Assembly: GCF_000688375.1 (NCBI RefSeq)
Contig: NZ_JIAF01000001.1
Coordinates: 310,001-374,000 of the forward strand
Reading direction: 5' to 3'
DNA from: Prevotella sp. HUN102
GTDB taxonomy: Bacteria > Bacteroidota > Bacteroidia > Bacteroidales > Bacteroidaceae
DNA: 64,000 bases
The position numbers were made by a program, and so were the translations under genes. Under the pieces are notes generated by a model. That model was given only the letters and a program-made list of their open reading frames with translations. It was not told where the DNA came from and ran no database searches. Below, one piece after another: positions 1 through 64,000 of the stretch; the stretch's first letter is position 1, and each line of letters begins with the position of its first letter.

Positions 1-71
1 CCTTATTAATATATAAACAACAGCCCTTCGCATTGACCCAATGCAGAAGTGGAAAACAAAATACAGAATAT

Positions 72-779
72 ATGGAAATCAGAATAGAGAACCTCAAGAA
101 GATATACGGCGAAAAGACCGTGATAGACATTCCGGAACTGGCTCTGAATCAGGGAGAACTCGTGGGACTTGTGGGAAACAACGGAGCCGGAAAAACCACA
201 TTGATGCGGCTGATGCTCGACCTTATCAAGGCCGACGGCGGACGTGTGCTCTCTAATGGCAATCAAGTGGATGAGGACGAGGCGTGGAAGAAATACACAG
301 GTTCATTTATCGACAAGAGTTTCCTCATCGACTACTACACACCGGAGGAATTTTTCGACTTCATCGGCAATGTCTACGGCATCGATGCTGACACCATTAC
401 TGGGCGTCTGTCGCAATTTGAATCGCTGATGCGCGACGAAATCATCGGAACGGGCAAGTATATCCGTAATTTCTCCGAAGGAAACCGTCAGAAAATCGGT
501 ATCATTGCGGCAATGATTATCAATCCCGATTTCCTCATTCTCGACGAACCGTTCAACTATCTCGACCCGTCTTCGCAGATAACGATAGCCAAACTGATTC
601 AGAAAATCAACAAGGAACTCGGCACTACCGTGCTTCTTTCAAGCCACAATCTCAACTTCGTTTCCGAAATCTCCACCCGTATCATCCTGATGGAGAAGGG
701 AATCGTGCTCAGGGACATTTCCAATGTGGATGGTTCTGCCGAGAAAGAACTTCAGGAATATTTTGAAGGTACGGAATAA
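72..779 (+). CDS. ABC transporter ATP-binding protein
   Basis: This is an ATPase subunit that would power an ABC transporter at the inner face of the membrane. The 235-aa protein has a Walker A loop (GNNGAGKTT, about residues 36-44), a degenerate signature motif (FSEGN in place of LSGGQ), a Walker B (FLILDEPFNYLDP) and an H-loop (SSHN). Its length and simple one-domain layout fit the ABC-2 type, in which the permease is a separate gene, but no permease is visible here; it may lie upstream, outside the window. I chose the ATG at 72 because the family begins with MEIRIENLKK-like sequence; the reading frame is open further upstream. Substrate unknown. Confidence 0.9.
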   Translation: MEIRIENLKKIYGEKTVIDIPELALNQGELVGLVGNNGAGKTTLMRLMLDLIKADGGRVLSNGNQVDEDEAWKKYTGSFIDKSFLIDYYTPEEFFDFIGNVYGIDADTITGRLSQFESLMRDEIIGTGKYIRNFSEGNRQKIGIIAAMIINPDFLILDEPFNYLDPSSQITIAKLIQKINKELGTTVLLSSHNLNFVSEISTRIILMEKGIVLRDISNVDGSAEKELQEYFEGTE

Positions 780-866
780 TCATTTGGAGTAAGAGAGTTT
801 ACGAGCAACAGTCCCGAGCAAATAGCTGAATGGTATGACTTCTATAAAAATGGTTTCGTGAGATAA
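780..866 (+). pseudogene. Short coding-like tail after the ABC ATPase gene
   Basis: Directly after the ATPase stop codon the same frame stays open for 28 codons and reads like protein (GVREFTSNSPEQIAEWYDFY), ending at TAA 864-866. There is no start codon of its own. It looks like the 3' remnant of another gene joined to this place by deletion. I do not recognise the family. Confidence 0.3.
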
Positions 867-893
867 GGTTATTTTTCAGAGATACTAAAATTT

Positions 894-1301
894 ATGTTCA
901 TAACGTCAAACATAAAAGCCACGTTTCCGTGCAATTTACAGAGCGTTTGGCAAGTCGTAACATCGCTAACAGACTATTCGTGGAGAAGTGATGTTGAAAA
1001 GATAGAGGTCATATCAGACACGCAATTTGCAGAAATAACGAAGAGTGGATATAAGACAACTTTCACGGTAACAAGACAAGAACCTTTTTGTCTTTGGGAG
1101 TTTGATGTGGAGAATGACAATATGAAAGGACATTGGGTCGGTGTCTTCAGTGGCAATGAAAAGAATACTACGATTGACTTTACAGAACACATTGAGCCTA
1201 AGAAATGGTTTATGATTCCGTTTGTGAAGATTTATTTAAAATATAGGCAAGTTAAGTATGTCAGAGATTTAAGGAACGTGTTAAAAAGAGTACGACCATA
1301 G
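894..1301 (+). CDS. SRPBCC (START/polyketide-cyclase fold) protein
   Basis: A 135-aa protein that resembles the SRPBCC ligand-binding fold. The visible pattern is the family's: an N-terminal strand (ITSNIKATFPCNLQSVWQVV), the SDVEKIEVI segment, a WEFDVEN strand, a GHWVGVF strand, and a final helix (VKYVRDLRNVLKRV). Members bind hydrophobic ligands or act as cyclases or stress proteins, and the sequence alone does not say which. It stands alone, with decayed sequence on both sides. Confidence 0.65.
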   Translation: MFITSNIKATFPCNLQSVWQVVTSLTDYSWRSDVEKIEVISDTQFAEITKSGYKTTFTVTRQEPFCLWEFDVENDNMKGHWVGVFSGNEKNTTIDFTEHIEPKKWFMIPFVKIYLKYRQVKYVRDLRNVLKRVRP

Positions 1302-1317
1302 AGTTTTGGAAACCATT

Positions 1318-1534
1318 ATGACAAAATACGAATTGATAATGATGCTTCTCCCTGATTATGGTCAGTTGTTGGGATTATCCTTACAGTGCTGAGCTTACTC
1401 TCCGCTTTTTTCTTGATAGGACAAGCGAACAGGCTTACAGGAAACAAGTGCAGATGCAGCGAAGTTTCCAACAGATTTATTCACAACAGCACCGTTCGGG
1501 CATTACACTCTTCTTGCTTCTTCTGTTGTTCTGA
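1318..1534 (+). pseudogene. Decayed small membrane-protein gene
   Basis: An ATG at 1318 opens a reading (MTKYELIMMLLPDYGQLLGL) that stops after about 23 codons. The next frame then reads GIILTVLSLLSAFFLIGQAN, a clear hydrophobic segment, and a third frame continues as QVQMQRSFQQIYSQQHRSG followed by a run of Leu/Phe to a TGA at 1532. The shared theme across three frames suggests one small membrane-protein gene broken by two frameshifts. The rest of the 1302-1715 gap holds the palindromic repeat described next. Confidence 0.35.
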
Positions 1535-1580
1535 AACAGCTTTGTAAATAACTGATAATCAATAGATAAAATATCTATTT

Positions 1581-1664
1581 GCAAACGTGCGAAGAATGCG
1601 TTCCATTCTTCGCACGTTTGCATTGCGTTTTTGCGAAGATTGAAATGCAATCTTCGCACGTTTG
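1581..1664. repeat. Palindromic intergenic repeat, copy 1
   Basis: A perfect 18-bp inverted repeat (1581-1598 with 1604-1621, core GCGAAGAATG) is followed by a second hairpin (GCGAAGATTG 1633-1642 with CAATCTTCGC 1648-1657). Related units occur at 8812-8852 and 49902-49984, always between genes. It may work as a terminator for uvrA, whose 3' end is nearby, or be a REP-like dispersed element. Confidence 0.7.
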
Positions 1665-1715
1665 GAAAACACGTGCAGGTTCGAGAAAATCAAGGGACTG
1701 AACAAGGGAAATTCT

Positions 1716-4565
1716 TTATCCGTTCAGCTTCGCTGCAAGATACTTTCCTGTGATGCTTTCCTTGCGTTTTGCTATCTCTTCCGGCGTACCTGCTGCCACC
1801 AGTTTTCCTCCGTTTTCGCCTCCATCCGGACCAATGTCGATAATATGGTCGGCTGATTTGATTACGTCCATATTATGTTCTATCACGAGTACGCTATGCC
1901 CTCTCTCTATCAGCGCGTCGAATGCTTTCAGGAGTCGCTTTATATCGTGGAAATGAAGGCCTGTTGTAGGTTCGTCGAAGATGAAGAGGGTTGGTGCCTG
2001 ACGCTCCTGACCTATAAAATAAGCCAGTTTCACACGCTGATTTTCGCCGCCGGATAGGGTGGAGGAGCTTTGTCCGAGCTTGATATAGCCCAAACCGACA
2101 TCCTCTAATGGTTTCAGCCGGGCTACTATGGCTTTCTTCTTGAGCGAACCGAAAAACTGAATGGCTTCCGAAACAGTAAGATTGAGCACATCGTTGATGT
2201 TCCTGCCGTCCACCATCACGTCGAGTACCTCACGTTTGAAACGCTGACCGTGGCATTCCTCGCATTCCAGCACAAGATCGGCCATAAACTGCATTTCAAT
2301 GGTAATCTCGCCGGCTCCCTTGCACTCTTCGCATCGGCCTCCGTCGGTGTTGAACGAGAAGAACTGGGGCGTGAAGCCCAACTGTTTTGACAATGGTTGG
2401 TCGGCAAACAGCTTTCTGATTTCGTCGTAAGCCTTCACGTAGGTGGCGGGATTGGAGCGCGTACTCTTTCCGATTGGGTTTTGGTCTACAAATTCCACGT
2501 GTTTGATATGGCTCACATCTCCACCGAGTGAAGAATATTCTCCGGGGATTTCTGCCACTTCGTCCATCTTTCGCTTCAAGGCGGGGTAGAGTGTGCCTTT
2601 CACCAATGACGATTTTCCGCTGCCGCTGACCCCCGTTATCACGGTAAATACGTTCAGGGGTATCTTCACGTCGATGCCCTTGAGATTGTTCATTCGGCAC
2701 CCGTTCAGCTCTATTGCCAGATTCCAAGGCCTTCTGCTCGTGGGCACGTCTATGGTTTCGTCTTCTGTCAGATATTTTATCGTGTATGATTCGGGCGATT
2801 CGGCAAGAAGTTGCTGCTTGTTGGTGTCGTTTATTTCGGGAACTTTGCCTTCATACACGATTCTTCCACCCAGTCTGCCTGCATCCGGACCTACGTCGAT
2901 GAGATAGTCGGCCGTTCGGATGATTTCCTCGTCGTGCTCCACTACGATAACCGTGTTGCCGATGTTTTTCAATTCCTTCAGAACGTGAATCAGTCGGTCG
3001 GTATCACGGCTGTGAAGACCGATTGACGGCTCGTCGAGAATGTATAGTGAGCCTACCAACGACGAACCCAGCGAGGTGGTGAGGTTGATACGCTGACTCT
3101 CACCACCGCTCAATGTGTTCGATGGTCGGTTGAGTGTGAGGTATTGCAGCCCTACATCAACGAGAAATTGCAGTCGGCTCGTGATTTCCAGCAGCAATCG
3201 TCGGCTTATATCCTTTTCGTGGTCAGTCAGTTGCAGGTCGTTGAACCACTCCTTGAGCTTTCCTACGGGCATATCCACCAAATCGGCAATCGACATTCCG
3301 TTTATCTTTACCCATTCAGCTTCCTTCTTCAGTCGCCTTCCGTGGCAGTCCGGGCAGACAGTCTTGCCTCTGTATCGGCTCATCATCACACGGTATTGAA
3401 TCTTGTATTGGTTTTCCGACACCATCTGGAAGAACGAATCGATGCAGATTCTGTCTGAAACATCGTTCTTTGCCTCGCTCGGAAGACCGTGCCAAAGCTG
3501 GTCTTTCTCCTTTTGTGTGAGTTCAAAGTAGGGTTTGAAGATGGGGAAGTTGTCCTTTGCAGCTCTTCGGCAAAACTCTTCCTGCCACATTTTCATCTTA
3601 TCGCCGTGCCAACACTGCACGCAACCGTCATAGACGGACAAGGTAGAGTTGGGAATCACGAGCCTTTCGTCGATACCCATTACCTTTCCGAAGCCTTCAC
3701 AGGTGGGGCAGGCACCCAACGGCGAGTTGAACGAGAACATATTATCGTTTGGTTGCTCGAACTTGATGCCGTCGGCTTCGAATCTCGTGGAGAAATCGTA
3801 GGTGATGTTTGACGGCAGAAACATAACCCTCAGCATACCGTCGCCTTCATAAAAGGCCGTTTCGCACGAGTCGGTAAGTCGGGAAATCACGTCTTTCGAA
3901 TCATCAACGGCCAATCTGTCGATTACGAGGAAGATGTCGGAAGCGTTGATATGTGTGCTTTCTTCCTTGTTTCCCTCCATCCAGTCGTCTATTCTTACAA
4001 TCTCTCCGTTTACGTAGATACGTGCATATCCTTCCTGAACTTCCATCTGAAGCTGCTGATGGATGGTTCTGTCGGCAGTCAGATGAAGAGGTGCGAGGAT
4101 GCAGAACTTGGTTCCTTTGGAATAGGTCATTACCTTTTCAATCACATCTTCCACGGTGTGCCGCTTCACTTCAACGCCGCTCACGGGACTGAATGTCTTT
4201 CCGATTCTTGCATACAACAGGCGAAGATACTCGTAGATTTCGGTAGATGTACCCACCGTAGAACGTGGATTGTGGGAGATTACCTTCTGTTCTATGGCGA
4301 TGGCAGGCGGCAGTCCCTTGATGAAATCAACTTCGGGCTTTGCCATTCTTCCCAAGAATTGACGGGCGTATGCCGAAAGGCTCTCCACATATCTGCGTTG
4401 TCCTTCGGCGTATAAGGTGTCGAAAGCGAGCGAAGACTTGCCGGAGCCCGACACGCCTGCGATAACAATGAACTTCTCTCTCGGAATTTTCACGCTCACA
4501 TTCGCAAGATTATTTACCCTTGCACCCTTGACTTCAATGAAATTATCTAATTCTTTTTCTGCCAT
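1716..4565 (-). CDS. uvrA: UvrA, excinuclease ABC subunit A
   Basis: This is the damage-recognition ATPase of nucleotide excision repair, acting with UvrB and UvrC in the cytoplasm. The 949-aa protein has the usual two ABC cassettes: Walker A at residues 37-45 (GVSGSGKSS) and a second GVSGSGKSS in the C-terminal half. Both signature regions (LSGGESQRI, LSGGENQRV) and Walker B motifs (YILDEPSIGLH, FIFDEPTTGLH) are present. Zinc-finger cysteines are visible as CPTCEGFG in the first half and CEECKGAG...CEECHGQRF in the second. The motif YVESLSAYARQFL near residue 70 is typical. Full length for the family. It stands alone and is divergent from the small gene at 4682. Confidence 0.98.
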   Translation of the reverse strand: MAEKELDNFIEVKGARVNNLANVSVKIPREKFIVIAGVSGSGKSSLAFDTLYAEGQRRYVESLSAYARQFLGRMAKPEVDFIKGLPPAIAIEQKVISHNPRSTVGTSTEIYEYLRLLYARIGKTFSPVSGVEVKRHTVEDVIEKVMTYSKGTKFCILAPLHLTADRTIHQQLQMEVQEGYARIYVNGEIVRIDDWMEGNKEESTHINASDIFLVIDRLAVDDSKDVISRLTDSCETAFYEGDGMLRVMFLPSNITYDFSTRFEADGIKFEQPNDNMFSFNSPLGACPTCEGFGKVMGIDERLVIPNSTLSVYDGCVQCWHGDKMKMWQEEFCRRAAKDNFPIFKPYFELTQKEKDQLWHGLPSEAKNDVSDRICIDSFFQMVSENQYKIQYRVMMSRYRGKTVCPDCHGRRLKKEAEWVKINGMSIADLVDMPVGKLKEWFNDLQLTDHEKDISRRLLLEITSRLQFLVDVGLQYLTLNRPSNTLSGGESQRINLTTSLGSSLVGSLYILDEPSIGLHSRDTDRLIHVLKELKNIGNTVIVVEHDEEIIRTADYLIDVGPDAGRLGGRIVYEGKVPEINDTNKQQLLAESPESYTIKYLTEDETIDVPTSRRPWNLAIELNGCRMNNLKGIDVKIPLNVFTVITGVSGSGKSSLVKGTLYPALKRKMDEVAEIPGEYSSLGGDVSHIKHVEFVDQNPIGKSTRSNPATYVKAYDEIRKLFADQPLSKQLGFTPQFFSFNTDGGRCEECKGAGEITIEMQFMADLVLECEECHGQRFKREVLDVMVDGRNINDVLNLTVSEAIQFFGSLKKKAIVARLKPLEDVGLGYIKLGQSSSTLSGGENQRVKLAYFIGQERQAPTLFIFDEPTTGLHFHDIKRLLKAFDALIERGHSVLVIEHNMDVIKSADHIIDIGPDGGENGGKLVAAGTPEEIAKRKESITGKYLAAKLNG

Positions 4566-4623
4566 TTTTCAGTAATCGTATGTAAAATACATTTATTTTA
4601 TAAATACAAAATTACAAAAAAGA

Positions 4624-4655
4624 TTTGGTTTCTTCTGCCATTTCCTGTATATTTG
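4624..4655 (+). promoter_or_regulatory. Bacteroidota-type promoter for the 4682 gene
   Basis: TTTG at 4624-4627 and TATATTTG at 4648-4655 are 20 bp apart, matching the -33/-7 consensus of Bacteroidota. The ATG follows 26 bp later. Confidence 0.7.
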
Positions 4656-4681
4656 CATTATTATCATAAAGAAAGAATATA

Positions 4682-5077
4682 ATGGGAATTAAATCATTTA
4701 TTGTAGGTATTTGTATGCTGGCACCTTTATCTATGTCAGCACAAGTGGTTTTTGAGGAAACAAATCAGGTAAACAGCGTAGAAAATTTAACGGTAAACAG
4801 CGAATATCAATATTGGTTGAACAGCTATCAGAAGGTTGGCAACGAGATAAACGAGGTTTCTGAACAGTATCAGTCTGAAGTAAACAAACGAGGATATCCA
4901 AAGAAGAAGACTGTGAAGAAGAAGATTCTCCTCGTTGCACAGTATATTGACTTGCTCAAACAGCAGAGAGACACGCCTGCTTTGAACCAGAATATTGATT
5001 TCAACAAGGTAAACAGAAAGATTGCCGAGTGGGAAAATCAATTAAACGGACTCAACATTCTGCTGAAGAAGATATAA
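4682..5077 (+). CDS. Small secreted hypothetical protein
   Basis: A 131-aa protein with a clear signal peptide (MGIKSFIVGICMLAPLSMSA, cleavage likely before QVVF). The mature part is charged and probably helical, with a lysine run (PKKKTVKKK) and a C-terminal LNGLNILLKKI segment; there are no cysteines and no known domain that I recognise. It has its own promoter just upstream. It probably ends up in the periplasm or at the surface. Function unknown. Confidence 0.7.
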   Translation: MGIKSFIVGICMLAPLSMSAQVVFEETNQVNSVENLTVNSEYQYWLNSYQKVGNEINEVSEQYQSEVNKRGYPKKKTVKKKILLVAQYIDLLKQQRDTPALNQNIDFNKVNRKIAEWENQLNGLNILLKKI

Positions 5078-5204
5078 TAATATATATGGTGGGAACAAAA
5101 AACGATTTGCTCCTGTCATAATTTTCAAAGGTATTGCCCGCAAGTGCGATTTTTCAACATCAAATACTTAATACTCATCTAAAATATAAGGGGAGGTAAA
5201 TCGT

Positions 5205-5888
5205 ATGGAAGAAGTTAAGATAATCAACGAATATCACGATCCGATAGAGGAAAGACAAATCAGACACTTCGCTTGTATGGAGATGTCTCGTCAGATACAC
5301 AGATACATTAAAGGTATGCGCGGCTCGAAAGAGCACATGCTCCGTGTGGAGGAAACGCTCAAAGACTTGCCATTGGAACAGAAGGAAAAGGCCATCGCCC
5401 TGTATTTCGACTTGAACAGAAAGGCTCTTAAAGGCTTGGATATGAAGGTTGTGCTGGCTCGTGCTATGGCAAATTATTCCGACACCTTCGAATATCTTAT
5501 GACACTGGTCAATGACAGGCGGAAGATGGTGCGATACCTGAACTTGCTTCGTGAAATATACATCCAGTATCACGAGGTGATTGAGCGCAACGGAAAGTTT
5601 GGAATACTCGACCATCAAGGCAATACGATTCTGAGTCCGAAGTACGAATTTGTCCGTACCTGCTATGTCTACGTGGACGATCTGCGGACAATGCCTATCA
5701 TCTGTCAGTTGGACGGAAAGATGGGACTGGTACTTCCCGACGGAAAAGAAACCGTTGTGGCACCATTCAAGTACGACAGCATTTCGCTGAGAGAAGAACC
5801 ACCTTATTTTGAGGTGAGATACGACGGCAAGGAAATGCTGATGACTACCGATGGAGTGGAGAAAGAAAAGCCGGAACAGGTAGAATAG
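5205..5888 (+). CDS. Hypothetical protein with a WG-repeat-like C-terminus
   Basis: A 227-aa soluble protein. Residues 1-125 are predicted helical and charged and match nothing I recognise. From about residue 127 the pattern GKFGILDHQGNTILSPKYEFV, then GKMGLVLPDGKETVVAPFKYDSI, is the repeating unit of WG/KWG repeats (G-x-x-G-h-h-D-x-x-G-x-x-h-h-P-x-a-a). There is no signal peptide. The start is preceded by a GGGGAGG-like ribosome site at about 5191. Function unknown; WG repeats are usually binding modules. Confidence 0.7.
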   Translation: MEEVKIINEYHDPIEERQIRHFACMEMSRQIHRYIKGMRGSKEHMLRVEETLKDLPLEQKEKAIALYFDLNRKALKGLDMKVVLARAMANYSDTFEYLMTLVNDRRKMVRYLNLLREIYIQYHEVIERNGKFGILDHQGNTILSPKYEFVRTCYVYVDDLRTMPIICQLDGKMGLVLPDGKETVVAPFKYDSISLREEPPYFEVRYDGKEMLMTTDGVEKEKPEQVE

Positions 5889-6113
5889 GGGACGGCTCTG
5901 ATAATTCTGCCTGGCAATTCAGGCAATTCTGCCCCGGTAGCTTACCTTATTTAATGACCAATCCAGACAATATAAATTTGATAATGCCATCAGATTTCAG
6001 TTTGTTGCGTGCTTTTCAAAAGCATCTGTATAGCTAAGAAAGCGTTTCTGATGCCTAAGAAAATTTTATTTGTATAAGCGAGACGTTCGCATCTGATTGA
6101 TTAATCTGCCCGA

Positions 6114-6163
6114 AAACAATTATCCCTGACTGTTCGCATTTGGACAGTCAGGGATAATTGTTT
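6114..6163. terminator. Bidirectional terminator 3' of sodB
   Basis: A perfect 20-bp inverted repeat (6114-6133 with 6144-6163) around a 10-base loop, with A- and T-rich flanks. Its right arm overlaps the SOD stop codon. It can end transcription of SOD on the minus strand and of anything read through from 5888. Confidence 0.85.
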
Positions 6164-6773
6164 ATTTCAGTCGACTCTCAACCACCTTCCAGTCCACGAT
6201 ATCCCACGTAGCCGCAATGTGATCGGCACGTCGATTCTGATAATCAAGATAGTAAGCGTGTTCCCATACATCGAGACCATAGATGGGATTCAAGCCATTT
6301 CGGAGTGGATTTCCACCGTTCGGTTCTTTCGTTATAACCAATTTGCCATCCTTATCTTGCGACAGCCAAGCCCAACCAGAGCCGAAAACGGTAGCTGCTG
6401 CCTTCTGAAATTCAGCCTTGAAATTGTCGAAACTTCCAAAAGATTCGTTGATAGCCTTAGCTATTTTTCCCTCAGGCCTGTTGTCTTTTACGGGAGACTT
6501 GAATTGTGTGAAATATAATGTGTGGTTGAGAATCTGTCCGGCATTGTTGTACATAGGACCTTCAGGAACCGTCTTCACAAGTTCCTCGATGCTCTTGCCG
6601 TCAAATTCCGTATCTTTTATAAGTCCGTTGAGCGTGTTCACATAGCCCTGAAGATGCTTGCCATAGTGAAATTCGATAGTTTGCTCGCTGATAACCGGTT
6701 CCAACGCATTGTTTGCATACGGAAGCGTTGGCATCTGAATACTCAAAATCAATAATAGTTTTGTTAGAAACAT
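6162..6773 (-). CDS. sodB: Superoxide dismutase, Fe/Mn family
   Basis: Converts superoxide to oxygen and peroxide. The family metal ligands are all in place: His in IEFHYGKH (H36), His in LNHTLYF, and Asp and His in LDVWEHAYY. The FGSGWAWL and AAATVFGSG segments are also typical. The protein is 203 aa from the first ATG, but family members normally start four residues before the PxLPYA segment, whereas here 13 hydrophobic residues (MFLTKLLLILSIQ) precede MPTLPYA. The true start could be the internal Met14, giving 190 aa; alternatively the extension is a short signal-like leader. Confidence 0.95.
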   Translation of the reverse strand: MFLTKLLLILSIQMPTLPYANNALEPVISEQTIEFHYGKHLQGYVNTLNGLIKDTEFDGKSIEELVKTVPEGPMYNNAGQILNHTLYFTQFKSPVKDNRPEGKIAKAINESFGSFDNFKAEFQKAAATVFGSGWAWLSQDKDGKLVITKEPNGGNPLRNGLNPIYGLDVWEHAYYLDYQNRRADHIAATWDIVDWKVVESRLK

Positions 6774-7046
6774 AGTCTTTAAAAATTAATTTATCATTCT
6801 ATTTTACGTTGCTAAATTAATTATTAAATCCCAATTCCTCAAAAGATTTTCTCTATCAGCTCATAGAACAAACCTATAATCACGCCAAAAGCATTAGTTT
6901 CAAACGTTTTCAGATTCCCAAATAATTATATTAAAAACGTAATACTCCTAATATCTTTTCTTCATCCTCACGCTATCTATTTATCATAACTGTGATTACA
7001 TTTCAAAATACGCTATAATATTCGACAAGTAAATTACGTTAGTATT

Positions 7047-8219
7047 ATGATGAATAGACTTTTATTAATTATAACAATCTGTTTGGGCAGCATTCCAAAG
7101 CTGAATGCGCAGAACAATATCGGTCTGATGAAGATTGACAGACGGAATTTTGCCGACACGATACCTGTCAGGTTCGTCGGACACAGAATACTTCTGGACG
7201 TGAGAATTGGGAAACGAACCGAGACTTTTTGGTTTGATACAGGCTGTTCGCACACGCTGCTGTTTGATTTTCGGGATTTTGACGTGATTCCAAAAGAATG
7301 GAAAAAGTCTGTTGATGCGAGCGGAAAATTAGGTCAGACGCTGAATTGCGTGATTCCGGAAATGCAAATCGGAACAACCGTGGTGCATAACGCAACTGCA
7401 ACAACTGCACCTTTCGGCAGTCTGATGGATATTGTACGCAAGACGGAACGTGTGTATGGCTGCATCGGAGCTGATTTTGTTTCGGATGGCCGTGCCGTGA
7501 AGATTGACATCAAGAACAAGCGCATTATTCTGACCGACAAACCCGAGATTTTCTACGGCGAAGCAGCCGTTTCCCTTCCTTTCAAGTCAAGTGCCAACTG
7601 CCCTTATCTGATGGTTGAACCGTTCCGTGGAGTGCGGGATTACGCTATCTTCGATACTGGTTCAAAGCCGTTGCTTTTACTGGGCGACAATATGATGAGA
7701 CAGATATACGGTAAGCGTAAAATTTCAAAGGATATTTTGCGGCAGACTATCGACCAAACCATTGGCTCAGACGCCTCCGGGCTGTTTGGGCAACAGTCGG
7801 AAATGCCAAAAATACTGTACCAACTGGAAGCATTGAAACTTGGCGGTATTACTTTAAGCAATACTTTAGCCAACAATACAACAGGCAAGACAAGATTGGG
7901 GACGGAATTATTTGATTATACGTCTGTTATAATAGATTATTCAAGCAATACATTCGGTTTGATTCCGTATAAGGATGAGACTGCAATCGAGGTTCATAAT
8001 CCGATAGACAATGTGTCATTTTCACTTAGAAATGGCGAGTTCTACGTCAGCAACGTGTGGCCAAAGAGCGTTGCATTTGCAAAGGGCGTGAGAACCGGAA
8101 TGAGACTTGAGGCAATAGATGGCGACAGGAAAAATCTGACGGAGCGATACTTCCATATAGCCGAAACGGAAGCAAAAGGCCATATACTTACCATTGACGG
8201 TATAGAGACAGAGAGATAG
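7047..8219 (+). CDS. Retropepsin-like aspartyl protease with PDZ domain, exported
   Basis: A 390-aa protein with a signal peptide (MMNRLLLIITICLGSIPKLNAQ). Two aspartyl-protease half-sites are visible: FWFDTGCSH (about residues 59-67) and YAIFDTGSK (about 200-208), each a hydrophobic-D-T-G triad. The C-terminal 100 residues (VWPKSVAFAKGVRTGMRLEAID) have the PDZ pattern found in this Bacteroidota family. It should act in the periplasm or outer envelope; the substrate is unknown. Two adjacent ATG codons (7047, 7050) could both serve as start. Confidence 0.85.
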   Translation: MMNRLLLIITICLGSIPKLNAQNNIGLMKIDRRNFADTIPVRFVGHRILLDVRIGKRTETFWFDTGCSHTLLFDFRDFDVIPKEWKKSVDASGKLGQTLNCVIPEMQIGTTVVHNATATTAPFGSLMDIVRKTERVYGCIGADFVSDGRAVKIDIKNKRIILTDKPEIFYGEAAVSLPFKSSANCPYLMVEPFRGVRDYAIFDTGSKPLLLLGDNMMRQIYGKRKISKDILRQTIDQTIGSDASGLFGQQSEMPKILYQLEALKLGGITLSNTLANNTTGKTRLGTELFDYTSVIIDYSSNTFGLIPYKDETAIEVHNPIDNVSFSLRNGEFYVSNVWPKSVAFAKGVRTGMRLEAIDGDRKNLTERYFHIAETEAKGHILTIDGIETER

Positions 8220-8315
8220 ATTTTAAGGTTTCGGTTTCATCAGGATTATTGTCGGTTTCAAGATAATTTTCGTAAATTTGCACATCAACAAATCAACATA
8301 ATAAAAAGGAAAACT

Positions 8316-8612
8316 ATGATTAAAATGTTTGTAATGGACACTTGTCCGTATTGTTCTTATGTAGAAAAACAGGTTGAGGATAACCCAAACTTTGAGATAA
8401 TCAACATTGGTGCTCACGTCAGGAATCTGAAGCAATTCCTTGATCTGCGCGACGCTCATCCAGCATTCAAGGAGGCAAAGGAAGAAGGCGACGTTGGCAT
8501 TCCCTGCTATGTGCTCGAAGACGGTTCGGTTACCTTGTCATCAAAAGATGCAGGTTTGGAACCAATGCCAGACGATGGCCCTTCTTGTGGAATTGACGGA
8601 AAGGGCTGCTGA
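8316..8612 (+). CDS. Glutaredoxin-like thiol protein
   Basis: A 98-aa thioredoxin-fold protein with a CPYC active site at residues 10-13 directly after the first strand, and a cis-proline-like segment (DVGIPCYVLEDG). The C-terminus carries two more cysteines (CGIDGKGC), which is a common feature of this small Bacteroidota glutaredoxin-related group and could bind metal. The role is likely thiol-disulfide exchange in the cytoplasm. A terminator follows immediately. Confidence 0.85.
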   Translation: MIKMFVMDTCPYCSYVEKQVEDNPNFEIINIGAHVRNLKQFLDLRDAHPAFKEAKEEGDVGIPCYVLEDGSVTLSSKDAGLEPMPDDGPSCGIDGKGC

Positions 8613-8625
8613 AATCCAAAATACG

Positions 8626-8660
8626 ATAGTCCTTCGCTGTATGATACGGCGAAGGACTAT
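8626..8660 (+). terminator. Terminator after the glutaredoxin-like gene
   Basis: ATAGTCCTTCGC (8626-8637) pairs with GCGAAGGACTAT (8649-8660), followed by TTTCATTTC. Confidence 0.8.
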
Positions 8661-8811
8661 TTCATTTCTATGTTTCAAGGGCATTTTTGTAAGATTTGAT
8701 TACCGAAAAACGTGCATATTTTTTCGGCAAAATAGAGATTTTCAGAGCATTATCCGACTGTTGAAATCCTGTTTTGGCAAGTTTGAATTTCAAACTTCCG
8801 ACAAGTATAAT

Positions 8812-8852
8812 GCGTTCTTGCGAAGAACGGGCGGCAGTCTTCGCAAGAATGG
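8812..8852. repeat. Palindromic intergenic repeat, copy 2
   Basis: TTCTTGCGAAGA (8815-8826) pairs with TCTTCGCAAGAA (8838-8849). It belongs to the same family as the repeats at 1581 and 49902. Apart from this and the terminator at 8626, I see nothing coding in the 8613-9152 gap. Confidence 0.6.
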
Positions 8853-9152
8853 ACGATGAAATAGCAGAGAATGGAGCCTAAAATAAGGCGGTTAATTCCC
8901 TTTTATTGTTCTATTTGCGAATTACAGAGCGATAATTATTTGCACAAACAAATGCAAGAAAGCAACAATCAATTAACAATTAAAGACTTATAATTGCACA
9001 CTCATAATTCGCGTATTTGAAAAATAAAAACTCTTTGCCGAAAATAAACGAATTATGGAGCGTGTTTTGTAAAGATTCTATCAGAAATTTGGAGTGAAAA
9101 CAGCACGCTTGTTTATTCCTTCACTCGCTGCCTTGTCCCCTACTCTATTAAT

Positions 9153-10268
9153 TCAGTCCACTATCGGACACTCTGTATAATTCCGGTCGATGTTCACGTG
9201 GAACGTATATTGTGGGAATTTATTGAACAGGTTGGCTTCAAACCTCTCTGCAAGATGGTCGTCGTTGCGATACTCCAAATTGGGAATGATGTCGAGCGTA
9301 ATGCTGTTGTCGTCCTTGAAATAATAGAATCCGTGCGTAGAATAAACCTCCGGCGTGCTCAATAAATAATTCGTAACCTCCTTCTGCACCACCGACATCT
9401 CACCGGTAGTGTTGATGGCGTAGATTCCAACCGTTGCAAGGATGCCGTATTCGGTGGAAAGGCGTTCCACGATATGGCTTGTCAGCACGTGAATCTCGGT
9501 TGCTGTGGCTGTGTCGGGAACGCTGATATGGAACGAGCCCACTATGGTTTCAGGTCCGTAATAGTTCATCATTATGTCGTGAACACCCCGAACGCCGGAA
9601 AATTTCATTACTTCCGTCCTGATTGTCTCCACCAGTTCTTTCGAAGCACCACGCCCGAGAAGCTGACTGCTCGGTGCTGCAATCATAGAAATGCCTGCCT
9701 TGATGATGGCCAATGCGATGAGTCCGCCCAGAATGCCGTCGAGATTGATGTTCAGGAGCAGCATAAACCCTGCGGAAATGAGTGTGCCGATTGTGATTAT
9801 CACGTCGAACATCGCATCGGTACCGGTGGCTATGAGCGAATCGCTCTGCAATTCTATTCCTTTCCGCTTGATATAGCGCGCCATAAATATCTTCACGACG
9901 ATGGCAGCGACGATTACGATGAGCGTTTCTTTCGTGTAAACAGGAATCGTGGGATGAATAATCTTCTTTACCGACTCGAACAGAGACATTATTCCCGCCA
10001 TCAGCACGAGCACGGCAATGATGATGGCAGCGAAATACTCAATGCGTCCGTGGCCGAAAGGATGCTTCCTGTCGGCAGGCCGTTCCGATAATTTTGTTCC
10101 GATGATGGTTACCACACTTGAAAGCACGTCGCTCAAGTTGTTCACCGAGTCCATTACGATGGCGATTGATCCCGAAATAAACCCAACTATGGCTTTGAAC
10201 AATGCCAGCATAACGTTTGCAAACACGCCCATTATGCTGGTACGGATGATTTGTTTATTTCTTGTCAC
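9153..10268 (-). CDS. Cation diffusion facilitator (CDF) family transporter
   Basis: A proton-driven divalent metal exporter of the inner membrane. Family marks are the metal-site helix DSVNNLSDVLSS, the loop HPFGHGRIEYFAA, several long hydrophobic helices, and a cytoplasmic C-terminal domain with a histidine-containing ending (HVNIDRNYTE). The frame is open from 10319, but a promoter box (TAACTTTG on the minus strand, 10290-10297) lies inside that extension. I therefore place the start at the GTG at 10268, giving a family-like N-terminus (TRNKQIIRTSIMG). Which metal (Zn, Fe, Mn, Co) cannot be told. Divergent from rpoD. Confidence 0.88.
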   Translation of the reverse strand: MTRNKQIIRTSIMGVFANVMLALFKAIVGFISGSIAIVMDSVNNLSDVLSSVVTIIGTKLSERPADRKHPFGHGRIEYFAAIIIAVLVLMAGIMSLFESVKKIIHPTIPVYTKETLIVIVAAIVVKIFMARYIKRKGIELQSDSLIATGTDAMFDVIITIGTLISAGFMLLLNINLDGILGGLIALAIIKAGISMIAAPSSQLLGRGASKELVETIRTEVMKFSGVRGVHDIMMNYYGPETIVGSFHISVPDTATATEIHVLTSHIVERLSTEYGILATVGIYAINTTGEMSVVQKEVTNYLLSTPEVYSTHGFYYFKDDNSITLDIIPNLEYRNDDHLAERFEANLFNKFPQYTFHVNIDRNYTECPIVD

Positions 10269-10389
10269 GTCATCAATGTTTTTGAACTGCAAAGTTACGA
10301 AAACAGATTTGAATAACAAATGATTGTGGGCAAGAGAATGTATATTTGCGAAATAATTGACTGCATAGAGAGTATATTGTGGCGTTTTC

Positions 10390-10421
10390 TTTGCTCAACT
10401 CGGCAAATTTATGTATATTTG
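10390..10421 (+). promoter_or_regulatory. Promoter of rpoD
   Basis: TTTG 10390-10393 and TATATTTG 10414-10421 are 20 bp apart, and the ATG of rpoD follows 26 bp later. A second possible -7 box (TATATTTGCG) lies near 10337. Confidence 0.75.
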
Positions 10422-10447
10422 CGCATCTTAATAAACAATCCACGCCA

Positions 10448-11311
10448 ATGAGACAGCTGAAAATCACAAAGTCGATTACTAATCGGGAGAGCGTATCTCT
10501 TGAAAAGTATCTGCTCGAAATAGGACACGAGGAACTCCTGACAGCAGATGAAGAAATAGATTTGGCTCAAAGGATAAAAAATGGAGACGAAAAAGCCTTG
10601 GAAAAACTGACGAAGGCGAATCTGCGCTTTGTGGTTTCCGTGGCGAAACAGTACCAGAACAAAGGTTTGTCTCTGCCCGATTTGATAAATGAAGGCAATT
10701 TGGGATTGATAAAGGCTGCGAGGAAATTCGACGAAACGCGTGGTTTCAAGTTTATCTCCTATGCGGTGTGGTGGATCAGACAGAGCATTTTGCAGGCAAT
10801 AGCCGAACAGAGCAGAATGGTAAGGCTGCCGCTGAATCAGGTTGGCTCGGTGAATAAAATCAGAAAGGCACTGAGCAAGTTTGAGCAGGAACACGAACGG
10901 CAGCCGAGCATCAGGGAAATAGCTGAAGACGTGGACCTTCCGGAAGAGAAGGTGGCCGAAACGCTTTATGCGTCTTCCACTCACGTTTCAATGGATGCAC
11001 CTTTCTCGGGAAACGAGGAGAACAATCTTCTGGATGTAATTCCGAATCTTGACTCTCAGTCTGCCGACAAGCATCTAGTGGACGAGAGCCTTTACAAAGA
11101 AATAGAAAGTGCCGTGAAGGTGCTGAGTCCGCGAGAAAAGGAAATCATCTTTGCATTTTTCGGAATCAACCAGCCGGAAATGTCGCTCGAGGAGATTGGA
11201 GAAATGACCGGACTGACAAGAGAGAGGGTTCGGCAGATTAAGGAAAAGGCTATAAAGCATCTTCGCCATCACAGCAAGAGCAAGATGCTCAGAACATATT
11301 TGGGACAATAA
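10448..11311 (+). CDS. rpoD: Primary sigma factor (sigma-70 family, Bacteroidota type)
   Basis: The housekeeping sigma factor that directs RNA polymerase to TTTG/TAnnTTTG promoters. At 287 aa it is short because, as in Bacteroidota generally, region 1.1 and the long non-conserved region are missing. Region 1.2 ([20 protein letters not shown]), region 2 ([15 protein letters not shown] to [15 protein letters not shown]), region 3, and the region 4 helix-turn-helix ([20 protein letters not shown]) are all present. The start at 10448 gives the usual [14 protein letters not shown] beginning. Confidence 0.97.
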
Positions 11312-11327
11312 TATTTTAAGAAAGATA

Positions 11328-11801
11328 ATGAAATTTATAAGATTCGCACTCTTGCTTGTCTGCCTCTTAGGCATTTCAAGCATTGCTTCGGCAAAAGGAT
11401 ATAAGCAGACAAAGGTATATATGTTCGGCTTTGCTGCTTCTTTCAACGACTCAACCGTTTACTTCACGGATATTCAGCAGGTAAACGCCTATTTGGAAGA
11501 CAACCGGTCGCACTTTCTTGTAAACCGCGATGATTATGCTTATCAGTTGCGCAACTATCTCACTGGCAGCACTTCAAGCTCTCATCCCACCTGTGTGGTG
11601 GTTTATGCAGAGACGGAAAAGGAAGCAATGAAGAAGTATGTGAAGTTGCAGGAAAAGTACACGACGAAGGCGAAAAGGCAGTATCTCGTGAACAGTATCA
11701 CAGCCGGTCAGTTCAGATTTGAAACCGTTGGCCCTGATGATATGATTGTCGAGGAACAGCCGGTGGACAAGGCTGCGCGCAAAAGTGATGAGGATAAATA
11801 A
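11328..11801 (+). CDS. Small secreted hypothetical protein
   Basis: A 157-aa protein with a signal peptide (MKFIRFALLLVCLLGISSIA, cleavage near ASA-KGY). The mature part is hydrophilic; it ends in an acidic/lysine tail (EEQPVDKAARKSDEDK). I do not recognise the family. It starts 16 bp after rpoD and ends 16 bp before the HprK-like gene, so it may be read with both. It may be a house protein of the sigma-factor operon rather than part of the downstream peptide cluster. Confidence 0.75.
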   Translation: MKFIRFALLLVCLLGISSIASAKGYKQTKVYMFGFAASFNDSTVYFTDIQQVNAYLEDNRSHFLVNRDDYAYQLRNYLTGSTSSSHPTCVVVYAETEKEAMKKYVKLQEKYTTKAKRQYLVNSITAGQFRFETVGPDDMIVEEQPVDKAARKSDEDK

Positions 11802-11817
11802 TTTGACTGGTAGGTAA

Positions 11818-12705
11818 ATGCAGACATACAACTTTAGGATTGCCGAATTTAACATACGAATAAACTTTGCCGACTCAGAAGCTAATGGAATGCACCTTTT
11901 GCGTTCCTTCGAACCGTTTATGGTTGAGGAACTTGAAGGCGAACTGTTTTTCCAATTAACCGTAGACGATACTTTCAAACCTGTGCCCAAGGAGCGCAGG
12001 GAAAGAATCAGAAATTTTGATACAGGCAACGGCGATACGATTGTAGACCGTATAGACGACGGTGGATATCAGTATATCATCAAGGATATTGGGGGTGCAG
12101 ATTGCTCATTGCTGATAACCAATAGGGATTTTTCTGATTGCAGGTGTGCCCTGAACGGCAATTTCAATATGCGGACGTTCGGCCTTAACAATGCGCTGAT
12201 GCTGATTTTTGCATTTGCTGGCGCACGTAAGCAGACGCTTCTCGTACACGCTTCGCTTGTCCGCAACAATGGATACGGCTATGCTTTCATTGCCAAGAGT
12301 GGAACGGGTAAGTCTACGCAAGTGAGTATGTGGCTCCGCTATATTCCCGGCAGCGACTTGATGAACGACGACAATCCTATTATCCGCTTCATTGATGGCG
12401 AATTCTGGATTTTTGGTGGCCCTTGGAGTGGCAAGACTCCTTGCTATCGGAATGTGAAAGCGCGTCTCGGAGCCATCACACGCATTGACCGTGCAACGGA
12501 AAACTCCGTTGAGAAGCTCTCTCCTATCGAGGCTTTCGCGTCTTTCCTACCCTCCTGTTCGAGTATGAAGTGGGATTCGGAGATTTATAACGCCATCTGC
12601 GACACGATAACAAAGGTGGTGGAAACCACCGGAATCTATACCTTGCATTGTCTGCCCAATGAAGAGGCGGCGCAGGTTTGCCATAATGCCATTGCGGTAA
12701 AATAA
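11818..12705 (+). CDS. HPr-kinase-like P-loop protein
   Basis: A 295-aa protein whose second half is the HprK/serine-kinase P-loop fold: Walker A at residues 159-166 (AKSGTGKS), LMNDDNPII resembling the HprK catalytic Asp segment, and WIFGGPWSGKTPCYRN. Relatives found beside PqqD-like proteins in lasso-peptide and related clusters phosphorylate peptides or scaffold the cluster. Here it lies 7 bp before an S24/S26 peptidase gene and near a PqqD-like gene, which supports such a role. No precursor peptide or radical-SAM enzyme is visible. Confidence 0.75.
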   Translation: MQTYNFRIAEFNIRINFADSEANGMHLLRSFEPFMVEELEGELFFQLTVDDTFKPVPKERRERIRNFDTGNGDTIVDRIDDGGYQYIIKDIGGADCSLLITNRDFSDCRCALNGNFNMRTFGLNNALMLIFAFAGARKQTLLVHASLVRNNGYGYAFIAKSGTGKSTQVSMWLRYIPGSDLMNDDNPIIRFIDGEFWIFGGPWSGKTPCYRNVKARLGAITRIDRATENSVEKLSPIEAFASFLPSCSSMKWDSEIYNAICDTITKVVETTGIYTLHCLPNEEAAQVCHNAIAVK

Positions 12706-12712
12706 ATACAAT

Positions 12713-13195
12713 ATGCCGGGAAAACTTGCAGTAACGGAAATTCAATTTGCAAATGCACAGCTTCTGCCCGAGATTGTGAAGATGCTGAACGAGGGACGCA
12801 CAGTTACGTTGCGTCTGAAAGGTTTTTCTATGCGCCCTTTTCTGGAAGACAACCGCGATAAGGCATTGCTCATTAAGCCCAGTAATGTAAAGATTGGCGA
12901 TCCCGTTCTTGCGGAAATAGAACCGAAACATTTTGTGCTCCACCGTATCATCAGGATTGAAGGAGAGAATGTTACGCTCTTAGGCGACGGTAATCTGGGC
13001 GTGGAGCATTGCAAGTTGGAAAATATTGTCGGGGCAGTTGTTGGATTCTATCGCAAAGGCAGGTCGGAAATGGACAGAACCGATGCTTGGAAATGGAAGA
13101 CTTACAGCAGAATATGGATGACTTTACGACCTGCAAGAAGGTATCTTTTAGGCATTTATCGCAGATTGTGGATACCTGTTTTTGGTACGATTTAA
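12713..13195 (+). CDS. S24/S26 family peptidase-like protein
   Basis: A 160-aa protein with the S26/S24 active-site segment LKGFSMRPFL (Ser39) followed by GDPVLAEIEPKHFVLHRII (His77-Arg78) and a strand with LLGDGN, which is the fold order of signal-peptidase-like and LexA-like proteases. There is no N-terminal membrane anchor; a C-terminal segment (YLLGIYRRLWIPVFGTI) may associate with membrane. In similar clusters these proteins sit with PqqD and HprK-like genes and are thought to process or handle a peptide. It starts 7 bp after the kinase gene. Confidence 0.8.
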   Translation: MPGKLAVTEIQFANAQLLPEIVKMLNEGRTVTLRLKGFSMRPFLEDNRDKALLIKPSNVKIGDPVLAEIEPKHFVLHRIIRIEGENVTLLGDGNLGVEHCKLENIVGAVVGFYRKGRSEMDRTDAWKWKTYSRIWMTLRPARRYLLGIYRRLWIPVFGTI

Positions 13196-13214
13196 AAATA
13201 AAAACTATAATATA

Positions 13215-13628
13215 ATGAAAGCAAAGAATGGATTTAACCTCCGTCAGGTTTGCGGAGAGAATATAATTGTTGCAGAAGGTAAAGAGAATATCGACTTCAG
13301 CAATATCATATCTATGAACGAAAGCTCGGCTTTTCTGTGGAAAGAAGTTCAGAATCTGCCGTCGTTCACGGTAGATGATATGGTTAGGATTCTTACTGAT
13401 GCCTATGATGTGGATGAGGATACGGCTCGAAAGGATGCAGCTACGTTGGCTTCGCAATGGGGAACAACCGGAATCATAGAGGGAGATGATATTCCTGTAA
13501 TTGAAGAAAGCGCAACTTTATCAGAAAACAACTCTCCAGTTTTCGAAGAAACTCCAAAGGAAGAAAAGAAGGAAGTCCTAAAGAAGCCATCAGGTGTTAT
13601 AGAAAAGGAGAATAAAGTATCTCAATAA
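13215..13628 (+). CDS. PqqD family protein (RiPP recognition element-like)
   Basis: A 137-aa protein. Residues 1-95 match PqqD-like domains: an initial strand pair (NLRQVCGENIIVAEG), the ISMNESSAFLWKEVQ segment, and a helical part with DDMVRILTDAYDVDEDTA...LASQWGTTGII. Such domains bind leader peptides for modifying enzymes. Residues 100-137 are an acidic/lysine-rich low-complexity tail that is unusual in length. The frame is open from 13182, but the ATG at 13215 gives the proper domain start. Transcription downstream is interrupted 27 bp after the stop by an IS982 element. Confidence 0.85.
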   Translation: MKAKNGFNLRQVCGENIIVAEGKENIDFSNIISMNESSAFLWKEVQNLPSFTVDDMVRILTDAYDVDEDTARKDAATLASQWGTTGIIEGDDIPVIEESATLSENNSPVFEETPKEEKKEVLKKPSGVIEKENKVSQ

Positions 13629-13654
13629 ATAAGCCCAAGCTACCAAGTATATAA

Positions 13655-14552
13655 TTAACGTGAGTTCGACGAATTCAGAACAAAGCAAGCTGTGTGTCCA
13701 ATGTCCTTTGTACATTGATGCACGGCTTCTTTGGAAACAGGCAATAGGCCGCAATGCCCCCCAATAAATTGACGATGAAATTGTCAAAGGACCGATGCCT
13801 GGAGTGCTCCACCTGTGCAATGTTCTTGAGTTCATCGTTCACCGTTTCTATGATAGCCCTCTTTCTGAGCAGCAGTTTGTCCGAGACGCTCATCAATGCT
13901 CCTTTCATGTTGCTTTTCAACTTGGTAATAAGTTGTATGCCATCAACGAAAAGTCTTTGGAAGAGCCCCTTGCTGATATATCCCTTGTCACCGACCAACT
14001 TGCCATGTATAAACTCTACAAAGGCTTTGTATTCCAAAGGCTTACGGTCATCAAGACCACCTGGGGTAATCATGAAGTTGAGAAGTTCTCCTCTCTCGTT
14101 GCAGATTAAATGCAACTTGAATCCGAAGAACCACCCCATGGAGCATTTCCCTCTTTGGGCAATGCCCCTGAAAACCTTATGAATGTGTATTCTCTGGTTT
14201 CGGCAGACGCGAAGAGGTGTACTGTCAACAAAACTGATGTCTGTGCATTTGCCCAGCAGGACCTTTTTGATAAACAAAGCCAAGGGGATGGCGACTTCCC
14301 TTTCCAATTCTACGAAACGGTTGTACGAGACTACCTCGGGAAACAGATGACGTAAATGCTTGCACACCTTCTCAAGATAGAAATGCTTCAGGCAACGATA
14401 GCCTGAATCGTGAAAGAGTATCATAATCAGCATGATTTCAGCCTTGGACATCGTGGAATCACGGTGATACTTCCTCTTGTCAGACGGTTTTAGCGTATAT
14501 TTTGCCATCAGTGCGTCAAAAAACTTGCAGAAGTCATCTGCCATACAAAATA
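13655..14552 (-). mobile_element. IS982-family element, 3' part, split by the island
   Basis: The outer end TTAACGTGAGTTCGA (13655-13669) is repeated in inverse orientation at 46501-46515, 32 kb away. Joining 13655-14552 to 46382-46515 yields a 1,032-bp element with matching terminal repeats and an uninterrupted transposase frame, close to the 1,051 bp of the second IS982 copy at 46962. The element originally sat between the PqqD-like gene and the gene now at 46535. Confidence 0.88.
13675..14544 (-). pseudogene. IS982-family transposase, 5' end displaced by island insertion
   Basis: A DDE transposase with the IS982 pattern: SFVDSTPLRVC (first Asp), ITPGGLDDRKPL, DKGYISKGLF, and RAIIETVNDELKN (Glu). 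The visible ATG at 14544 is internal. Twelve codons upstream belong to the gene, but their first nine now lie at 46382-46409; joined across the repeat they read MLTEGKVTEIFCMADDFC, colinear with MITEDKVIEIFCVIDEFC of the second IS982 transposase. The 289-aa remainder lacks its own promoter and start region. Confidence 0.88.
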
Positions 14553-14565
14553 TTTCTGTAACTTT
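14553..14565. repeat. attL of the island (13-bp direct repeat)
   Basis: TTTCTGTAACTTT is present here and at 46382-46394. Here it continues as TGCAAG (GTAACTTTTGC); at the right end it continues as GCCC (GTAACTTTGC, an exact GTAnnTTTGC core). To the left is IS982 transposase coding sequence; to the right is island DNA. Confidence 0.85.
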
Positions 14566-14621
14566 TGCAAGAAAAGATAACTCGCTTAGAATAAATCGGT
14601 TATTCGGATTGCTTGAAAATT

Positions 14622-14655
14622 GGGTAACGAGATAGCAACCGTTCGTATTTCTGAG
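14622..14655 (+). repeat. Terminal-type repeat of unit 1, left copy
   Basis: GGGTAACGAGATAGCAACCG at 14622, then TTCGTATTTCTGAG, is similar over about 34 bp to 26981-27013 (GGGTAATGATTAGGCAACCG and on), with GCAACCGTTC identical. The two copies lie at the left end of unit 1 and just outside its integrase gene, as expected for arm-type integrase sites or element ends. Confidence 0.55.
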
Positions 14656-14710
14656 TTCTTCATCGTTATGCTACAATGTGATAACTCTTGATGCTACAAA
14701 GGTACAAAAA

Positions 14711-14760
14711 GAAATGCAGACGAAAGAGGATGATGATAATTTTCTTTTCGTCTGCATTTC
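14711..14760. terminator. Terminator at the left end of the island
   Basis: GAAATGCAGACGAAA (14711-14725) pairs perfectly with TTTCGTCTGCATTTC (14746-14760). It ends the minus-strand YhcG gene and shields the IS/chromosome side. Confidence 0.8.
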
Positions 14761-14762
14761 AA

Positions 14763-15575
14763 TTATAGCAATTTTTTCAGTTCTTCAATATCGGGCAATG
14801 CTTGTTTCAATTTCTCAGGCATTTCGTCCGAAGTTTTGTATGTTGCAACACCTAATGGCTTGTCATAGTCTTGGATTACATACTCAACATACTTTTTATC
14901 GGCACTCTTGCATAGAACTATACCGATTGACGGATTTTCGTGTGGCTTACGCATTTGGTCGTCCACTAAACGAAGATAGGTGCATAATTGCCCTAAATAA
15001 GAAGATTTGAACGCACCTTTCTTTAATTCAATCACCACGAGTGCGTTCAGTTCTCGGTTAAAGAAAATCAAAACAGGGAAATGTTCTACTCCGTACACCT
15101 CCAATTTGTACTGATTGCCGACAAAAGCAAAGTCTCGACCAAAAGTGAGAATAAACTTCTTGATATTGTGTATGATTTCCTGCTCTATGACTCGTTCGTC
15201 AATATCTTCTTTGTCTCGCTCACCAAGTTCCTCTACATTGATAAAATCCAAAAGATATTCATCTTTGAACATTCCAATGGCTTTCAATGACTGTCGGGCA
15301 TCAGGTATCTTCTGTATAAAGTTATTTGCAATCTCCCCTTGATGATTAAACAAGTCATCTTCGATTCTTGCTGACAATACCTCTTTACTCCATTTATTCG
15401 CAAGAGCTTGACGAATGTAGAACAGACGCTCTGCAAATGTTTTGGTCTTGCGGACAATAATCATATGATGTGTGAATCCCAATCCCAAGAATGAAGCAAC
15501 ATCAAAATTCTCTTTTTGAGGGCTCTCGCAAGGAATCAATAACTGCGTATCTATTTCGCTAACCGCAGTTAGCAA
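14763..15575 (-). pseudogene. YhcG/DUF1016 family nuclease, C-terminal part (frameshifted)
   Basis: The 270-codon 3' part of a PD-(D/E)XK nuclease of the YhcG type. It contains the family's central helical region (FLGLGFTHHMIIVRKTKTFAERLFYI) and the nuclease core: an FILTFGRDFAFVGNQ segment, then HFPVLIFFNRELNALVVIELKKGAFK, in which the acidic residue and ELKKG form the E-x-K site. The N-terminal part lies in another frame at 15580-15897. Family members are found in restriction islands and mobile elements. As sequenced, the protein would be split. Confidence 0.8.
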
Positions 15576-15579
15576 TTTA

Positions 15580-15897
15580 TCATCCCCCTAATCCGCTAAT
15601 CGTAGTTAGCGATTTCAAGTCCTCGCACCAAGTCTCATAGAATTGACGCATAAATTTGATATTCGCAACAGAGAATCCACGAAGTCCCAGTAATTCTTTC
15701 TGTAATCGTTCGCTAATGGTTTCTATTGCACCTTTGCCCCAAAAACCATTACGGGAGTTTTCTGATACATATTTGCCAATGCCATAATATAGCGATAATT
15801 GTTCTTTGTTAGCAATGGAAACTGCACGATATTGGCTTTGCAATATCGCCTCTTTGATAACCCTTACAGCTTCGGTGTAAACCTGTATCTCACTCAT
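15580..15897 (-). pseudogene. YhcG/DUF1016 family nuclease, N-terminal part (frameshifted)
   Basis: A 105-codon DUF1016_N part: the YYGIGKYVSENSRNGFWGKG segment and LRGFSVANIKFMRQFYETW are hallmarks. The frame ends at TGA immediately after a run of five G on the coding strand (C5 at 15584-15588). With four G the frame would continue as GLGDDKLLTAVSEID into the downstream part. This is a one-base slip in a homopolymer, which may be a true mutation, phase variation or a read error. The minus-strand promoter box TACCTTTG is at 15916-15923. Confidence 0.8.
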
Positions 15898-15988
15898 ATC
15901 TCCTTAAATTTTCTGCAAAGGTAAGGAAATAATGCCAATCAAACGCAAATATCATTGATTCAATTACCCCTTTTAAGCAAATTATTTG

Positions 15989-15996
15989 TACTTTTG
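15989..15996 (+). promoter_or_regulatory. -7 box for the first restriction operon
   Basis: TACTTTTG 67 bp upstream of the methyltransferase ATG, with a T-rich -33 region near 15970. It faces away from the YhcG promoter at 15916, so the two defence genes are divergently transcribed. Confidence 0.5.
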
Positions 15997-16062
15997 CAAA
16001 TTAATTCGTATATGGCAAGTTTTACGATGTAATATAAGTTGTACATAAAACTCTAAAAAGGA

Positions 16063-17142
16063 ATGGCAAACATAATATCTCTATTCTCTGGCTGTGGTGG
16101 TCTGGATTTAGGATTTGAACAGGTCGGAGATTATACTACAGTATGGGCAAATGATTTCAAACACGAGGCATGTGTTACATTTAGAAATCATTTCGGAGAT
16201 ATTATCGTGGAAGGAGATATTGAAAGAATAGACCCTTACAACAATCCTGATATACCAGATTGTGATTTGATATTGGGCGGTTTCCCGTGCCAAGATTTTA
16301 GCATTATTTGGAAACAACCAGGACTGAATGGAGAACGAGGAAATTTATACAAGAGTTTCTTACGCTTTGTTGATGCAAAGAAGCCTAAAGCTTTTGTTGC
16401 AGAGAATGTTAAAGGAATTTTAACTGCAAACAAGAAAAGGGCTATTGAGCAAATAATTCAAGATTTTCAAGACATAGCACCAGGCTATATCGTAAAACCT
16501 CGTCTTTATAATTTCGCAGAATATGGCGTACCCGAACATAGGGAGCGAGTTCTAATTGTAGGTATTAGAGTTGACACAGGCTTCAACTTTGAGCATCCAA
16601 AGCCAACGCATGGTGTGGGTGATGGACTTCAACCATTAGTAACCGTAGGAGAAGCATTTAAGGATGTAGAAAAAGTTAAAGCAAACAATGAACTTATACG
16701 CTGTACTGAAAGGACTAAGAAGATAATTAGTTTAATTTCGGAAGGTGGTAATTTTACGGATATTCCACAAGATAGCCCATATTATGTAAAAGGTATGATT
16801 AGCCACGTATATAGACGCGTACATTTGAATGAACCATCAAAAACTATTATTGCAGCGGGTGGTGGCGGAACTTGGGGATATCATTATCCTGAAAACAGAC
16901 CTTTAACGAATAGGGAGCGAGCAAGAATTCAATCTTTCCCTGATGACTTTATCTTCTATGGAAATACTACAGAAGTCCGCAGACAAATTGGAAATGCAGT
17001 GCCTCCTGTTGGTGTACACGCAGTTGCAAAGGCCCTAAAACCACTTTTCTTAAATGATTATGAAAGGATTGATTTAGTAGCAGAGTTAGAAGCTTTAAGA
17101 AATATGCCATTTAGTGAAAGATATAAACTTATACTTAAATAA
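16063..17142 (+). CDS. DNA cytosine-5 methyltransferase, first restriction operon
   Basis: Transfers methyl from SAM to C5 of cytosine at a specific site. The 359-aa protein has the family motifs in order: I (SLFSGCGGLDLGFEQVG, residues 6-22), IV with catalytic Cys76 (GGFPCQDFS), VI (AENVKGIL), VIII (RLYNFAEYGVPEHRERV), and IX-X (LTNRERARIQSFPDDF and QIGNAVPP). The variable region between VIII and IX is moderate in size. Its TAA overlaps the ATG of the next gene, so it is translated with the endonuclease. It should protect host DNA from that partner. The recognition site cannot be read from sequence. Confidence 0.95.
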   Translation: MANIISLFSGCGGLDLGFEQVGDYTTVWANDFKHEACVTFRNHFGDIIVEGDIERIDPYNNPDIPDCDLILGGFPCQDFSIIWKQPGLNGERGNLYKSFLRFVDAKKPKAFVAENVKGILTANKKRAIEQIIQDFQDIAPGYIVKPRLYNFAEYGVPEHRERVLIVGIRVDTGFNFEHPKPTHGVGDGLQPLVTVGEAFKDVEKVKANNELIRCTERTKKIISLISEGGNFTDIPQDSPYYVKGMISHVYRRVHLNEPSKTIIAAGGGGTWGYHYPENRPLTNRERARIQSFPDDFIFYGNTTEVRRQIGNAVPPVGVHAVAKALKPLFLNDYERIDLVAELEALRNMPFSERYKLILK

Positions 17143-18182
17143 TGATGGACTTACTGCTAACCAAGAATCCTATCATTAATTCACTTCGTGCAAAGAGTAT
17201 TAATGATTATACCTCAAAATATTTTGAGACGGCGACTCAATTAAATATTGCTACGGGATTCATTTCTAATGAGTCTATTGCAGAATTAAAGCGACTGGTT
17301 GAATATCGAGAACGTTCGTTGAATCTTTCGCTTTTTATCGGTATGAATTATATTGATGGATTTACGAAACTACAATATGATGCAGTAAAAGAACTTGGGG
17401 CAAATTTATTGGCAAATGGAATAGGCAATGTATATGTTTCACCCAAAGCTTTATTCCATGGAAAGATGTATTCCTTTTTGAAAGGAGACCAATGTTTAGG
17501 AGCATTTGTAGGCTCTTCAAATTTAGGAAGTTTTATTGGGACTTCTCAAAATCTAATAGAATCCGATATTTTCTTTGAGGCAGATTGTGGAATGCAAGTC
17601 CACAATAGAATTGTTGAAATTACAAATATTTTAGGAGAGCCTATATCGCAGGCAAAACCAATAGAAAATTTCAAGGAACCTACAACTGCTCTTTTAGATG
17701 GTTTTGAGTATGTAAAGAAGTTAAGTAATGATGATAAGGCAAAATGTCTTTTGAAAGCTTCACAGAATGTTGTTAGAATACCTTTGAAAACAGAGGAAAA
17801 ATCTAATCTTAATGCTTACTTCGGGGCTGGAAAAGTAAAGGGCCGATTCAGTAGAAGAGATTACTATGAAGTAGAAATCATAATCAGTACAAAACTTCCA
17901 AACCGTTCCATATTCCCCGTATCAGATGATGGCAACTTTACTGTTATTACAGGAGATGGCTATATGTTTGAATGTGCTTGTCAAGGTACAAATAGTAAAA
18001 ATTTCCGTTCTGCCCACGATTTGAAAATTTTAGGTCGTTGGATAAAAGGTCAAATGGAAAATTCGGGTGCTCTCAAATTGGGCGAAAAAGTTACCGAGGA
18101 GACATTAAGACGATTTGGGAAAAGCACTTTGGTGCTAACTCAGTCAATAGATAAAGATTTTTGGATTTTAACTCTTGAATAG
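17142..18182 (+). CDS. PLD-type restriction endonuclease (NgoFVII-like)
   Basis: A 346-aa protein with a phospholipase-D-type nuclease half: LFHGKMYSF (H106, K108) followed about 17 residues later by VGSSNLGSF (S125-N127). There is only one HKD-like site, so an active dimer is expected, as in NgoFVII and BfiI. The C-terminal part (about 200-346) probably binds DNA. Position between a 5mC methyltransferase and a Z1 helicase is the usual context for NgoFVII-like enzymes. The start codon overlaps the methyltransferase stop (TAATG); a second ATG follows immediately. Confidence 0.85.
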   Translation: MMDLLLTKNPIINSLRAKSINDYTSKYFETATQLNIATGFISNESIAELKRLVEYRERSLNLSLFIGMNYIDGFTKLQYDAVKELGANLLANGIGNVYVSPKALFHGKMYSFLKGDQCLGAFVGSSNLGSFIGTSQNLIESDIFFEADCGMQVHNRIVEITNILGEPISQAKPIENFKEPTTALLDGFEYVKKLSNDDKAKCLLKASQNVVRIPLKTEEKSNLNAYFGAGKVKGRFSRRDYYEVEIIISTKLPNRSIFPVSDDGNFTVITGDGYMFECACQGTNSKNFRSAHDLKILGRWIKGQMENSGALKLGEKVTEETLRRFGKSTLVLTQSIDKDFWILTLE

Positions 18183-18183
18183 T

Positions 18184-20085
18184 ATGGGTTATCTTGAAAC
18201 ATACACTAATTCGTTAAATAATCCGTCTCTTGCTGCTTCTATAAAAAAGACAGCAAAGGAAGTTGCCGACAATGTAGAAAGCCAATTTGATTTCTCTGGT
18301 CAATTAACAGGATTACTATTAGGTAATGTCCAAAGTGGTAAAACAGGGCAAATGTTAGGAGTTATCTCTGATTTAGCAGATAAGGGTTTTCGTGTGTTCA
18401 TACTATTAACAACTGACAATGTCGACCTACAAAGACAGACATACAATAGAGTTAAAGATGCATTGACAACATTTACCGTTTTATCGGAGAGCGATGTAGT
18501 TTCTTTTAACCCTCAAAATCTATTAAAACCCATAGTCATTGTGTTAAAGAAAAACACAAGTGTATTGAGAAAATGGGGTAATTTATTAGCCTCTTCACAA
18601 CTGAACACAGGCTTATGCTTGTGTATTTTTGATGACGAGGCTGATGCTGCAAGTCTTAACACTTTAGTAAATAAGAATAGAACAAGTACAATAAATAAGC
18701 ATCTTCAAAAGATAAAAGAAACCGCATCTTCATCACTTTATTTCGAAGTTACTGCAACTCCACAATCAATTATATTGCAATCAATAGTATCAGGTTGGAA
18801 GCCTGCATTTATAAACTATTTCAAGCCAGGTGAAGCATATTGGGGAGGTAATTTCTTTTATTCCAATCCGACTTCATATTGTATCAGATTTACATCTGAA
18901 AATGAATTAGAAGAAATTAGCGAAGAAGGGGATATATTATGCCCAGAAGGTTTAAGAAAAAGCATAATGTCCTTTTTGGTCGTATGTGCATACAAAAGAA
19001 TCAAAGGTGAGACAAACTGCAACTTTATGATTCATCCAAGCATACGAATTGCCATACACAATAAATTTACTGAGTGTGTTCAGGAATACTTGAATCTACT
19101 ACAACAATCAACTTCTGATGCAGGATTTATTGAACAATTAAAAGAGGCTTGGTCTGATTTGCAACAAACGAAACCAGACTTAACTCATTATGATGATATA
19201 TATGAGCAAGTTATCGATATTTTAGATAACACTTTAATTTGTGTTATACCACTTAACTCAAAAAGTTTTATTTGTCGAGACTCCAACAATCCAGATGCTT
19301 TAGATTTATCAAAAGGCTTTAATATTGTAGTAGGAGGTAATACGCTGGGACGAGGTATTACATTCCCTCATTTGCAAACTGTATATTACTGCCGTTCATC
19401 CAAAACTCCTCAGGCTGATACATTTTGGCAACATTCACGAATTTTTGGATATGATAGAGAGAAGGAACTGGTGAGAATATATATACCTCATACATTACAT
19501 TCTTTGTTTGTTTCGTTAAATGAAGCTAATGAGATTTTAATCAAACAGATAGAAAATGGTATAGATAATGTGCAAATAATCTATCCAGAGGGAATCAAAC
19601 CCACAAGAAAGAATGTTCTTGATAACAAGTACCTAAATATGATAGTAGGTGGAGTAAATATGTTTGCCTCGAATCCTATCTCAAGGTACACACAAGATAT
19701 TGATGATATTGTGGACGCATATACTAACTCTGAATATGTAGATGTGCCAGCGGAACTATTAATAAATATCTTAGGAAAAACAGGTAGCGATATTCAATCT
19801 GACTTTGATAGCAAGAAATATATTGCATGCATAAAAGCCCTTCAAGAAAAACGACCAACTATTAAGTGTCGTTTAATTGTTAGAGTTAATCGTGATATCA
19901 GTAAAGGTACGGGAACACTGCTCTCTCCAACGGATAGAAAGTTGGGTGATAAGTTTAATGATGATATAACTTTAACAATCTATCGAGTTAATGGCTCGGT
20001 AAACAAAGGTTGGGAAGGTATTCCTATTTGGATTCCCAATATCAAGTTCCCTGACGGAATATGTTTTTATGATATTACAGAATAA
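18184..20085 (+). CDS. Z1-domain helicase/ATPase, restriction operon
   Basis: A 633-aa SF2-type ATPase. Walker A is at residues 47-54 (GNVQSGKT), Walker B is LCIFDDEADAAS (DDEAD), motif III-like TATPQS follows, and the Z1 domain is marked by VVGGNTLGRGITFPHLQTVYY and DTFWQHSRIFGYDRE. Z1 proteins occur in restriction operons with 5mC methyltransferases, PLD or Vsr nucleases and often a MutL/MORC-like ATPase; that last partner is absent here. The likely role is DNA translocation coupled to cleavage. It starts 1 bp after the endonuclease stop and is followed by a strong terminator. Confidence 0.88.
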   Translation: MGYLETYTNSLNNPSLAASIKKTAKEVADNVESQFDFSGQLTGLLLGNVQSGKTGQMLGVISDLADKGFRVFILLTTDNVDLQRQTYNRVKDALTTFTVLSESDVVSFNPQNLLKPIVIVLKKNTSVLRKWGNLLASSQLNTGLCLCIFDDEADAASLNTLVNKNRTSTINKHLQKIKETASSSLYFEVTATPQSIILQSIVSGWKPAFINYFKPGEAYWGGNFFYSNPTSYCIRFTSENELEEISEEGDILCPEGLRKSIMSFLVVCAYKRIKGETNCNFMIHPSIRIAIHNKFTECVQEYLNLLQQSTSDAGFIEQLKEAWSDLQQTKPDLTHYDDIYEQVIDILDNTLICVIPLNSKSFICRDSNNPDALDLSKGFNIVVGGNTLGRGITFPHLQTVYYCRSSKTPQADTFWQHSRIFGYDREKELVRIYIPHTLHSLFVSLNEANEILIKQIENGIDNVQIIYPEGIKPTRKNVLDNKYLNMIVGGVNMFASNPISRYTQDIDDIVDAYTNSEYVDVPAELLINILGKTGSDIQSDFDSKKYIACIKALQEKRPTIKCRLIVRVNRDISKGTGTLLSPTDRKLGDKFNDDITLTIYRVNGSVNKGWEGIPIWIPNIKFPDGICFYDITE

Positions 20086-20088
20086 CAG

Positions 20089-20121
20089 TAATGGCGACCA
20101 CTTACAGATTGGTCGCCATTA
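20089..20121. terminator. Terminator between the Z1 gene and mobV
   Basis: TAATGGCGACCA (20089-20100) pairs with TGGTCGCCATTA (20110-20121). The two flanking genes converge on it, so it serves both. Confidence 0.85.
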
Positions 20122-20124
20122 TTG

Positions 20125-21528
20125 TTAGAGTTTCATGCCACTACTTCTTCTCGGCTGTATAGGCTGACGGAATGACTGTCGGAGTTTGTCATATTGCTCG
20201 TTGAACCATTGGCTGAGAGGTATTCGATTTGCGGTTAAGGTCAGACGCTTATCGTTATCTCGTAGAATCTGTAACGGGGTGTTTTCAGTAGCAAACCATC
20301 GGTTATGCTCTGAGGAGAATAGTCGTCCCGTAAAGTTCAGCACTTTGCCTTTAATCAGTTCAGCAAACTCCATAGCCGAGAGCCCGATTTGCTTGGCGAG
20401 GCGTTCCAATCGCAGGAGGTGGGCAAAATTTGGATACCAACGATGAGCAGTGTTGATTATCGAATTGAGGATGTTGGTCTCTTCCTTATGCTCAGCCTCC
20501 TTTGCTTCGAGAGCCTTGCGATGCTCGTTATCCTTGTTCATCATAGTTCTGCTATGCTCCACCTGCATTTGCTTGATGTTGGTTTGCAGTTGCTCAATGG
20601 TCTCATCTCGGATTGCGATTTCATCTCTCAAATCCTCGTTCTTGCGTTCCAATGATTTCATCTTACCACTACCGAAAAGAGAACTCACACCGCTTGCAAG
20701 GGCTGTGGCTGCATCGGTGGCTACGCTTTTGAGTTTGTCGGTGCGTATCTCCGATTTCACCTGTTTGAGTTCTTGCTCGGCAAGATCTATCTGGTGTTCC
20801 TTATGCTGCCTCTCAGCCTCGATGCGTTCAAGCTCGGCACGCTGCTTCTCGATGATGAAGTCGTTACGCTCCAAATGCTCCTTGCCCGTCTCGGCTTTGG
20901 ATTGCCCTCGCTCCATTGATAGAATTTCAGATAGCAATGTCTGCATCTGTGTCATATCATCATCGTTGAGTTTGTAACTTTTGCCCGTTTCGTGATTCAT
21001 CCAATCGAATACGATATGGGCGTGGTAGTTCGGCTTAAACCATCTGCCACCGATTTGAAAACTCTCCTTATCGTCTGTATCGGGCTTGCCACTCAGCCAA
21101 TGCCCCTCGTCTTTGTGTAGGAATATCTGAAGCGGTGTGATGCCCCAACGCTCCCGGCACTCCTCGCCAAACCTGAGAACATCTTCCAATGTGGTGTCGG
21201 ACTTGATGAGTAACACGCCCTCACGAATGGGCGAGCATCCCGACACCTTGATAATCTTGCCACTCTTGGTTTTGCGTTCTCGCTCTTTCTCCTGCATCGC
21301 TCGCCCCGTCTTTGCCTTAACCATCTGCTTGATGTTGTCGTAATGCGTCTGTAAATCGTAGTCACCCAAGCGAGGGTTTATCCAATGCTCGTTGTCGGCA
21401 ACGAGTTCGGGAATGAGGTAGATTTTCGACTCCCCGATGTTACGGATATATTCGGGAGTTCTGAGGTTGTGAGCCTCGCTTGATGATATGTTGCAAGGCT
21501 TGATATGTATGCTGCTTTTTATTGCCAT
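20125..21528 (-). CDS. MobV-family relaxase
   Basis: Nicks DNA at oriT and leads the strand in conjugative mobilization. The 467-aa protein has the Pre/Mob N-terminal domain: an N-terminal NISSSEAHNLR segment, LIPELVADNEHWIN, and the metal-binding signature FLHKDEGHW ... NYHAHIVFDWMN, about residues 140-185. Residues 215-360 are a long coiled coil rich in Glu, Lys and Gln. Such Bacteroidota relaxases (BmgA type) are encoded next to oriT and depend on a helper's type IV secretion. The gene is the third or fourth in a minus-strand replication/mobilization operon. Confidence 0.9.
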   Translation of the reverse strand: MAIKSSIHIKPCNISSSEAHNLRTPEYIRNIGESKIYLIPELVADNEHWINPRLGDYDLQTHYDNIKQMVKAKTGRAMQEKERERKTKSGKIIKVSGCSPIREGVLLIKSDTTLEDVLRFGEECRERWGITPLQIFLHKDEGHWLSGKPDTDDKESFQIGGRWFKPNYHAHIVFDWMNHETGKSYKLNDDDMTQMQTLLSEILSMERGQSKAETGKEHLERNDFIIEKQRAELERIEAERQHKEHQIDLAEQELKQVKSEIRTDKLKSVATDAATALASGVSSLFGSGKMKSLERKNEDLRDEIAIRDETIEQLQTNIKQMQVEHSRTMMNKDNEHRKALEAKEAEHKEETNILNSIINTAHRWYPNFAHLLRLERLAKQIGLSAMEFAELIKGKVLNFTGRLFSSEHNRWFATENTPLQILRDNDKRLTLTANRIPLSQWFNEQYDKLRQSFRQPIQPRRSSGMKL

Positions 21529-21576
21529 AGTTCTTTGATTTTATTGGTTACAATTAGACCGTTTGTTTGCTTGCTT

Positions 21577-21667
21577 CCGCTTACGGGGTTCTTAGGGGCA
21601 ACGCCCATAAGCGGAGTGCAGAGAGGTCACTCTGCCCCACAACTACACATCGGCGAAGCGTGTAGTT
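21577..21667. other. Hairpin cluster, candidate oriT
   Basis: Three inverted repeats lie between the primase and relaxase genes: CCGCTTA (21577-21583) with TAAGCGG (21608-21614), GCAGAG (21618-21623) with CTCTGC (21630-21635), and AACTACAC (21641-21648) with GTGTAGTT (21660-21667). Position directly upstream of the relaxase gene fits an origin of transfer. The nick site is not identified. Confidence 0.55.
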
Positions 21668-21675
21668 ATAGTGGG

Positions 21676-22641
21676 CTATAACCTGAAGCCTCGTTTCTTC
21701 TTCGGCTGCGGTTGTAGTATCCGTTTTACGGATTGAACTTGCGATTTCTTTACTGCTTGTTTCGCTTGTATTCTGTGGCGTAAGTAGTCGTTCAAATCCT
21801 TATGCTCGGCATAGTGTTTCGACATATCCCGAAGCCTGTCTCCGAACATCTTTTTCAGACTCTCCACTGCTGTTTGTCCTGCCTGGTCGTTGTCGAGGAA
21901 ACAGCCGATTCTGCTGTATGGTCTTAGCAGTCGTTCCGCTTTTGAGAGGTTGGTGACGGAGTTGAGTACCATATAATCCTGTGCCTCGATGCGAGGCTCT
22001 TCGGGGTGGTCGTTTGCCCGAATGGTGAGATACGAGAGGTAATCCATAAACCCCTCGAAGAGATAACACGCTGCTCGTGGCTCGCCCTGCTGTCGAATAT
22101 GGGTAATATCCTTTGGAGCGACGCACCCCTTGAAGTAGCGGTTGCGGAGCTCATAGCCTCCTGCCATATTCGGAAAGCCGATGGCGAAGTATGGTTTGCT
22201 GTTATACTCAAATCGTAACTCCTTACACTCTCTTTTGGCGAGTTCGATGTTTATGCCTCGCTCCTGAAAGTAGGCGGTTAGTGCAGGCGAGGATAACTCG
22301 CCAACCTTTATGTCCTCAAAACTATGATTAGAGGTTTGTTGCTCGCCAAAAGAAAAGGTGGCAGGGCGTATGTATGGTGTCCGCTCCGCTATGCGTGCCA
22401 ACAGATAGGCAACATTGTCGCTATGGTACAACTCGGCTGCCAATGCGATGATATTGCCACCCTTGCCGATACCAAAGTCATACCATTGGTTAAGTTCGGT
22501 GTTTACCTTAAACGAAGCATCGGTTTCGTTTCTCAGTGGTGATTTATACCATAGGCTTTTGCCCTGTTGCTTTACAGGCGTATAGCCCAAACTTTGCAGA
22601 TAGTCTGCTAACTTGATTTGCTTTGCATCGTTGATTGTCAT
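21676..22641 (-). CDS. Toprim-domain primase-like protein
   Basis: A 321-aa protein. The N-terminal part (LADYLQSLGYTP...SLWYKSPLRNETDASFKVN...YDFGIGKGGNIIALA) follows the CHC2 primase layout, though I do not see the zinc cysteines. The Toprim site is visible as YLFEGFMDYLSYL (Glu), VLNSVTNLS, and CFLDNDQAGQTA (DxD). The protein ends in a basic tail (KRILQPQPKKKRGFRL). It likely primes replication of the excised element or of transferred single strand. Confidence 0.85.
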   Translation of the reverse strand: MTINDAKQIKLADYLQSLGYTPVKQQGKSLWYKSPLRNETDASFKVNTELNQWYDFGIGKGGNIIALAAELYHSDNVAYLLARIAERTPYIRPATFSFGEQQTSNHSFEDIKVGELSSPALTAYFQERGINIELAKRECKELRFEYNSKPYFAIGFPNMAGGYELRNRYFKGCVAPKDITHIRQQGEPRAACYLFEGFMDYLSYLTIRANDHPEEPRIEAQDYMVLNSVTNLSKAERLLRPYSRIGCFLDNDQAGQTAVESLKKMFGDRLRDMSKHYAEHKDLNDYLRHRIQAKQAVKKSQVQSVKRILQPQPKKKRGFRL

Positions 22642-22645
22642 ATTA

Positions 22646-22870
22646 CTACGATTTTAAGGTTAATGAAATTTTGTTGATTTGTTGAATCGTTGATGTAATA
22701 TGCTTATATTCAGTTTTGTAACCTCTCAACATCTTCTCAACAAACCGCTCACCAAAAGAGAAATCCACAAACGGGCGTTGTCGCTCTCTCAACTTCTCTT
22801 TTGGCTTGTTGAGATTTTGTTGAGAATGTATATTGCTTGTTATCAGTGTGTTTATACTCATATTCAACAA
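22646..22870 (-). CDS. Possible small operon protein between helicase and primase
   Basis: A 74-codon frame that fills the space between helicase stop and primase start almost exactly (21 bp and 4 bp gaps). The product is basic and would be helical. The DNA also contains an 11-bp inverted repeat, CCAAAAGAGAA (22752-22762) with TTCTCTTTTGG (22794-22804), so the segment may instead be a structured untranslated region. No family recognised. Confidence 0.35.
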   Translation of the reverse strand: MLNMSINTLITSNIHSQQNLNKPKEKLRERQRPFVDFSFGERFVEKMLRGYKTEYKHITSTIQQINKISLTLKS

Positions 22871-22891
22871 TTCAACAGAAAACAGATGATA

Positions 22892-24133
22892 TTACAAGGA
22901 TTCGAGTTGTTCCTTTGTGATTGTGTAGAAGCGTCCAACCCTCCTTGTCGGCTCATAGTGGCAACTTTGGTTGTAGTTGCCTTGATAGGTGGTATAGGTA
23001 AGTCCGTTGGGTGCAGGTATCAGTTTCCAACACTCCTGCACCACCTTTCGCACTTGGTGTTTCTCTACCTTTACCTGCGAGTGCATCAACAGCACAATAA
23101 GGTCGTTAAGGCAGAATGAAACGCTATCCACATTCATAGTAGCCATAATGTCGAGCAACAGCTTCGACATCTCTATCTCCAAACGGTTTCGATTGCTGCG
23201 GATAATCCTCTGCAATGCTTCGGTATGCAGCAATGAGGGGTTGAACCACATTCGGCTCTCCCTCTCGGTGGATAGTTGGCGATGACTGAGAAAATGAAGA
23301 AATGCAGGTATCTCCGCTTTTAGGTGTTGCAGGAAGTTGGTATCATCGGATTGCAAGCGGTTTATCTTGCGTACCCAATAGCGTGTATCTCCTGCATCGA
23401 TGATTACGGGCAGATACTCATTGTTGGAGCATAGCACGAATTTGGCAAAGAAGGCTATCTCATCACGGTCTTTGCCTTTGGCTTCCACCTTGTAGGATAA
23501 TGTGGTACTAAGATTCTTCAATCGCTCGCTGTCCTCCCTGCGATTGAGCAGCACCTCATCGACCACGATAAGCAGCTTGCCAGCCCAATCGGAATTGAAT
23601 TGACTGCGGAAATCCTCGTTGGTGTTGAATGTGACATTGTTCTGAAAGAGGGCTTTCAGAAAATTAAGGAATGTGCTCTTGCCTGTGTTTCGTTCCTCAG
23701 ATACCAACAACAGGATTGGCAACTTCTGAACGGGTTGCAGGTAGAGCAGTTGCAGATAGTCCATACCCAACTCATATTGCTCACCGAAGATATGCTCTAC
23801 CAATGATCGGATAGAGGGAAAATCTCCCTCCTGTGGTCGGTGGTCTATCGGCTCATAGAGGTTAAGGAACTTGCCGATTACAGGGCGGTAGCCGATGTGT
23901 TCGGGTACGGTGCAGAAACCGTCATACTTGGGAACGCTGCCGATATAGTCCTTGCTATAGTCTTGGCGGAGCGTTTCATTGTTCCACGGGATACGCCTCT
24001 TCACATATCCACCACTCAGTCTCGGCTGCTCCACAATCTTGTAGAGTGTTGTTCCCACTCGGATAAATTCTTCTTTTGCCATACCACCATCTGATGGCGA
24101 TTGATGACTTGATGTAACTTTTTTAGCTTCCAT
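22892..24133 (-). CDS. Helicase/primase-helicase (DUF5906-like) of the mobile element
   Basis: A 413-aa P-loop ATPase of the superfamily-3 type common in Bacteroidota mobilizable elements. Walker A is LVSEERNTGKSTFLNFLKAL (about residues 142-161), Walker B is KLLIVVDEVLL, and a sensor Asn segment (FAKFVLCSNNEYLP) follows. The C-terminal third is probably a winged-helix region. It likely unwinds the element's origin for the neighbouring Toprim primase. It is the first gene of the operon, with a shared upstream box at 24195. Confidence 0.8.
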   Translation of the reverse strand: MEAKKVTSSHQSPSDGGMAKEEFIRVGTTLYKIVEQPRLSGGYVKRRIPWNNETLRQDYSKDYIGSVPKYDGFCTVPEHIGYRPVIGKFLNLYEPIDHRPQEGDFPSIRSLVEHIFGEQYELGMDYLQLLYLQPVQKLPILLLVSEERNTGKSTFLNFLKALFQNNVTFNTNEDFRSQFNSDWAGKLLIVVDEVLLNRREDSERLKNLSTTLSYKVEAKGKDRDEIAFFAKFVLCSNNEYLPVIIDAGDTRYWVRKINRLQSDDTNFLQHLKAEIPAFLHFLSHRQLSTERESRMWFNPSLLHTEALQRIIRSNRNRLEIEMSKLLLDIMATMNVDSVSFCLNDLIVLLMHSQVKVEKHQVRKVVQECWKLIPAPNGLTYTTYQGNYNQSCHYEPTRRVGRFYTITKEQLESL

Positions 24134-24194
24134 ATTTCACTCTTTTTGGTTTGAAAAATGTCAGCTACAAAAATATAAGTGATTGACGGATAAG

Positions 24195-24206
24195 TTGCTA
24201 CGCAAT
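24195..24206. promoter_or_regulatory. TTGCTACGCAAT box, copy 1
   Basis: TTGCTACGCAAT sits 62 bp upstream of the helicase start. An identical box, in a similar context with GCAGAA and TATGA after it, sits 49 bp upstream of the integrase start (26915-26926). It contains the half-sites TTGC/GCAA. A common operator for both minus-strand operons is likely. Confidence 0.5.
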
Positions 24207-24350
24207 TTATAGCAGAATGATGAATAAGATACATTGAGGGTGGAAATGTGAGGGGTATAGTTGGTATGATACCATTAAAAACCAGGTATTTACTCTTGTT
24301 TGTTATAAATTGACTAGCTTTGCAGTATAGTTTGTTTGAATAGTAAACAT

Positions 24351-25232
24351 ATGGTAGAATATACAAGTAGTAGATTGTGTTTCAAAGCTGATGTAATTGA
24401 GCCTTTGAAAGAGACTGATTCTTTTGTTGTACATACTCCTGATGGAACATTTATGTTTACAAAGGCAGATTTCTATCGTGTATTTCCAAATGTAATTGAA
24501 ACAAAAAGCTATCAAGAGGGACGATTATATAGTTGTAAATATCCACCCAAACGAGCATTGCCATTTTTAATATCAGGTCAAAAACAAGGAGATAATAATA
24601 CGAAAAAACAATCTCCTAAAAATGTACACAAAACGAATACTCCTCAAAAAGATATTGTCGGAGACGATATTCGACAAAAGATAAAAGAGATAGGTCTGTT
24701 GTGGCGTAACTCTCCTTATAATCCATCAATAAATATTGAAGTACTCAAAAAATGGGACAATCTAATTGAAGAATGGATTAAAGACGAAACGATGCCTTTA
24801 ATTATTCGTAAAGAGACAAGCAAACGAGGTCAGGGGTTTAACCATCCTTGCGGAAGAGAAATTATAGTCTCAGATAATACGGTGGCAATTTGGGTGTTTA
24901 GCAATGTGCTTGATGGCAAAGTATTTACTTTGAGCGATATAAAAGAACTGCTACAAAACAATGAATTGCCAATGGTCTTTATGGCAACAAATGAGATTAA
25001 GGAAAAGGCTAAATATACCAAACCATTAGGTTGTCATTCGTTGCCGAATTGGAAATTATGCCATATTCAACCTGTGGGATTCAATACTAATAAAAGCATT
25101 GAAAATTTGGATATATCGGAAATCAAAGAGCATTTTAGGAAGTATGTAAATCCAAATAATATGTTCGTGCTTCCCAAAGAAATTGGCTATTTAGGGGAAA
25201 TTGATGTATTCATTGAAGAGCAGAAACGATAA
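24351..25232 (+). CDS. Unassigned cargo protein, HNH-like pattern near the C-terminus
   Basis: A 293-aa protein on the opposite strand to its neighbours. Residues 1-70 read FVVHTPDGTFMFTKADFYRVF...CKYPPKRALPFL; residues 70-100 are a Lys/Gln/Asn linker; the C-terminal half has SKRGQGFNHPCGREII, then NWKLCHIQPVGFN, HFRKYVNPNNMFVLPKEIGYLGE. The spacing of the His in CHIQP and the Asn in NPNNMF resembles an HNH/His-Me nuclease site, but this is a weak pattern match and I do not recognise the family. Single gene, AT-rich, with a terminator after it: typical of a defence or cargo gene in an IME. Confidence 0.6.
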   Translation: MVEYTSSRLCFKADVIEPLKETDSFVVHTPDGTFMFTKADFYRVFPNVIETKSYQEGRLYSCKYPPKRALPFLISGQKQGDNNTKKQSPKNVHKTNTPQKDIVGDDIRQKIKEIGLLWRNSPYNPSINIEVLKKWDNLIEEWIKDETMPLIIRKETSKRGQGFNHPCGREIIVSDNTVAIWVFSNVLDGKVFTLSDIKELLQNNELPMVFMATNEIKEKAKYTKPLGCHSLPNWKLCHIQPVGFNTNKSIENLDISEIKEHFRKYVNPNNMFVLPKEIGYLGEIDVFIEEQKR

Positions 25233-25276
25233 AAGACAAATAGCAGGTATTTGATTGCGTACCTGCTATTTGTCTT
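25233..25276. terminator. Bidirectional terminator, 25.25 kb
   Basis: AAGACAAATAGCAGGTA (25233-25249) pairs perfectly with its complement at 25260-25276. Genes converge on it from both sides. Confidence 0.9.
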
Positions 25277-25279
25277 AAA

Positions 25280-25642
25280 TTATGCCATACCCGACGTAGC
25301 ATTTGCAAGCGAAAAGAGATAACATACTTTCTCTTTTCGTCCGCATATCCTCTTTAACAACTTACCCCGTATCTTCTCCGCACCGTATGAGTTGATGCGG
25401 AAAGCGAGGGCTGCAATCATATCCATATTGTAGAGGGTAGCCCAATAGGTATATGGTATCACCTCGCAATGTTGCGTGTGTTCCGCTATCACTCCGCTTT
25501 TGTATATGCCTCGGATAGCAGCCTTTAATGTGGGTGCTGCTACATCAAACAGCACCACAAGTTCCGAAAACGACATCCATACATTACTATCGGGGATGTT
25601 CACATAGCCCAATTCGCTGATTATTATAATTGCTCGTTCCAT
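25280..25642 (-). CDS. RhuM-like HTH protein next to the integrase (unit 1)
   Basis: A 120-aa protein whose core resembles the N-terminal domain of RhuM-family proteins: SNVWMSFSELVVLFDVAAPTLKAAIRGIYKSGVI, then YNMDMIAALAFRINSYGAEKIR. In RhuM the equivalent reads V-W-L-T-x-x-E-h-A-x-L-F ... I-Y-x-x-G ... Y-N-L-D-h-I. It starts 3 bp after the tyrosine recombinase stop. A relative occupies the same position after the recombinase of unit 2 (29832-30248), which suggests a job with the recombinase, perhaps as a regulator or directionality factor. Confidence 0.65.
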   Translation of the reverse strand: MERAIIIISELGYVNIPDSNVWMSFSELVVLFDVAAPTLKAAIRGIYKSGVIAEHTQHCEVIPYTYWATLYNMDMIAALAFRINSYGAEKIRGKLLKRICGRKEKVCYLFSLANATSGMA

Positions 25643-25645
25643 ACC

Positions 25646-26866
25646 TTATGCCATTATTGTATTGCCGAATGATTGATTCAATTGGTTGCCGAACATCGTC
25701 AAATCCTTGTCAATTTTCTCGGTGGTAATCTTCGCATACAACTGTGTTGTAACTATGTTCGTATGCCCCAAAAATCGGCTTACACTCTCGATTGGCATAC
25801 CCTTACTCAGAGCGAGGGTTGCGAATCCATGCCTTGAGCAATGAAATGAAATATCCTTGCCGACTCCGCACTCTTTTATCATCTTTTTCAAGGGTTTACA
25901 GATATTCCAATAGTTCAAATTCGGGAATACGAGTTTGTTTTCTTGGAATGGTTCATATCGCTTGATTATCTGCAATGGAATATCCAATAACTTCACTTGA
26001 AACGGGATTTTGGTCTTGTGTCGCTTCGACAATATCCATTTCTCACCATTCACCTCTACAATATCATCGGTGGTAAGTTCCTTAATATCCACGAAAGATA
26101 AGGCTGTGAAACTTGCGAACACGAACAAATCTCGGATATACGCCAACTTGCTATCGGTAAATTCGTGTGTCATTACCGCTTTCAATTCATCTTCGGTCAA
26201 AAACTCTCGTTCCTTGACATTGGGGCTTATGTGGAATTGGGCAAATGGATTTCTCGGCATCAGACCGTTGTAATGGGCACGCATAACAACACCTTTGAGC
26301 CACACACAATTTGCCCAAATACTTCCATTCTGCAACCCTCTGTCTGTTGCTAGGAATACCGCAAACTCCTTGATGAAGTCGGGAGTAAGCTCAATCATAG
26401 ACATATCATTTCGTTTGTAGTTTGCCTTGATGAACGCTGCAACATGGTTTCTTGCCCGTACTCTTGACATATAGGTAGACATAGTTCGGTCTGTGCCTAC
26501 ACGCTTCTTGAATGTGGCATTATCTTTATCAAACGCACCGAGTAATGTTTCATACTCAGTTCCGATGCCTTGATAGGCATTGCGTACCATTTCAGCAGTT
26601 ACATAGGCTTCTCTGTCCGACAAGCGTTGGTAGTGCTTGATGATTTGAGCCTTGATATTATCCAAAGCAAGATTGAGTTCCCTTGCTTCCTTGCTCTTGC
26701 CTTTGGCTCGGTTGCCTTTCACATCCCAAAGCTCTTTTGCAATGGTACGCTTACAACTGAATTGGGCTACTGAGCCGTTGATTGTCACTCGTCCCATAAT
26801 GGGAACAATACCGTTTTTCTCTTTGCTTCCGTTCACGTAGAACAGCACCTTAAATGTACTTCGCAT
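25646..26866 (-). CDS. Tyrosine recombinase (integrase) of unit 1
   Basis: A 406-aa integrase with the Bacteroidota layout: an arm-binding/SAM-like N-terminus (VLFYVNGSKEKNGIVPIMGR), core-binding domain, and catalytic domain with HCSRHGFATLAL (HxxR), LGHTNIVTTQLYAKI (His and nucleophile Tyr). At the first catalytic Arg position it has Ser (FTALSFVDI), as in IntDOT of CTnDOT. It is read leftward from the right end of unit 1. A minus-strand TAATTTTG promoter box and a TTGCTACGCAAT box lie just upstream. It most likely integrated unit 1 at a GTAnnTTTGC-type site. Confidence 0.93.
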   Translation of the reverse strand: MRSTFKVLFYVNGSKEKNGIVPIMGRVTINGSVAQFSCKRTIAKELWDVKGNRAKGKSKEARELNLALDNIKAQIIKHYQRLSDREAYVTAEMVRNAYQGIGTEYETLLGAFDKDNATFKKRVGTDRTMSTYMSRVRARNHVAAFIKANYKRNDMSMIELTPDFIKEFAVFLATDRGLQNGSIWANCVWLKGVVMRAHYNGLMPRNPFAQFHISPNVKEREFLTEDELKAVMTHEFTDSKLAYIRDLFVFASFTALSFVDIKELTTDDIVEVNGEKWILSKRHKTKIPFQVKLLDIPLQIIKRYEPFQENKLVFPNLNYWNICKPLKKMIKECGVGKDISFHCSRHGFATLALSKGMPIESVSRFLGHTNIVTTQLYAKITTEKIDKDLTMFGNQLNQSFGNTIMA

Positions 26867-27318
26867 AACACAACTTTTTTGGGGTTACAAAATTATGTAT
26901 CAGCGAGTTATACATTGCTACGCAATATGATGCAGAACTATGAAACGTGACGACACAAAGAAAAATCTTACTCCATTATCGGGTAATGATTAGGCAACCG
27001 TTCTGTTTCTGCGAATATCAAGGTTGTCGGGAATGATGAGGTTATTTCGGGTGAGATAGCGTAAATCGTTGATATTGCGTCTATTTGCGACCGTTTGCGC
27101 TTTTGAGATTCTTTCGGATTGGAAAGAACGTTGAGCCTGTTCCGTTACCTAAGTGTTACCTCGGTTACTACGTTTGGTAACTGGTAACACTTGGTAAAAA
27201 CATGGAAGTCTGTACGAGAATTCCAACGACTCGGAAAAACATACATATTCTGGCATATTTTGCACGGCTGGGGACGCTCTGAGAATGTATAACTTTGCAC
27301 CCAAAAACTCAGAAGCGT
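26867..27318. other. Junction region between the two island units
   Basis: No gene is seen. It holds the TTGCTACGCAAT box (26915-26926), the right copy of the terminal repeat (26981-27013), and a cluster of GTTACC/GGTAAC boxes near 27143-27198, including AAGTGTTACC paired with GGTAACACTT. It ends with TAACTTTGC (27292-27300), which is both a possible att core and the -7 box for the recombinase gene at 27319. The TTACC boxes resemble integrase arm sites; AAGTGTTACCT recurs near 46171 at the other end of unit 2. Confidence 0.5.
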
Positions 27319-28587
27319 ATGAAAGTAAGCAAATTCAAGGTGTTGCTCTACCTTAAAAAGAGCGGATTAGACAAGCAGGGCAAGGCTCCTATCATGGGAC
27401 GCATCACCCTTAATAACTCAATGGCACAGTTCTCCTGCAAGTTATCATGCAATCCCAAGTTGTGGAACTCTCGCTCAGGCAGGCTGGAGGGTAAGAGCAA
27501 GGAGGCGGTTGAGACGAATGCCAAGATCGAGCGCATCCTGCTGTCTGTCAATACCGCAGTGGATAATCTCATCAAGCGCAATGTGGACTTCACGGCTACG
27601 ACGGTCAAGGATATGATGCAGGGCAGCATCAACGGGCAGGTGACGCTTCTACAAGTGTTCGAAATCTTGCTTGAAGATACGAAGAACCGTGTAGGCATAG
27701 ACAGGACGCCTGCCACCTATACCTGTATCAGACAGGTAAAAGACTCGCTTGCAGAATTCATCCCTGCAACATATGGGGTCAGAGACATAGCGTTCAGTCA
27801 GATGACCAACCTGTTCATCAGTGACTATGAGCATTTCCTGATTGACGGACAAGGCAAAAAGGCTACTACTGCCCATAAGTATTTCACCTATCTGAAACTG
27901 GCTTGCCGCAGGGCATACAAGGACGGACTGACAGACAAGTACCTCTTTGCACGTTACAAGGAACCAACCATACCCAAGAAATCGCCACGAACCATAACTC
28001 CAGAGAACTTCCAGCGGATAGTCAGCCTGTAAATCTCATTGAATAAGCCTTCACTCATTATCGCACGTGACTTGTTGCTGATAGCCTGCTATACGGGTAT
28101 GGCTTATATTGACGCCATATCTGTTACACAAGACAACCTGTCATACGATGAGCAAGGGAGCCTGTGGCTGAAATACAAGCGCAAGAAGACAGGGGTACAG
28201 GCTGTCGTGAAACTGATACCAGAAGCCATTGAACTGTTCGACAAATATAAGGACGCTGGTCTGCCAACGCTGCTGCCCCGCCAGAACTATGCCTTCCTAT
28301 TGAATAACCTAAAGAAAATAGCAGAAATGGCAGGCTGCACACAGCCAATCAGCCACCACATGGGAAGGCACTACTATGCCTCTATCCTCACACTGTCCAA
28401 CGACGTGCCGATAGATGTCATCAGCAAGATGCTTGGTCACACAAATGTGAGAATGACACAAGTCTATGCAATGGTGACACAGGACAAACTCTTTGAGGAA
28501 GCCGACAAGTTCATTGAAGCAACCAAGGACTTTGTACTGGTGCTCAATGCAAACAGCAAAGCAATCGTAAACAAGCAAAGACAATAA
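27319..28587 (+). pseudogene. Tyrosine recombinase of unit 2, interrupted by one stop codon
   Basis: One reading frame of 423 codons with a single in-frame TAA at 28030-28032. Before it lies the N-terminal and core-binding part (VLLYLKKSGLDKQGKAPIMG to PRTITPENFQRIVSL). After it the catalytic domain continues without loss: IARDLLLIACYTGMAYIDAI, SHHMGRHYYASIL (HxxR), LGHTNVRMTQVYAMV (Tyr). The stop falls in the linker, so one base change (for example from CAA, GAA or AAA) explains it. As it stands the enzyme would be two pieces. It shares its start region with the unit 1 integrase. Confidence 0.85.
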
Positions 28588-28599
28588 ATAATAGCAATT

Positions 28600-29829
28600 A
28601 TGAACAGAAGTACATTCAGACTGATGCCCTATATCAACAGGGCAAAAACAAGGGCAGACGGTACAACAGCCATCCTGCTCAGAATCACCATTGACGGCAA
28701 GAAGACCGTCATGACGACGGATTTCTGTTGTCGTCCCGAACTATGGGATGCTAAACAGGGCGAAATCATATCCCCTACAAAGGATGCCAATGCCTTTCGG
28801 GAGTTCATCAAGAAAGCAGAACAAACCTATCAGATGCTTCTCAACGAACAGGGCATTGTCAGTGCAGAATTGCTGAAAAGTCACCTCAACGGCACCATCC
28901 AACCAATACGCACACTGATGGAAATGGCTGCGGAAGAACTGGAGCGGGTCAAGGTTAAGAGTGCTTGCACGGCATCAAACGGCTCCATCAAATTGGCAAA
29001 GTTCAAGAACAAGTGCCTGAAAGAATACTTGATGAGCATTGACCGTGAGGACATGTCCCTTGCTGACGTAACCCTGCAATTAGGGAAAGACTACCACATC
29101 TATCTCAGACAGCGGAAGCACCTCTGCCCGGCGACTGCCAATGACTGTCTGGCATGGTTGAGCCGCCTTGTGTTTCTGGCTGTTGACAAGGAGATACTGC
29201 GCTCCAATCCGTTGGAGGACATCGAATATGAGAAAGTGAAGCGTAACGTGGAAATCCGCTATCTGACCCGTGAACAAGTAAAGATGTTGCTTGCCCATCC
29301 GTTCCAACAGCGACAGATGGAACTGGCACGACACATGTTGCTTTTTACAGTATTCACGGGACTGGCTTACGTTGACCTAACAAGACTTCGCCCAGAACAC
29401 ATCCAGACTGATGCCAAAGGCAGACGATTCATCCGCAAGTGTCGTCAAAAGACTGACGTTGAAACCTTTGTACCATTACATCCCATAGCAGAGCAGATTC
29501 TCGCACTTTACAACACGACGGATAATAGCAAGCCCGCGTTCCCCTTGCCACCATATGCCAATTACAGACTATACAAGGAGTTTGTGGCTATTGGTATTTT
29601 CCTCGGACTTGACCGCAATCTCTCGCATCACGATGCCCGCCACACGAATGCAACCTTGTTAGTCTCGGCTGGTGTGAATATGGAGAGTGTTTCCAAGATG
29701 ATGGGACATTCCAGCATCAAGAGTACGCAGAAGTATGCACAGATTACGATCAACCGTATCTCACAGGAAATTGACAAACTGATGGAGCGCAGAAAAAAGA
29801 AAGGACTCACAACAGAAGCTATCAACTAA
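28600..29829 (+). CDS. Second tyrosine recombinase of unit 2
   Basis: A 409-aa recombinase with the same layout: N-terminal FRLMPYINRAKTRADGTTAI, core-binding domain, catalytic HHDARHTNATLL (HxxR), MGHSSIKSTQKYAQI (His and Tyr). The first Arg position carries Ala (FTGLAYVDLTRL), in keeping with IntDOT-like enzymes. It follows the broken recombinase by 12 bp, so the two form an operon. Tandem recombinases are common in Bacteroidota mobile elements, where both may be required; this intact copy may be what remains active. Confidence 0.92.
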   Translation: MNRSTFRLMPYINRAKTRADGTTAILLRITIDGKKTVMTTDFCCRPELWDAKQGEIISPTKDANAFREFIKKAEQTYQMLLNEQGIVSAELLKSHLNGTIQPIRTLMEMAAEELERVKVKSACTASNGSIKLAKFKNKCLKEYLMSIDREDMSLADVTLQLGKDYHIYLRQRKHLCPATANDCLAWLSRLVFLAVDKEILRSNPLEDIEYEKVKRNVEIRYLTREQVKMLLAHPFQQRQMELARHMLLFTVFTGLAYVDLTRLRPEHIQTDAKGRRFIRKCRQKTDVETFVPLHPIAEQILALYNTTDNSKPAFPLPPYANYRLYKEFVAIGIFLGLDRNLSHHDARHTNATLLVSAGVNMESVSKMMGHSSIKSTQKYAQITINRISQEIDKLMERRKKKGLTTEAIN

Positions 29830-29831
29830 CA

Positions 29832-30248
29832 ATGATTATGGCAACAACAAGCATTTTGATTCCCAAGGATGTCTTTGAACGAGGCATCATCAGAATGACT
29901 GAGGGCGGTATTATCACCATGCCTGACAAAGACGTGTGGATGACAGTGGACGAGATAGCAGACATGCTTTTTGCTTCATCAGCCACCGTGTTTCGCATGA
30001 TACGCTCTTTATATAATAAAGGTATCGCACGCGAAGAATACACTCACAGATTTTTCCGTTTGTTCCCTTATCATCCGAACTGGAACATAGACGTGTATAA
30101 CCTTGAAATGGTCATCCGCCTGGCATACACCATCGACAGCGACAATAGCCACAAGTTCTGTCAGTTCATTATGAACCGTCTGATGGGCAGAGCGATGTAC
30201 GAGTATGTGTGTGTTACCATCCACATGGGTGATTACCCCAAAGATTGA
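29832..30248 (+). CDS. RhuM-like HTH protein next to the recombinase (unit 2)
   Basis: A 138-aa protein related to the 25280-25642 product: IITMPDKDVWMTVDEIADMLFASSATVFRMIRSLYNKGIA, then YNLEMVIRLAYTIDSDNSHKF. It starts 2 bp after the recombinase stop. Same family, same neighbour, opposite unit, which supports a link with recombination. A terminator follows at 30263. The start may be the ATG at 29832 or the one at 29838. Confidence 0.65.
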   Translation: MIMATTSILIPKDVFERGIIRMTEGGIITMPDKDVWMTVDEIADMLFASSATVFRMIRSLYNKGIAREEYTHRFFRLFPYHPNWNIDVYNLEMVIRLAYTIDSDNSHKFCQFIMNRLMGRAMYEYVCVTIHMGDYPKD

Positions 30249-30262
30249 TAGTATAACGAAGA

Positions 30263-30303
30263 AAGGCCGCGAGTTTCCTACTTGGAATTCTCGCAGCCTT
30301 TTC
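30263..30303. terminator. Terminator, 30.28 kb
   Basis: AAGGC-GCGAG (from 30264) pairs with CTCGC-GCCTT (to 30301), with small mismatches and a T-run on the plus strand. It separates convergent operons. Confidence 0.7.
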
Positions 30304-30317
30304 CATCATAATAAGGT

Positions 30318-30626
30318 TTACTTCTGTGCTGACACATAGTTTCGTTGTAGGAGTTCTTCCAAATCCCGTTCGCGATAGAGTATCTTACCACAGAGCATCA
30401 CGTATGGCAGCAGCCCTTTCTGCCGATATGTGAACAATGTATGCCTGCTGACTTTCAGAAACTCAGCGGCTTCTCTGTCGCTTATCCACCTGTTGCCATT
30501 GAGCAAAGGGCGATAGTCCTTGAAAGTATCCTTTGCTTTGTTAATTGCCTCGTCAATCTCACTGATGAAGTCAAGGATTTGCTCATCTTCCACCATCATG
30601 CCACTTTTCCATTCTTCTTTTTCCAT
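30318..30626 (-). CDS. Excisionase-type helix-turn-helix protein, distal
   Basis: A 102-aa protein with the winged HTH_17/MerR-like pattern: WISDREAAEFLKVSRHTLFTYRQKGLLPYVMLCGKILYRERDLEELL. The N-terminal 45 residues are acidic and helical. In Bacteroidota IMEs and CTns, paired small proteins of this type act as excision (Xis-like) factors or operon regulators. It starts 5 bp after the neighbouring paralogue. Confidence 0.82.
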   Translation of the reverse strand: MEKEEWKSGMMVEDEQILDFISEIDEAINKAKDTFKDYRPLLNGNRWISDREAAEFLKVSRHTLFTYRQKGLLPYVMLCGKILYRERDLEELLQRNYVSAQK

Positions 30627-30631
30627 AGCCG

Positions 30632-30916
30632 TTATTTGCTTTTCGTCATTACTTCCATCATCCTATCAATGTCCTCTGCCCGATGATATATCCTGCCCTC
30701 TATCTTGGTATAGGGCAATTCGCCTCGCTCCCGCATACTTTGTACCGAGCGTTTGCTGAGGTTGAGCATGGCACACACTTCACTCGTATCAAGCCATGTT
30801 CCAAGACTTTTGTTTTTCATCTGCTGCTCCTGAAGATGCAGGACACTCAGCAGTTCCTTCACTCGCTCCATCCACTTCGTGAATGTACTTTCGTTGATGA
30901 TTACAATTCTTTCCAT
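30632..30916 (-). CDS. Excisionase-type helix-turn-helix protein, proximal
   Basis: A 94-aa paralogue of the next gene: WLDTSEVCAMLNLSKRSVQSMRERGELPYTKIEGRIYHRAEDIDRMM. It is the first gene of the two-gene minus-strand operon. It likely binds near the element ends and controls excision. Confidence 0.82.
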   Translation of the reverse strand: MERIVIINESTFTKWMERVKELLSVLHLQEQQMKNKSLGTWLDTSEVCAMLNLSKRSVQSMRERGELPYTKIEGRIYHRAEDIDRMMEVMTKSK

Positions 30917-31659
30917 TTGTCTTTATTTATCGATTGTTACTACTTGTTTACGCTAATTTCGGTTGCAAAGTTAGCCCAAGAAAACAGACTGATTTGCATA
31001 GTATGTACATAGCTATATAAACTTTTTCCCAAAGAAATGAATAGCTGGATAAATATATGAGTGAATAAGTATATACTTATACAATTATTCGTTCATCCAA
31101 TCATTTGGCTATTGAGACATCAATGTGTTGATTCAGCGATCTATCAATTCAATAATTCGCCAAGGCATTGAAGTACCGAACCATCAAATCACTAATGCAT
31201 TCAACTGTTGACAATTTAGTTCCTTGACGGTTTGACATTCTAATGACCTGAAACTTTAGTGCTTCAAGTAGTGGAAAAACTGATGATTTAGTGCATTCAT
31301 GAACTCATGCATTCACGAAAGCATAGTTCCTGACGGCATTTGTCTGTAAAGTGGCTGCAAGTGGCGGTTGATGGTTATTGTCCAATCGAATTTGTCGCAG
31401 TACCTTTGCACCCGCAAAAGACACTAAAGACAATTGTGATGGATAGAATAACCTATTATATGCAGCATCCGCTTGAAGAGCGGATTATTATGTTCGCCAG
31501 AACATAGCAAGGTATGTTTTCTGCTGCACGAAACTCCGTTTGCAGCACAAAACTCCTTGCTCTGCCGAGGGCTATGGCTGTCCTCCAAAGTCGGTCAGCC
31601 TATCCATACTTGCCGTAAGCATCAAGTGATAATTATATGTCAAACCCAAAATAACAAAG
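30917..31659. other. 743-bp non-coding region with possible oriT of unit 2
   Basis: No convincing gene. It holds AT-rich sequence, then GTACCTTTGCAC (31400-31411), which fits both a -7 promoter box and a GTAnnTTTGC att core. From 31480 to 31590 it holds a GC-richer stretch upstream of the MobA-like gene with a hairpin (GCTGCA 31523-31528, TGCAGC 31541-31546) followed by AACTCCTTGCTCTGC, reminiscent of oriT regions of Bacteroidota conjugative elements. Confidence 0.45.
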
Positions 31660-32085
31660 ATGAACAACAAGAAGAATAAGGGTGGGAGAAATCCCAAGGT
31701 AGACCCAGCGATAAACCGTTACTCCGTTAATTTTAGCAGTGAGGAAGATATGCGTTTTCTAAAGATGTTTGACCGTTCTGGCATGACAAGCAAGTCCGCA
31801 TTCATCAAGGCGCGAATTTTTGGAGAGCCTTTTCATGTGGTAACTTTCGACAAGAGTCTGCATGAGTATTATACCAAGTTGAGCGACTTCCATGCTCAAT
31901 TCCGTATGGTGGGCAACAATTATAATCAGACCTTAAAAGAGTTGAAAAGCCACTTCTCTGAACGAAGAGCAATGGCACTTGTATGTAAGTTGGAGAAGTA
32001 CATGATGCAGTTAGTGCAGATTATGCATGAGGTCGTAGAACTAACAAACAGGTATGAAAATCATCGAATTGGCAAGGATAATTGA
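31660..32085 (+). CDS. MobA-like relaxosome accessory protein
   Basis: A 141-aa basic protein of the MobA/MbpA type found before the relaxase gene in Bacteroidota conjugative elements: NRYSVNFSSEEDMRFLKMF, SGMTSKSAFIKARIFGEPF (ribbon-helix-helix-like), then HAQFRMVGNNYNQTLKELKSHF and LCKLEKYMMQLVQI. It should bind oriT. The relaxase gene that normally overlaps its 3' end is missing; after a short out-of-frame reading the sequence goes straight into the restriction operon. Confidence 0.8.
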   Translation: MNNKKNKGGRNPKVDPAINRYSVNFSSEEDMRFLKMFDRSGMTSKSAFIKARIFGEPFHVVTFDKSLHEYYTKLSDFHAQFRMVGNNYNQTLKELKSHFSERRAMALVCKLEKYMMQLVQIMHEVVELTNRYENHRIGKDN

Positions 32086-32158
32086 ATATAAACACATTTT
32101 TTTAACTCACAATTACCATTTTTTTACTTAACGGACATTGACTTTGAGATTTTTTGTG

Positions 32159-32166
32159 TATATTTG
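32159..32166 (+). promoter_or_regulatory. -7 box of the large restriction operon
   Basis: TATATTTG 23 bp upstream of the XRE start, with TTG at 32138-32140 as possible -33 element. Confidence 0.55.
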
Positions 32167-32188
32167 TAGCCAAATTATTAGCATACGG

Positions 32189-32395
32189 ATGGAACGTAAA
32201 AGAATAAACCGCCTAAAAGTGGTACTTGCAGAGAAAGGAATGACCAACAAGCAATTGTCGGAAATCCTTGACAAAGACCCTGCGGTTATATCTAAATGGG
32301 TGACAAACGCCGCCCAACCTAATGTAGAGATGTTCATCCGACTGGCACAGATTCTTAGTGTCAGCGTGGATGAATTATTGTGGACAGAAAAATAA
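32189..32395 (+). CDS. XRE-family HTH regulator (C-protein-like)
   Basis: A 68-aa single-domain Cro/C1-type repressor: KVVLAEKGMTNKQLSEILDKDPAVISKWVTNAAQPNVEMFIRLAQILSVSVDELLW. Its position 11 bp before a methyltransferase gene is that of controller proteins in restriction-modification systems, which delay nuclease expression until the methyltransferase has accumulated. Start placed at the ATG at 32189, just after the -7 box. Confidence 0.88.
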   Translation: MERKRINRLKVVLAEKGMTNKQLSEILDKDPAVISKWVTNAAQPNVEMFIRLAQILSVSVDELLWTEK

Positions 32396-32406
32396 AAAGA
32401 ACCTGT

Positions 32407-33465
32407 ATGAAAAAGAAATCGCAACAATTCAAGGCTATAGACTTCTTTTGCGGAGGGGGAGGCATGACTTGTGGATTACGTCAAGCAGGTATTGATGTGA
32501 TAGCAGGTGTGGATATAGACAAAGAGGCGAGAGCAACTTATGAGCATAATAATGAAGGAACTGTTTTTATCGAAAAAGACATAAGAAGGGTACATAGTGA
32601 CTATTTTGAACGTAATTTCAGCATACAAAAGAATGACGACAGCCTGATTTTGGTAGGTTGCAGTCCATGTCAGTTCTATAGCATTATCAATACAGATAAG
32701 GAATCTTCTCTAAAGACAAAAGATTTATTAAGGAATTTTGCTCGCTTTGTGGATTATTATAGACCAGGATATGTACTAGTGGAAAATGTTCCCGGCATTT
32801 TAACAAACAAACAAAGTATATGGCCTATGTTTCACAAAAAGCTCAAAGATTTGGGCTATGATAAGATTGTATATGATATTATAGACATGAGCTATTATGG
32901 GGTCCCTCAGTCAAGGCGGAGGTTCTCGCTGATAGCCACAAGACTAAAGGATATTGAAGTGCATTTGCCACAAAAAGATGAAAGGCAAGCATTGCTTTCT
33001 GATTTTATTGGTGTGAGACATGGATTTGCTCAAATAAGTGCAGGGACAAAAGACACAACTGATTTCAACCATACCGTTGCAGGTCTTAGTGACAAATGCT
33101 TAAGACGATTAAAAAAGACGAAACATGATGGGGGAAGTAGATTGTGCTGGGCTGATGATCCAGAATTGCAGTTAAGATGCTTTGTTGGTAAAGATGATAG
33201 TTTCAAAGATAGTTATGGGCGTATGTGGTGGAATAAGCCTGCTCCAACTATAACGACAAAGTTTTTTAGTATCTCTAACGGTCGATTCGGACATCCAGAT
33301 GAAGACCGAGCCATTTCATTAAGAGAAGGAGCAACTTTGCAGACATTCCCCAAGGATTATGTATTTAAATCTAATAGTATTGCAACTACAGCACGGCTAA
33401 TTGGGAATGCCGTTCCGTGTGAATATGCAAGAAGATTAGGTTTGTTAATTCAACAAAATGGTTGA
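32407..33465 (+). CDS. DNA cytosine-5 methyltransferase M1, large operon
   Basis: A 352-aa C5-methyltransferase: motif I IDFFCGGGGMTCGLRQAG (residues 11-28), motif IV VGCSPCQFYSII with Cys88, motif VI VENVPGIL, motif VIII MSYYGVPQSRRRF, motif IX-X LREGATLQTFPKDY and IGNAVPCEYA. A PTITTKFFSISNGRFGHP segment precedes motif IX. Paired with a second C5-methyltransferase at 38083, it may modify the other strand of an asymmetric site, as M1/M2 of LlaJI do. It ends 2 bp before the GHKL gene. Confidence 0.94.
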   Translation: MKKKSQQFKAIDFFCGGGGMTCGLRQAGIDVIAGVDIDKEARATYEHNNEGTVFIEKDIRRVHSDYFERNFSIQKNDDSLILVGCSPCQFYSIINTDKESSLKTKDLLRNFARFVDYYRPGYVLVENVPGILTNKQSIWPMFHKKLKDLGYDKIVYDIIDMSYYGVPQSRRRFSLIATRLKDIEVHLPQKDERQALLSDFIGVRHGFAQISAGTKDTTDFNHTVAGLSDKCLRRLKKTKHDGGSRLCWADDPELQLRCFVGKDDSFKDSYGRMWWNKPAPTITTKFFSISNGRFGHPDEDRAISLREGATLQTFPKDYVFKSNSIATTARLIGNAVPCEYARRLGLLIQQNG

Positions 33466-33467
33466 TT

Positions 33468-36422
33468 ATGGCACAATTCAGAACAAAGGCAAGAGCACTT
33501 GATTTATTAGGAAGACAGCAAATCGCAGGTATTCCGACAGCTATTAATGAGCTGATAAAGAATGCCCATGACGCGTATGCTGATCATTTTGATATAGATT
33601 TTCTGCGGAAGGACAATATGTTGGTTCTTAGAGATGATGGTATTGGCATGTCAAAATCAGATTTTCTTGATCGCTGGCTGACACTTGGCACCGATAGTAA
33701 AGTGGTAGGTAACAATAACGCATTACCTCCAACAGACCCTACTAAGCCTCAAAGACCAATAATGGGCGAGAAAGGAATTGGAAGACTGGCTATTGCATCA
33801 ATTGGAAGTCAAGTCCTTATATTGACTAAAGCAAAATATAAATCATCAAATAAAATCGTTGCGGCGTTTATTTGTTGGGATGTGTTTGAATTAACAGGAT
33901 TGAACATCGACGATGTCGTAATTCCTGTTAGGGAATATGATAATATTCCAACCAAAGATGATATAGATTCTATAAAAAGCGAATGTGTTGATTCTTTGGA
34001 ACAACTTAATAAAGTCGGTAAGGTTACCAGTGACAAATTATATTGTATATCGCAGAAAGTTAAGGAATTCAATTCTGATCTTTACACGATTTATTCTTTA
34101 ATAGGAGGTTCAACAGATATTCAAGAGGGTGGAACTCATTTCTTTGTTTCATCAGTAAGTGATTCATTAGTTCCTGATATTGAAGGCGAAGGTGATTCAA
34201 GTGAGGCAACCAAAATGGAAAAGATGCTGATGGGTTTTCACAACACTATGACCCCCAATCACCCAAAGCCCACGATAAACATATCATTCAGAGACTACAG
34301 GCATGATGACGGTACTTTTATTAGTCTATTAGAGGACAGACAGTTCTTTACCCCAGAAGAGTTTGAGATTGCCGATCATCACTTTTGTGGTCAGTTTGAC
34401 GAATATGGACAGTTTAAAGGAACAATCAAGATATATGGTGAGAAGACCTACAATCATGTAATTAACTGGCGTGATAATCATTACCGAGAAACTGAATGCG
34501 GCCCTTTTACTATAAATCTCGCCTATTTACAAGGTGAATTAAAAAGCTCCAGGGTTGATGTGGAAAATTATGGCATTATACGCCGTAAAGGTGACAAGTA
34601 TGGTGGTCTCTATATTTATCGTGACAATATTCGAATCCTACCTTACGGAGATTCTGATTATGATTTCCTAGACATTGAAAAGAATCGGTCTAAAAGGGCT
34701 TCAACATATTTCTTTTCATATAGAAGAATGTTTGGAGCTATTGAAATAGCAGATGGACAGCATAGTAAGTTAATAGAAAAAGCAGGTCGTGAAGGTTTTA
34801 TAGAGAACAAAGCCTATCGACAGTTGCAATCTATCTTGAAAAACTTTTTCTGGCAGTTGGCTGCTGATTTCTTTAACGAAAAAGGAAATACACCTCAATC
34901 AGAATTCTACAATGCCCGCAAAGATGAAATCAACTCTTTTTATCGTGCATTAGAGCGTAGAGATAAACTGGCCAAAGGAAGAAAAGACAAATTCCAAAAA
35001 GATTTAGAAAAGTTCTTTGTACTTCTTTCCGAGCACAAATTTGAACAAGAATGTGATGCAATAACAATAGAACTCAGAAACGATCTGTCTGCATTGGTAT
35101 ATATGAAAGATACAGATGTAGCGAGTCAAAGACTTATAGATTCAGAAATGAAAGCAAGGCAGTCCCTGACTGACTATCGGAAGAAGATTTCTGTCAATCC
35201 TCCAAAAGGTTTTGCCATGAGCAAGTCTTTGAGGGTTGACTATGAGTCATACTTGGAAGAATTCAAAATATTGGAAGAAAGTGTGTTCAATCCGCATTTT
35301 GAGCAAATAGACAACTTGGTTGATGAATTTACACAGCGCCTTCAATTAGAAGTCAATAAAAGAAAACGTTTAGAACAAGCTGTTGACATCATTTCAAAAG
35401 AAGCACTTTCCACAAATAAACAGAAAAAAGATGAGACAAACGATGTTGTAACAAGGGTTTCGAAAAAAATAAAGGACTTGACAAGCGAATTGATTTTAGA
35501 TTTGGATAATCAAATTCGAGAAGTTAAAGACCAATTTAAACTCCTTTCGACTAAAGATGACTTTAATCTTGTGTCGGAGAGAATGACTATGGAAAAGCAG
35601 ATTGATTCAATTAGCCAGCGTAATACAGATGTAATGGATCGAATCATCCGGCAATTTGAGAGTTTCTATGTCGAAAAGAATGATGATGGACAAATTATCA
35701 CTAATGATCAGATTGCAGATGCCACTTCGGAAGAATTAGAAGTGTTGCGCGAACGACTACAGACCGATGTAGAACTGAGTCAACTTGGCTTAGCCGTAGG
35801 TATTGTACATCATGAGTTTAATGGTACCATTAACTCAATTAGACATAGTATTAATGACTTACGTGCCTGGTCTGAGGTTAATGAAAATTTAGAAAAAGTA
35901 TATAAGAACATTAAGATAAATTTTGAACATTTGGATGGATACCTGAACTTGTTCACACCATTGAACCGAAGACTCAATAGGCGAAGGGAAGATATTTCTC
36001 TATTGGATATAAAAACATTTTTGATTGATTTGTTTAAAGCGCGCTTGGAAAGACACCAGATAGCATTTAAGCATACCAATGGATTTGCTCGTCATAAACT
36101 ATTCGGGTTTCGCTCGACATTCTATCCTGTGTTTGTGAACATTATCGATAATGCAATCTATTGGCTGAAGCAAAGTGATATTCCAGAGAAAGTTATACGA
36201 CTTCATGCAGATGATACAGGTATATATTTGTCAAATAACGGCTTATCTATAAAACCACAAGATAAAGAACGAATTTTTGAGATGCATTTTTCCAGAAAAA
36301 TCAACGGTCGTGGTATGGGGCTAAGTATAAGCAGGGAGGTTTTAGAGGCTGAGGGGTATTCGCTAATCCTTGACGAGCCCCGTGAGAATTCTACAGTAAC
36401 ATTCAAAATTTTCAAAAAATAA
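33468..36422 (+). CDS. Dual GHKL protein: MORC/HSP90-type ATPase plus histidine-kinase-like module
   Basis: A 984-aa soluble protein with two ATP-binding GHKL sites. N-terminal site: ELIKNAHDA (E28, N32, D35), LRDDGIGM (D57), GEKGIGRLAIAS, as in MutL/HSP90/MORC ATPases. The middle, about 450-750, is helical and coiled-coil rich. C-terminal site: an H-box AVGIVHHEFNGTINSIRH (H781-H782), N-box VNIIDNAIYWL, a G1 reading YLSNNGLSI without the usual Asp, F-box IFEMHFSRK, and G2 GRGMGLSIS. It looks like an ATP-driven clamp fused to a kinase-like end. The next gene encodes a receiver-like protein 2 bp away, so phosphotransfer between them is plausible. Confidence 0.85.
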   Translation: MAQFRTKARALDLLGRQQIAGIPTAINELIKNAHDAYADHFDIDFLRKDNMLVLRDDGIGMSKSDFLDRWLTLGTDSKVVGNNNALPPTDPTKPQRPIMGEKGIGRLAIASIGSQVLILTKAKYKSSNKIVAAFICWDVFELTGLNIDDVVIPVREYDNIPTKDDIDSIKSECVDSLEQLNKVGKVTSDKLYCISQKVKEFNSDLYTIYSLIGGSTDIQEGGTHFFVSSVSDSLVPDIEGEGDSSEATKMEKMLMGFHNTMTPNHPKPTINISFRDYRHDDGTFISLLEDRQFFTPEEFEIADHHFCGQFDEYGQFKGTIKIYGEKTYNHVINWRDNHYRETECGPFTINLAYLQGELKSSRVDVENYGIIRRKGDKYGGLYIYRDNIRILPYGDSDYDFLDIEKNRSKRASTYFFSYRRMFGAIEIADGQHSKLIEKAGREGFIENKAYRQLQSILKNFFWQLAADFFNEKGNTPQSEFYNARKDEINSFYRALERRDKLAKGRKDKFQKDLEKFFVLLSEHKFEQECDAITIELRNDLSALVYMKDTDVASQRLIDSEMKARQSLTDYRKKISVNPPKGFAMSKSLRVDYESYLEEFKILEESVFNPHFEQIDNLVDEFTQRLQLEVNKRKRLEQAVDIISKEALSTNKQKKDETNDVVTRVSKKIKDLTSELILDLDNQIREVKDQFKLLSTKDDFNLVSERMTMEKQIDSISQRNTDVMDRIIRQFESFYVEKNDDGQIITNDQIADATSEELEVLRERLQTDVELSQLGLAVGIVHHEFNGTINSIRHSINDLRAWSEVNENLEKVYKNIKINFEHLDGYLNLFTPLNRRLNRRREDISLLDIKTFLIDLFKARLERHQIAFKHTNGFARHKLFGFRSTFYPVFVNIIDNAIYWLKQSDIPEKVIRLHADDTGIYLSNNGLSIKPQDKERIFEMHFSRKINGRGMGLSISREVLEAEGYSLILDEPRENSTVTFKIFKK

Positions 36423-36424
36423 TT

Positions 36425-37978
36425 ATGGCACAGACGTTTGAAGAAATTACGAAGGGAGTAGTAAACCGTTTCCTTCAGAATATTCTCTTTATTGATGATA
36501 AAGCATTCCAATCAGATAATAAAGAAAATGAATTTGATGCGGGTCAGATTTCCAGTGCTTTCGCGAAGAACGGTAAGCTCTGTACTATTTTTGCACCGTC
36601 ATCAGAATGTGACTTGTGCCAATGTTCCTCGCTTTTCTCAAAAGCAGATGCAATTGTATTAGATTGGTATTTGGATTTAACATCCTCTAAAGAATCTGTA
36701 GATGATGAAAAAGATGCAGAAGAAGACGAACCAAGGGGATTTTATACGAAATACTTGATCGAAGAAATTGTTGCAGATGCCAAAAACGAAAAGTTTAAAA
36801 TAATAGTGGTATATACTGGTGAAACAGATTTAAGAGGAATAACTCAGGAAATATATAGATACATTGCCCAATATGGGGATTTCAAACAGGGTGATTGTTG
36901 TGTGTATTCTTCTAATGTGATGATTGTTGTTCGTGCAAAATATAATGGTGAAGAACAATTTAAACATTTAGAAGATTTGAAGGATAAGGTAATAAAATAT
37001 GAGAATTTGCCTGATTTCATAACTAATGAGTTTTCCATTCATGTAAATGGGCTGTTGTCTATTTTTGCACTACTTTCAATTTCTATAATAAGAGAGAATA
37101 CTTCTAGAATATTAAATGTTTATTCTCCAGAATTAGATAGTGCTTATTTAGGTCATAAGATGGTACTTCCAAATCCTGAAGATGCAAAAGAACTGTTAAT
37201 CAAATTATTTGGTGAATCCATTACAGATTTGATCTCCTCTTCATGCATTGATACTCAGGATTGGTTATCTTTATGGATTAAAGATAGATATAAACAGCCC
37301 AAAACAATAAAAGTGACAGACAATAAAAGCATACAAGTAAGCCAAGAGTGTATAGGAAAAATATTCTTGGCGCATTTTGACAATTTTGAAGAATATATCA
37401 AAGCGATTTTAAAAGTTTCCAATAAAGAAGCTAAGATTATCTATAAGAATGCCGCATTATTATTGGATGAGAATGCCGACTCAGTTAAAACTGCTAATCT
37501 TTTATTTGCAAGATTGACTCATCACAAAAATGTTTTCTTGCCTCAAAGAGAGAATCCATATTTAACTTTAGGAACCATCCTTTATTCCTCAACTACAGAC
37601 ATGTACTATTTGTGTATTCAGCAGCGTTGTGATTCGTTAAGAATAGACGGAATAAGAAGATTCTTATTTTTGCCTCTTGTTGAGAGTGGTGGAGAAACTC
37701 ATGTCGTTGTAACCAATGAAAAGCAATTACAAATAGCAAAGAATTCTTATGAAATTAAAACCATCAAATTTGAGGCAGATAAAGATAAACGATACGTATG
37801 CTCGAAACATATTAAAAATATGGGAAAGGATACTTTTGTCTTTACCTCTATTCATGATGAAGTATTTGAGTGGGTGTTAGAATTAAAAGATCTACATGCT
37901 CAGCGCATATTAAATTCTTATAGCGCAAATCTTTCTAGAGTCGGCTTAGATGAATCTGAATGGCTAAGGCAATTGTGA
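36425..37978 (+). CDS. Receiver-like domain protein, partner of the GHKL protein
   Basis: A 517-aa protein. Residues 17-175 fit a response-regulator receiver: NILFIDDKAF (D24-D25), DAIVLDWYLD (D80 as phosphoacceptor), IIVVYTGE (T131), VVRAKY (K172), with an acidic insert after D80 (residues 88-102). Residues 180-517 match no domain I know; they are AT-rich in coding, mixed alpha/beta, and may be the effector or adaptor. Five cysteines cluster around residues 53-68 and 158. Adjacent to and co-directional with the kinase-like protein. It could link a sensed signal to the downstream nuclease. Confidence 0.75.
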   Translation: MAQTFEEITKGVVNRFLQNILFIDDKAFQSDNKENEFDAGQISSAFAKNGKLCTIFAPSSECDLCQCSSLFSKADAIVLDWYLDLTSSKESVDDEKDAEEDEPRGFYTKYLIEEIVADAKNEKFKIIVVYTGETDLRGITQEIYRYIAQYGDFKQGDCCVYSSNVMIVVRAKYNGEEQFKHLEDLKDKVIKYENLPDFITNEFSIHVNGLLSIFALLSISIIRENTSRILNVYSPELDSAYLGHKMVLPNPEDAKELLIKLFGESITDLISSSCIDTQDWLSLWIKDRYKQPKTIKVTDNKSIQVSQECIGKIFLAHFDNFEEYIKAILKVSNKEAKIIYKNAALLLDENADSVKTANLLFARLTHHKNVFLPQRENPYLTLGTILYSSTTDMYYLCIQQRCDSLRIDGIRRFLFLPLVESGGETHVVVTNEKQLQIAKNSYEIKTIKFEADKDKRYVCSKHIKNMGKDTFVFTSIHDEVFEWVLELKDLHAQRILNSYSANLSRVGLDESEWLRQL

Positions 37979-38002
37979 TGTAAGAAGTAACACTATGAGT
38001 TA

Positions 38003-38053
38003 GTGGGTAACTATAATACACTTAAAGGGTAACTCGGAAAAGCTAGTGGGTAA
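38003..38053 (+). repeat. Three phased GGGTAA boxes before the second methyltransferase
   Basis: GGGTAA occurs at 38005-38010, 38027-38032 and 38048-38053, each in a context like AGTGGGTAACT. Spacing is 22 and 21 bp, that is two helical turns, so all three face the same side of DNA. They lie 30-80 bp upstream of the ATG at 38083, in the only sizeable gap of the operon. Probable operator. Confidence 0.6.
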
Positions 38054-38082
38054 GTTAAAACTATTAAGATTACGAAAAAACA

Positions 38083-39213
38083 ATGAATATATTTTCTTTC
38101 TTTTCAGGAGCAGGATTCTTGGACTTAGGCTTTGAACTTGAAGGACACTATGATATAGTGTTTGTCAATGAGTTTCATAAGGCTTTTAATGACGTGTATC
38201 AGTATGCACGCCTGAACATGGAACTTCCAACACCTTTATATGGACACCATGTAGAGAACATTATTCATTATGTAGACGGGACTCATCCAGAAATGTTTCG
38301 TGATTTGATGAATTTGGTTAATGAATCTAAGGAACGTGCTCTTACAGGATTTATAGGTGGTCCTCCATGCCCAGATTTTAGTGTGGCAGGGAAGAACAGA
38401 GGAAAAGAAGGAGATAATGGTAAATTGTCACAAACTTATGCAGACCTAATTTGCCAAGCTCAACCTGATTTTTTCCTTTTTGAAAATGTAAAAGGATTAT
38501 ATAGGACAGCAAGGCACAGGGATTTTTTTGAGTCATTAAAGCAACAATTTAGAGAAAGTGGATATTCATTGACAGAAAGGCTGATTAATTCTCTTGAATA
38601 TGGTGCTCCGCAAGACAGAGATAGAATAATACTTGTCGGCTTTAGTAAAAAAACGGTAGATTCTATGCATTTACCTGTAGAAAATGGGGTATTGCAAGGT
38701 TTTCCGTGGTTACAACATCAATTGTATAATTTAGATGAAATTAAAAGTTTACCTTGGCCAAAGAAGGATTCTTATAGAGAAGGTGTTCAAACAATAAAGC
38801 CTAATGGTATAATAGAAGATTTGACAGTCATGCACTGGTGGAGTCGGAATGACGTAGAACATCATCCAAATAGAAACATGTATTTCCGCCCGCGTGCAGG
38901 TCTTCATAGATTTGTAACAAAAGATGAAGGTGACGATGAAAAAAAATGCTTTAAGAGATTGCACAGGTGGAGATATTCTCCAACAGCAGCATATGGTAAT
39001 AACGAAGTTCATATACATCCATTCCTGCCCCGAAGAATTTCTGTTTCAGAAGCACTGGCAATCCAATCGCTACCAGCAAATTTCGTGCTTCCTGATGATA
39101 TTACATTGACAGATGCATTTAAGACTATAGGCAATGGTGTGCCTTTCGTGGCAGCTCGTGGTATTGCTGAGACTATTTACGATTACATCCATCATTATAA
39201 TCCTCAATTATGA
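38083..39213 (+). CDS. DNA cytosine-5 methyltransferase M2, large operon
   Basis: A 376-aa C5-methyltransferase: motif I FSFFSGAGFLDLGFELEG (residues 4-21), motif IV GGPPCPDFS with Cys96, motif VI FENVKGLY, motif VIII NSLEYGAPQDRDRI, motif IX-X ISVSEALAIQSLPANF and IGNGVPFVAARG. It is not a close copy of M1. Its last four bases (ATGA) overlap the start of the McrB-like gene, so modification and restriction subunits are translationally coupled. Confidence 0.94.
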   Translation: MNIFSFFSGAGFLDLGFELEGHYDIVFVNEFHKAFNDVYQYARLNMELPTPLYGHHVENIIHYVDGTHPEMFRDLMNLVNESKERALTGFIGGPPCPDFSVAGKNRGKEGDNGKLSQTYADLICQAQPDFFLFENVKGLYRTARHRDFFESLKQQFRESGYSLTERLINSLEYGAPQDRDRIILVGFSKKTVDSMHLPVENGVLQGFPWLQHQLYNLDEIKSLPWPKKDSYREGVQTIKPNGIIEDLTVMHWWSRNDVEHHPNRNMYFRPRAGLHRFVTKDEGDDEKKCFKRLHRWRYSPTAAYGNNEVHIHPFLPRRISVSEALAIQSLPANFVLPDDITLTDAFKTIGNGVPFVAARGIAETIYDYIHHYNPQL

Positions 39214-40907
39214 ATTTAACAATAGAACACATTCTAGATTTGATCAAAGAACTCCCTGTTAATACTGATTTCAACTATGTCAGTGGTGGAGATAGTAAAG
39301 CCAAACTTATTTATGTAGATAAAGAAAACTCCAAAGTTGAAATTGCTCGTGTTAATGCTGATGGCTCGGAAAAAAATGCGAGTATGACCACGGATATTCT
39401 CAACTCGTTGGTTGCAAATATCAAAGAAAACATCCCTTTTAAGTTTGACAATGTACTAAATGGAAGTGGGAATGTTCGGTCTACAATGGAGGCTATATTT
39501 GCTCACACGAAGGAATTCTATTCTTGCAAAATCAAACGCGTAAAACATTTAATATGGGTTCCAAGCATACCACATGAAATTGGGAAGATTATTAATTATG
39601 ATACAATAAAGCAAAGTGTTGAAGCATCATTAAGTAGCGAAAAATCAAAGATTGGCATAAAGGACTTACTGTATATAACCGCACTCCGCACTAAGCCCTT
39701 TCTTCTTCTTGCAGGCATCTCCGGTACAGGCAAAAGCCAGAAAGTTCAGGAATTGGCATTTATGACTTGCCCCGATGGTGAACTGCGGAATGAAGGTGGA
39801 ACCACACCAGGGAATTATTGTCTCGTAGAGGTGAAACCTAACTGGCATGACTCAACGGAACTGTTGGGATATTATAGTGCTTTGTCTGGTAAATATGAAT
39901 TGACGGACTTTATTCGCTTTGCATATAAAGCATCGCAGAATAAAGATGTGCCATTCTTCCTTTGTCTGGACGAGATGAATCTGGCACCAGTGGAGCAGTA
40001 TTTCGCTGAGTTTCTAAGCATATTGGAAACAAGGAAGAAAGTCGGAAACGAGATATTAACCCAATATCTGTTGAGCAAAGACCGTTTTAGCAACTGCGAG
40101 TTGCAGAAGAAAGTATTGGTGAAGGAAGATGGTGACATCATTGAGGGCGACAAGCAGTACAAGATGGAGCTCTTGTATTCTGAAAAGGACGCAGAAATCA
40201 TTACATACTTGAAAGAGAATGGACTGTCACTGCCCGACAACCTCTTCGTGATAGGTACGGTGAATATGGACGATACCACGCATCAGTTCTCACGGAAAGT
40301 AATTGACCGTGCTTTTACCATTGAAATGAATGGTGGTAAGATGTCGGAAATGTTCTCGCCAGAGAGCAAGATGCTGCTGGAATACAGGGAAGAGCCAATA
40401 CCCCTTGAAGCGTTCAAGGCTGAATTTGTAAGAGCATACGAAGTGCTGGCCGATGCGCGGTTTGCAAAATATAGGGATGTGATTTCTACTCGCATCCCAG
40501 AATTGTTGGGTAATTCCGATGGTACTGCCGAGGCGGATAGCATCAACGGCATACTGAATGAAACGCCGTTCCGTGTCAGCTATCGTGTGCAGAATGAGTT
40601 GGTGCTTTATCTGAGTACGCTGATAGAGCGTGCCAACTTCCCTCAGCCAGACCAGATAGAAGGACCGATAGGCGAAGCCACACTGGCTATTCTGTTGGAA
40701 AAGGTGCTGCCCCGTGTGCAGGGTGAGCAGAAGCAGTTGGAAACGCAGAATGGCAAAAGCAATGTGCTGAAGGATTTGAAGACTTTCGTGGAAAGCCATT
40801 TTAAACCCGAAGAAGATACTGATGCGAACTCGCTGTACAACCAAGTCCTTCGGAAGTTAAAGGAGATGGATGACAAGCTGGCGAACTATTATACCAACTT
40901 CTTCTAA
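39210..40907 (+). CDS. McrB-like AAA+ NTPase restriction subunit
   Basis: A 565-aa protein. Residues 1-150 are an AT-rich-coded N-terminal domain without known motif, likely the DNA-recognition part. The AAA+ domain has Walker A LLAGISGTGKSQ (G169-S176), Walker B PFFLCLDEMNLAPVEQYFAEFLS, and the McrB-type signature VIGTVNMDDTTHQFSRKVIDRAF. It should form a ring that translocates DNA using NTP (GTP in McrB) and activates the nuclease encoded next. Equivalent to R1 of LlaJI. Codon use shifts to higher GC from about 39.66 kb onward. Confidence 0.9.
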   Translation: MNLTIEHILDLIKELPVNTDFNYVSGGDSKAKLIYVDKENSKVEIARVNADGSEKNASMTTDILNSLVANIKENIPFKFDNVLNGSGNVRSTMEAIFAHTKEFYSCKIKRVKHLIWVPSIPHEIGKIINYDTIKQSVEASLSSEKSKIGIKDLLYITALRTKPFLLLAGISGTGKSQKVQELAFMTCPDGELRNEGGTTPGNYCLVEVKPNWHDSTELLGYYSALSGKYELTDFIRFAYKASQNKDVPFFLCLDEMNLAPVEQYFAEFLSILETRKKVGNEILTQYLLSKDRFSNCELQKKVLVKEDGDIIEGDKQYKMELLYSEKDAEIITYLKENGLSLPDNLFVIGTVNMDDTTHQFSRKVIDRAFTIEMNGGKMSEMFSPESKMLLEYREEPIPLEAFKAEFVRAYEVLADARFAKYRDVISTRIPELLGNSDGTAEADSINGILNETPFRVSYRVQNELVLYLSTLIERANFPQPDQIEGPIGEATLAILLEKVLPRVQGEQKQLETQNGKSNVLKDLKTFVESHFKPEEDTDANSLYNQVLRKLKEMDDKLANYYTNFF

Positions 40908-40913
40908 TATCGT

Positions 40914-43136
40914 ATGGAACTATTGCAATACAAATATCACGATGCCTACACCATCCAAGCCAGTAGCACGGATATATGTTTGTCGTGGCGGAAGTTCAAG
41001 GTGAGAACTAAGCAACTTCCACCAGAGCGGTATTGCAATTATGTGATGGCGAGTGGCGGTACGCTGAGAGCGTATAATGCAGACAGCAAAGCGATGGAGG
41101 AGGTGGCTGAGGCTGACTGGCACGAGGCCCGACCAGTCTTCTTTGAAGACCACAAGTATAACCTCACACTGACGTTTTTTGATGCTGCAGAGGAACCGCG
41201 CATCATTCATCCCAACAAAGAGGTGGAGGCGATGTTCAACACTGTTCAGACGGCATCGGGTGAGTACATCGTCAGTAGCAGTCTTGACTTCTTGAACCAG
41301 CCAGGTCACTTTGCCTTGGAGTTCGCCTACAAAAATACCGCCAACGAGCACATACGACACAAGATAGAGTTCGACGTGCTTTCGCCTAAACTCGATACGA
41401 AACACGACCTTGACATTATCATTCAGCAGATAAGGGCAGAATATGGTGACTTGGTTTTCCGCTATCTTACACTGACCTTTCAGCAGTTTGAGATGGGGCG
41501 TGAAGCTAATAACGAACTGATTTGGCTGTCGGTGTTCAAGCAGATTGTGGATAGTTATGTGCAGGCGGTTCGTTTCATCATTCATAAGCCACATAACAAG
41601 ATGCGCCAATATGAGGAATACCGAAGAGCCGAGCGCATCAAAGGCTGGACACCTATGTTGGCAGAAAGATTCAGCAATGACCGTCTGAATGATGAAGAAC
41701 AGGCATTAAGGAAATATTATAGGACGGAGCAAACGGAAGCGACTTTGGATACAAGGGAGAACCGCTTCGTGAAATATACGCTCCAACGCATCACTGAGCG
41801 TCTTTCGCTGTTAATACAAAGGCTTGGAGATGGAACATCGGATAGCGAGATAGAGAACCTGAAGGAGAAGCAGAAGGAACTGGAAATGCTTCGGCGAAAC
41901 TCGTTCTTCAATAGCATCGGACACTTTGATGGGTTCCGTCAGCAGAGCATGGTACTCCAGCAGCGCAGCGGCTACTCGCAGGTTTATCGCTATTGGATTA
42001 TGCTACAAAACGGCCTCGACCTGATACAAGGTGATACAAGCGTAGGTGTGCAGCCCATCTGGCGGCTCTATGAATTGTGGTGCTTCCTAAAGCTGAAGCA
42101 GCTTGTCTGCAAGGTGTTGAATATAGATGTCCACAACAAAGAACATCTTGAAAAGTATGTTCACGAAGACACGCAGAATGCCTTTGACTTGTTTAATGGC
42201 GGCACACTTAGTGGGAACATCACTTACACTAATCTGGAAAATGGCGATTTGGTGGAGGTGGGGTATCAGTATTCGTTTGATAGGAAAGGCGATGAACATG
42301 AGATGCGTTCTGCCACGACTGAGCAGAAGCCCGATATTGTGATGCACATTCACAAGAAGAACCGCGATATTACATTGACATATCTCTATGATGCAAAATA
42401 TAGTGTCCGTGGCGATGATGACGCAACTTTGGGCAACGTACAAGATGAGCCAAAGCCTGAGACCATCAACGCAATGCACCACTACCGTGATGCCATCTAT
42501 TATGGTAAGCGTGGTGAGCATCGTTTCTCGAAAGAAATCATCGGTGGATATATCCTCTTTCCTGGGCGTATGGACGAACACCGACTATTGGAGCAATTGC
42601 AGGATCACGATGACCAGTTGCCATACTTTCTGAAATCCATTGAAGAAGTAAATATCGGTGCATATCCATTGCTGCCAAACGAGGAAAGCGGATTGCTCTT
42701 AGAAAACCATCTCCGCAAAGTACTCCTTGATGAAAGTATCATTGAGCAACTTGAAGTGAGTGTGCCGCAGAGAGGTTTGTATTATATTGACACTCGGCCA
42801 AAGTCTGTTGAATCAAAGAATGTGTTTACTGTCACTGTCAGAAAAACGGATGCAGATTACCAGACATTCTTTGCCCATAAGGCAAAGAAGTATGTGATGG
42901 AGACCTTGCCAAAGGTGAACATCCTCGAAGCAGTTTACCTCCTTCCGATGGTAGGCGGTGATATTGACGGCTATTATAAAATATCAAGATTAACCATCGA
43001 GGATGGCAAGATGTGTCTAAAACTGGGTGAGTTTGTATCACTTGGTAACGAGTGGGTGAACATCTTCCAAAATATGCGTCATGGTGAACTTATTACTATG
43101 AATAATGTTTTGAAGTTGTATGGACAAAGATATTAA
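40914..43136 (+). CDS. DUF2357/PD-(D/E)XK nuclease restriction subunit (McrC-like)
   Basis: A 740-aa protein. The N-terminal half corresponds to DUF2357 (beta-rich, WRKFKVRTKQLPPERYCNYV and on). The C-terminal half is a PDDEXK_7-type nuclease: IWRLYELWCFLKL helix, QKPDIVMHIHKK with D474, and YLYDAKYSV with D493 and K495. Such proteins pair with McrB-like AAA+ rings and cut DNA, as the McrC and LlaJI R2 subunits do. It starts 6 bp after the McrB-like gene. Confidence 0.88.
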   Translation: MELLQYKYHDAYTIQASSTDICLSWRKFKVRTKQLPPERYCNYVMASGGTLRAYNADSKAMEEVAEADWHEARPVFFEDHKYNLTLTFFDAAEEPRIIHPNKEVEAMFNTVQTASGEYIVSSSLDFLNQPGHFALEFAYKNTANEHIRHKIEFDVLSPKLDTKHDLDIIIQQIRAEYGDLVFRYLTLTFQQFEMGREANNELIWLSVFKQIVDSYVQAVRFIIHKPHNKMRQYEEYRRAERIKGWTPMLAERFSNDRLNDEEQALRKYYRTEQTEATLDTRENRFVKYTLQRITERLSLLIQRLGDGTSDSEIENLKEKQKELEMLRRNSFFNSIGHFDGFRQQSMVLQQRSGYSQVYRYWIMLQNGLDLIQGDTSVGVQPIWRLYELWCFLKLKQLVCKVLNIDVHNKEHLEKYVHEDTQNAFDLFNGGTLSGNITYTNLENGDLVEVGYQYSFDRKGDEHEMRSATTEQKPDIVMHIHKKNRDITLTYLYDAKYSVRGDDDATLGNVQDEPKPETINAMHHYRDAIYYGKRGEHRFSKEIIGGYILFPGRMDEHRLLEQLQDHDDQLPYFLKSIEEVNIGAYPLLPNEESGLLLENHLRKVLLDESIIEQLEVSVPQRGLYYIDTRPKSVESKNVFTVTVRKTDADYQTFFAHKAKKYVMETLPKVNILEAVYLLPMVGGDIDGYYKISRLTIEDGKMCLKLGEFVSLGNEWVNIFQNMRHGELITMNNVLKLYGQRY

Positions 43137-43157
43137 AGTTGAATATTAACATGTACG

Positions 43158-44183
43158 ATGAATCGAGAAGAATTTGCAAAACGGCTTGAAGGAATCCAAA
43201 TACAAGAAGGTACAGACCCTAAAGTCCTTTATGATAGCGTGTTGCCTATTAGTGACGCGTTAACACAGATGATGCCCCAGAGTCTATTTCGTTATAGGTC
43301 TTGCACTGAGAAGCAAATAGATGCATTTCAAAAAGATACTATTTATGCAGTATCTGCTGACCTGTTTAACGATCCCTATGATACGCTAGTTAGGTATGAT
43401 CTTGATGGTATAAAAAATTACGTGAATGCCTTATTGGAAACAAATACCCTTGTTCAGTTGAAAAAATATCTTGAAGAAGGAAATGATTTCACAAACAATG
43501 TGAAAGATTCATTTCCTAAGGGCATGGTAGAGAAGATAAAAGAGCAAATATTAGCAACAGACTTTGAAGAAAAGAAAGATTTTCTTGCTACTTATAAAAG
43601 CCAAATGGTGCAAACAATAGATTTCTTATACCCTCTTTTAGCAGATGCAAGTAAACGGTTTGTTTCTATTGCATGCTTTTGCGAGTCAGTACAGTCTATA
43701 ACAATGTGGAGTCATTATGCTGATTATCATAAAGGATTTGCACTAGAATACGAAATGCGTCCAACACTAACAAAAGGAATAAAAGAGGGGGTTGGGCTAT
43801 ATCCTGTAATATATGATGATATACGTTACGATGCTTCTCAATACATGGCATGGGCTTTTTTGAAAATGTTTGGCATTTGTGCACCAAATCCAGACGTCCT
43901 TTCTCACACAAAATGTGTTTTGCATAAATCAAGGCAATGGGAGTATGAAAATGAGTGGCGTCTTGTAGACTATTCTACAAGAAACTATTTAGTGGAAAAT
44001 ATCACATCCATCAATTACAAACCTACGGCAATTTATTATGGAGTACATATTTCCAATGAGAATAAAGAACGCTTGCATAAGATTGCCAAGGCAAAAGGTA
44101 TAGCAGAGTTTGATATGTATATTGACTATTCTTCTCCGAGGTATGAGATGATGTATAAATCACACAAATGTTCTTCGGATTAA
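43158..44183 (+). CDS. DUF2971 protein
   Basis: A 341-aa protein with DUF2971 marks: SLFRYRSCTEKQIDAFQKDTIYAVSADLFNDPYD, FVSIACFCESVQSITMWSHYADYHKGFALEYEM, and RQWEYENEWRLV. The family is widespread in defence islands, but its biochemical role is not known to me. It starts 21 bp after the nuclease gene and so may belong to the same transcript, though its coding is more AT-rich. Its final codons (TCGGATTAA) are themselves one copy of a repeat found around the next gene. Confidence 0.85.
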   Translation: MNREEFAKRLEGIQIQEGTDPKVLYDSVLPISDALTQMMPQSLFRYRSCTEKQIDAFQKDTIYAVSADLFNDPYDTLVRYDLDGIKNYVNALLETNTLVQLKKYLEEGNDFTNNVKDSFPKGMVEKIKEQILATDFEEKKDFLATYKSQMVQTIDFLYPLLADASKRFVSIACFCESVQSITMWSHYADYHKGFALEYEMRPTLTKGIKEGVGLYPVIYDDIRYDASQYMAWAFLKMFGICAPNPDVLSHTKCVLHKSRQWEYENEWRLVDYSTRNYLVENITSINYKPTAIYYGVHISNENKERLHKIAKAKGIAEFDMYIDYSSPRYEMMYKSHKCSSD

Positions 44184-44266
44184 CAAGCGATTCCTGAGAA
44201 TTAACAAACGAAGGAATCATATTTAGCAGGCAACAAGCGTTATATATAAGTCGGATTAACAAACGT
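44177..44266 (+). repeat. GGATTAACAA boxes, upstream cluster
   Basis: GGATTAACAAGCGA (44177-44190), GAATTAACAAACGA (44198-44211), GGATTAACAAACGT (44253-44266), and a partial GGCAACAAGCGT (44229). The first overlaps the DUF2971 stop codon; the last ends 7 bp before the AlbA_2 gene start. Likely operator, probably for autoregulation of the AlbA_2 gene. Confidence 0.65.
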
Positions 44267-44273
44267 ACAAAGT

Positions 44274-45950
44274 ATGACAGAACAAACATTACAACAATAT
44301 CTCATTAAGCAATACCCCAAAGAGGATGAGGGTTGCGAGTGGAAGGAATTCAAGAACTTGAAGAATGACTTCAGCGGTCATGAGAAGGATGATGTCATCT
44401 CCTACGTGTCTGCATTGGCTAACATGGAGGGTGGGCATCTGGTTGTTGGTGTCGAGGACAAAACGTTGAGGATTGTTGGGACGGATACCTACAACTACGA
44501 TGTGCAAAAAGCACGGCTACGCTTAATTGATCAATGTGCCAATCTACCTTCAGAGGGGCTGCTTGTAGAGGAATTTATTACAGATGATACTCATAAAACA
44601 GTATGGGTCATCCATGTGCCAAGACACATGAAGAGACAACCCGTTTATGCGCATAACAAGGCATGGCAGAGGCTGGATGACTCGTTAATAGAGTTGACGG
44701 ATTCTCGCAGGAATGCAATCTTGGACGAGCTGGACGAAGTGGAAAAGGACTGGTCTTCACAGATTATCCATGATGCAACTATTGATGACCTTGATCCTCG
44801 TGCGGTTGCCAAAGCCAGGGAGAAATTCATTGAATTGCATCCTGAAAGAGAAACAGAAATAAAAGCGTGGGACGATGCAACATTCTTGAACAAAGCGAAA
44901 CTTACGATAAAGGGACAAATCACAAATTCAACAATCATTCTTTTAGGCAGAGAGGAAAGTGAGCACTTCCTTTCGCCTGCCGTTTGCAAGATCAGATGGA
45001 TGCGCAAAAAGAATGGGACAGACGAGAATGAAGAGTTTGGTATATTCTCTATTCCCATGATACTCGCGGTAGATGAGGTTGCGGGGAAAATAAAGAATGC
45101 CACATACACTTATACGATAGAGGGAAACATGTTCCCTGACACCTTATTGCGCTACGATGTTTTCACCATTAGAGAGCCTTTATGTAATGCCATTGCACAT
45201 CAGGATTATAGCCTGTCTGCGAGAATAGAGGTAGTTGAATATGAAGATGAACGTCTGCGTTTTAAGAATTATGGTACATTCCTACCATTGTCCGTTGAGT
45301 CTGTGGTCGAGAATGACTTTCCGGAATCAAGATACCGAAACAAGTTTTTGGTGGAAGCCATGCGTAACGTGAAAATGGTGGAGACAGAGGGCGGTGGTAT
45401 TCGCAAACTCTATATGCAGCAAAAGAAGCGTTTCTTTCCAATGCCAAAGTATGACTTAGGCGGACAGACGGTAATTTGTGAGATAGAGGGAAGAGTGTTG
45501 GACGAGAACTTTGCCAAAATACTGGTCAACAATCCCAATTTGACTTTGGCGGATATTATCTTATTAGATAAAGTACAAAAGCATGAGCATGTTTCAGAAG
45601 ACTCCCTTGCATATCTTAGGAGAAAGAAATATGTGGAAGGCAGAAAGCCAAATGTTTATTTGGCCTTCTCTGTTGTTAAGCAATCTAAACATGTGGGATT
45701 AAAGACATCTTATATCAAAAACAAAAGTTTTGATGACGATTATTTCAAAAAACTCATCATTGACTATATTACCAATTTTGGAAAAGCCACTCGTCAGGAG
45801 TTAACTGCATTATTGGAAAACAAACTGCCAGAAACGCTTTCCAAGCAACAGAAATTTGACAAGGTCACCAATCTTCTATCTTCGCTTAAGAAAAAGGGTA
45901 TCATTAAAGTCATTGATAGAAAATATTGGGTAATGGCAAAGTCGGATTAA
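44274..45950 (+). CDS. AlbA_2 (Schlafen-like) domain protein with GHKL-like region
   Basis: A 558-aa protein. Residues 15-125 are an AlbA_2/Schlafen-type domain: EDEGCEWKEFKNL, VISYVSALANMEGGHLVVGVEDKTLRIVG, ending in VWVIHVPRHMKRQPVYAHNKAWQR. Residues 295-385 fit the HATPase_c_4 region: IREPLCNAIAHQDYSLSARIEV ... LRFKNYGTFLP ... ETEGGGIRKLY. The C-terminus holds winged-helix-like segments. Relatives are often called transcriptional regulators or RecG-like ATP-binding proteins and occur in defence islands. Repeats flank it on both sides, suggesting a regulated single gene. Confidence 0.82.
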   Translation: MTEQTLQQYLIKQYPKEDEGCEWKEFKNLKNDFSGHEKDDVISYVSALANMEGGHLVVGVEDKTLRIVGTDTYNYDVQKARLRLIDQCANLPSEGLLVEEFITDDTHKTVWVIHVPRHMKRQPVYAHNKAWQRLDDSLIELTDSRRNAILDELDEVEKDWSSQIIHDATIDDLDPRAVAKAREKFIELHPERETEIKAWDDATFLNKAKLTIKGQITNSTIILLGREESEHFLSPAVCKIRWMRKKNGTDENEEFGIFSIPMILAVDEVAGKIKNATYTYTIEGNMFPDTLLRYDVFTIREPLCNAIAHQDYSLSARIEVVEYEDERLRFKNYGTFLPLSVESVVENDFPESRYRNKFLVEAMRNVKMVETEGGGIRKLYMQQKKRFFPMPKYDLGGQTVICEIEGRVLDENFAKILVNNPNLTLADIILLDKVQKHEHVSEDSLAYLRRKKYVEGRKPNVYLAFSVVKQSKHVGLKTSYIKNKSFDDDYFKKLIIDYITNFGKATRQELTALLENKLPETLSKQQKFDKVTNLLSSLKKKGIIKVIDRKYWVMAKSD

Positions 45951-46068
45951 CAAATCAAACAAACGAAATTCACAAACAAAAAGTGATAATAGTAGCGTAA
46001 AATGGGGCTTTATGCGGATGTCGGATTAACAAATGAAATCCAATTAACAAACCAGAATTAACAAATAA
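45944..46068 (+). repeat. GGATTAACAA boxes, downstream cluster
   Basis: GGATTAACAAATCA (45944-45957, overlapping the AlbA_2 stop codon), GGATTAACAAATGA (46023-46036), CAATTAACAAACCA (46041-46054), GAATTAACAAATAA (46055-46068). Same unit as the upstream cluster, so the gene is bracketed by at least seven copies. Confidence 0.65.
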
Positions 46069-46381
46069 GATTTGGTTATGTCATATTAGTTTTGTACCTT
46101 TGCACTCACGATGAGCGTTCTTTGATTTGGTGAGAAATGTGTAGGAATATGTAAGTCCTCTCGTTTCTAAAGTGTTACCTTCATCTTTTCCGTTCAAAGG
46201 TAACCATCTGATATTCAAATCGAAAATAGAAGTTCTACTATTTTGAGACCGTTCTATTTCATTACCTTGCGTTTCTTTGCTAAATTGCTATTTCCCGTAT
46301 TTCCGAGGTTTTCTGTGTAATGCATTTATAGTCAGTGAAAAATGCACTATTATTCCGATTTCAGTTGATTATTCCAACGTT
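46069..46381. other. Right end of the island, non-coding
   Basis: No gene seen. It contains GTACCTTTGCAC (46094-46105), identical to 31400-31411, then AAGTGTTACCT near 46171 and GGTAACC near 46200, which match the boxes at the left end of unit 2 near 27150. These fit integrase arm sites next to attR. Confidence 0.5.
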
Positions 46382-46394
46382 TTTCTGTAACTTT
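46382..46394. repeat. attR of the island (13-bp direct repeat)
   Basis: TTTCTGTAACTTT, identical to 14553-14565. With the following GC it gives GTAACTTTGC (46387-46396), an exact GTAnnTTTGC core. To the right is the displaced 5' end of the IS982 element. Confidence 0.85.
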
Positions 46395-46515
46395 GCCCTC
46401 GGTAAGCATAGCGATTTTTGTTTGTAATTCTTTGTATTTTAGCACTATAAAGTTACAACAAATTTCGCTAATTGCCAAATTTACAAGAACTTATAATTCA
46501 TCGAACTCACGTTAA
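46382..46515 (-). mobile_element. IS982-family element, displaced 5' part
   Basis: Read on the minus strand, 46515-46382 begins with the terminal repeat TTAACGTGAGTTCGA, carries a promoter-like region (GTAACTTTATAG, then ATTACAAACAAAAATCGCT) closely like that of the second IS982, and enters coding at ATG 46409-46407 as MLTEGKVTE. The remainder of the gene is at 13675-14552. Confidence 0.85.
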
Positions 46516-46534
46516 TTAATTATTTAATTATACA

Positions 46535-46981
46535 ATGGCAAAAATAAAAATTGGAGATTTAGTAAGAGTAAAATTATTAAATGATATGTATATGTGGGTA
46601 CATGTACTGTTTGACTCACAATTTATAACAAAAGGGAAAAAAGAAATAGATCCTTACAATTATTTTTCTTTTTATGCATCGTGCTATTTGGTTAATGTTT
46701 ACTCACAAATTTCAAAAGAAGAGGAATTAAAAGATGATGAAATATTTTTTAAGGGTATCTTTATCCCAAGAAGTCATCTTAGAAAATACGGCTCTACTAT
46801 ATTCAATATTCCAGTTGATTATAAGCAAATAGATTTCCCTGAACATACAGGAGGATTAAATTCTTCTTTTTGGCTATCAAAAGGGGAACTGGTATTAGGC
46901 AATATACCAAAAGAAAAGATAAATGAATGGAATAATCGTTTTAACGGAGGTTTCAGTGATATATACGCCAGTTCGGGATAA
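46535..46981 (+). CDS. Hypothetical protein, 3' end replaced by IS982
   Basis: A 148-codon AT-rich frame. The protein starts AKIKIGDLVRVKLLNDMYMWVHVLFDSQF, which is faintly like Imm26-type immunity proteins (an IKIGDL...G.VL pattern), and continues as a mixed soluble fold. The last six residues (YASSG and the preceding Ile) and the stop are encoded by the terminal repeat of the IS982 element starting at 46962, so the natural C-terminus is lost or altered. Before the IS and island insertions this gene lay about 45 bp downstream of the PqqD-like gene, so it may have been part of that operon. Confidence 0.55.
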   Translation: MAKIKIGDLVRVKLLNDMYMWVHVLFDSQFITKGKKEIDPYNYFSFYASCYLVNVYSQISKEEELKDDEIFFKGIFIPRSHLRKYGSTIFNIPVDYKQIDFPEHTGGLNSSFWLSKGELVLGNIPKEKINEWNNRFNGGFSDIYASSG

Positions 46982-48012
46982 GAAAGTTGTTGAAAATGTT
47001 GGTAATCTCGCTTATTTTTTGTAACTTTACAGTTGAACATCAATTAATTACAAACAATATAAGCGATGATTACCGAAGACAAAGTTATAGAAATTTTCTG
47101 TGTTATTGATGAGTTTTGCAAGAATTTAGGCGCAGAATTGAATAAAAACCTTCAAATAGCTCCCACAGACGAAGGCTACAAGCATGTCAGACACCGTAAG
47201 GGGCGTATGTGTGAAAGTGAGATTATGACCATTTTGCTATGCTGCCATTTTGGGACTTTCCGAAACTTCAAACATTATTATCTGTTCTTTGTGAAAGTTC
47301 ATCTTGCCCAATGTTTTCCCACCGCAGTATCCTACAATCGCTTTGTGGAACTTATGCCTCGGGAGTTCTTTACAATGCTTACTTTTATGAAACTTTACGC
47401 CTTTGGCAAATGCACGGGAATCAGCTTTGTCGATAGTACTATGATACCTGTATGCCATAATGTAAGAAGATATTTCAATAGGGCTTTTGAGGGCTTTGCC
47501 AAGAGCGGAAAGGGTACAATGGGATGGTGCCATGGCTTCAAACTGCATCTGCTTTGCAATGACACAGGAGAGATCATAACATTCTGTCTTACACCTGCCA
47601 ACGTGGATGACAGAGATCGAAGGGTATGGTCTGTTTTTACAAAAGTACTCTATGGAAAAGTATTCGCAGATAGGGGATATATCAAGCGGGAACTCTTTGA
47701 GGGACTCTTTGAGCAGGGAATACATCTTGTACACGGACTGAAAGCAAAGATGAAAAACAAACTTATGCCTGTGTATGATAAAATCATGCTACGAAAGAGA
47801 TATATAATAGAGTGTATAAATGAGTTATTGAAAAACAAGGCAAACCTTGTACATTCAAGACACAGGTCGATACATAATTTCATCATGAACTTATGCTCGG
47901 CATTGGCGGCGTATTGTTTCTTTGAAAATAAACCGGATGGGCTGTCAGTATATTTGGAAGATAAAAGACAACTGGAACTTTTTTAAGATTTATTATCCCG
48001 AACTGGCGTATA
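46962..48012 (+). mobile_element. IS982-family insertion sequence, second copy, intact
   Basis: Perfect 20-bp terminal inverted repeats: TATACGCCAGTTCGGGATAA at 46962-46981 and its complement at 47993-48012. Total 1,051 bp with one transposase gene. Flanking bases do not form an obvious target duplication, so a deletion may have accompanied or followed insertion. Confidence 0.92.
47066..47986 (+). CDS. IS982-family transposase
   Basis: A 306-aa DDE transposase, apparently intact. Family marks: MCESEIMTILLCCHFGTFRNFKHYY, SYNRFVELMPREFF, ISFVDSTMIPVCHN (Asp), LTPANVDDRDRR (Asp), FADRGYIKREL, and RYIIECINELLKN (Glu). It is clearly related to the split transposase at 13675 but not a recent copy, since many residues differ. 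A promoter-like TAACTTTA lies 40 bp upstream of its ATG. Confidence 0.94.
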   Translation: MITEDKVIEIFCVIDEFCKNLGAELNKNLQIAPTDEGYKHVRHRKGRMCESEIMTILLCCHFGTFRNFKHYYLFFVKVHLAQCFPTAVSYNRFVELMPREFFTMLTFMKLYAFGKCTGISFVDSTMIPVCHNVRRYFNRAFEGFAKSGKGTMGWCHGFKLHLLCNDTGEIITFCLTPANVDDRDRRVWSVFTKVLYGKVFADRGYIKRELFEGLFEQGIHLVHGLKAKMKNKLMPVYDKIMLRKRYIIECINELLKNKANLVHSRHRSIHNFIMNLCSALAAYCFFENKPDGLSVYLEDKRQLELF

Positions 48013-48031
48013 AATAATTCAAAAATTAGGT

Positions 48032-49795
48032 ATGAAAAAAGGTTTAATAACACTTTGCCTGATACTGATTTCTCTTGTTGCAAGAGCAGGCAAAGCCGAT
48101 CCTACTCCATTCGAGGTTACACAGCCGGATGGAACAAAGCTAATGGTGATTCTTCGTGGCGATGAACATTTCAGTTGGATGACAACTCTTGACGGCGCAC
48201 TCGTTATGCAAACGGCCAATGGGTATTACATTGCCAAGGTGGACAGAGCCGGAAGTCTGATGCCTACCAAGCAGTTGGCGCATAACATAAACGTGCGCAC
48301 AAAGGCTGAAAGGAAGTTGGTAAAGGCACAAAATCAAAATCTGTTCTTCGATGCAGCAAACAAGGCTATCAAGGCGCGCCGTTCGCTCCCCATCGGTACG
48401 ACTACTCCGGCATACTTTCCACATAGTGGAAATCCGAAAGTGCTTACAATTCTTGTTCAGTTCAGCGATTCCACCTTCCATATCTCTAATCCCAAGAAGA
48501 GTTTCGACCAATATCTGAATAAGGAAGGGAAGTTGGAAAACTTCGGAGCTTACGAAGATCGCAATTATGGCTCCGTGCGCCAGTATTTCAAGGATATGAG
48601 TAACGGGCAGTTTACACCGCAGTTCGACCTTGTAGGACCTATTACACTTGCTAAACCATTAAGCTATTATGGCAAAGATTCAGGCAATGTCAAAGACATA
48701 TACGCCAGTGATATGGTAAGAGAAGCCTGTAATGCCGTCAAAGACAGCGTGAACTTTGCCGACTACGACAGCAACGGCGACGGCATCGTAGACCTCGTTT
48801 ACATTGTCTATGCTGGCTATTCTCAAGCCGTGGGCGGCAACGAAGCTAACGATTTGTGGCCAAAATCGTCTTGGATTCCTAGTGGAACAACTATCGACGG
48901 AGTTTCAATCAGAAGATACGGTATCAGCAACGAGTTGAACTTCACGCGTAAACTGAAGAAAGAGGATGGCAGCATTCGCAGGGCAATCAACGGTATCGGC
49001 TTGTTCTGCCACGAATTTTCACACACAATGGGACTGCCGGATTTCTATCCATATACGGCTTCTGCACGCGTGGACAACCAGACAATGGAATATTGGGACT
49101 TGATGGATGGTGGCGAATATACCGATGCCGGATACACCCCTACCCCATACACGCCGTGGGAAAAAGAAGTTATGGGTTGGATAAAGGTGGATACGCTCAC
49201 ACAAAATACCGGCAAAGTTACGCTCGCACACGATCAGGCATACAAGGTGCTCACACAGAACGAAAAGGAATACCTGCTGCTTCACAACATTCAGAACAAA
49301 GGATGGTACACCAAACTCTACAAGGAATGTGGACACGGAATGCTTGTCTATCGCATCAACTACGAGAAATCGGCTGTGAATATGTCCGACCACGTGAACG
49401 ATATTGCAGGCAAACCCGGTATGACCATTGTTCCCGCTGATGGCATTTTGGTTACATCCTACAATGATAAATACACGCAGAAGGACTATGTTGCCAATCA
49501 CGCTGGCGACCCTTTCCCCGGAACAAGCAACGTGGACTCATTGACTAGCGTGAAGATGAACTATCATACCTTCGCTTCCAAGCCTATCTACAATATTACC
49601 GAAGACACCGAGAAGGGCGAAATCAGCTTTACTTTCGAGAAAGTTTTAACCGGCATTGAACCTCATCCGATTGTAAACATCAAGCCGAAAGCCGACAACA
49701 GAATATATACCATCGACGGAAGATTTGTAGGATACGACAGAAAGAACCTGCCACAGGGTATCTACATTCAGAACAAAGAGAAGTTCGTGAAATAA
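48032..49795 (+). CDS. M6-family secreted metalloprotease
   Basis: A 587-aa exported zinc protease. Signal peptide MKKGLITLCLILISLVARAG; a pro-region (VTQPDGTKLMVILRGDEHFSWMTTLDGALV); catalytic HEFSHTMGLPDF with HExxH at residues 327-331; a VDYADYDSNGDGIVDLVYI-like segment (NFADYDSNGDGIVDLVYIVY) that probably binds calcium. The last 40 residues (YTIDGRFVGYDRKNLPQGIY ... KFVK) look like the Bacteroidota C-terminal sorting or anchor module. Probably degrades extracellular proteins. It begins 20 bp after the IS982 end, so its native promoter may have been replaced by the insertion. Confidence 0.92.
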   Translation: MKKGLITLCLILISLVARAGKADPTPFEVTQPDGTKLMVILRGDEHFSWMTTLDGALVMQTANGYYIAKVDRAGSLMPTKQLAHNINVRTKAERKLVKAQNQNLFFDAANKAIKARRSLPIGTTTPAYFPHSGNPKVLTILVQFSDSTFHISNPKKSFDQYLNKEGKLENFGAYEDRNYGSVRQYFKDMSNGQFTPQFDLVGPITLAKPLSYYGKDSGNVKDIYASDMVREACNAVKDSVNFADYDSNGDGIVDLVYIVYAGYSQAVGGNEANDLWPKSSWIPSGTTIDGVSIRRYGISNELNFTRKLKKEDGSIRRAINGIGLFCHEFSHTMGLPDFYPYTASARVDNQTMEYWDLMDGGEYTDAGYTPTPYTPWEKEVMGWIKVDTLTQNTGKVTLAHDQAYKVLTQNEKEYLLLHNIQNKGWYTKLYKECGHGMLVYRINYEKSAVNMSDHVNDIAGKPGMTIVPADGILVTSYNDKYTQKDYVANHAGDPFPGTSNVDSLTSVKMNYHTFASKPIYNITEDTEKGEISFTFEKVLTGIEPHPIVNIKPKADNRIYTIDGRFVGYDRKNLPQGIYIQNKEKFVK

Positions 49796-49820
49796 TTATC
49801 AGTTTCCACCATAATATTAT

Positions 49821-49850
49821 AAGTCCCATAATCAAACGATTATAGGACTT
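49821..49850 (+). terminator. Terminator after the M6 protease gene
   Basis: AAGTCCCATAATC (49821-49833) pairs with GATTATAGGACTT (49838-49850) with one mismatch, followed by a T-rich stretch. Confidence 0.75.
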
Positions 49851-49901
49851 ATTTATTTTATCACATATCTTATTGAAAATCAACACTTTAAACATTGGTT
49901 T

Positions 49902-49984
49902 CCAAACGTGCGAAGATTGCAATTCATTCTTCGCAAAAACGCAGCGCAATCTTCGCAAGAATGCGCTGCAATCTTCGCACAAAT
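49902..49984. repeat. Palindromic intergenic repeat, copy 3
   Basis: CAAACGTGCGAAGATTGCAA, then TTCTTCGCAAAAACGCAGCG and CAATCTTCGC repeated twice. Same family as 1581-1664 and 8812-8852. The rest of the 49796-50407 gap holds the ahpC control region and nothing coding that I can see. Confidence 0.65.
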
Positions 49985-50218
49985 GAAAATCGTGCTGAAA
50001 TCAGTGCAGAATGGCAGTTGCACTACTGAATCCGAACGATGCGATTCTCTTGAATAAACCAATGAAAAACGGAGCAGAGAAAAACAGGATAAGGAAATGT
50101 GAAATCAATCAATTGATAATCCTTATTACTATTTTGGTAAGAAAATAAAGCGTCTGAAAACTTATTCAGAGCGCATAGAATGCCGAAAAACAAAGGGATT
50201 GAAGCGCATTATAGAAAG

Positions 50219-50276
50219 AATCTATCGTGCGATAGATTTAATCATTTGTAATAATTACATTATTTGGCGAACTTTG
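50219..50276 (+). promoter_or_regulatory. ahpC control region: palindrome and promoter
   Basis: A perfect palindrome AATCTATCG-TG-CGATAGATT (50219-50238) lies just before a promoter-like pair TTTG (50245-50248) and GAACTTTG (50269-50276), 20 bp apart. The ATG follows 131 bp downstream, so a long leader is expected. The palindrome has the ATAG/CTAT half-sites seen in OxyR-type operators, though not their full spacing. Confidence 0.55.
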
Positions 50277-50407
50277 CATCGCAATTAAGAAATTAAATAA
50301 AACAATTAATAATACGAATGTCATAAGGTAGACTTCAAGCATCGCCTGCTGCAAGCATTAAGAGCAACAAGACACCGAATGGCATTCGCCAAAACAAAAT
50401 CAAAATT

Positions 50408-50974
50408 ATGGAATCAATTATCAATGCAAGAGTTCCTGAATTTAAGGTTCAGGCTTTCCAAAACGGTGAGTTCAAAACAGTTTCAAGCGAAGACATCAAG
50501 GGTAAGTGGGCTATCTTCTTCTTCTACCCGGCTGACTTCACATTCGTTTGCCCAACTGAGTTGGTAGACTTGGCTGAAAAGTACGACGAACTCCAGAAGA
50601 TGGGTGTGGAAGTATTCTCAGTAAGCTGCGATACACACTTCGTACACAAGGCTTGGTTCGACACATCCGACAGTATCAAGAAAATCAACTACACTATGCT
50701 TGCCGACCCATTGGCAGTTCTCGCAAAGGGCTTCGGAGTGTTCAAGGAAGACGAAGGACTTGCTTACCGCGGCACATTCGTAGTTGATCCGGAAGGACTT
50801 ATCAAGTTGGCAGAAGTACAGGATAACAGCGTAGGCCGCAATGCAGACGAACTTGTACGCAAGGTAAAGGCTGCCCAGTTCGTAGCTTCTCATCCGGGCG
50901 AGGTTTGCCCTGCTAAATGGAACGAAGGTGCTGAGACATTGAAGCCAAGCATCGACCTCGTTGGCAAGATCTAA
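50408..50974 (+). CDS. ahpC: Peroxiredoxin AhpC
   Basis: Reduces hydrogen peroxide and organic peroxides. The 188-aa typical 2-Cys peroxiredoxin has peroxidatic Cys48 in ADFTFVCPTEL, and resolving Cys167 in HPGEVCPAKW. The DTHFVHKAWFDTS and FKEDEGLAYRGTFVVDPEG segments are standard. It is recycled by AhpF, encoded 309 bp downstream on the same strand. Full length. Confidence 0.97.
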   Translation: MESIINARVPEFKVQAFQNGEFKTVSSEDIKGKWAIFFFYPADFTFVCPTELVDLAEKYDELQKMGVEVFSVSCDTHFVHKAWFDTSDSIKKINYTMLADPLAVLAKGFGVFKEDEGLAYRGTFVVDPEGLIKLAEVQDNSVGRNADELVRKVKAAQFVASHPGEVCPAKWNEGAETLKPSIDLVGKI

Positions 50975-51282
50975 AGAGGAAAAATAACAAAAACATTATG
51001 GATAGTCTCGCGCTCTCCACGCCTCACCTGTTCCCAAATAGTGGAACGATTGCTGCAAGGCAATCACAGGGAAAGGCTGGATGGCACGAGACTTTTTCGT
51101 AGAATTTATTTACCAAAACATTGGCAAAGAGGGATGACCGACCGGCATCTGGAATTGACTGACGCAGTTTCTGCATCTGTGTTCAATCGGTTAGTCCGAT
51201 AAAACCAATGATAATCATAGCCGCTCGGACATTCAAAAGTCCTCTTCCTTTGAGAAGAAAAGAGTGGAAAGTTTTCAGAATA
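50975..51282 (+). other. ahpC-ahpF intergenic region
   Basis: No gene seen. It contains an imperfect GC-rich stretch (50998-51090) that may fold and attenuate between the two genes, and a frame upstream of the ahpF ATG (from 51208) that is open but not family-like. Confidence 0.4.
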
Positions 51283-52842
51283 ATGTTAGATAAAAGCATA
51301 TTAGAACAAGTAAAAGGTATCTTTGCTTCGCTGAAGTCGGAGATTACCTTCGCTGCAAAGTTCAGCAGCAACGATGAAAAGAAGGGCGAGCTTCAGGAGT
51401 TTCTCAACGATTTTGCATCAACGTCTGATAAGTTGAACGTAGAATATACGGAAGAAGACGATGCAAAGCTCCATTTCAGCCTGTTAAAGGACCGCAAGCA
51501 GACGGGCATCACTTTCCGAGGCATACCAAACGGACACGAGTTTACCTCGCTTCTCCTTGCCGTTCTCAACACGGACGGACAGGGAAAGAACTTCCCCGAC
51601 GAGACCATTCAGCGTCGCATTAAGGCTCTGAAGGGCAAGATTGCACTGAAGACTTACGTCTCGCTGACCTGTACAAACTGTCCTGACGTGGTGCAGGCAC
51701 TGAACCTGATGTCTCTTATCAACCCCAATATCTCTCACGAGATGATTGACGGCAGCATATTCCAGCAAGAAGCAAGCGACCTTAACATACAGGGCGTGCC
51801 TGCTGTCTACTGTGGCGACGAGTCGCTGCACATTGGCCGTGGCGATCTCGGGCTGCTGCTTCAGGAACTGGAAGATATGGTGGGCAGCGAAACCGACGAC
51901 AATGCTGAACCCATCGAGCGCGAATACGACGTAATCGTGCTCGGAGGAGGCCCTGCCGGTGCTTCGGCTGCCATCTATTCAGCCCGAAAGGGATTGCGTG
52001 TGGCAGTAGTTGCCGAGCGAATCGGTGGTCAGGTAAACGACACGACAGGGATTCAGAATCTCATTTCCGTGCCAATGACAAACGGTGTTCAGCTCGCTGC
52101 CGACCTCAAGAAGCATCTTGAGACCTATCCTATCGACCTTTTCGAGCACCGTAAGATTAAGAACGTTGAGCTTGACGGCAAGATGAAGAGCATAAGCGTG
52201 AAAGGCGGCGAAACGTTCAAGGCTCCGGCAGTCATCATTGCAACAGGTGCAAGCTGGCGACGTCTGAACGTGGGCGACGAAGCTAAATATATCGGCCACG
52301 GTGTTCACTTCTGTCAGCACTGCGACGGTCCTTTCTACAAGGGCAAGAACGTTGCCGTTATCGGTGGAGGTAACTCCGGAATGGAGGCAGCCATCGACTT
52401 GGCAGGCATCTGCAGCAACGTTACCGTGTTTGAATTTGGCGATACGCCAAAGGCAGATACCGTTCTTCAGGAGAAAGCTGCAAGTCTGAATAACCTCACG
52501 ATAAAGACAAATTCGCAGACAACCAACGTAAAGGGCGACGGCACAAAGCTCACTCAGCTCACGGTAAAGGACCGTACAACTGAGGTGGAAACCGATTACG
52601 ATTTCGACGGTGTGTTTGTTCAGATTGGTCTGGCTGCCAATACAGACCCATTCAGGGATGTTCTGGAACTCACTCCACACCACGAAATCAAGGTGGATGA
52701 GTTCTGCCGCACCTCAATTCCGGGCGTCTATGCAGCCGGCGACGTTACGAACGTGCCTTACAAGCAGATTATAATCGCGATGGGAGAAGGTGCGAAAGCC
52801 TCTCTCTCTGCGTTCGACGACCGTCTGCGAGGCATCATCTAA
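51283..52842 (+). CDS. ahpF: Alkyl hydroperoxide reductase subunit F
   Basis: The flavoprotein that passes electrons from NADH to AhpC. The 519-aa protein has the N-terminal double-thioredoxin domain with CTNCPD, then the FAD domain ([21 protein letters not shown]), the active-site CQHCDGP, the NAD(P) motif ([19 protein letters not shown]), and the closing FAD segment ([15 protein letters not shown]). I placed the start at 51283 ([14 protein letters not shown]), as in the family. A strong terminator follows. Confidence 0.97.
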
Positions 52843-52862
52843 ATCTCTGATGGCTATAAACG

Positions 52863-52896
52863 ATAAAGGGGAAAGCACGCAGGCTTTCCCCTTTAT
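52863..52896 (+). terminator. Terminator after ahpF
   Basis: ATAAAGGGGAAAGC (52863-52876) pairs perfectly with GCTTTCCCCTTTAT (52883-52896), followed by TGTTTT. Confidence 0.9.
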
Positions 52897-53036
52897 TGTT
52901 TTAAGGCAGATGTAGTGGCAGTCAGTCAGTCCTTATATAGGAGCTAACTGTTGCAGTTCTGCTTTTCCTTTGCAGGCTTGAAGCTATGATACGAGCCGTC
53001 TGCCCGTTTATCAACCTGTCAAATATATTCAGATTC

Positions 53037-53885
53037 TCAACAGCAATCCCAACTATACAGCACTTTGCTGAAATCGCAACGCTTCAAATCCTCCAAGTTG
53101 ATGAAGAAGTTTCCTACTCCTACATCGCCCCACATAATGATTTCATTGCCATCCTCATCGTCCACAGAATCAAGTTGCAGCAATACCGTATCGTAAGGAC
53201 TGTCAGAATCGCGTGGGTCATCCTGTGTAAAGAACGGATAACCGAGCATATTGCTTGTAGTATCATCGCCCAGTTCCTCGTCCATATAGCTGTGTTCTTC
53301 CTCTGTGAAATATTCGTCTACATCAAAATCTTCCACCTCTTCATCATACACCTCTTTAAGAATGTCCTGTATTTCGTCGCCAATCAAATCCCAGTACTCC
53401 CTCGTAAGGTAAGTTGTCTTCCATACAAGATGGAAAGGACATTCTTTAAAGACAGGCAAGTCTTCGCTCTCCTTGCAGGTTTTTATGCCTAAAGCTTTCA
53501 CTGCTTCTTCCGTAACCGTTTTGTCTACCTCGGGATGATACACCACTCTATATCCGTTCTGCACGCCGAGATTGTCGAAATCCAGCCCCATCAGATAACC
53601 TTCCGCATCGTCTTCTATGAAAAACTGCAGGATGCCTTTCTCAGGAAGCGGTGCTTTTGTTTTCTCTTCTTCAAGATTAATCTGTGCCAACAGCACGAGC
53701 TTTTCGCCCTTTTTGTTGGTCGGATAGTCCTGTTTCAAGTCCCAATAAGGCACTCCACCCAATTTAGTACCCGTGAGTGTCATTTCTTCCTCCACGGCAT
53801 ACTTCACCACATAGGCCTCCTTCGCAGTTCGCTTCTTGAGCTCTTCCACGATTCTGATTGTTTTTTCACTAATGTTGTTTGCCAT
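53037..53885 (-). CDS. DUF1963 (YwqG family) protein
   Basis: A 282-aa soluble protein of the YwqG/DUF1963 type: TKLGGVPYWDLKQDYPTNKKGEKLVLLAQINLEE near the start, GILQFFIEDD, NGYRVVYHPE, KMLGYPFFTQDDPR-like NMLGYPFFTQDDPRD, and the ending IIMWGDVGVGNFFINLEDLKRCDFSKVLYSWDCC. Function is not established for the family. The start is set at the ATG at 53885 (MANNISEKT). The middle is strongly acidic (residues 180-230). Confidence 0.88.
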   Translation of the reverse strand: MANNISEKTIRIVEELKKRTAKEAYVVKYAVEEEMTLTGTKLGGVPYWDLKQDYPTNKKGEKLVLLAQINLEEEKTKAPLPEKGILQFFIEDDAEGYLMGLDFDNLGVQNGYRVVYHPEVDKTVTEEAVKALGIKTCKESEDLPVFKECPFHLVWKTTYLTREYWDLIGDEIQDILKEVYDEEVEDFDVDEYFTEEEHSYMDEELGDDTTSNMLGYPFFTQDDPRDSDSPYDTVLLQLDSVDDEDGNEIIMWGDVGVGNFFINLEDLKRCDFSKVLYSWDCC

Positions 53886-54024
53886 ATCTGTTCTGTTTGG
53901 GTTAGTTAATCGTATAACAGCGCAAAGATAAGGCATTGGAAGCAGATAAACAAATCTTTTCGATGCAAATAGTTCTTAAAAAATGTTGGATTGCAGGCTA
54001 AAAACGAACTCTGACACACAAAAG

Positions 54025-54060
54025 AAAATGGCTAACGCAGTTGGTTGCGTTAGCCATTTT
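54025..54060. terminator. Terminator between DUF1963 and spt
   Basis: AAAATGGCTAACGCA (54025-54039) pairs perfectly with TGCGTTAGCCATTTT (54046-54060). It ends the minus-strand synthase gene. Confidence 0.9.
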
Positions 54061-54083
54061 ATATTTCATTTCAGGGAAAATGC

Positions 54084-55274
54084 TTACTTGATGATTCCTT
54101 CTTCCTTGAAAATTGCTTTGAGAATTTCAACGCCTCGCTCCACCTGCTCCTTTGTGTGGGTTGCCATCAGTGCAAAACGCACCAAGGTGTCTTGCGGTGC
54201 ACAAGCCGGAGGAATTACCGGATTGATGAACACGCCCGCTTCGTAGGCTTTCATCGTGATGATGAAGGTTTTGTAGGCATCGTGAACATACAATGGAATG
54301 ATAGGGCTTTCGGTCTCTCCTATCTCGAAACCTTCCTCACGGAAACGCTTCAGCGCATAGTTGGTAACGTCCCAAAGACGCTGGATTCTTTCAGGTTCTT
54401 TCTGAAGAATGTGCAGTGCCTCGAGCGCGGCAGCCGTAGCCGATGGCGTGTTGCTCGCAGAGAAAATATAGGTTCTGCAAGTATGACGGAGATAATTGAT
54501 GGTATCCTTGTCGCCGGCAATGAATCCTCCGATGGATGCAAGGCTCTTTGAGAATGTACCCATAATGAGATCAACCTCGTCTGTCAGTCCGAAATGGTCG
54601 CAGACGCCCCTGCCCTCTTTTCCGAATACGCCGAGACCGTGTGCCTCGTCCACCATCACGGAGCAGTTGTACTTCTTCTTCAGGGCAATGATTTCGGGCA
54701 GTTTGGCGAGGTCTCCTTCCATAGAGAAAACTCCGTCTACAACAATCAGCTTGATGGCTTCCTGTGGAAGTTTCTGAAGCACGCGCTCCAAATCTTCCAT
54801 ATCGTTGTGCTTGTAGTGCAACTGGGTGGCAAAGCTGAGACGGCGGCCGTCAATGATGCTTGCGTGGTCGCGGTCGTCGCAGATGATATAGTCGCCACGG
54901 CCGACAACCATCGCTATAACTCCGGCATTTACAGAAAAACCAGTTGAGAAGCAAAGAACATCTTCCTTTTGAGTAAATGCTGCCAGTTCCCTTTCAAGCT
55001 GAACGTGCAAGTCGAGTGTACCGTTCAGGAAACGACTACCTGCACAACCAGTTCCGTATTTATCCAAGGCCTTCTTTCCCGCTTCGATTACACGTGGGTC
55101 GTTTGGCAAGCCTGTATAGGCATTCGAACCAAACATCAGAATCTTATGACCGTCGATATCGGTAACCTCGGTTCCTTGCTTACTCGTGATTTCGCGAAAA
55201 TACGGATACACGCCCGCATCCATATATTTTTGCGGCTCACGGTAATTCTTGTACTTGTCTTGTAATTGTCCCAT
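54084..55274 (-). CDS. spt: Serine palmitoyltransferase-like alpha-oxoamine synthase
   Basis: A 396-aa PLP enzyme of the KBL/BioF/SPT family, which joins an acyl-CoA and an amino acid with loss of CO2. Marks: YGTGCAGSRFLNGTLDLHVQLE, FSTGFSVNAGVIAM, DRDHASIIDGRRLS, VDEAHGLGVFGKEGRG, and the PLP lysine in MGTFSKSLASIGGF. The MGxLQDKYKNYREPQKYMDAGVYPYFRE beginning is that of Bacteroidota sphingolipid-forming serine palmitoyltransferases, so I prefer that over glycine C-acetyltransferase. It would commit serine and palmitoyl-CoA to sphingolipid synthesis. Confidence 0.85.
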   Translation of the reverse strand: MGQLQDKYKNYREPQKYMDAGVYPYFREITSKQGTEVTDIDGHKILMFGSNAYTGLPNDPRVIEAGKKALDKYGTGCAGSRFLNGTLDLHVQLERELAAFTQKEDVLCFSTGFSVNAGVIAMVVGRGDYIICDDRDHASIIDGRRLSFATQLHYKHNDMEDLERVLQKLPQEAIKLIVVDGVFSMEGDLAKLPEIIALKKKYNCSVMVDEAHGLGVFGKEGRGVCDHFGLTDEVDLIMGTFSKSLASIGGFIAGDKDTINYLRHTCRTYIFSASNTPSATAAALEALHILQKEPERIQRLWDVTNYALKRFREEGFEIGETESPIIPLYVHDAYKTFIITMKAYEAGVFINPVIPPACAPQDTLVRFALMATHTKEQVERGVEILKAIFKEEGIIK

Positions 55275-55461
55275 TATAATTAAGGTGTAGTTTACCTAAC
55301 TACGATTTATTTGGCTGCAAAGATACAACTTTTGAGCGATAATTATACAAAAATGCGAAGAAAACTGCATTTTAAAGTTTTTTTCGTATTAAAAATTTAA
55401 TATAAAGTTTATATAGTTGTAAATTTGCAGTTCAGTTTTGTTTGAGTTTGCAGCAACTTGT

Positions 55462-56490
55462 ATGAAGAAGAAAATCGTATTTATTATCAATCCGAATTCC
55501 GGTGCCGTGAAGAAAGACGGCATACCGGAATTGATTGAAAAATATATCGACAAGGAACAGTTTGACTGTCAGATACAATACACCGAATACGCCGGACACG
55601 CAACTGAATTATCCCGTCAAGCCGTTGAAAAGCAGACAGAGGTCGTGGTGGCAGTTGGCGGTGACGGCACCGTAAACGAAATTGGCCGGGCATTGGTCAA
55701 TACGGATACGGCTATGGGCATTCTGCCCTGTGGCTCGGGAAACGGTTTGGCAAGACATCTTGCCCTCCCCCTCAACATCAGGAAAAGCATTGAGATTCTG
55801 AATCAATACGACGTTCAGGCTCTCGACTACGGAATCATCAACAATATTCCCTTCTTCTGCACGTGTGGTATGGGGTTCGACGCCTTCATTTCTATGAAAT
55901 TTGCAGAGGCAGGCAAGCGCGGAGTGATCACCTATGTGCAGAAAGTGCTCGAGGAAGGGCTGAAGTACAAGCCTCAGACTTATGAAATCGAAGATGAAAC
56001 GGGTGTTCACAAGTATAAGGCCTTCCTCATTTCAGTTGCCAATGCCTCGCAATACGGAAACAATGCCTACATAGCTCCGCAGGCATCAATGAGCGACGGC
56101 TATCTGGACGTAATCATTATGGAGCCTTTCGATGTGCTCGAGGCACCGCAGGTTGCCATCGATATGCTCAACAAGACGCTGAACAAGAACACCAAGATAA
56201 AGACTTTCAGGGCGAAAAGCATACACATTCATCGGGAATCCGAGGGTGTGATACACTATGACGGAGACCCGATTGAGGCAGAAGCAGACGTGAATATCTC
56301 GCTCGTGAAAAGTGGGATAAAGATTATTGTCAATCACGACGAGAACACGATTCAGTGTCAGCCGAATTTCATTCAGAATGCTTTTTCCGAACTTTTCTGC
56401 AATATAGACCATATCAGAAAGGAAATGACCAAGCAAGGCAGAAAGGTGCAGGCGTTAAACAAAGTTATTCTCCGCAAGCTGAAGAACTAA
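55462..56490 (+). CDS. Diacylglycerol/lipid kinase family protein
   Basis: A 342-aa DAGK_cat protein, which phosphorylates lipid hydroxyls with ATP. Marks: IINPNSGAVKKDGIPEL, VVAVGGDGTVNEIGRAL (nucleotide loop), GILPCGSGNGLARHL, and the ending VIHYDGDPIEAEADV. The C-terminal 40 residues past the family domain are basic. A sphingosine or diacylglycerol substrate is possible given the neighbouring spt gene, which is divergently transcribed. The start at 55462 gives the family-like MKKKIVFIINPNSG. Its stop overlaps the start of trmN6. Confidence 0.9.
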   Translation: MKKKIVFIINPNSGAVKKDGIPELIEKYIDKEQFDCQIQYTEYAGHATELSRQAVEKQTEVVVAVGGDGTVNEIGRALVNTDTAMGILPCGSGNGLARHLALPLNIRKSIEILNQYDVQALDYGIINNIPFFCTCGMGFDAFISMKFAEAGKRGVITYVQKVLEEGLKYKPQTYEIEDETGVHKYKAFLISVANASQYGNNAYIAPQASMSDGYLDVIIMEPFDVLEAPQVAIDMLNKTLNKNTKIKTFRAKSIHIHRESEGVIHYDGDPIEAEADVNISLVKSGIKIIVNHDENTIQCQPNFIQNAFSELFCNIDHIRKEMTKQGRKVQALNKVILRKLKN

Positions 56491-57200
56491 TGGACTTTAC
56501 ATTCAAGCAGTTTCAGATAAGACAGGACAGGTGCGCAATGAAGGTTGGCACCGATGGTGTGCTGCTGGGTGCTTGGGCGAAAGGGGGAGAAAGAATACTG
56601 GATATTGGCACGGGAACCGGGCTTGTCGCCCTGATGATGGCGCAGAGACACCCCGCTTCATCGGTTGATGCCATCGAAATAGACAGAGAGGCTGCTCTTC
56701 AGGCAGAAGAAAACTTTGCCGATTCGGGCTTTTCGCACAGGCTTAAAGCATTCCATACCTCCTTGCAGCGTTTTGCTCAAGATGCAGAAGAAACAGGAGA
56801 GTTGGGAAGATATGATGCCATTGTGAGCAATCCTCCCTACTTCGTGGATTCATTGAAAAATAACGAACAAAACAAAACGATAGCAAGGCATACGGAAACA
56901 TTGTCTTTCAAGGACTTGATAAACTGTGCCTGCAAACTTCTGAAAGACGATGGATGCCTCTCGCTGGTATTACCTTCAGGTGCCAAACACCTGATTGAAT
57001 TAGAATGTATAAGTTACGGATTTTCAATCAGTAAGCTCGTTTACATAAAAACAAAGTCAAACAAAAAAACCAAACGCATATTATTGGAATTGACGAAAGT
57101 GCCACAGCCCTGCTCTGAAGAGGAAGTTTCTTTGATGAATGACGATTCGAGCCGGTCGTATTGGTATGAAAATCTTACGAAAGAATTTTACATTAAATAA
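56490..57200 (+). CDS. trmN6: tRNA1(Val) A37 N6-methyltransferase, TrmN6/YfiC family
   Basis: A 236-aa Rossmann-fold methyltransferase: MDFTFKQFQIRQDRCAMKVGTDGVLLGAWA is the family N-terminus, LDIGTGTGLVALMMAQR binds SAM, and IVSNPPYFV is the N6-adenine NPPY motif. It should methylate A37 of tRNA-Val. It begins inside the stop of the lipid kinase gene (TAATG), so the two are coupled; the reading is open further upstream, but the ATG at 56490 is family-like. Confidence 0.92.
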   Translation: MDFTFKQFQIRQDRCAMKVGTDGVLLGAWAKGGERILDIGTGTGLVALMMAQRHPASSVDAIEIDREAALQAEENFADSGFSHRLKAFHTSLQRFAQDAEETGELGRYDAIVSNPPYFVDSLKNNEQNKTIARHTETLSFKDLINCACKLLKDDGCLSLVLPSGAKHLIELECISYGFSISKLVYIKTKSNKKTKRILLELTKVPQPCSEEEVSLMNDDSSRSYWYENLTKEFYIK

Positions 57201-57276
57201 AATTTCCCCTATTTATATTTATGTATTATTAAGATTAAAGATAGGTCAATGATTAACCTCTTTCATTTTAATTTTG

Positions 57277-57284
57277 TAATTTTG
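57277..57284 (+). promoter_or_regulatory. -7 box of the lon operon
   Basis: TAATTTTG, 26 bp upstream of the lon ATG, with a TTTC/TTTT-rich -33 region near 57259. Confidence 0.55.
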
Positions 57285-57310
57285 CACGTCAAATTATTAT
57301 TGAAAACTTG

Positions 57311-59773
57311 ATGAAACAAAATAATTCTATACAAATGTTTGCCGATTACGAAGGCGATCTCCCCGAATTGGACGTTAAGATAGAGGGAGAAATACCAGTT
57401 TTTGTAACTCGCAATCTTGTAATGTTTCCGGGAGTATTGATGCCGGTTCTCGTTGGCAGAAAGGCAACGCTCAAGTTAGTAAAATTTTTAGAACAGAATC
57501 CGGGTAAGGTGTTTGCTGTTGTCAGTCAGAAAGACGGCAATGTGGACATCCCTGAAGAAAAGGATTTATACCGTACTGGTATTTATGCGCGGCTCGTTCG
57601 TGCGTTCGATATGCCCGGAATTGAGAATGGAGAAAGCCGGACGGCTATCCTTCAGGGACTCGGTCGCTGTAAACTCGAAAAGATTACAACCGACGAACCC
57701 TTTATGATGGGATTGACAACAGCAATGCCGGATGAGATTGCCGACAAGCACGACAAGGAATTTACGACGGCTGTCAATGATATGAAGCTGACGGCAAAGG
57801 AATATATTCACGGCAGCGATGAGATTCCCGATGATTCTCAGTTTGCATTGGACAACATTACCAACCCTATTGTCTCCGTGAATTATGTGTGCTCGAATAT
57901 GCCGTTCAGTATATCCGACAAGATGCACCTGCTTGAAGAGGAATCCATCAAGGATCGTTTGTTCCGTCTGATGAAGATTCTGAACAGGGAAATACAGTTC
58001 CAGCATTTGCGCCAGAACATCCGTTCAAAGACACGTGAAGACCTTGACGAACAGCAGCGTGAGTATTTCCTGCATCAGCAAATCAAGAATATTCAGGAGG
58101 AATTGGGCGATGGCGAGTCTGCTCCGGAGCGTAAGGAACTCATCGAAAAGAGCAAGAAGAAGAAATGGCCGGAAGAAATCGAAAAGGTATTCCAAAAGGA
58201 ACTCGACAAGCTGAACACGCTCAATCCTCAGAGTCCTGATTACAGCGTGCAGGTAAACTATTTGCAGACGATGGTTAATCTTCCTTGGAATGAATATACA
58301 AAGGACGATTTGGATCTGAAACGTGCGCAGAAGGTGCTCGACCGAGACCATTACGGAATGGAGAAAGTCAAGGAACGCATTCTTGAATATATGGCAGTGC
58401 TGAAGCTGAAAGGCAGTATGAAGTCGCCGATTCTGTGTCTTTACGGCCCTCCGGGAGTCGGAAAGACCAGTCTTGGAAAGAGTATTGCAGAATCTATGAA
58501 GCGCAAGTACGTGCGTATGTCGCTGGGTGGTCTTCACGATGAATCGGAAATCCGCGGCCATCGGCGCACATACATCGGTGCAATGCCCGGCAGAATCGTT
58601 AAGAACATTCAGAAAGCAGGTTCTTCCAACCCTGTTTTCATTCTCGATGAAATAGACAAGGTTGCGCAGAACACGGTTCACGGCGATCCGTCTTCAGCTC
58701 TTCTGGAAGTGTTGGACCCTGAACAGAACAATGCCTTCCACGATAATTATCTCGATTTGGACTATGATTTGTCGAAAATTCTGTTTGTAGCAACAGCCAA
58801 CGACATCAATACGATACCCAAACCTCTGCTCGACCGCATGGAACTGATTGAGGTTTCGGGCTATATTACAGAAGAGAAAATAGAGATTGCAAAGCGTCAT
58901 CTTTTCCCGAAAGAACTGTCGAACACGGGGCTTGACATATCAAATCCAAAGCTGAAGTTCACAAAACCTGCTCTGGAAAAGATTATTGAGAGCTACACAC
59001 GTGAGAGCGGTGTCCGCCAATTAGAGAAGCAGGTAAACAAAGCTCTCCGTAAATTGGCTTACAAACAAGCCGTTGATGAGGTGTTGCCATACGACAAGAT
59101 TTCTCCGGTGGAACTGGAAGACTTGCTCGGAAAGCCTCCTTTCTATCGCGATATCTACCAAGGAAACGACTATGCAGGCGTTGTAACGGGCTTGGCTTGG
59201 ACGAGCGTTGGCGGAGAAATTCTCTTTATTGAGACTTCGCTGTCGAAAGGAAAGGCAGGCAAACTTACATTGACTGGTAATCTTGGAGACGTGATGAAGG
59301 AATCGGCTGTGATTGCATTGGAATACGTAAAGGCTCACATTGATTCGCTGAAGGTGGACTATCGGATCTTCGACCAGTGGAACATTCATATCCACGTTCC
59401 CGAAGGTGCAACGCCAAAGGACGGTCCGTCGGCGGGAATCACGATTGCAACCAGTATCGTATCGGCACTCACACAAAGAAAGGTGCGCAAGAATACGGCT
59501 ATGACAGGCGAGATTACGCTTCGCGGAAAGGTTTTGCCAGTGGGTGGAATCAAGGAGAAAATCCTTGCAGCAAAGCGTGCAGGCATCACAGATATTATAA
59601 TGTGTAAGGAGAACCGAAAGGATATTGAGGAGATTCCGGAGAAATATCGCAGGGGAGTTGAGTTCCATTACGTTGAGAATATACAGCAGGTCTGGGATTT
59701 TGCTTTGACAGACGAAATGGTGGAAAACCCTATTGACTTTTCGATTAAGGAAGAAGAAAACAAGAACAACTAA
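57311..59773 (+). CDS. lon: ATP-dependent protease Lon
   Basis: Degrades misfolded and regulatory proteins in the cytoplasm. The 820-aa protein has the LonN substrate domain ([20 protein letters not shown]), AAA+ Walker [16 protein letters not shown], Walker [12 protein letters not shown], sensor motifs, and the serine-lysine protease domain with [13 protein letters not shown] (Ser707) and [15 protein letters not shown] (Lys750). I chose the ATG at 57311. It is followed 2 bp later by tgt and shares its promoter with that operon. Confidence 0.98.
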
Positions 59774-59775
59774 GG

Positions 59776-60903
59776 ATGAAATTTGAACTTCAATGTACGG
59801 ATAAGGCAAGCGACGCCAGAACAGGTATCATAACAACTGACCACGGACAGATAAAGACACCTATCTTTATGCCCGTGGGTACTGCCGGAACTGTCAAAGG
59901 TGTGCATTTCTCGGAACTTGTCAATCAAGTTAAAGCTCAGATTATCCTTGGTAACACTTATCATCTCTATCTTCGTCCGGGATTGGAGATACTGAAAGCA
60001 GCCGGTGGATTGCATAAATTCAATGGCTGGGACCGTCCGATACTGACCGATTCCGGTGGTTTTCAGGTGTTTTCTTTGACTGGAATCAGAAAACTGTCCG
60101 AAGAAGGATGCGAGTTCAGAAGCCATATCGACGGCTCAAAGCACATCTTTACCCCCGAAAACGTGATGGATACAGAACGGGTTATCGGTGCTGACATAAT
60201 GATGGCATTCGATGAATGTCCTCCCGGACAGAGCGATTACAGCTATGCAAAGCGAAGTCTGGAAATGACGCAGAGATGGCTGGACCGTTGTATCAAACGT
60301 TTCAACGAGACCGAACCGTTGTATGGCTACAATCAGAGCCTCTTCCCTATCGTTCAAGGATGTACTTACAAAGATCTTCGCACAGAGGCTGCCAAGTTTA
60401 TTGCCGACAAGGGGGCAGACGGAAACGCCATCGGCGGACTTGCAGTCGGAGAACCTACGGAGGTTATGTATGAAATGATAGAGGTTGTGAATGCCATTCT
60501 ACCGAAAGACAAGCCAAGATACCTGATGGGCGTAGGTACTCCTCAGAATATTCTGGAAGGAATTGAGCGTGGAGTAGATATGTTTGACTGCGTAATGCCC
60601 ACCCGTAACGGCAGAAATGCAATGCTCTTTACCTACGACGGTACTATCAACATCAAGAACAAGAAGTGGGAAATGGACTTTTCGCCGATTGATTCGGATG
60701 GATGCGAGATAGACAAGATTACCACAAAGGCCTATCTGCACCATCTTTTCAAGGCAGGCGAACTCTTGGGAATGCAGATTGCGAGCATCCACAACATAGC
60801 ATTCTATCTCAGACTCGTAACTGATGCAAGAGAACACATTGAGAAAGGCGACTTCACTCAGTGGAAAGCATCCATAATTGATCAGTTGGGAAGAAGAATT
60901 TAA
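59776..60903 (+). CDS. tgt: tRNA-guanine transglycosylase (queuine/preQ1)
   Basis: Swaps guanine for preQ1 at position 34 of GUN-anticodon tRNAs. The 375-aa enzyme has PIFMPVGTAGTVKGVHFSEL, LTDSGGFQVFSL (catalytic Asp), GGLAVGEP, VDMFDCVMPTRNGRNA (nucleophile Asp), and the usual AYLHHLFKAGELLGMQIASIHN near the end. The zinc site that normally reads C-x-C-x-x-C before AYL is almost absent here (SDGCEIDKITTKAYLHHL, only Cys310), so the structural zinc may be missing. It starts 2 bp after lon. Confidence 0.95.
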   Translation: MKFELQCTDKASDARTGIITTDHGQIKTPIFMPVGTAGTVKGVHFSELVNQVKAQIILGNTYHLYLRPGLEILKAAGGLHKFNGWDRPILTDSGGFQVFSLTGIRKLSEEGCEFRSHIDGSKHIFTPENVMDTERVIGADIMMAFDECPPGQSDYSYAKRSLEMTQRWLDRCIKRFNETEPLYGYNQSLFPIVQGCTYKDLRTEAAKFIADKGADGNAIGGLAVGEPTEVMYEMIEVVNAILPKDKPRYLMGVGTPQNILEGIERGVDMFDCVMPTRNGRNAMLFTYDGTINIKNKKWEMDFSPIDSDGCEIDKITTKAYLHHLFKAGELLGMQIASIHNIAFYLRLVTDAREHIEKGDFTQWKASIIDQLGRRI

Positions 60904-60913
60904 TTGGTATTCA

Positions 60914-62140
60914 ATGAGTCAGAAGTTTGATAAATTAAAGCAAATCGCGAACAATGAAGCTCTTGCATCGAAAGCTAAGAGTCTGTTTGCCTTGCTCAAA
61001 AAGACAGGGACTTGGTTGGGTAATCATCTTACTTGGCTAAGTCCAAAGAAATATCTCGGTACGCTGGACTGGTATATCATCAAAAAGTTCATCGGTACCT
61101 ACATATTCTCTATCATACTTATCATTTCCATTGCCATAGTTTTCGACTTCAACGAGAACTTATCAAAGTTTACGCAGTATCACGCACCGTGGAAAGCGAT
61201 AGTTTTCGACTTCTATGCAAATTTCATCCCCTATTATTCGAACCTCTTTTCGCCGTTGTTCGTTTTCATAGCCGTAATTTTCTTTACTTCAAAACTTGCG
61301 GGCAATTCCGAAATCATATCAATGCTTGCAGCCGGCATATCGTTCAACAGACTGATGCGTCCGTATATGATTTCCTGTGTTCTCATCGCAAGCCTCACTT
61401 ATTACCTGAACAGTTTTGTAATTCCACACGGAACGGTTATCAGACAGAACTTTGAGTCGCTTTACCGCAACTCGAAGAAAAACACCACTGCCGAGAATAT
61501 TCAGCAGAAAGTAGGCCCCAACACCGTTGCGTACATACAATACTACGACAACAGATACAAGAGAGGCTACGGTTTCTCATTGGACAGGTTTGAGAACAAG
61601 AAGCTGGTAGACCACATGACGGCAACCGAAATCCAGTACGACACCGTGGCAGATGCCAAATATCACTGGAAAGCCTCCAACTGGAAGATTCGCAAGCTGA
61701 AAGGCTTGAAAGAGCACATCACGAGCGGCGCACAGATAGATACCGTAATCCTTATGGAACCCACCGACCTTGTTTATTCCAAAGGTCAGCAGGAAACCTT
61801 CACTTCGCCTGAACTGTTGGACTACATTTCAAAACAAACCAGCCGAGGTTCAAGAAACGTTGTTCAGTACGAGGTTGAATACCACAAGCGCATAGCGATG
61901 TCGTTCTCATCGTTTATCCTTACCATCATCGGACTTTCCCTATCGTCGCGAAAGCGCAAGGGAGGTATGGGAATGTATCTCGGAATCGGACTGGCGTTGA
62001 GCTTTGGCTACATTGTGCTTCAGACGGTTTCCTCCACCTTTGCCATAAATGCCAATACGCCTCCCGTGCTCGCGGCTTGGGTTCCCAACATCATCTTTGC
62101 CGTGATAGCCTATTTCTGTTACAGGAAGGCTCCTAATTAA
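60914..62140 (+). CDS. LptF/LptG family permease (YjgP/YjgQ)
   Basis: A 408-aa inner-membrane subunit of the Lpt machine that extracts lipopolysaccharide and passes it to the periplasmic bridge. N-terminal LDWYIIKKFIGTYIFSIILI and three TM helices near the C-terminus (FILTIIGLSLSSRKRKGGMG, LGIGLALSFGYIVLQTV, WVPNIIFAVIAYFCY) flank a periplasmic beta-rich domain. The IGLSLSSRKRKGGM loop is the family's coupling-helix region. The start at 60914 gives a short basic helix before the first TM segment. Bacteroidota often encode a single YjgP/Q-type pair elsewhere, so F or G cannot be decided. Confidence 0.85.
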   Translation: MSQKFDKLKQIANNEALASKAKSLFALLKKTGTWLGNHLTWLSPKKYLGTLDWYIIKKFIGTYIFSIILIISIAIVFDFNENLSKFTQYHAPWKAIVFDFYANFIPYYSNLFSPLFVFIAVIFFTSKLAGNSEIISMLAAGISFNRLMRPYMISCVLIASLTYYLNSFVIPHGTVIRQNFESLYRNSKKNTTAENIQQKVGPNTVAYIQYYDNRYKRGYGFSLDRFENKKLVDHMTATEIQYDTVADAKYHWKASNWKIRKLKGLKEHITSGAQIDTVILMEPTDLVYSKGQQETFTSPELLDYISKQTSRGSRNVVQYEVEYHKRIAMSFSSFILTIIGLSLSSRKRKGGMGMYLGIGLALSFGYIVLQTVSSTFAINANTPPVLAAWVPNIIFAVIAYFCYRKAPN

Positions 62141-62193
62141 TATTAATGTAAAAAAAGAAAGCCCTTTGTGATGAAAGGGAACAAGATTAGAAT

Positions 62194-64000
62194 ATGAAAT
62201 TTGAAAATTTAGATTTAAATGACGATGTACTCGACGCACTCTACGATATGCGATTCGAAGAGTGTACGCCCGTTCAGGAAAACTGTATCCCTAAAATACT
62301 GGAAGGTAAAGACGTTTTAGGCGTTGCGCAGACCGGTACCGGCAAGACGGCAGCCTATCTGCTCCCCGTTCTTTCCAAACTTGCAGACGGTGGTTTCCCT
62401 GAAGATGCCATCAACTGCCTTATTATGTCGCCGACAAGAGAACTGGCACAGCAGATTGATCAGGCGATACAAGGATTTTCCTACTATCTCGACGGCGTTT
62501 CCTGCGTCGCAGTATATGGTGGAAACGACGGAAACAGATACGATCAGGAACTCAAGAGCCTCGCCTTAGGCGCAGATTTAGTGATAGCCACTCCGGGGCG
62601 TTTCATTTCCCACATGTCTCTTGGCAATGTAGACCTCTCGAAGGTAAGTTTCTTCATCCTCGACGAGGCCGACCGTATGCTCGATATGGGATTCTCTGAG
62701 GATATTATGACCATTGCCCGCAAACTGCCGAAGTCTTGTCAGACGATTATGTTCTCTGCAACAATGCCCGACAAGATTGAAGACCTTGCCAAATCATTGC
62801 TAAAAGACCCCGTTGTCATAAAGCTGGCCGTGAGCAAGCCTGCCGAGAAAATCCATCAGACGGCCTACGTATGCCACGAAGTGCAGAAAATCGGCATCAT
62901 CAAGGACATCTTCAAAGGCAGCGATTTGCAGCGTGTGATAATCTTCTCTGGCTCAAAACAGAAGGTAAAACAAATAGCACTCTCACTCAATCAGAAGCAC
63001 ATCAACTGTGGAGAGATGCACTCCGACCTCGATCAGGCAGCCCGAGACGAAATAATGTTCAAGTTCAAGAGTGGTCAGATAGACGTTCTTGTTGCCACGG
63101 ATATCATTTCTCGTGGTATCGACATCGACGACATTACAATGGTCATCAACTACGATGTGCCCCGCGATGCCGAAGATTACGTACACAGAATTGGCAGAAC
63201 AGCCCGTGCCGACCGCGACGGTAAAGCGATAACATTCGTTGCCGACGACGACATCTACTACTTCCAGCAGATAGAAAAGTTCCTTGAAAAGGAAATAGAA
63301 AAGGTAGCTTTGCCCGAAGGATTGGGCGAAGGACCTGAATACGTGCCGATGGGCAAGCCGAAGCGCAACGGAAATGCCAAGGACAGACGCAGAAAAGACA
63401 GAGACCACCAGAGCCATAAGGACAAGAAATCTCACAACAACAAGCGTCGGAACAGCGAAAACAACAGAACACAGGATTCCCGAAACGCCGGCGAAAACCG
63501 AAACGGCGCACCTCGGGGAAACGCTGCCGAAGATGTTTCTTCAAAGGCTCAATCCACGGAAAGGAACGATAATTCCGCAAAGAACTCCAACAGAAGCCAT
63601 CAGAATCCCAATGCTCAGAGACAAAACGGAAACAGGCGCAATACTGACGAGCAGAACAACGGCGAACATTCGGCAGAAAAAAGCCAGAATGCAAATGCCG
63701 AAAGGACTTCAAGGAATGCCGACAGAAACAGCAGAAACGCTCGAAACAAGCAGAATGGAAGTCAGAAAAATGACAAACAGCGCACGGACGGCGGAGAAAA
63801 GGCTGACAACGCATCACGTGAAAATAGCAATCAGCGTGAGAGAAACAGAAACGAGCGTAAAAGCAAGACCAACGAGAACAGGCAGAAAAACAATAGTCAA
63901 AGGCGACAGGACGAAAAGCAGAACACAAATGCACAGAAGCCGAAGAACAGGAATAAGAAAAAGAACCGTGTTCACGACAATGCTGAAAAGCCAAGAAGAA
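62194..64000 (+). CDS. DEAD-box RNA helicase with long disordered tail (partial)
   Basis: An RNA helicase, open to the end of the window (602 codons seen). Core motifs: Q-motif FEECTPVQENCIP, motif I AQTGTGKTAA, Ia PTRELAQQ, Ib TPGRF, II DEADRML, III SATMP, IV VIIFSGSKQK, V ATDIISRGIDIDDI, and VI HRIGRTARA, up to about residue 350. From about residue 390 onward the chain is almost wholly Asn, Arg, Lys, Gln, Ser and Glu, at least 210 residues of low complexity. Such tails bind RNA and favour condensates. RhlE-like by its core. Starts 53 bp after the permease gene. Confidence 0.93.
   Translation, partial: MKFENLDLNDDVLDALYDMRFEECTPVQENCIPKILEGKDVLGVAQTGTGKTAAYLLPVLSKLADGGFPEDAINCLIMSPTRELAQQIDQAIQGFSYYLDGVSCVAVYGGNDGNRYDQELKSLALGADLVIATPGRFISHMSLGNVDLSKVSFFILDEADRMLDMGFSEDIMTIARKLPKSCQTIMFSATMPDKIEDLAKSLLKDPVVIKLAVSKPAEKIHQTAYVCHEVQKIGIIKDIFKGSDLQRVIIFSGSKQKVKQIALSLNQKHINCGEMHSDLDQAARDEIMFKFKSGQIDVLVATDIISRGIDIDDITMVINYDVPRDAEDYVHRIGRTARADRDGKAITFVADDDIYYFQQIEKFLEKEIEKVALPEGLGEGPEYVPMGKPKRNGNAKDRRRKDRDHQSHKDKKSHNNKRRNSENNRTQDSRNAGENRNGAPRGNAAEDVSSKAQSTERNDNSAKNSNRSHQNPNAQRQNGNRRNTDEQNNGEHSAEKSQNANAERTSRNADRNSRNARNKQNGSQKNDKQRTDGGEKADNASRENSNQRERNRNERKSKTNENRQKNNSQRRQDEKQNTNAQKPKNRNKKKNRVHDNAEKPRR

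Follow-up and report, generated by a model that had tools for sequence, protein, structure and literature searches.

The window analysed here is a stretch of 64,000 nt, and all coordinates below are positions within it. Nine open reading frames span the region from 32189 to 45950, every one on the + strand according to ORF calls and Pfam domains (Table 1). The gene order, lengths and direction described in an earlier note on this DNA, the ATGA overlap between M2 and McrB and the residues H782 and D80 were all borne out. The gaps of a few bases that it described are not found throughout, as 104 bp separate RR from M2 and 90 bp the DUF2971 gene from the AlbA_2 gene. No match to a Bacteroidota-type promoter was found on the + strand inside the operon; sigma-70-type promoters (51 vs 47.9 in shuffles) and terminators (12 vs 10.0) were near shuffle level, and Rfam gave no match at gathering score in 31000-48000. 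The XRE protein is a probable autoregulator, and an XRE match lies at most four genes upstream of HK in 5 of the 91 loci surveyed below, and also in L180 and L181. At the other end of the operon the AlbA_2 protein is a possible auxiliary effector, of which a 333-bit relative comes after McrB-McrC in locus L166.

Table 1. Genes and features of the operon, with positions in the 64,000-nt window.
Feature	Position	Strand	Basis and remarks
XRE-type helix-turn-helix protein	32189..32395	+	HTH_3 over cut-off
M1, C5-cytosine methylase	32380..33465	+	DNA_methylase 171 bits; ATG at 32407 is a second possible start
HK, N-terminal GHKL-S5 clamp ATPase, coiled coil, HEF_HK with H782, C-terminal HATPase_c	33468..36422	+	Pfam, motifs, model matches; 984 aa counted from ATG at 33468
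RR, Response_reg_2 receiver (D80) and undescribed C-terminal domain with C397-x4-C402-D403	36425..37978	+	517 aa
Three direct repeats TTAGTGGGTAACT in the RR-M2 gap, candidate operator	38000..38055	+	13-bp copies; spacing 22 and 21 bp
M2, C5-cytosine methylase	38083..39213	+	DNA_methylase 164 bits
McrB-like AAA+ ring; N-terminal domain (about 1-130) common to other M2-linked proteins	39210..40907	+	PADLOC, Walker A, GTVNMDD
McrC-like nuclease, DUF2357 and PDDEXK_7, motif PDIVM...YDAK	40914..43136	+	Pfam 141.5 and 101.8 bits; motif at residue 473
DUF2971 protein, rider	43158..44183	+	Pfam; PADLOC candidate PDC-S31
Schlafen AlbA_2 and HATPase_c_4 protein, rider	44274..45950	+	SLFN_AlbA_2 and HATPase_c_4 over Pfam cut-offs

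HK joins two ATPases in one chain. HATPase_c_3, HEF_HK and HATPase_c all score over their Pfam cut-offs, with HEF_HK (99.4 bits against a cut-off of 24.1) lying between both ATPase domains. In Foldseek searches the N-terminal half of the HK model matches SMCHD1, MORC3 and Hsp90 and the C-terminal half matches HK853-RR468 complexes; the N-terminal GHKL domain with intact motifs and the S5-like domain that follows place the protein with the paraMORC/MORC-type ATPases. We aligned 90 HKs of more than 850 aa and 85 RRs of more than 400 aa, the window included and shorter, split or cut proteins omitted. H782 and the N-terminal ATPase motif residues are kept in all 90 HKs, and D80 in all 85 RRs. The Asp of the kinase G1 box is replaced by Asn in the window and in 51 of the 90; this box is degenerate, which we count against a kinase reading. 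Despite this, the residues fit a putative His-Asp phosphotransfer from HK to RR. A nuclease hidden in HK was also considered, but the 50 Foldseek matches listed are to ATPases and histidine kinases, with no nuclease among them. An HgiDII-type enzyme (BbrUII/HgiDII, NF050001) was rejected at 68.5 bits against the curated 550, with a match to residues 11-129 only.

RR begins 2 bp after HK and matches Response_reg_2 with 91.4 bits against a cut-off of 27. Its C-terminal domain is strongly conserved, with G383, C397 and C402 in 84 of the 85 aligned proteins (the other has a gap) and D403 in 81, three having Glu instead. We could not assign this domain to a known family: 45 members searched against Pfam agreed on no family (at most 3 of 45, for zf_CopZ), a PDB profile search gave a single match at E 0.53, and the Foldseek and VIA matches listed for RR are taken up by the receiver. 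Because of the conserved C-x4-C in this domain, RR may itself be the effector.

The genes around HK are constant in these loci. Among 91 non-redundant loci, which range from Bacteroidota to archaea, RR is the gene after HK in 90, and the sole locus without RR behind HK stops at a contig end. A C5-methylase is found upstream of HK, on the same strand and at most three genes away, in 80 of the 91. For this survey 15 strong HEF_HK matches gave loci L032-L046, and 80 further loci were the best 80 of 502, so that they are biased towards the window's HK. L059, L080, L082 and L083 were removed because they lie on the same contigs as regions already counted, while the near-copies L032/L072, L052/L054 and L111/L112 were retained among the 91. 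Weak HEF_HK matches stayed outside the counts, both L047-L051, in which phmmer matched neither M1 nor RR, and G559, G555 and G418. Since McrB is present in only 3 of these 91 loci, plus the window, the constant part is a three-gene unit M1-HK-RR and not a LlaJI/BsuMI operon with an inserted pair. The earlier note was right that the restriction operon contains a kinase/receiver-like pair, as HEF_HK and Response_reg_2 genes do lie beside methylases, ring and nuclease; its description of the pair as embedded has to be reversed, with M1-HK-RR conserved in itself and the McrB part a rare addition. The same constancy among relatives led us to reject the view that HK and RR had been inserted in passing into a LlaJI operon. 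M1 scores 137-620 bits against most methylases of M1-HK-RR loci and 40-49 bits against those of the LlaJI-plan locus L152. In plasmid records HK has two distant matches (25-26% identity, E<=1e-40), and in phage records no match at E<=1e-20.

What lies behind RR changes from locus to locus, and can be nothing, Vsr, HNH, an OLD-like ATPase or an McrB-like ring with a nuclease. HK-RR does not need McrB, since in 43 of the 80 readable loci RR is not followed by any gene on its own strand. An OLD-like ATPase follows in four loci (a 26-bit match in L098 is spurious and was not counted), and ring plus nuclease in 3 of the 80, with the window as a fourth case. In all three surveyed carriers McrB is placed directly behind RR or RR-M2 (L033 with a 17-bp overlap, L053 with 21 bp, and L057), and L057 repeats the order M1-HK-RR-M2-McrB with a LlaJI-type nuclease. 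These three loci and the window hold three ring/nuclease types and fall into one seven-row HK clade with support 100; McrB is absent from three of the seven members, and the carriers cluster modestly, an equally low value arising in 19 of 500 shuffles.

The McrB protein scores below the Pfam cut-offs for nSTAND6 and AAA_5, yet it carries the Walker A motif GISGTGKS and the NxxD signature GTVNMDD, and with its DUF2357/PD-(D/E)xK partner (PDIVM...YDAK) it belongs to the McrBC type. PADLOC reports PDC-M26A on it, as well as REase_II (residues 3-132). M2 and the McrB N-terminal domain co-occur in the window, L057, L153 and L176, and this domain, travelling with M2, is probably the site reader. The pairing of M1 with HK-RR and of M2 with the McrB N-terminal domain suggests two methylation sites, where a LlaJI-type system would have a single asymmetric site for both methylases. 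Relatives of M2 (E<=1e-50) occur in 6 of 393 genomes and relatives of McrC in 20, where RR adjoins in three (the window's own genome, G218, and G357 with a truncated RR) and the upstream side is cut off at L155, L164 and L165. Since only 3 of the 20 have RR adjacent, the majority of McrC operons are without the HK/RR pair. The co-occurrence proposed earlier as a check therefore holds in one direction: where the pair occurs it is constant, but most McrC operons do without it. In IMG/VR, McrB has one partial relative, L194, with HK-RR not in view there.

BsuMI combines two C5-methylases with genes for an McrB-like protein and a nuclease, and is not known to include HK or RR. The window follows the LlaJI plan seen in the earlier note, as ORFs, Pfam and motifs give two C5-methylases, an McrB-like ring and a PD-(D/E)xK nuclease in one orientation. 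LlaJI itself (PMC1459862) shares all of these, but its abstract mentions no HK or RR; the window nuclease (DUF2357 and PDDEXK_7) is not matched by RE_LlaJI (PF09563), which matches weakly in L057 and L157, and M1 is closest to the methylases of HK-RR loci. PcaI, which restricts plasmid and phage, likewise combines methylation with an AAA+ GTPase subunit and a DUF2357 nuclease, but has one methylase, and histidine kinase, GHKL, HATPase and response regulator have 0 occurrences in the text available to us (PMC8989522). The Type I-B CoCoNuT, also of the McrBC type, contains a receiver (REC) domain, and control by a histidine kinase is suggested by its authors; there, however, REC is fused to the coiled-coil CnuA, the predicted target is RNA, and the available text has no GHKL, HATPase or MORC term (PMC11090510). 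N-terminal GHKL-S5 ATPases occur with C5-methylases and Vsr among the MORC/paraMORC ATPases of R-M operons, whereas a C-terminal histidine-kinase half or a receiver partner is not described in the parts consulted (Iyer 2008, PMC2292703). The earlier note knew of no described system with this set. The HEF_HK (PF19191) and Response_reg_2 (PF19192) pair was in fact published in 2021 as a two-component-like element that is associated with C5-methylases and R-M genes (Bellieny-Rabelo 2021, PMC8011034), and that account, as far as consulted, shares with the window the group 1 HK architecture, the receiver family, their adjacency, the upstream C5-methylase, the Vsr and HNH neighbours and the paraMORC kinship, describing the RR C-terminal domain only as without known domains. 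McrB, McrC, DUF2357, AAA_5 and LlaJI have 0 occurrences in its main text, and a literature search, mainly of titles and abstracts, yielded no description that we recognised of M1-HK-RR with McrB/DUF2357, so the exact set still stands as not found described.

We favour, with a probability of about 0.4, the reading that M1-HK-RR is a defence unit to which a LlaJI/PcaI-type M2-McrB-McrC module has been added downstream in the same operon, and that a signal from the clamp kinase licenses the cutter. HK would dimerise on DNA as a MORC/Hsp90-like ATP clamp and sense a foreign state, such as sites lacking the M1 mark or structures of phage replication. The coiled coil would relay the signal to H782, from which it would pass to D80 of RR, and phosphorylated RR would license or recruit the cutter through its C-terminal domain. 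The N-terminal domain of McrB would direct the ring to the M2-protected site, where McrC would cut; by analogy with LlaJI and PcaI these would be unmethylated sites, and cutting of unmethylated rather than methylated DNA is argued because M2 adjoins. We infer DNA sensing, phosphotransfer and an action of RR on McrB, and with them the signal-dependent restriction proposed earlier. The added-module reading is supported by the constancy of RR behind HK, the invariance of H782, D80 and the ATPase residues, the model matches, the placement of McrB, the single HK clade of its carriers, the M2/McrB N-domain pairing and the lack of an internal + strand promoter match. Against licensing of McrB we count that McrC relatives mostly occur without HK/RR, and that the RR C-terminal domain retains its own conserved motif beside McrB.

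A competing explanation, almost as probable, is that M1-HK-RR is complete alone with the RR C-terminal domain as putative effector, and M2-McrB-McrC, DUF2971 and AlbA_2 are separate defence genes sharing only a transcript. The many loci that end at RR, the near-invariant G383, C397, C402 and D403 and the lack of a nuclease among the HK-model matches listed agree with it, as do an M1 target domain that stays alike whatever gene follows RR and an M2 with its own partner domain in McrB. It accounts less well for an McrB that lies directly behind RR or RR-M2 in all three carriers, once overlapping RR, within one HK clade, and its proposed effector matches no known family in Pfam or the PDB profile search.

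Two further explanations appear improbable. HK-RR could be a cytoplasmic two-component transcription regulator that raises the downstream restriction genes on stress, as stress-induced expression was the starting point of the 2021 study (PMC8011034) and the repeats between RR and M2 are unusual, three or more copies having turned up in 1 of 2000 shuffles and in 4 of the window's 1229 tiles. But the RR C-terminal domain matched no DNA-binding family in the Pfam search of 45 members, the RR-McrB junctions of L033 and L053 leave little operator space, and in many loci nothing lies behind RR that could be regulated. The McrB module might equally have landed behind RR by chance in a defence island, with no functional link. 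The rarity of the addition (3 of 80) fits such stacking, as do the second R-M system and the mobile-element genes in the window. The window's two IS elements were also considered as the ends of a composite transposon, which was rejected since their transposases share only 47%. Chance is harder to reconcile with the position of McrB in carriers that all belong to one HK clade, and with McrC relatives in so few of the genomes. 

Beyond the added-module reading, a wider possibility, though less likely than not, is a modular kinase-gated platform in which a MORC-type clamp, His-Asp phosphotransfer and RR would license interchangeable cutters, namely the RR domain, HNH, an OLD-like ATPase or an McrB-nuclease. 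If so, the lack of a methyl mark would not be the sole trigger of restriction, which would also be turned on by a signal.

Accounts of restriction usually treat methylation as the only deciding factor. The persistence of a clamp ATPase/histidine kinase and its receiver in different phyla, ahead of nucleases that vary, would imply that some restriction systems also await a phosphorylation signal. The role of prokaryotic MORC-like ATPases would then become testable through point mutants of H782, D80 and C402, and the strongly conserved C-terminal domain of RR may be a new defence effector.

The nine genes that the earlier note had read as a BsuMI/LlaJI-like restriction operon are all present, with coordinates, common strand and domains confirmed; its observation stands as a whole, and its interpretation is supported in part only. 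Counted on ORF coordinates, spacers of 2 bp separate the C5-methylase M1 from the histidine kinase HK and HK from the receiver protein RR (517 aa). RR and the second methylase, M2, lie 104 bp apart, and an ATGA overlap joins M2 to McrB. Bacteroidota-type promoters follow the pattern TTTG-N17-23-TAnnTTTG. The exact pattern has no + strand match within the operon, the nearest downstream being that in the table, and a looser copy with TATATTTG is visible by eye immediately 5' of the XRE gene. A single transcript is plausible.

Positions of features in the window and in surveyed loci
Feature	Position	Strand	Remark
Second member of the IS transposase family	13675-14544		47% shared with the copy at 47066-47986
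Mobile-element genes up to the operon	21676-32085		Toprim_2 primase, DUF5906, tyrosine recombinase, MobC_2
MobC_2 gene	31660-32085		immediately precedes the operon
Looser promoter copy	32159-32166		
Operon	32189-45950		
HK	starts ATG 33468	+	984 aa
RR-M2 gap	37979-38082		iteron-like triple repeat
Three repeats	38000-38055		one box, GGGTAACTCGG, also visible by eye between RR and M2 of L153
Exact promoter pattern	46071		
Small protein between operon and IS	46535-46981		Imm26, 22.9 bits, just below cut-off (23.3)
IS transposase	47066-47986		7 full-length genome copies (97-100%), this one counted
L152	2722-11135		methylase-methylase-McrB-McrC, then OLD-like ATPase with TOPRIM
L166	5497-11658		XRE-McrB-McrC-AlbA_2, no methylase in view
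L177	4562-10182		sister arrangement: 877-aa dual-GHKL protein, 612-aa protein, M2-like methylase

The conserved core is M1-HK-RR. Our survey of HK gave 95 loci, 15 of Bacteroidota from 393 + 395 genomes and 80 named loci (the best 80 of 502), or 91 once four copies were removed. RR follows HK in 90 of the 91, the exception being L107, where the contig ends, and the gap is at most 50 bp (median -4) in all 87 loci with RR as the very next gene. A C5-methylase is found on the same strand no more than three genes upstream of HK in 80/91 loci, and within three genes in any orientation in 86/91. These loci come from Bacteroidota, Pseudomonadota, Spirochaetota, Acidobacteriota, Chloroflexota, Gemmatimonadota, Actinomycetota, one cyanobacterium and Methanosarcina-type archaea. 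HEF_HK was absent from the same-genus (n=2) and other same-family (n=3) genomes of the 393-genome draw.

What lies behind RR varies. Ten of the 90 loci with RR reach the contig end, leaving 80 readable downstream (unlabelled ORFs below 120 aa disregarded). No same-strand gene follows in 43 of these, owing to an opposite gene (36) or a gap above 250 bp (7); the others carry Vsr only (11), an HNH nuclease (4), an OLD-like ATPase (4, from a raw count of 5 with one spurious), an McrB-type ring (3) or other genes (15). The McrB module is therefore an option and not the chassis, and the picture of a kinase pair embedded in a restriction operon is not supported.

The residues of the pair are well preserved. 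H782 of HK and its N-terminal ATPase residues E28, N32, D35, D56, G58 and G60 are invariant (90/90). In the HK model (mean pLDDT 77) the N-half matches SMCHD1, Hsp90 and MORC3 and the C-half HK853-RR468 complexes, with a long coiled coil between them; none of the 50 matches listed is a nuclease. Asn replaces the G1-box Asp in 51/90 sequences overall, that of the window among them, and this degenerate box counts against a simple kinase. In RR, whose receiver matches KdpE and PorX, D24, D80 and T/S at 131 are found in 85/85 and K172 in 82/85. Its C-terminal domain keeps G383 and C397-x4-C402 in 84/85 (one gap) and D403 in 81/85 (Glu in 3), and has no credible family in Pfam and PDB profile searches. 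PorX offers a precedent for a receiver fused to an enzymatic domain, PglZ (PMC12839542). In the L177 sister arrangement, the 877-aa protein matches HATPase_c_3 and HATPase_c without HEF_HK, and the 612-aa protein has RR's C-terminal CD..R motif without a receiver match.

Three other HK loci carry McrB. In L033 McrB overlaps RR by 17 bp and is followed by Fic and a DUF2357-type nuclease; in L053, 21 bp separate RR from an McrB with MrcB_N, and DUF2357/PDDEXK_7 comes next. L057 (RR, M2, McrB, Bro-N protein, nuclease, Vsr) repeats the plan of the window but has another nuclease, whose match to RE_LlaJI is weak (21.8 bits against a cut-off of 23.6). L153, from genome G357 in which HK was not found, has a truncated RR, its first part lost behind a further ORF on the edge of the contig, then M2 (71% identical), McrB in split form, and McrC. 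On the HK tree the window falls into a 7-row clade (support 100) together with L033, L053 and L057 and with three loci that have no McrB, L052, L054 and L061. By a quick method, the McrB label needs 3 changes on the HK tree vs a shuffled mean of 4.0, equalled in 19/500 shuffles. Since three types of ring/nuclease pair occur within this clade, the pairs seem to have been exchanged.

Relatives of McrC, the window's DUF2357 and PDDEXK_7 nuclease, occur in 20/393 genomes, with RR ahead in two besides the window (G218, locus L033, and G357); upstream regions are cut off in L155, L164 and L165. The LlaJI plan is matched by L152 (G139) and L157 (G314), where methylase-methylase-McrB-nuclease stands without HK/RR; the closest McrC relative is in L152 (39% over residues 17-629). 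M2 relatives are scarce (6/393 genomes at E<=1e-50). McrB residues ~1-130 recur in L057, in L153 and in a 359-aa protein of L176 that has no AAA+ match; in all three an M2-type methylase is the gene immediately before. By BLASTP this N-domain was not found in McrB of L033, L053, L154 and L157, and it is matched in part, from residue 62, in L152; nor do these five loci have an M2 relative that is close (the best, in L157, scores 71 bits). As the McrB-like subunit alone sets specificity in LlaJI (PMC1459862), M2 with the McrB N-domain looks, by analogy, like a matched site cassette. M1 is 59-67% identical (target region 49-66%) to its counterparts in the other six clade members regardless of the gene behind RR. 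Together with the M2/McrB pairing, this makes M1 probably a component of the HK-RR unit and M2 one of the McrB-McrC module.

How the pair acts is best described, at a probability of roughly 0.4, by a scheme in which HK would sense DNA and phosphorylate RR, which would then license whichever cutter is coupled to it. Different McrB cutters are tightly joined to RR and bound to one clade, which favours licensing and speaks against M1-HK-RR being complete, with the RR C-terminal domain as effector and M2-McrB-McrC merely sharing the operon. The loci without any gene downstream of RR argue for such a complete unit, which we regard as a serious though slightly less probable possibility; the two readings are close together. 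HK-RR might also regulate transcription, as the three repeats behind RR could suggest, but an operator has no room in L033 and little in L053, and we consider this role improbable. For type I-B CoCoNuTs, which are also McrBC-type systems, PMC11090510 notes a receiver domain and suggests kinase control, so the idea of a receiver/McrB-ring link has some precedent.

Two riders close the operon. The DUF2971 protein is the PADLOC candidate PDC-S31. The AlbA_2 protein resembles the Schlafen plus minimal-histidine-kinase auxiliary effectors near BREX loci (PMC12839542), and a relative (333 bits) lies behind McrB-McrC in L166, a second McrBC pair with a Schlafen-type protein after it.

The claim that no such system had been described is not supported for the pair itself. 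The Pfam domains of HK (HATPase_c_3, HEF_HK, HATPase_c) and RR (Response_reg_2) include two, HEF_HK and Response_reg_2, from Bellieny-Rabelo et al. 2021 (PMC8011034), so that this kind of pair has been known since then. That paper gives a linkage of 91.6% in 644 regions, places C5-methylases on the upstream side and Vsr, HNH and further nucleases of type II in the neighbourhood, and reports kinship to paraMORC ATPases. Among the papers listed on two-component/GHKL/defence and R-M/kinase/McrB topics, it alone concerned the pair, judged by titles and opening lines; a further search added just one paper, on natural-product clusters. The additions to what was known are the M2-McrB-McrC coupling, the swap pattern, the M2/McrB N-domain pairing and the conserved RR C-terminal domain. 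On IMG/VR contigs HK adjoins RR with a methylase alongside in 12/14 (L180-L190, L192); of the remaining two, L191 breaks off behind HK and L193, only distantly related, lacks RR and methylase. L180 and L181 read XRE-M1-HK-RR-Vsr, with RR split in L181, and the M1-HK-RR unit may therefore move with proviruses.
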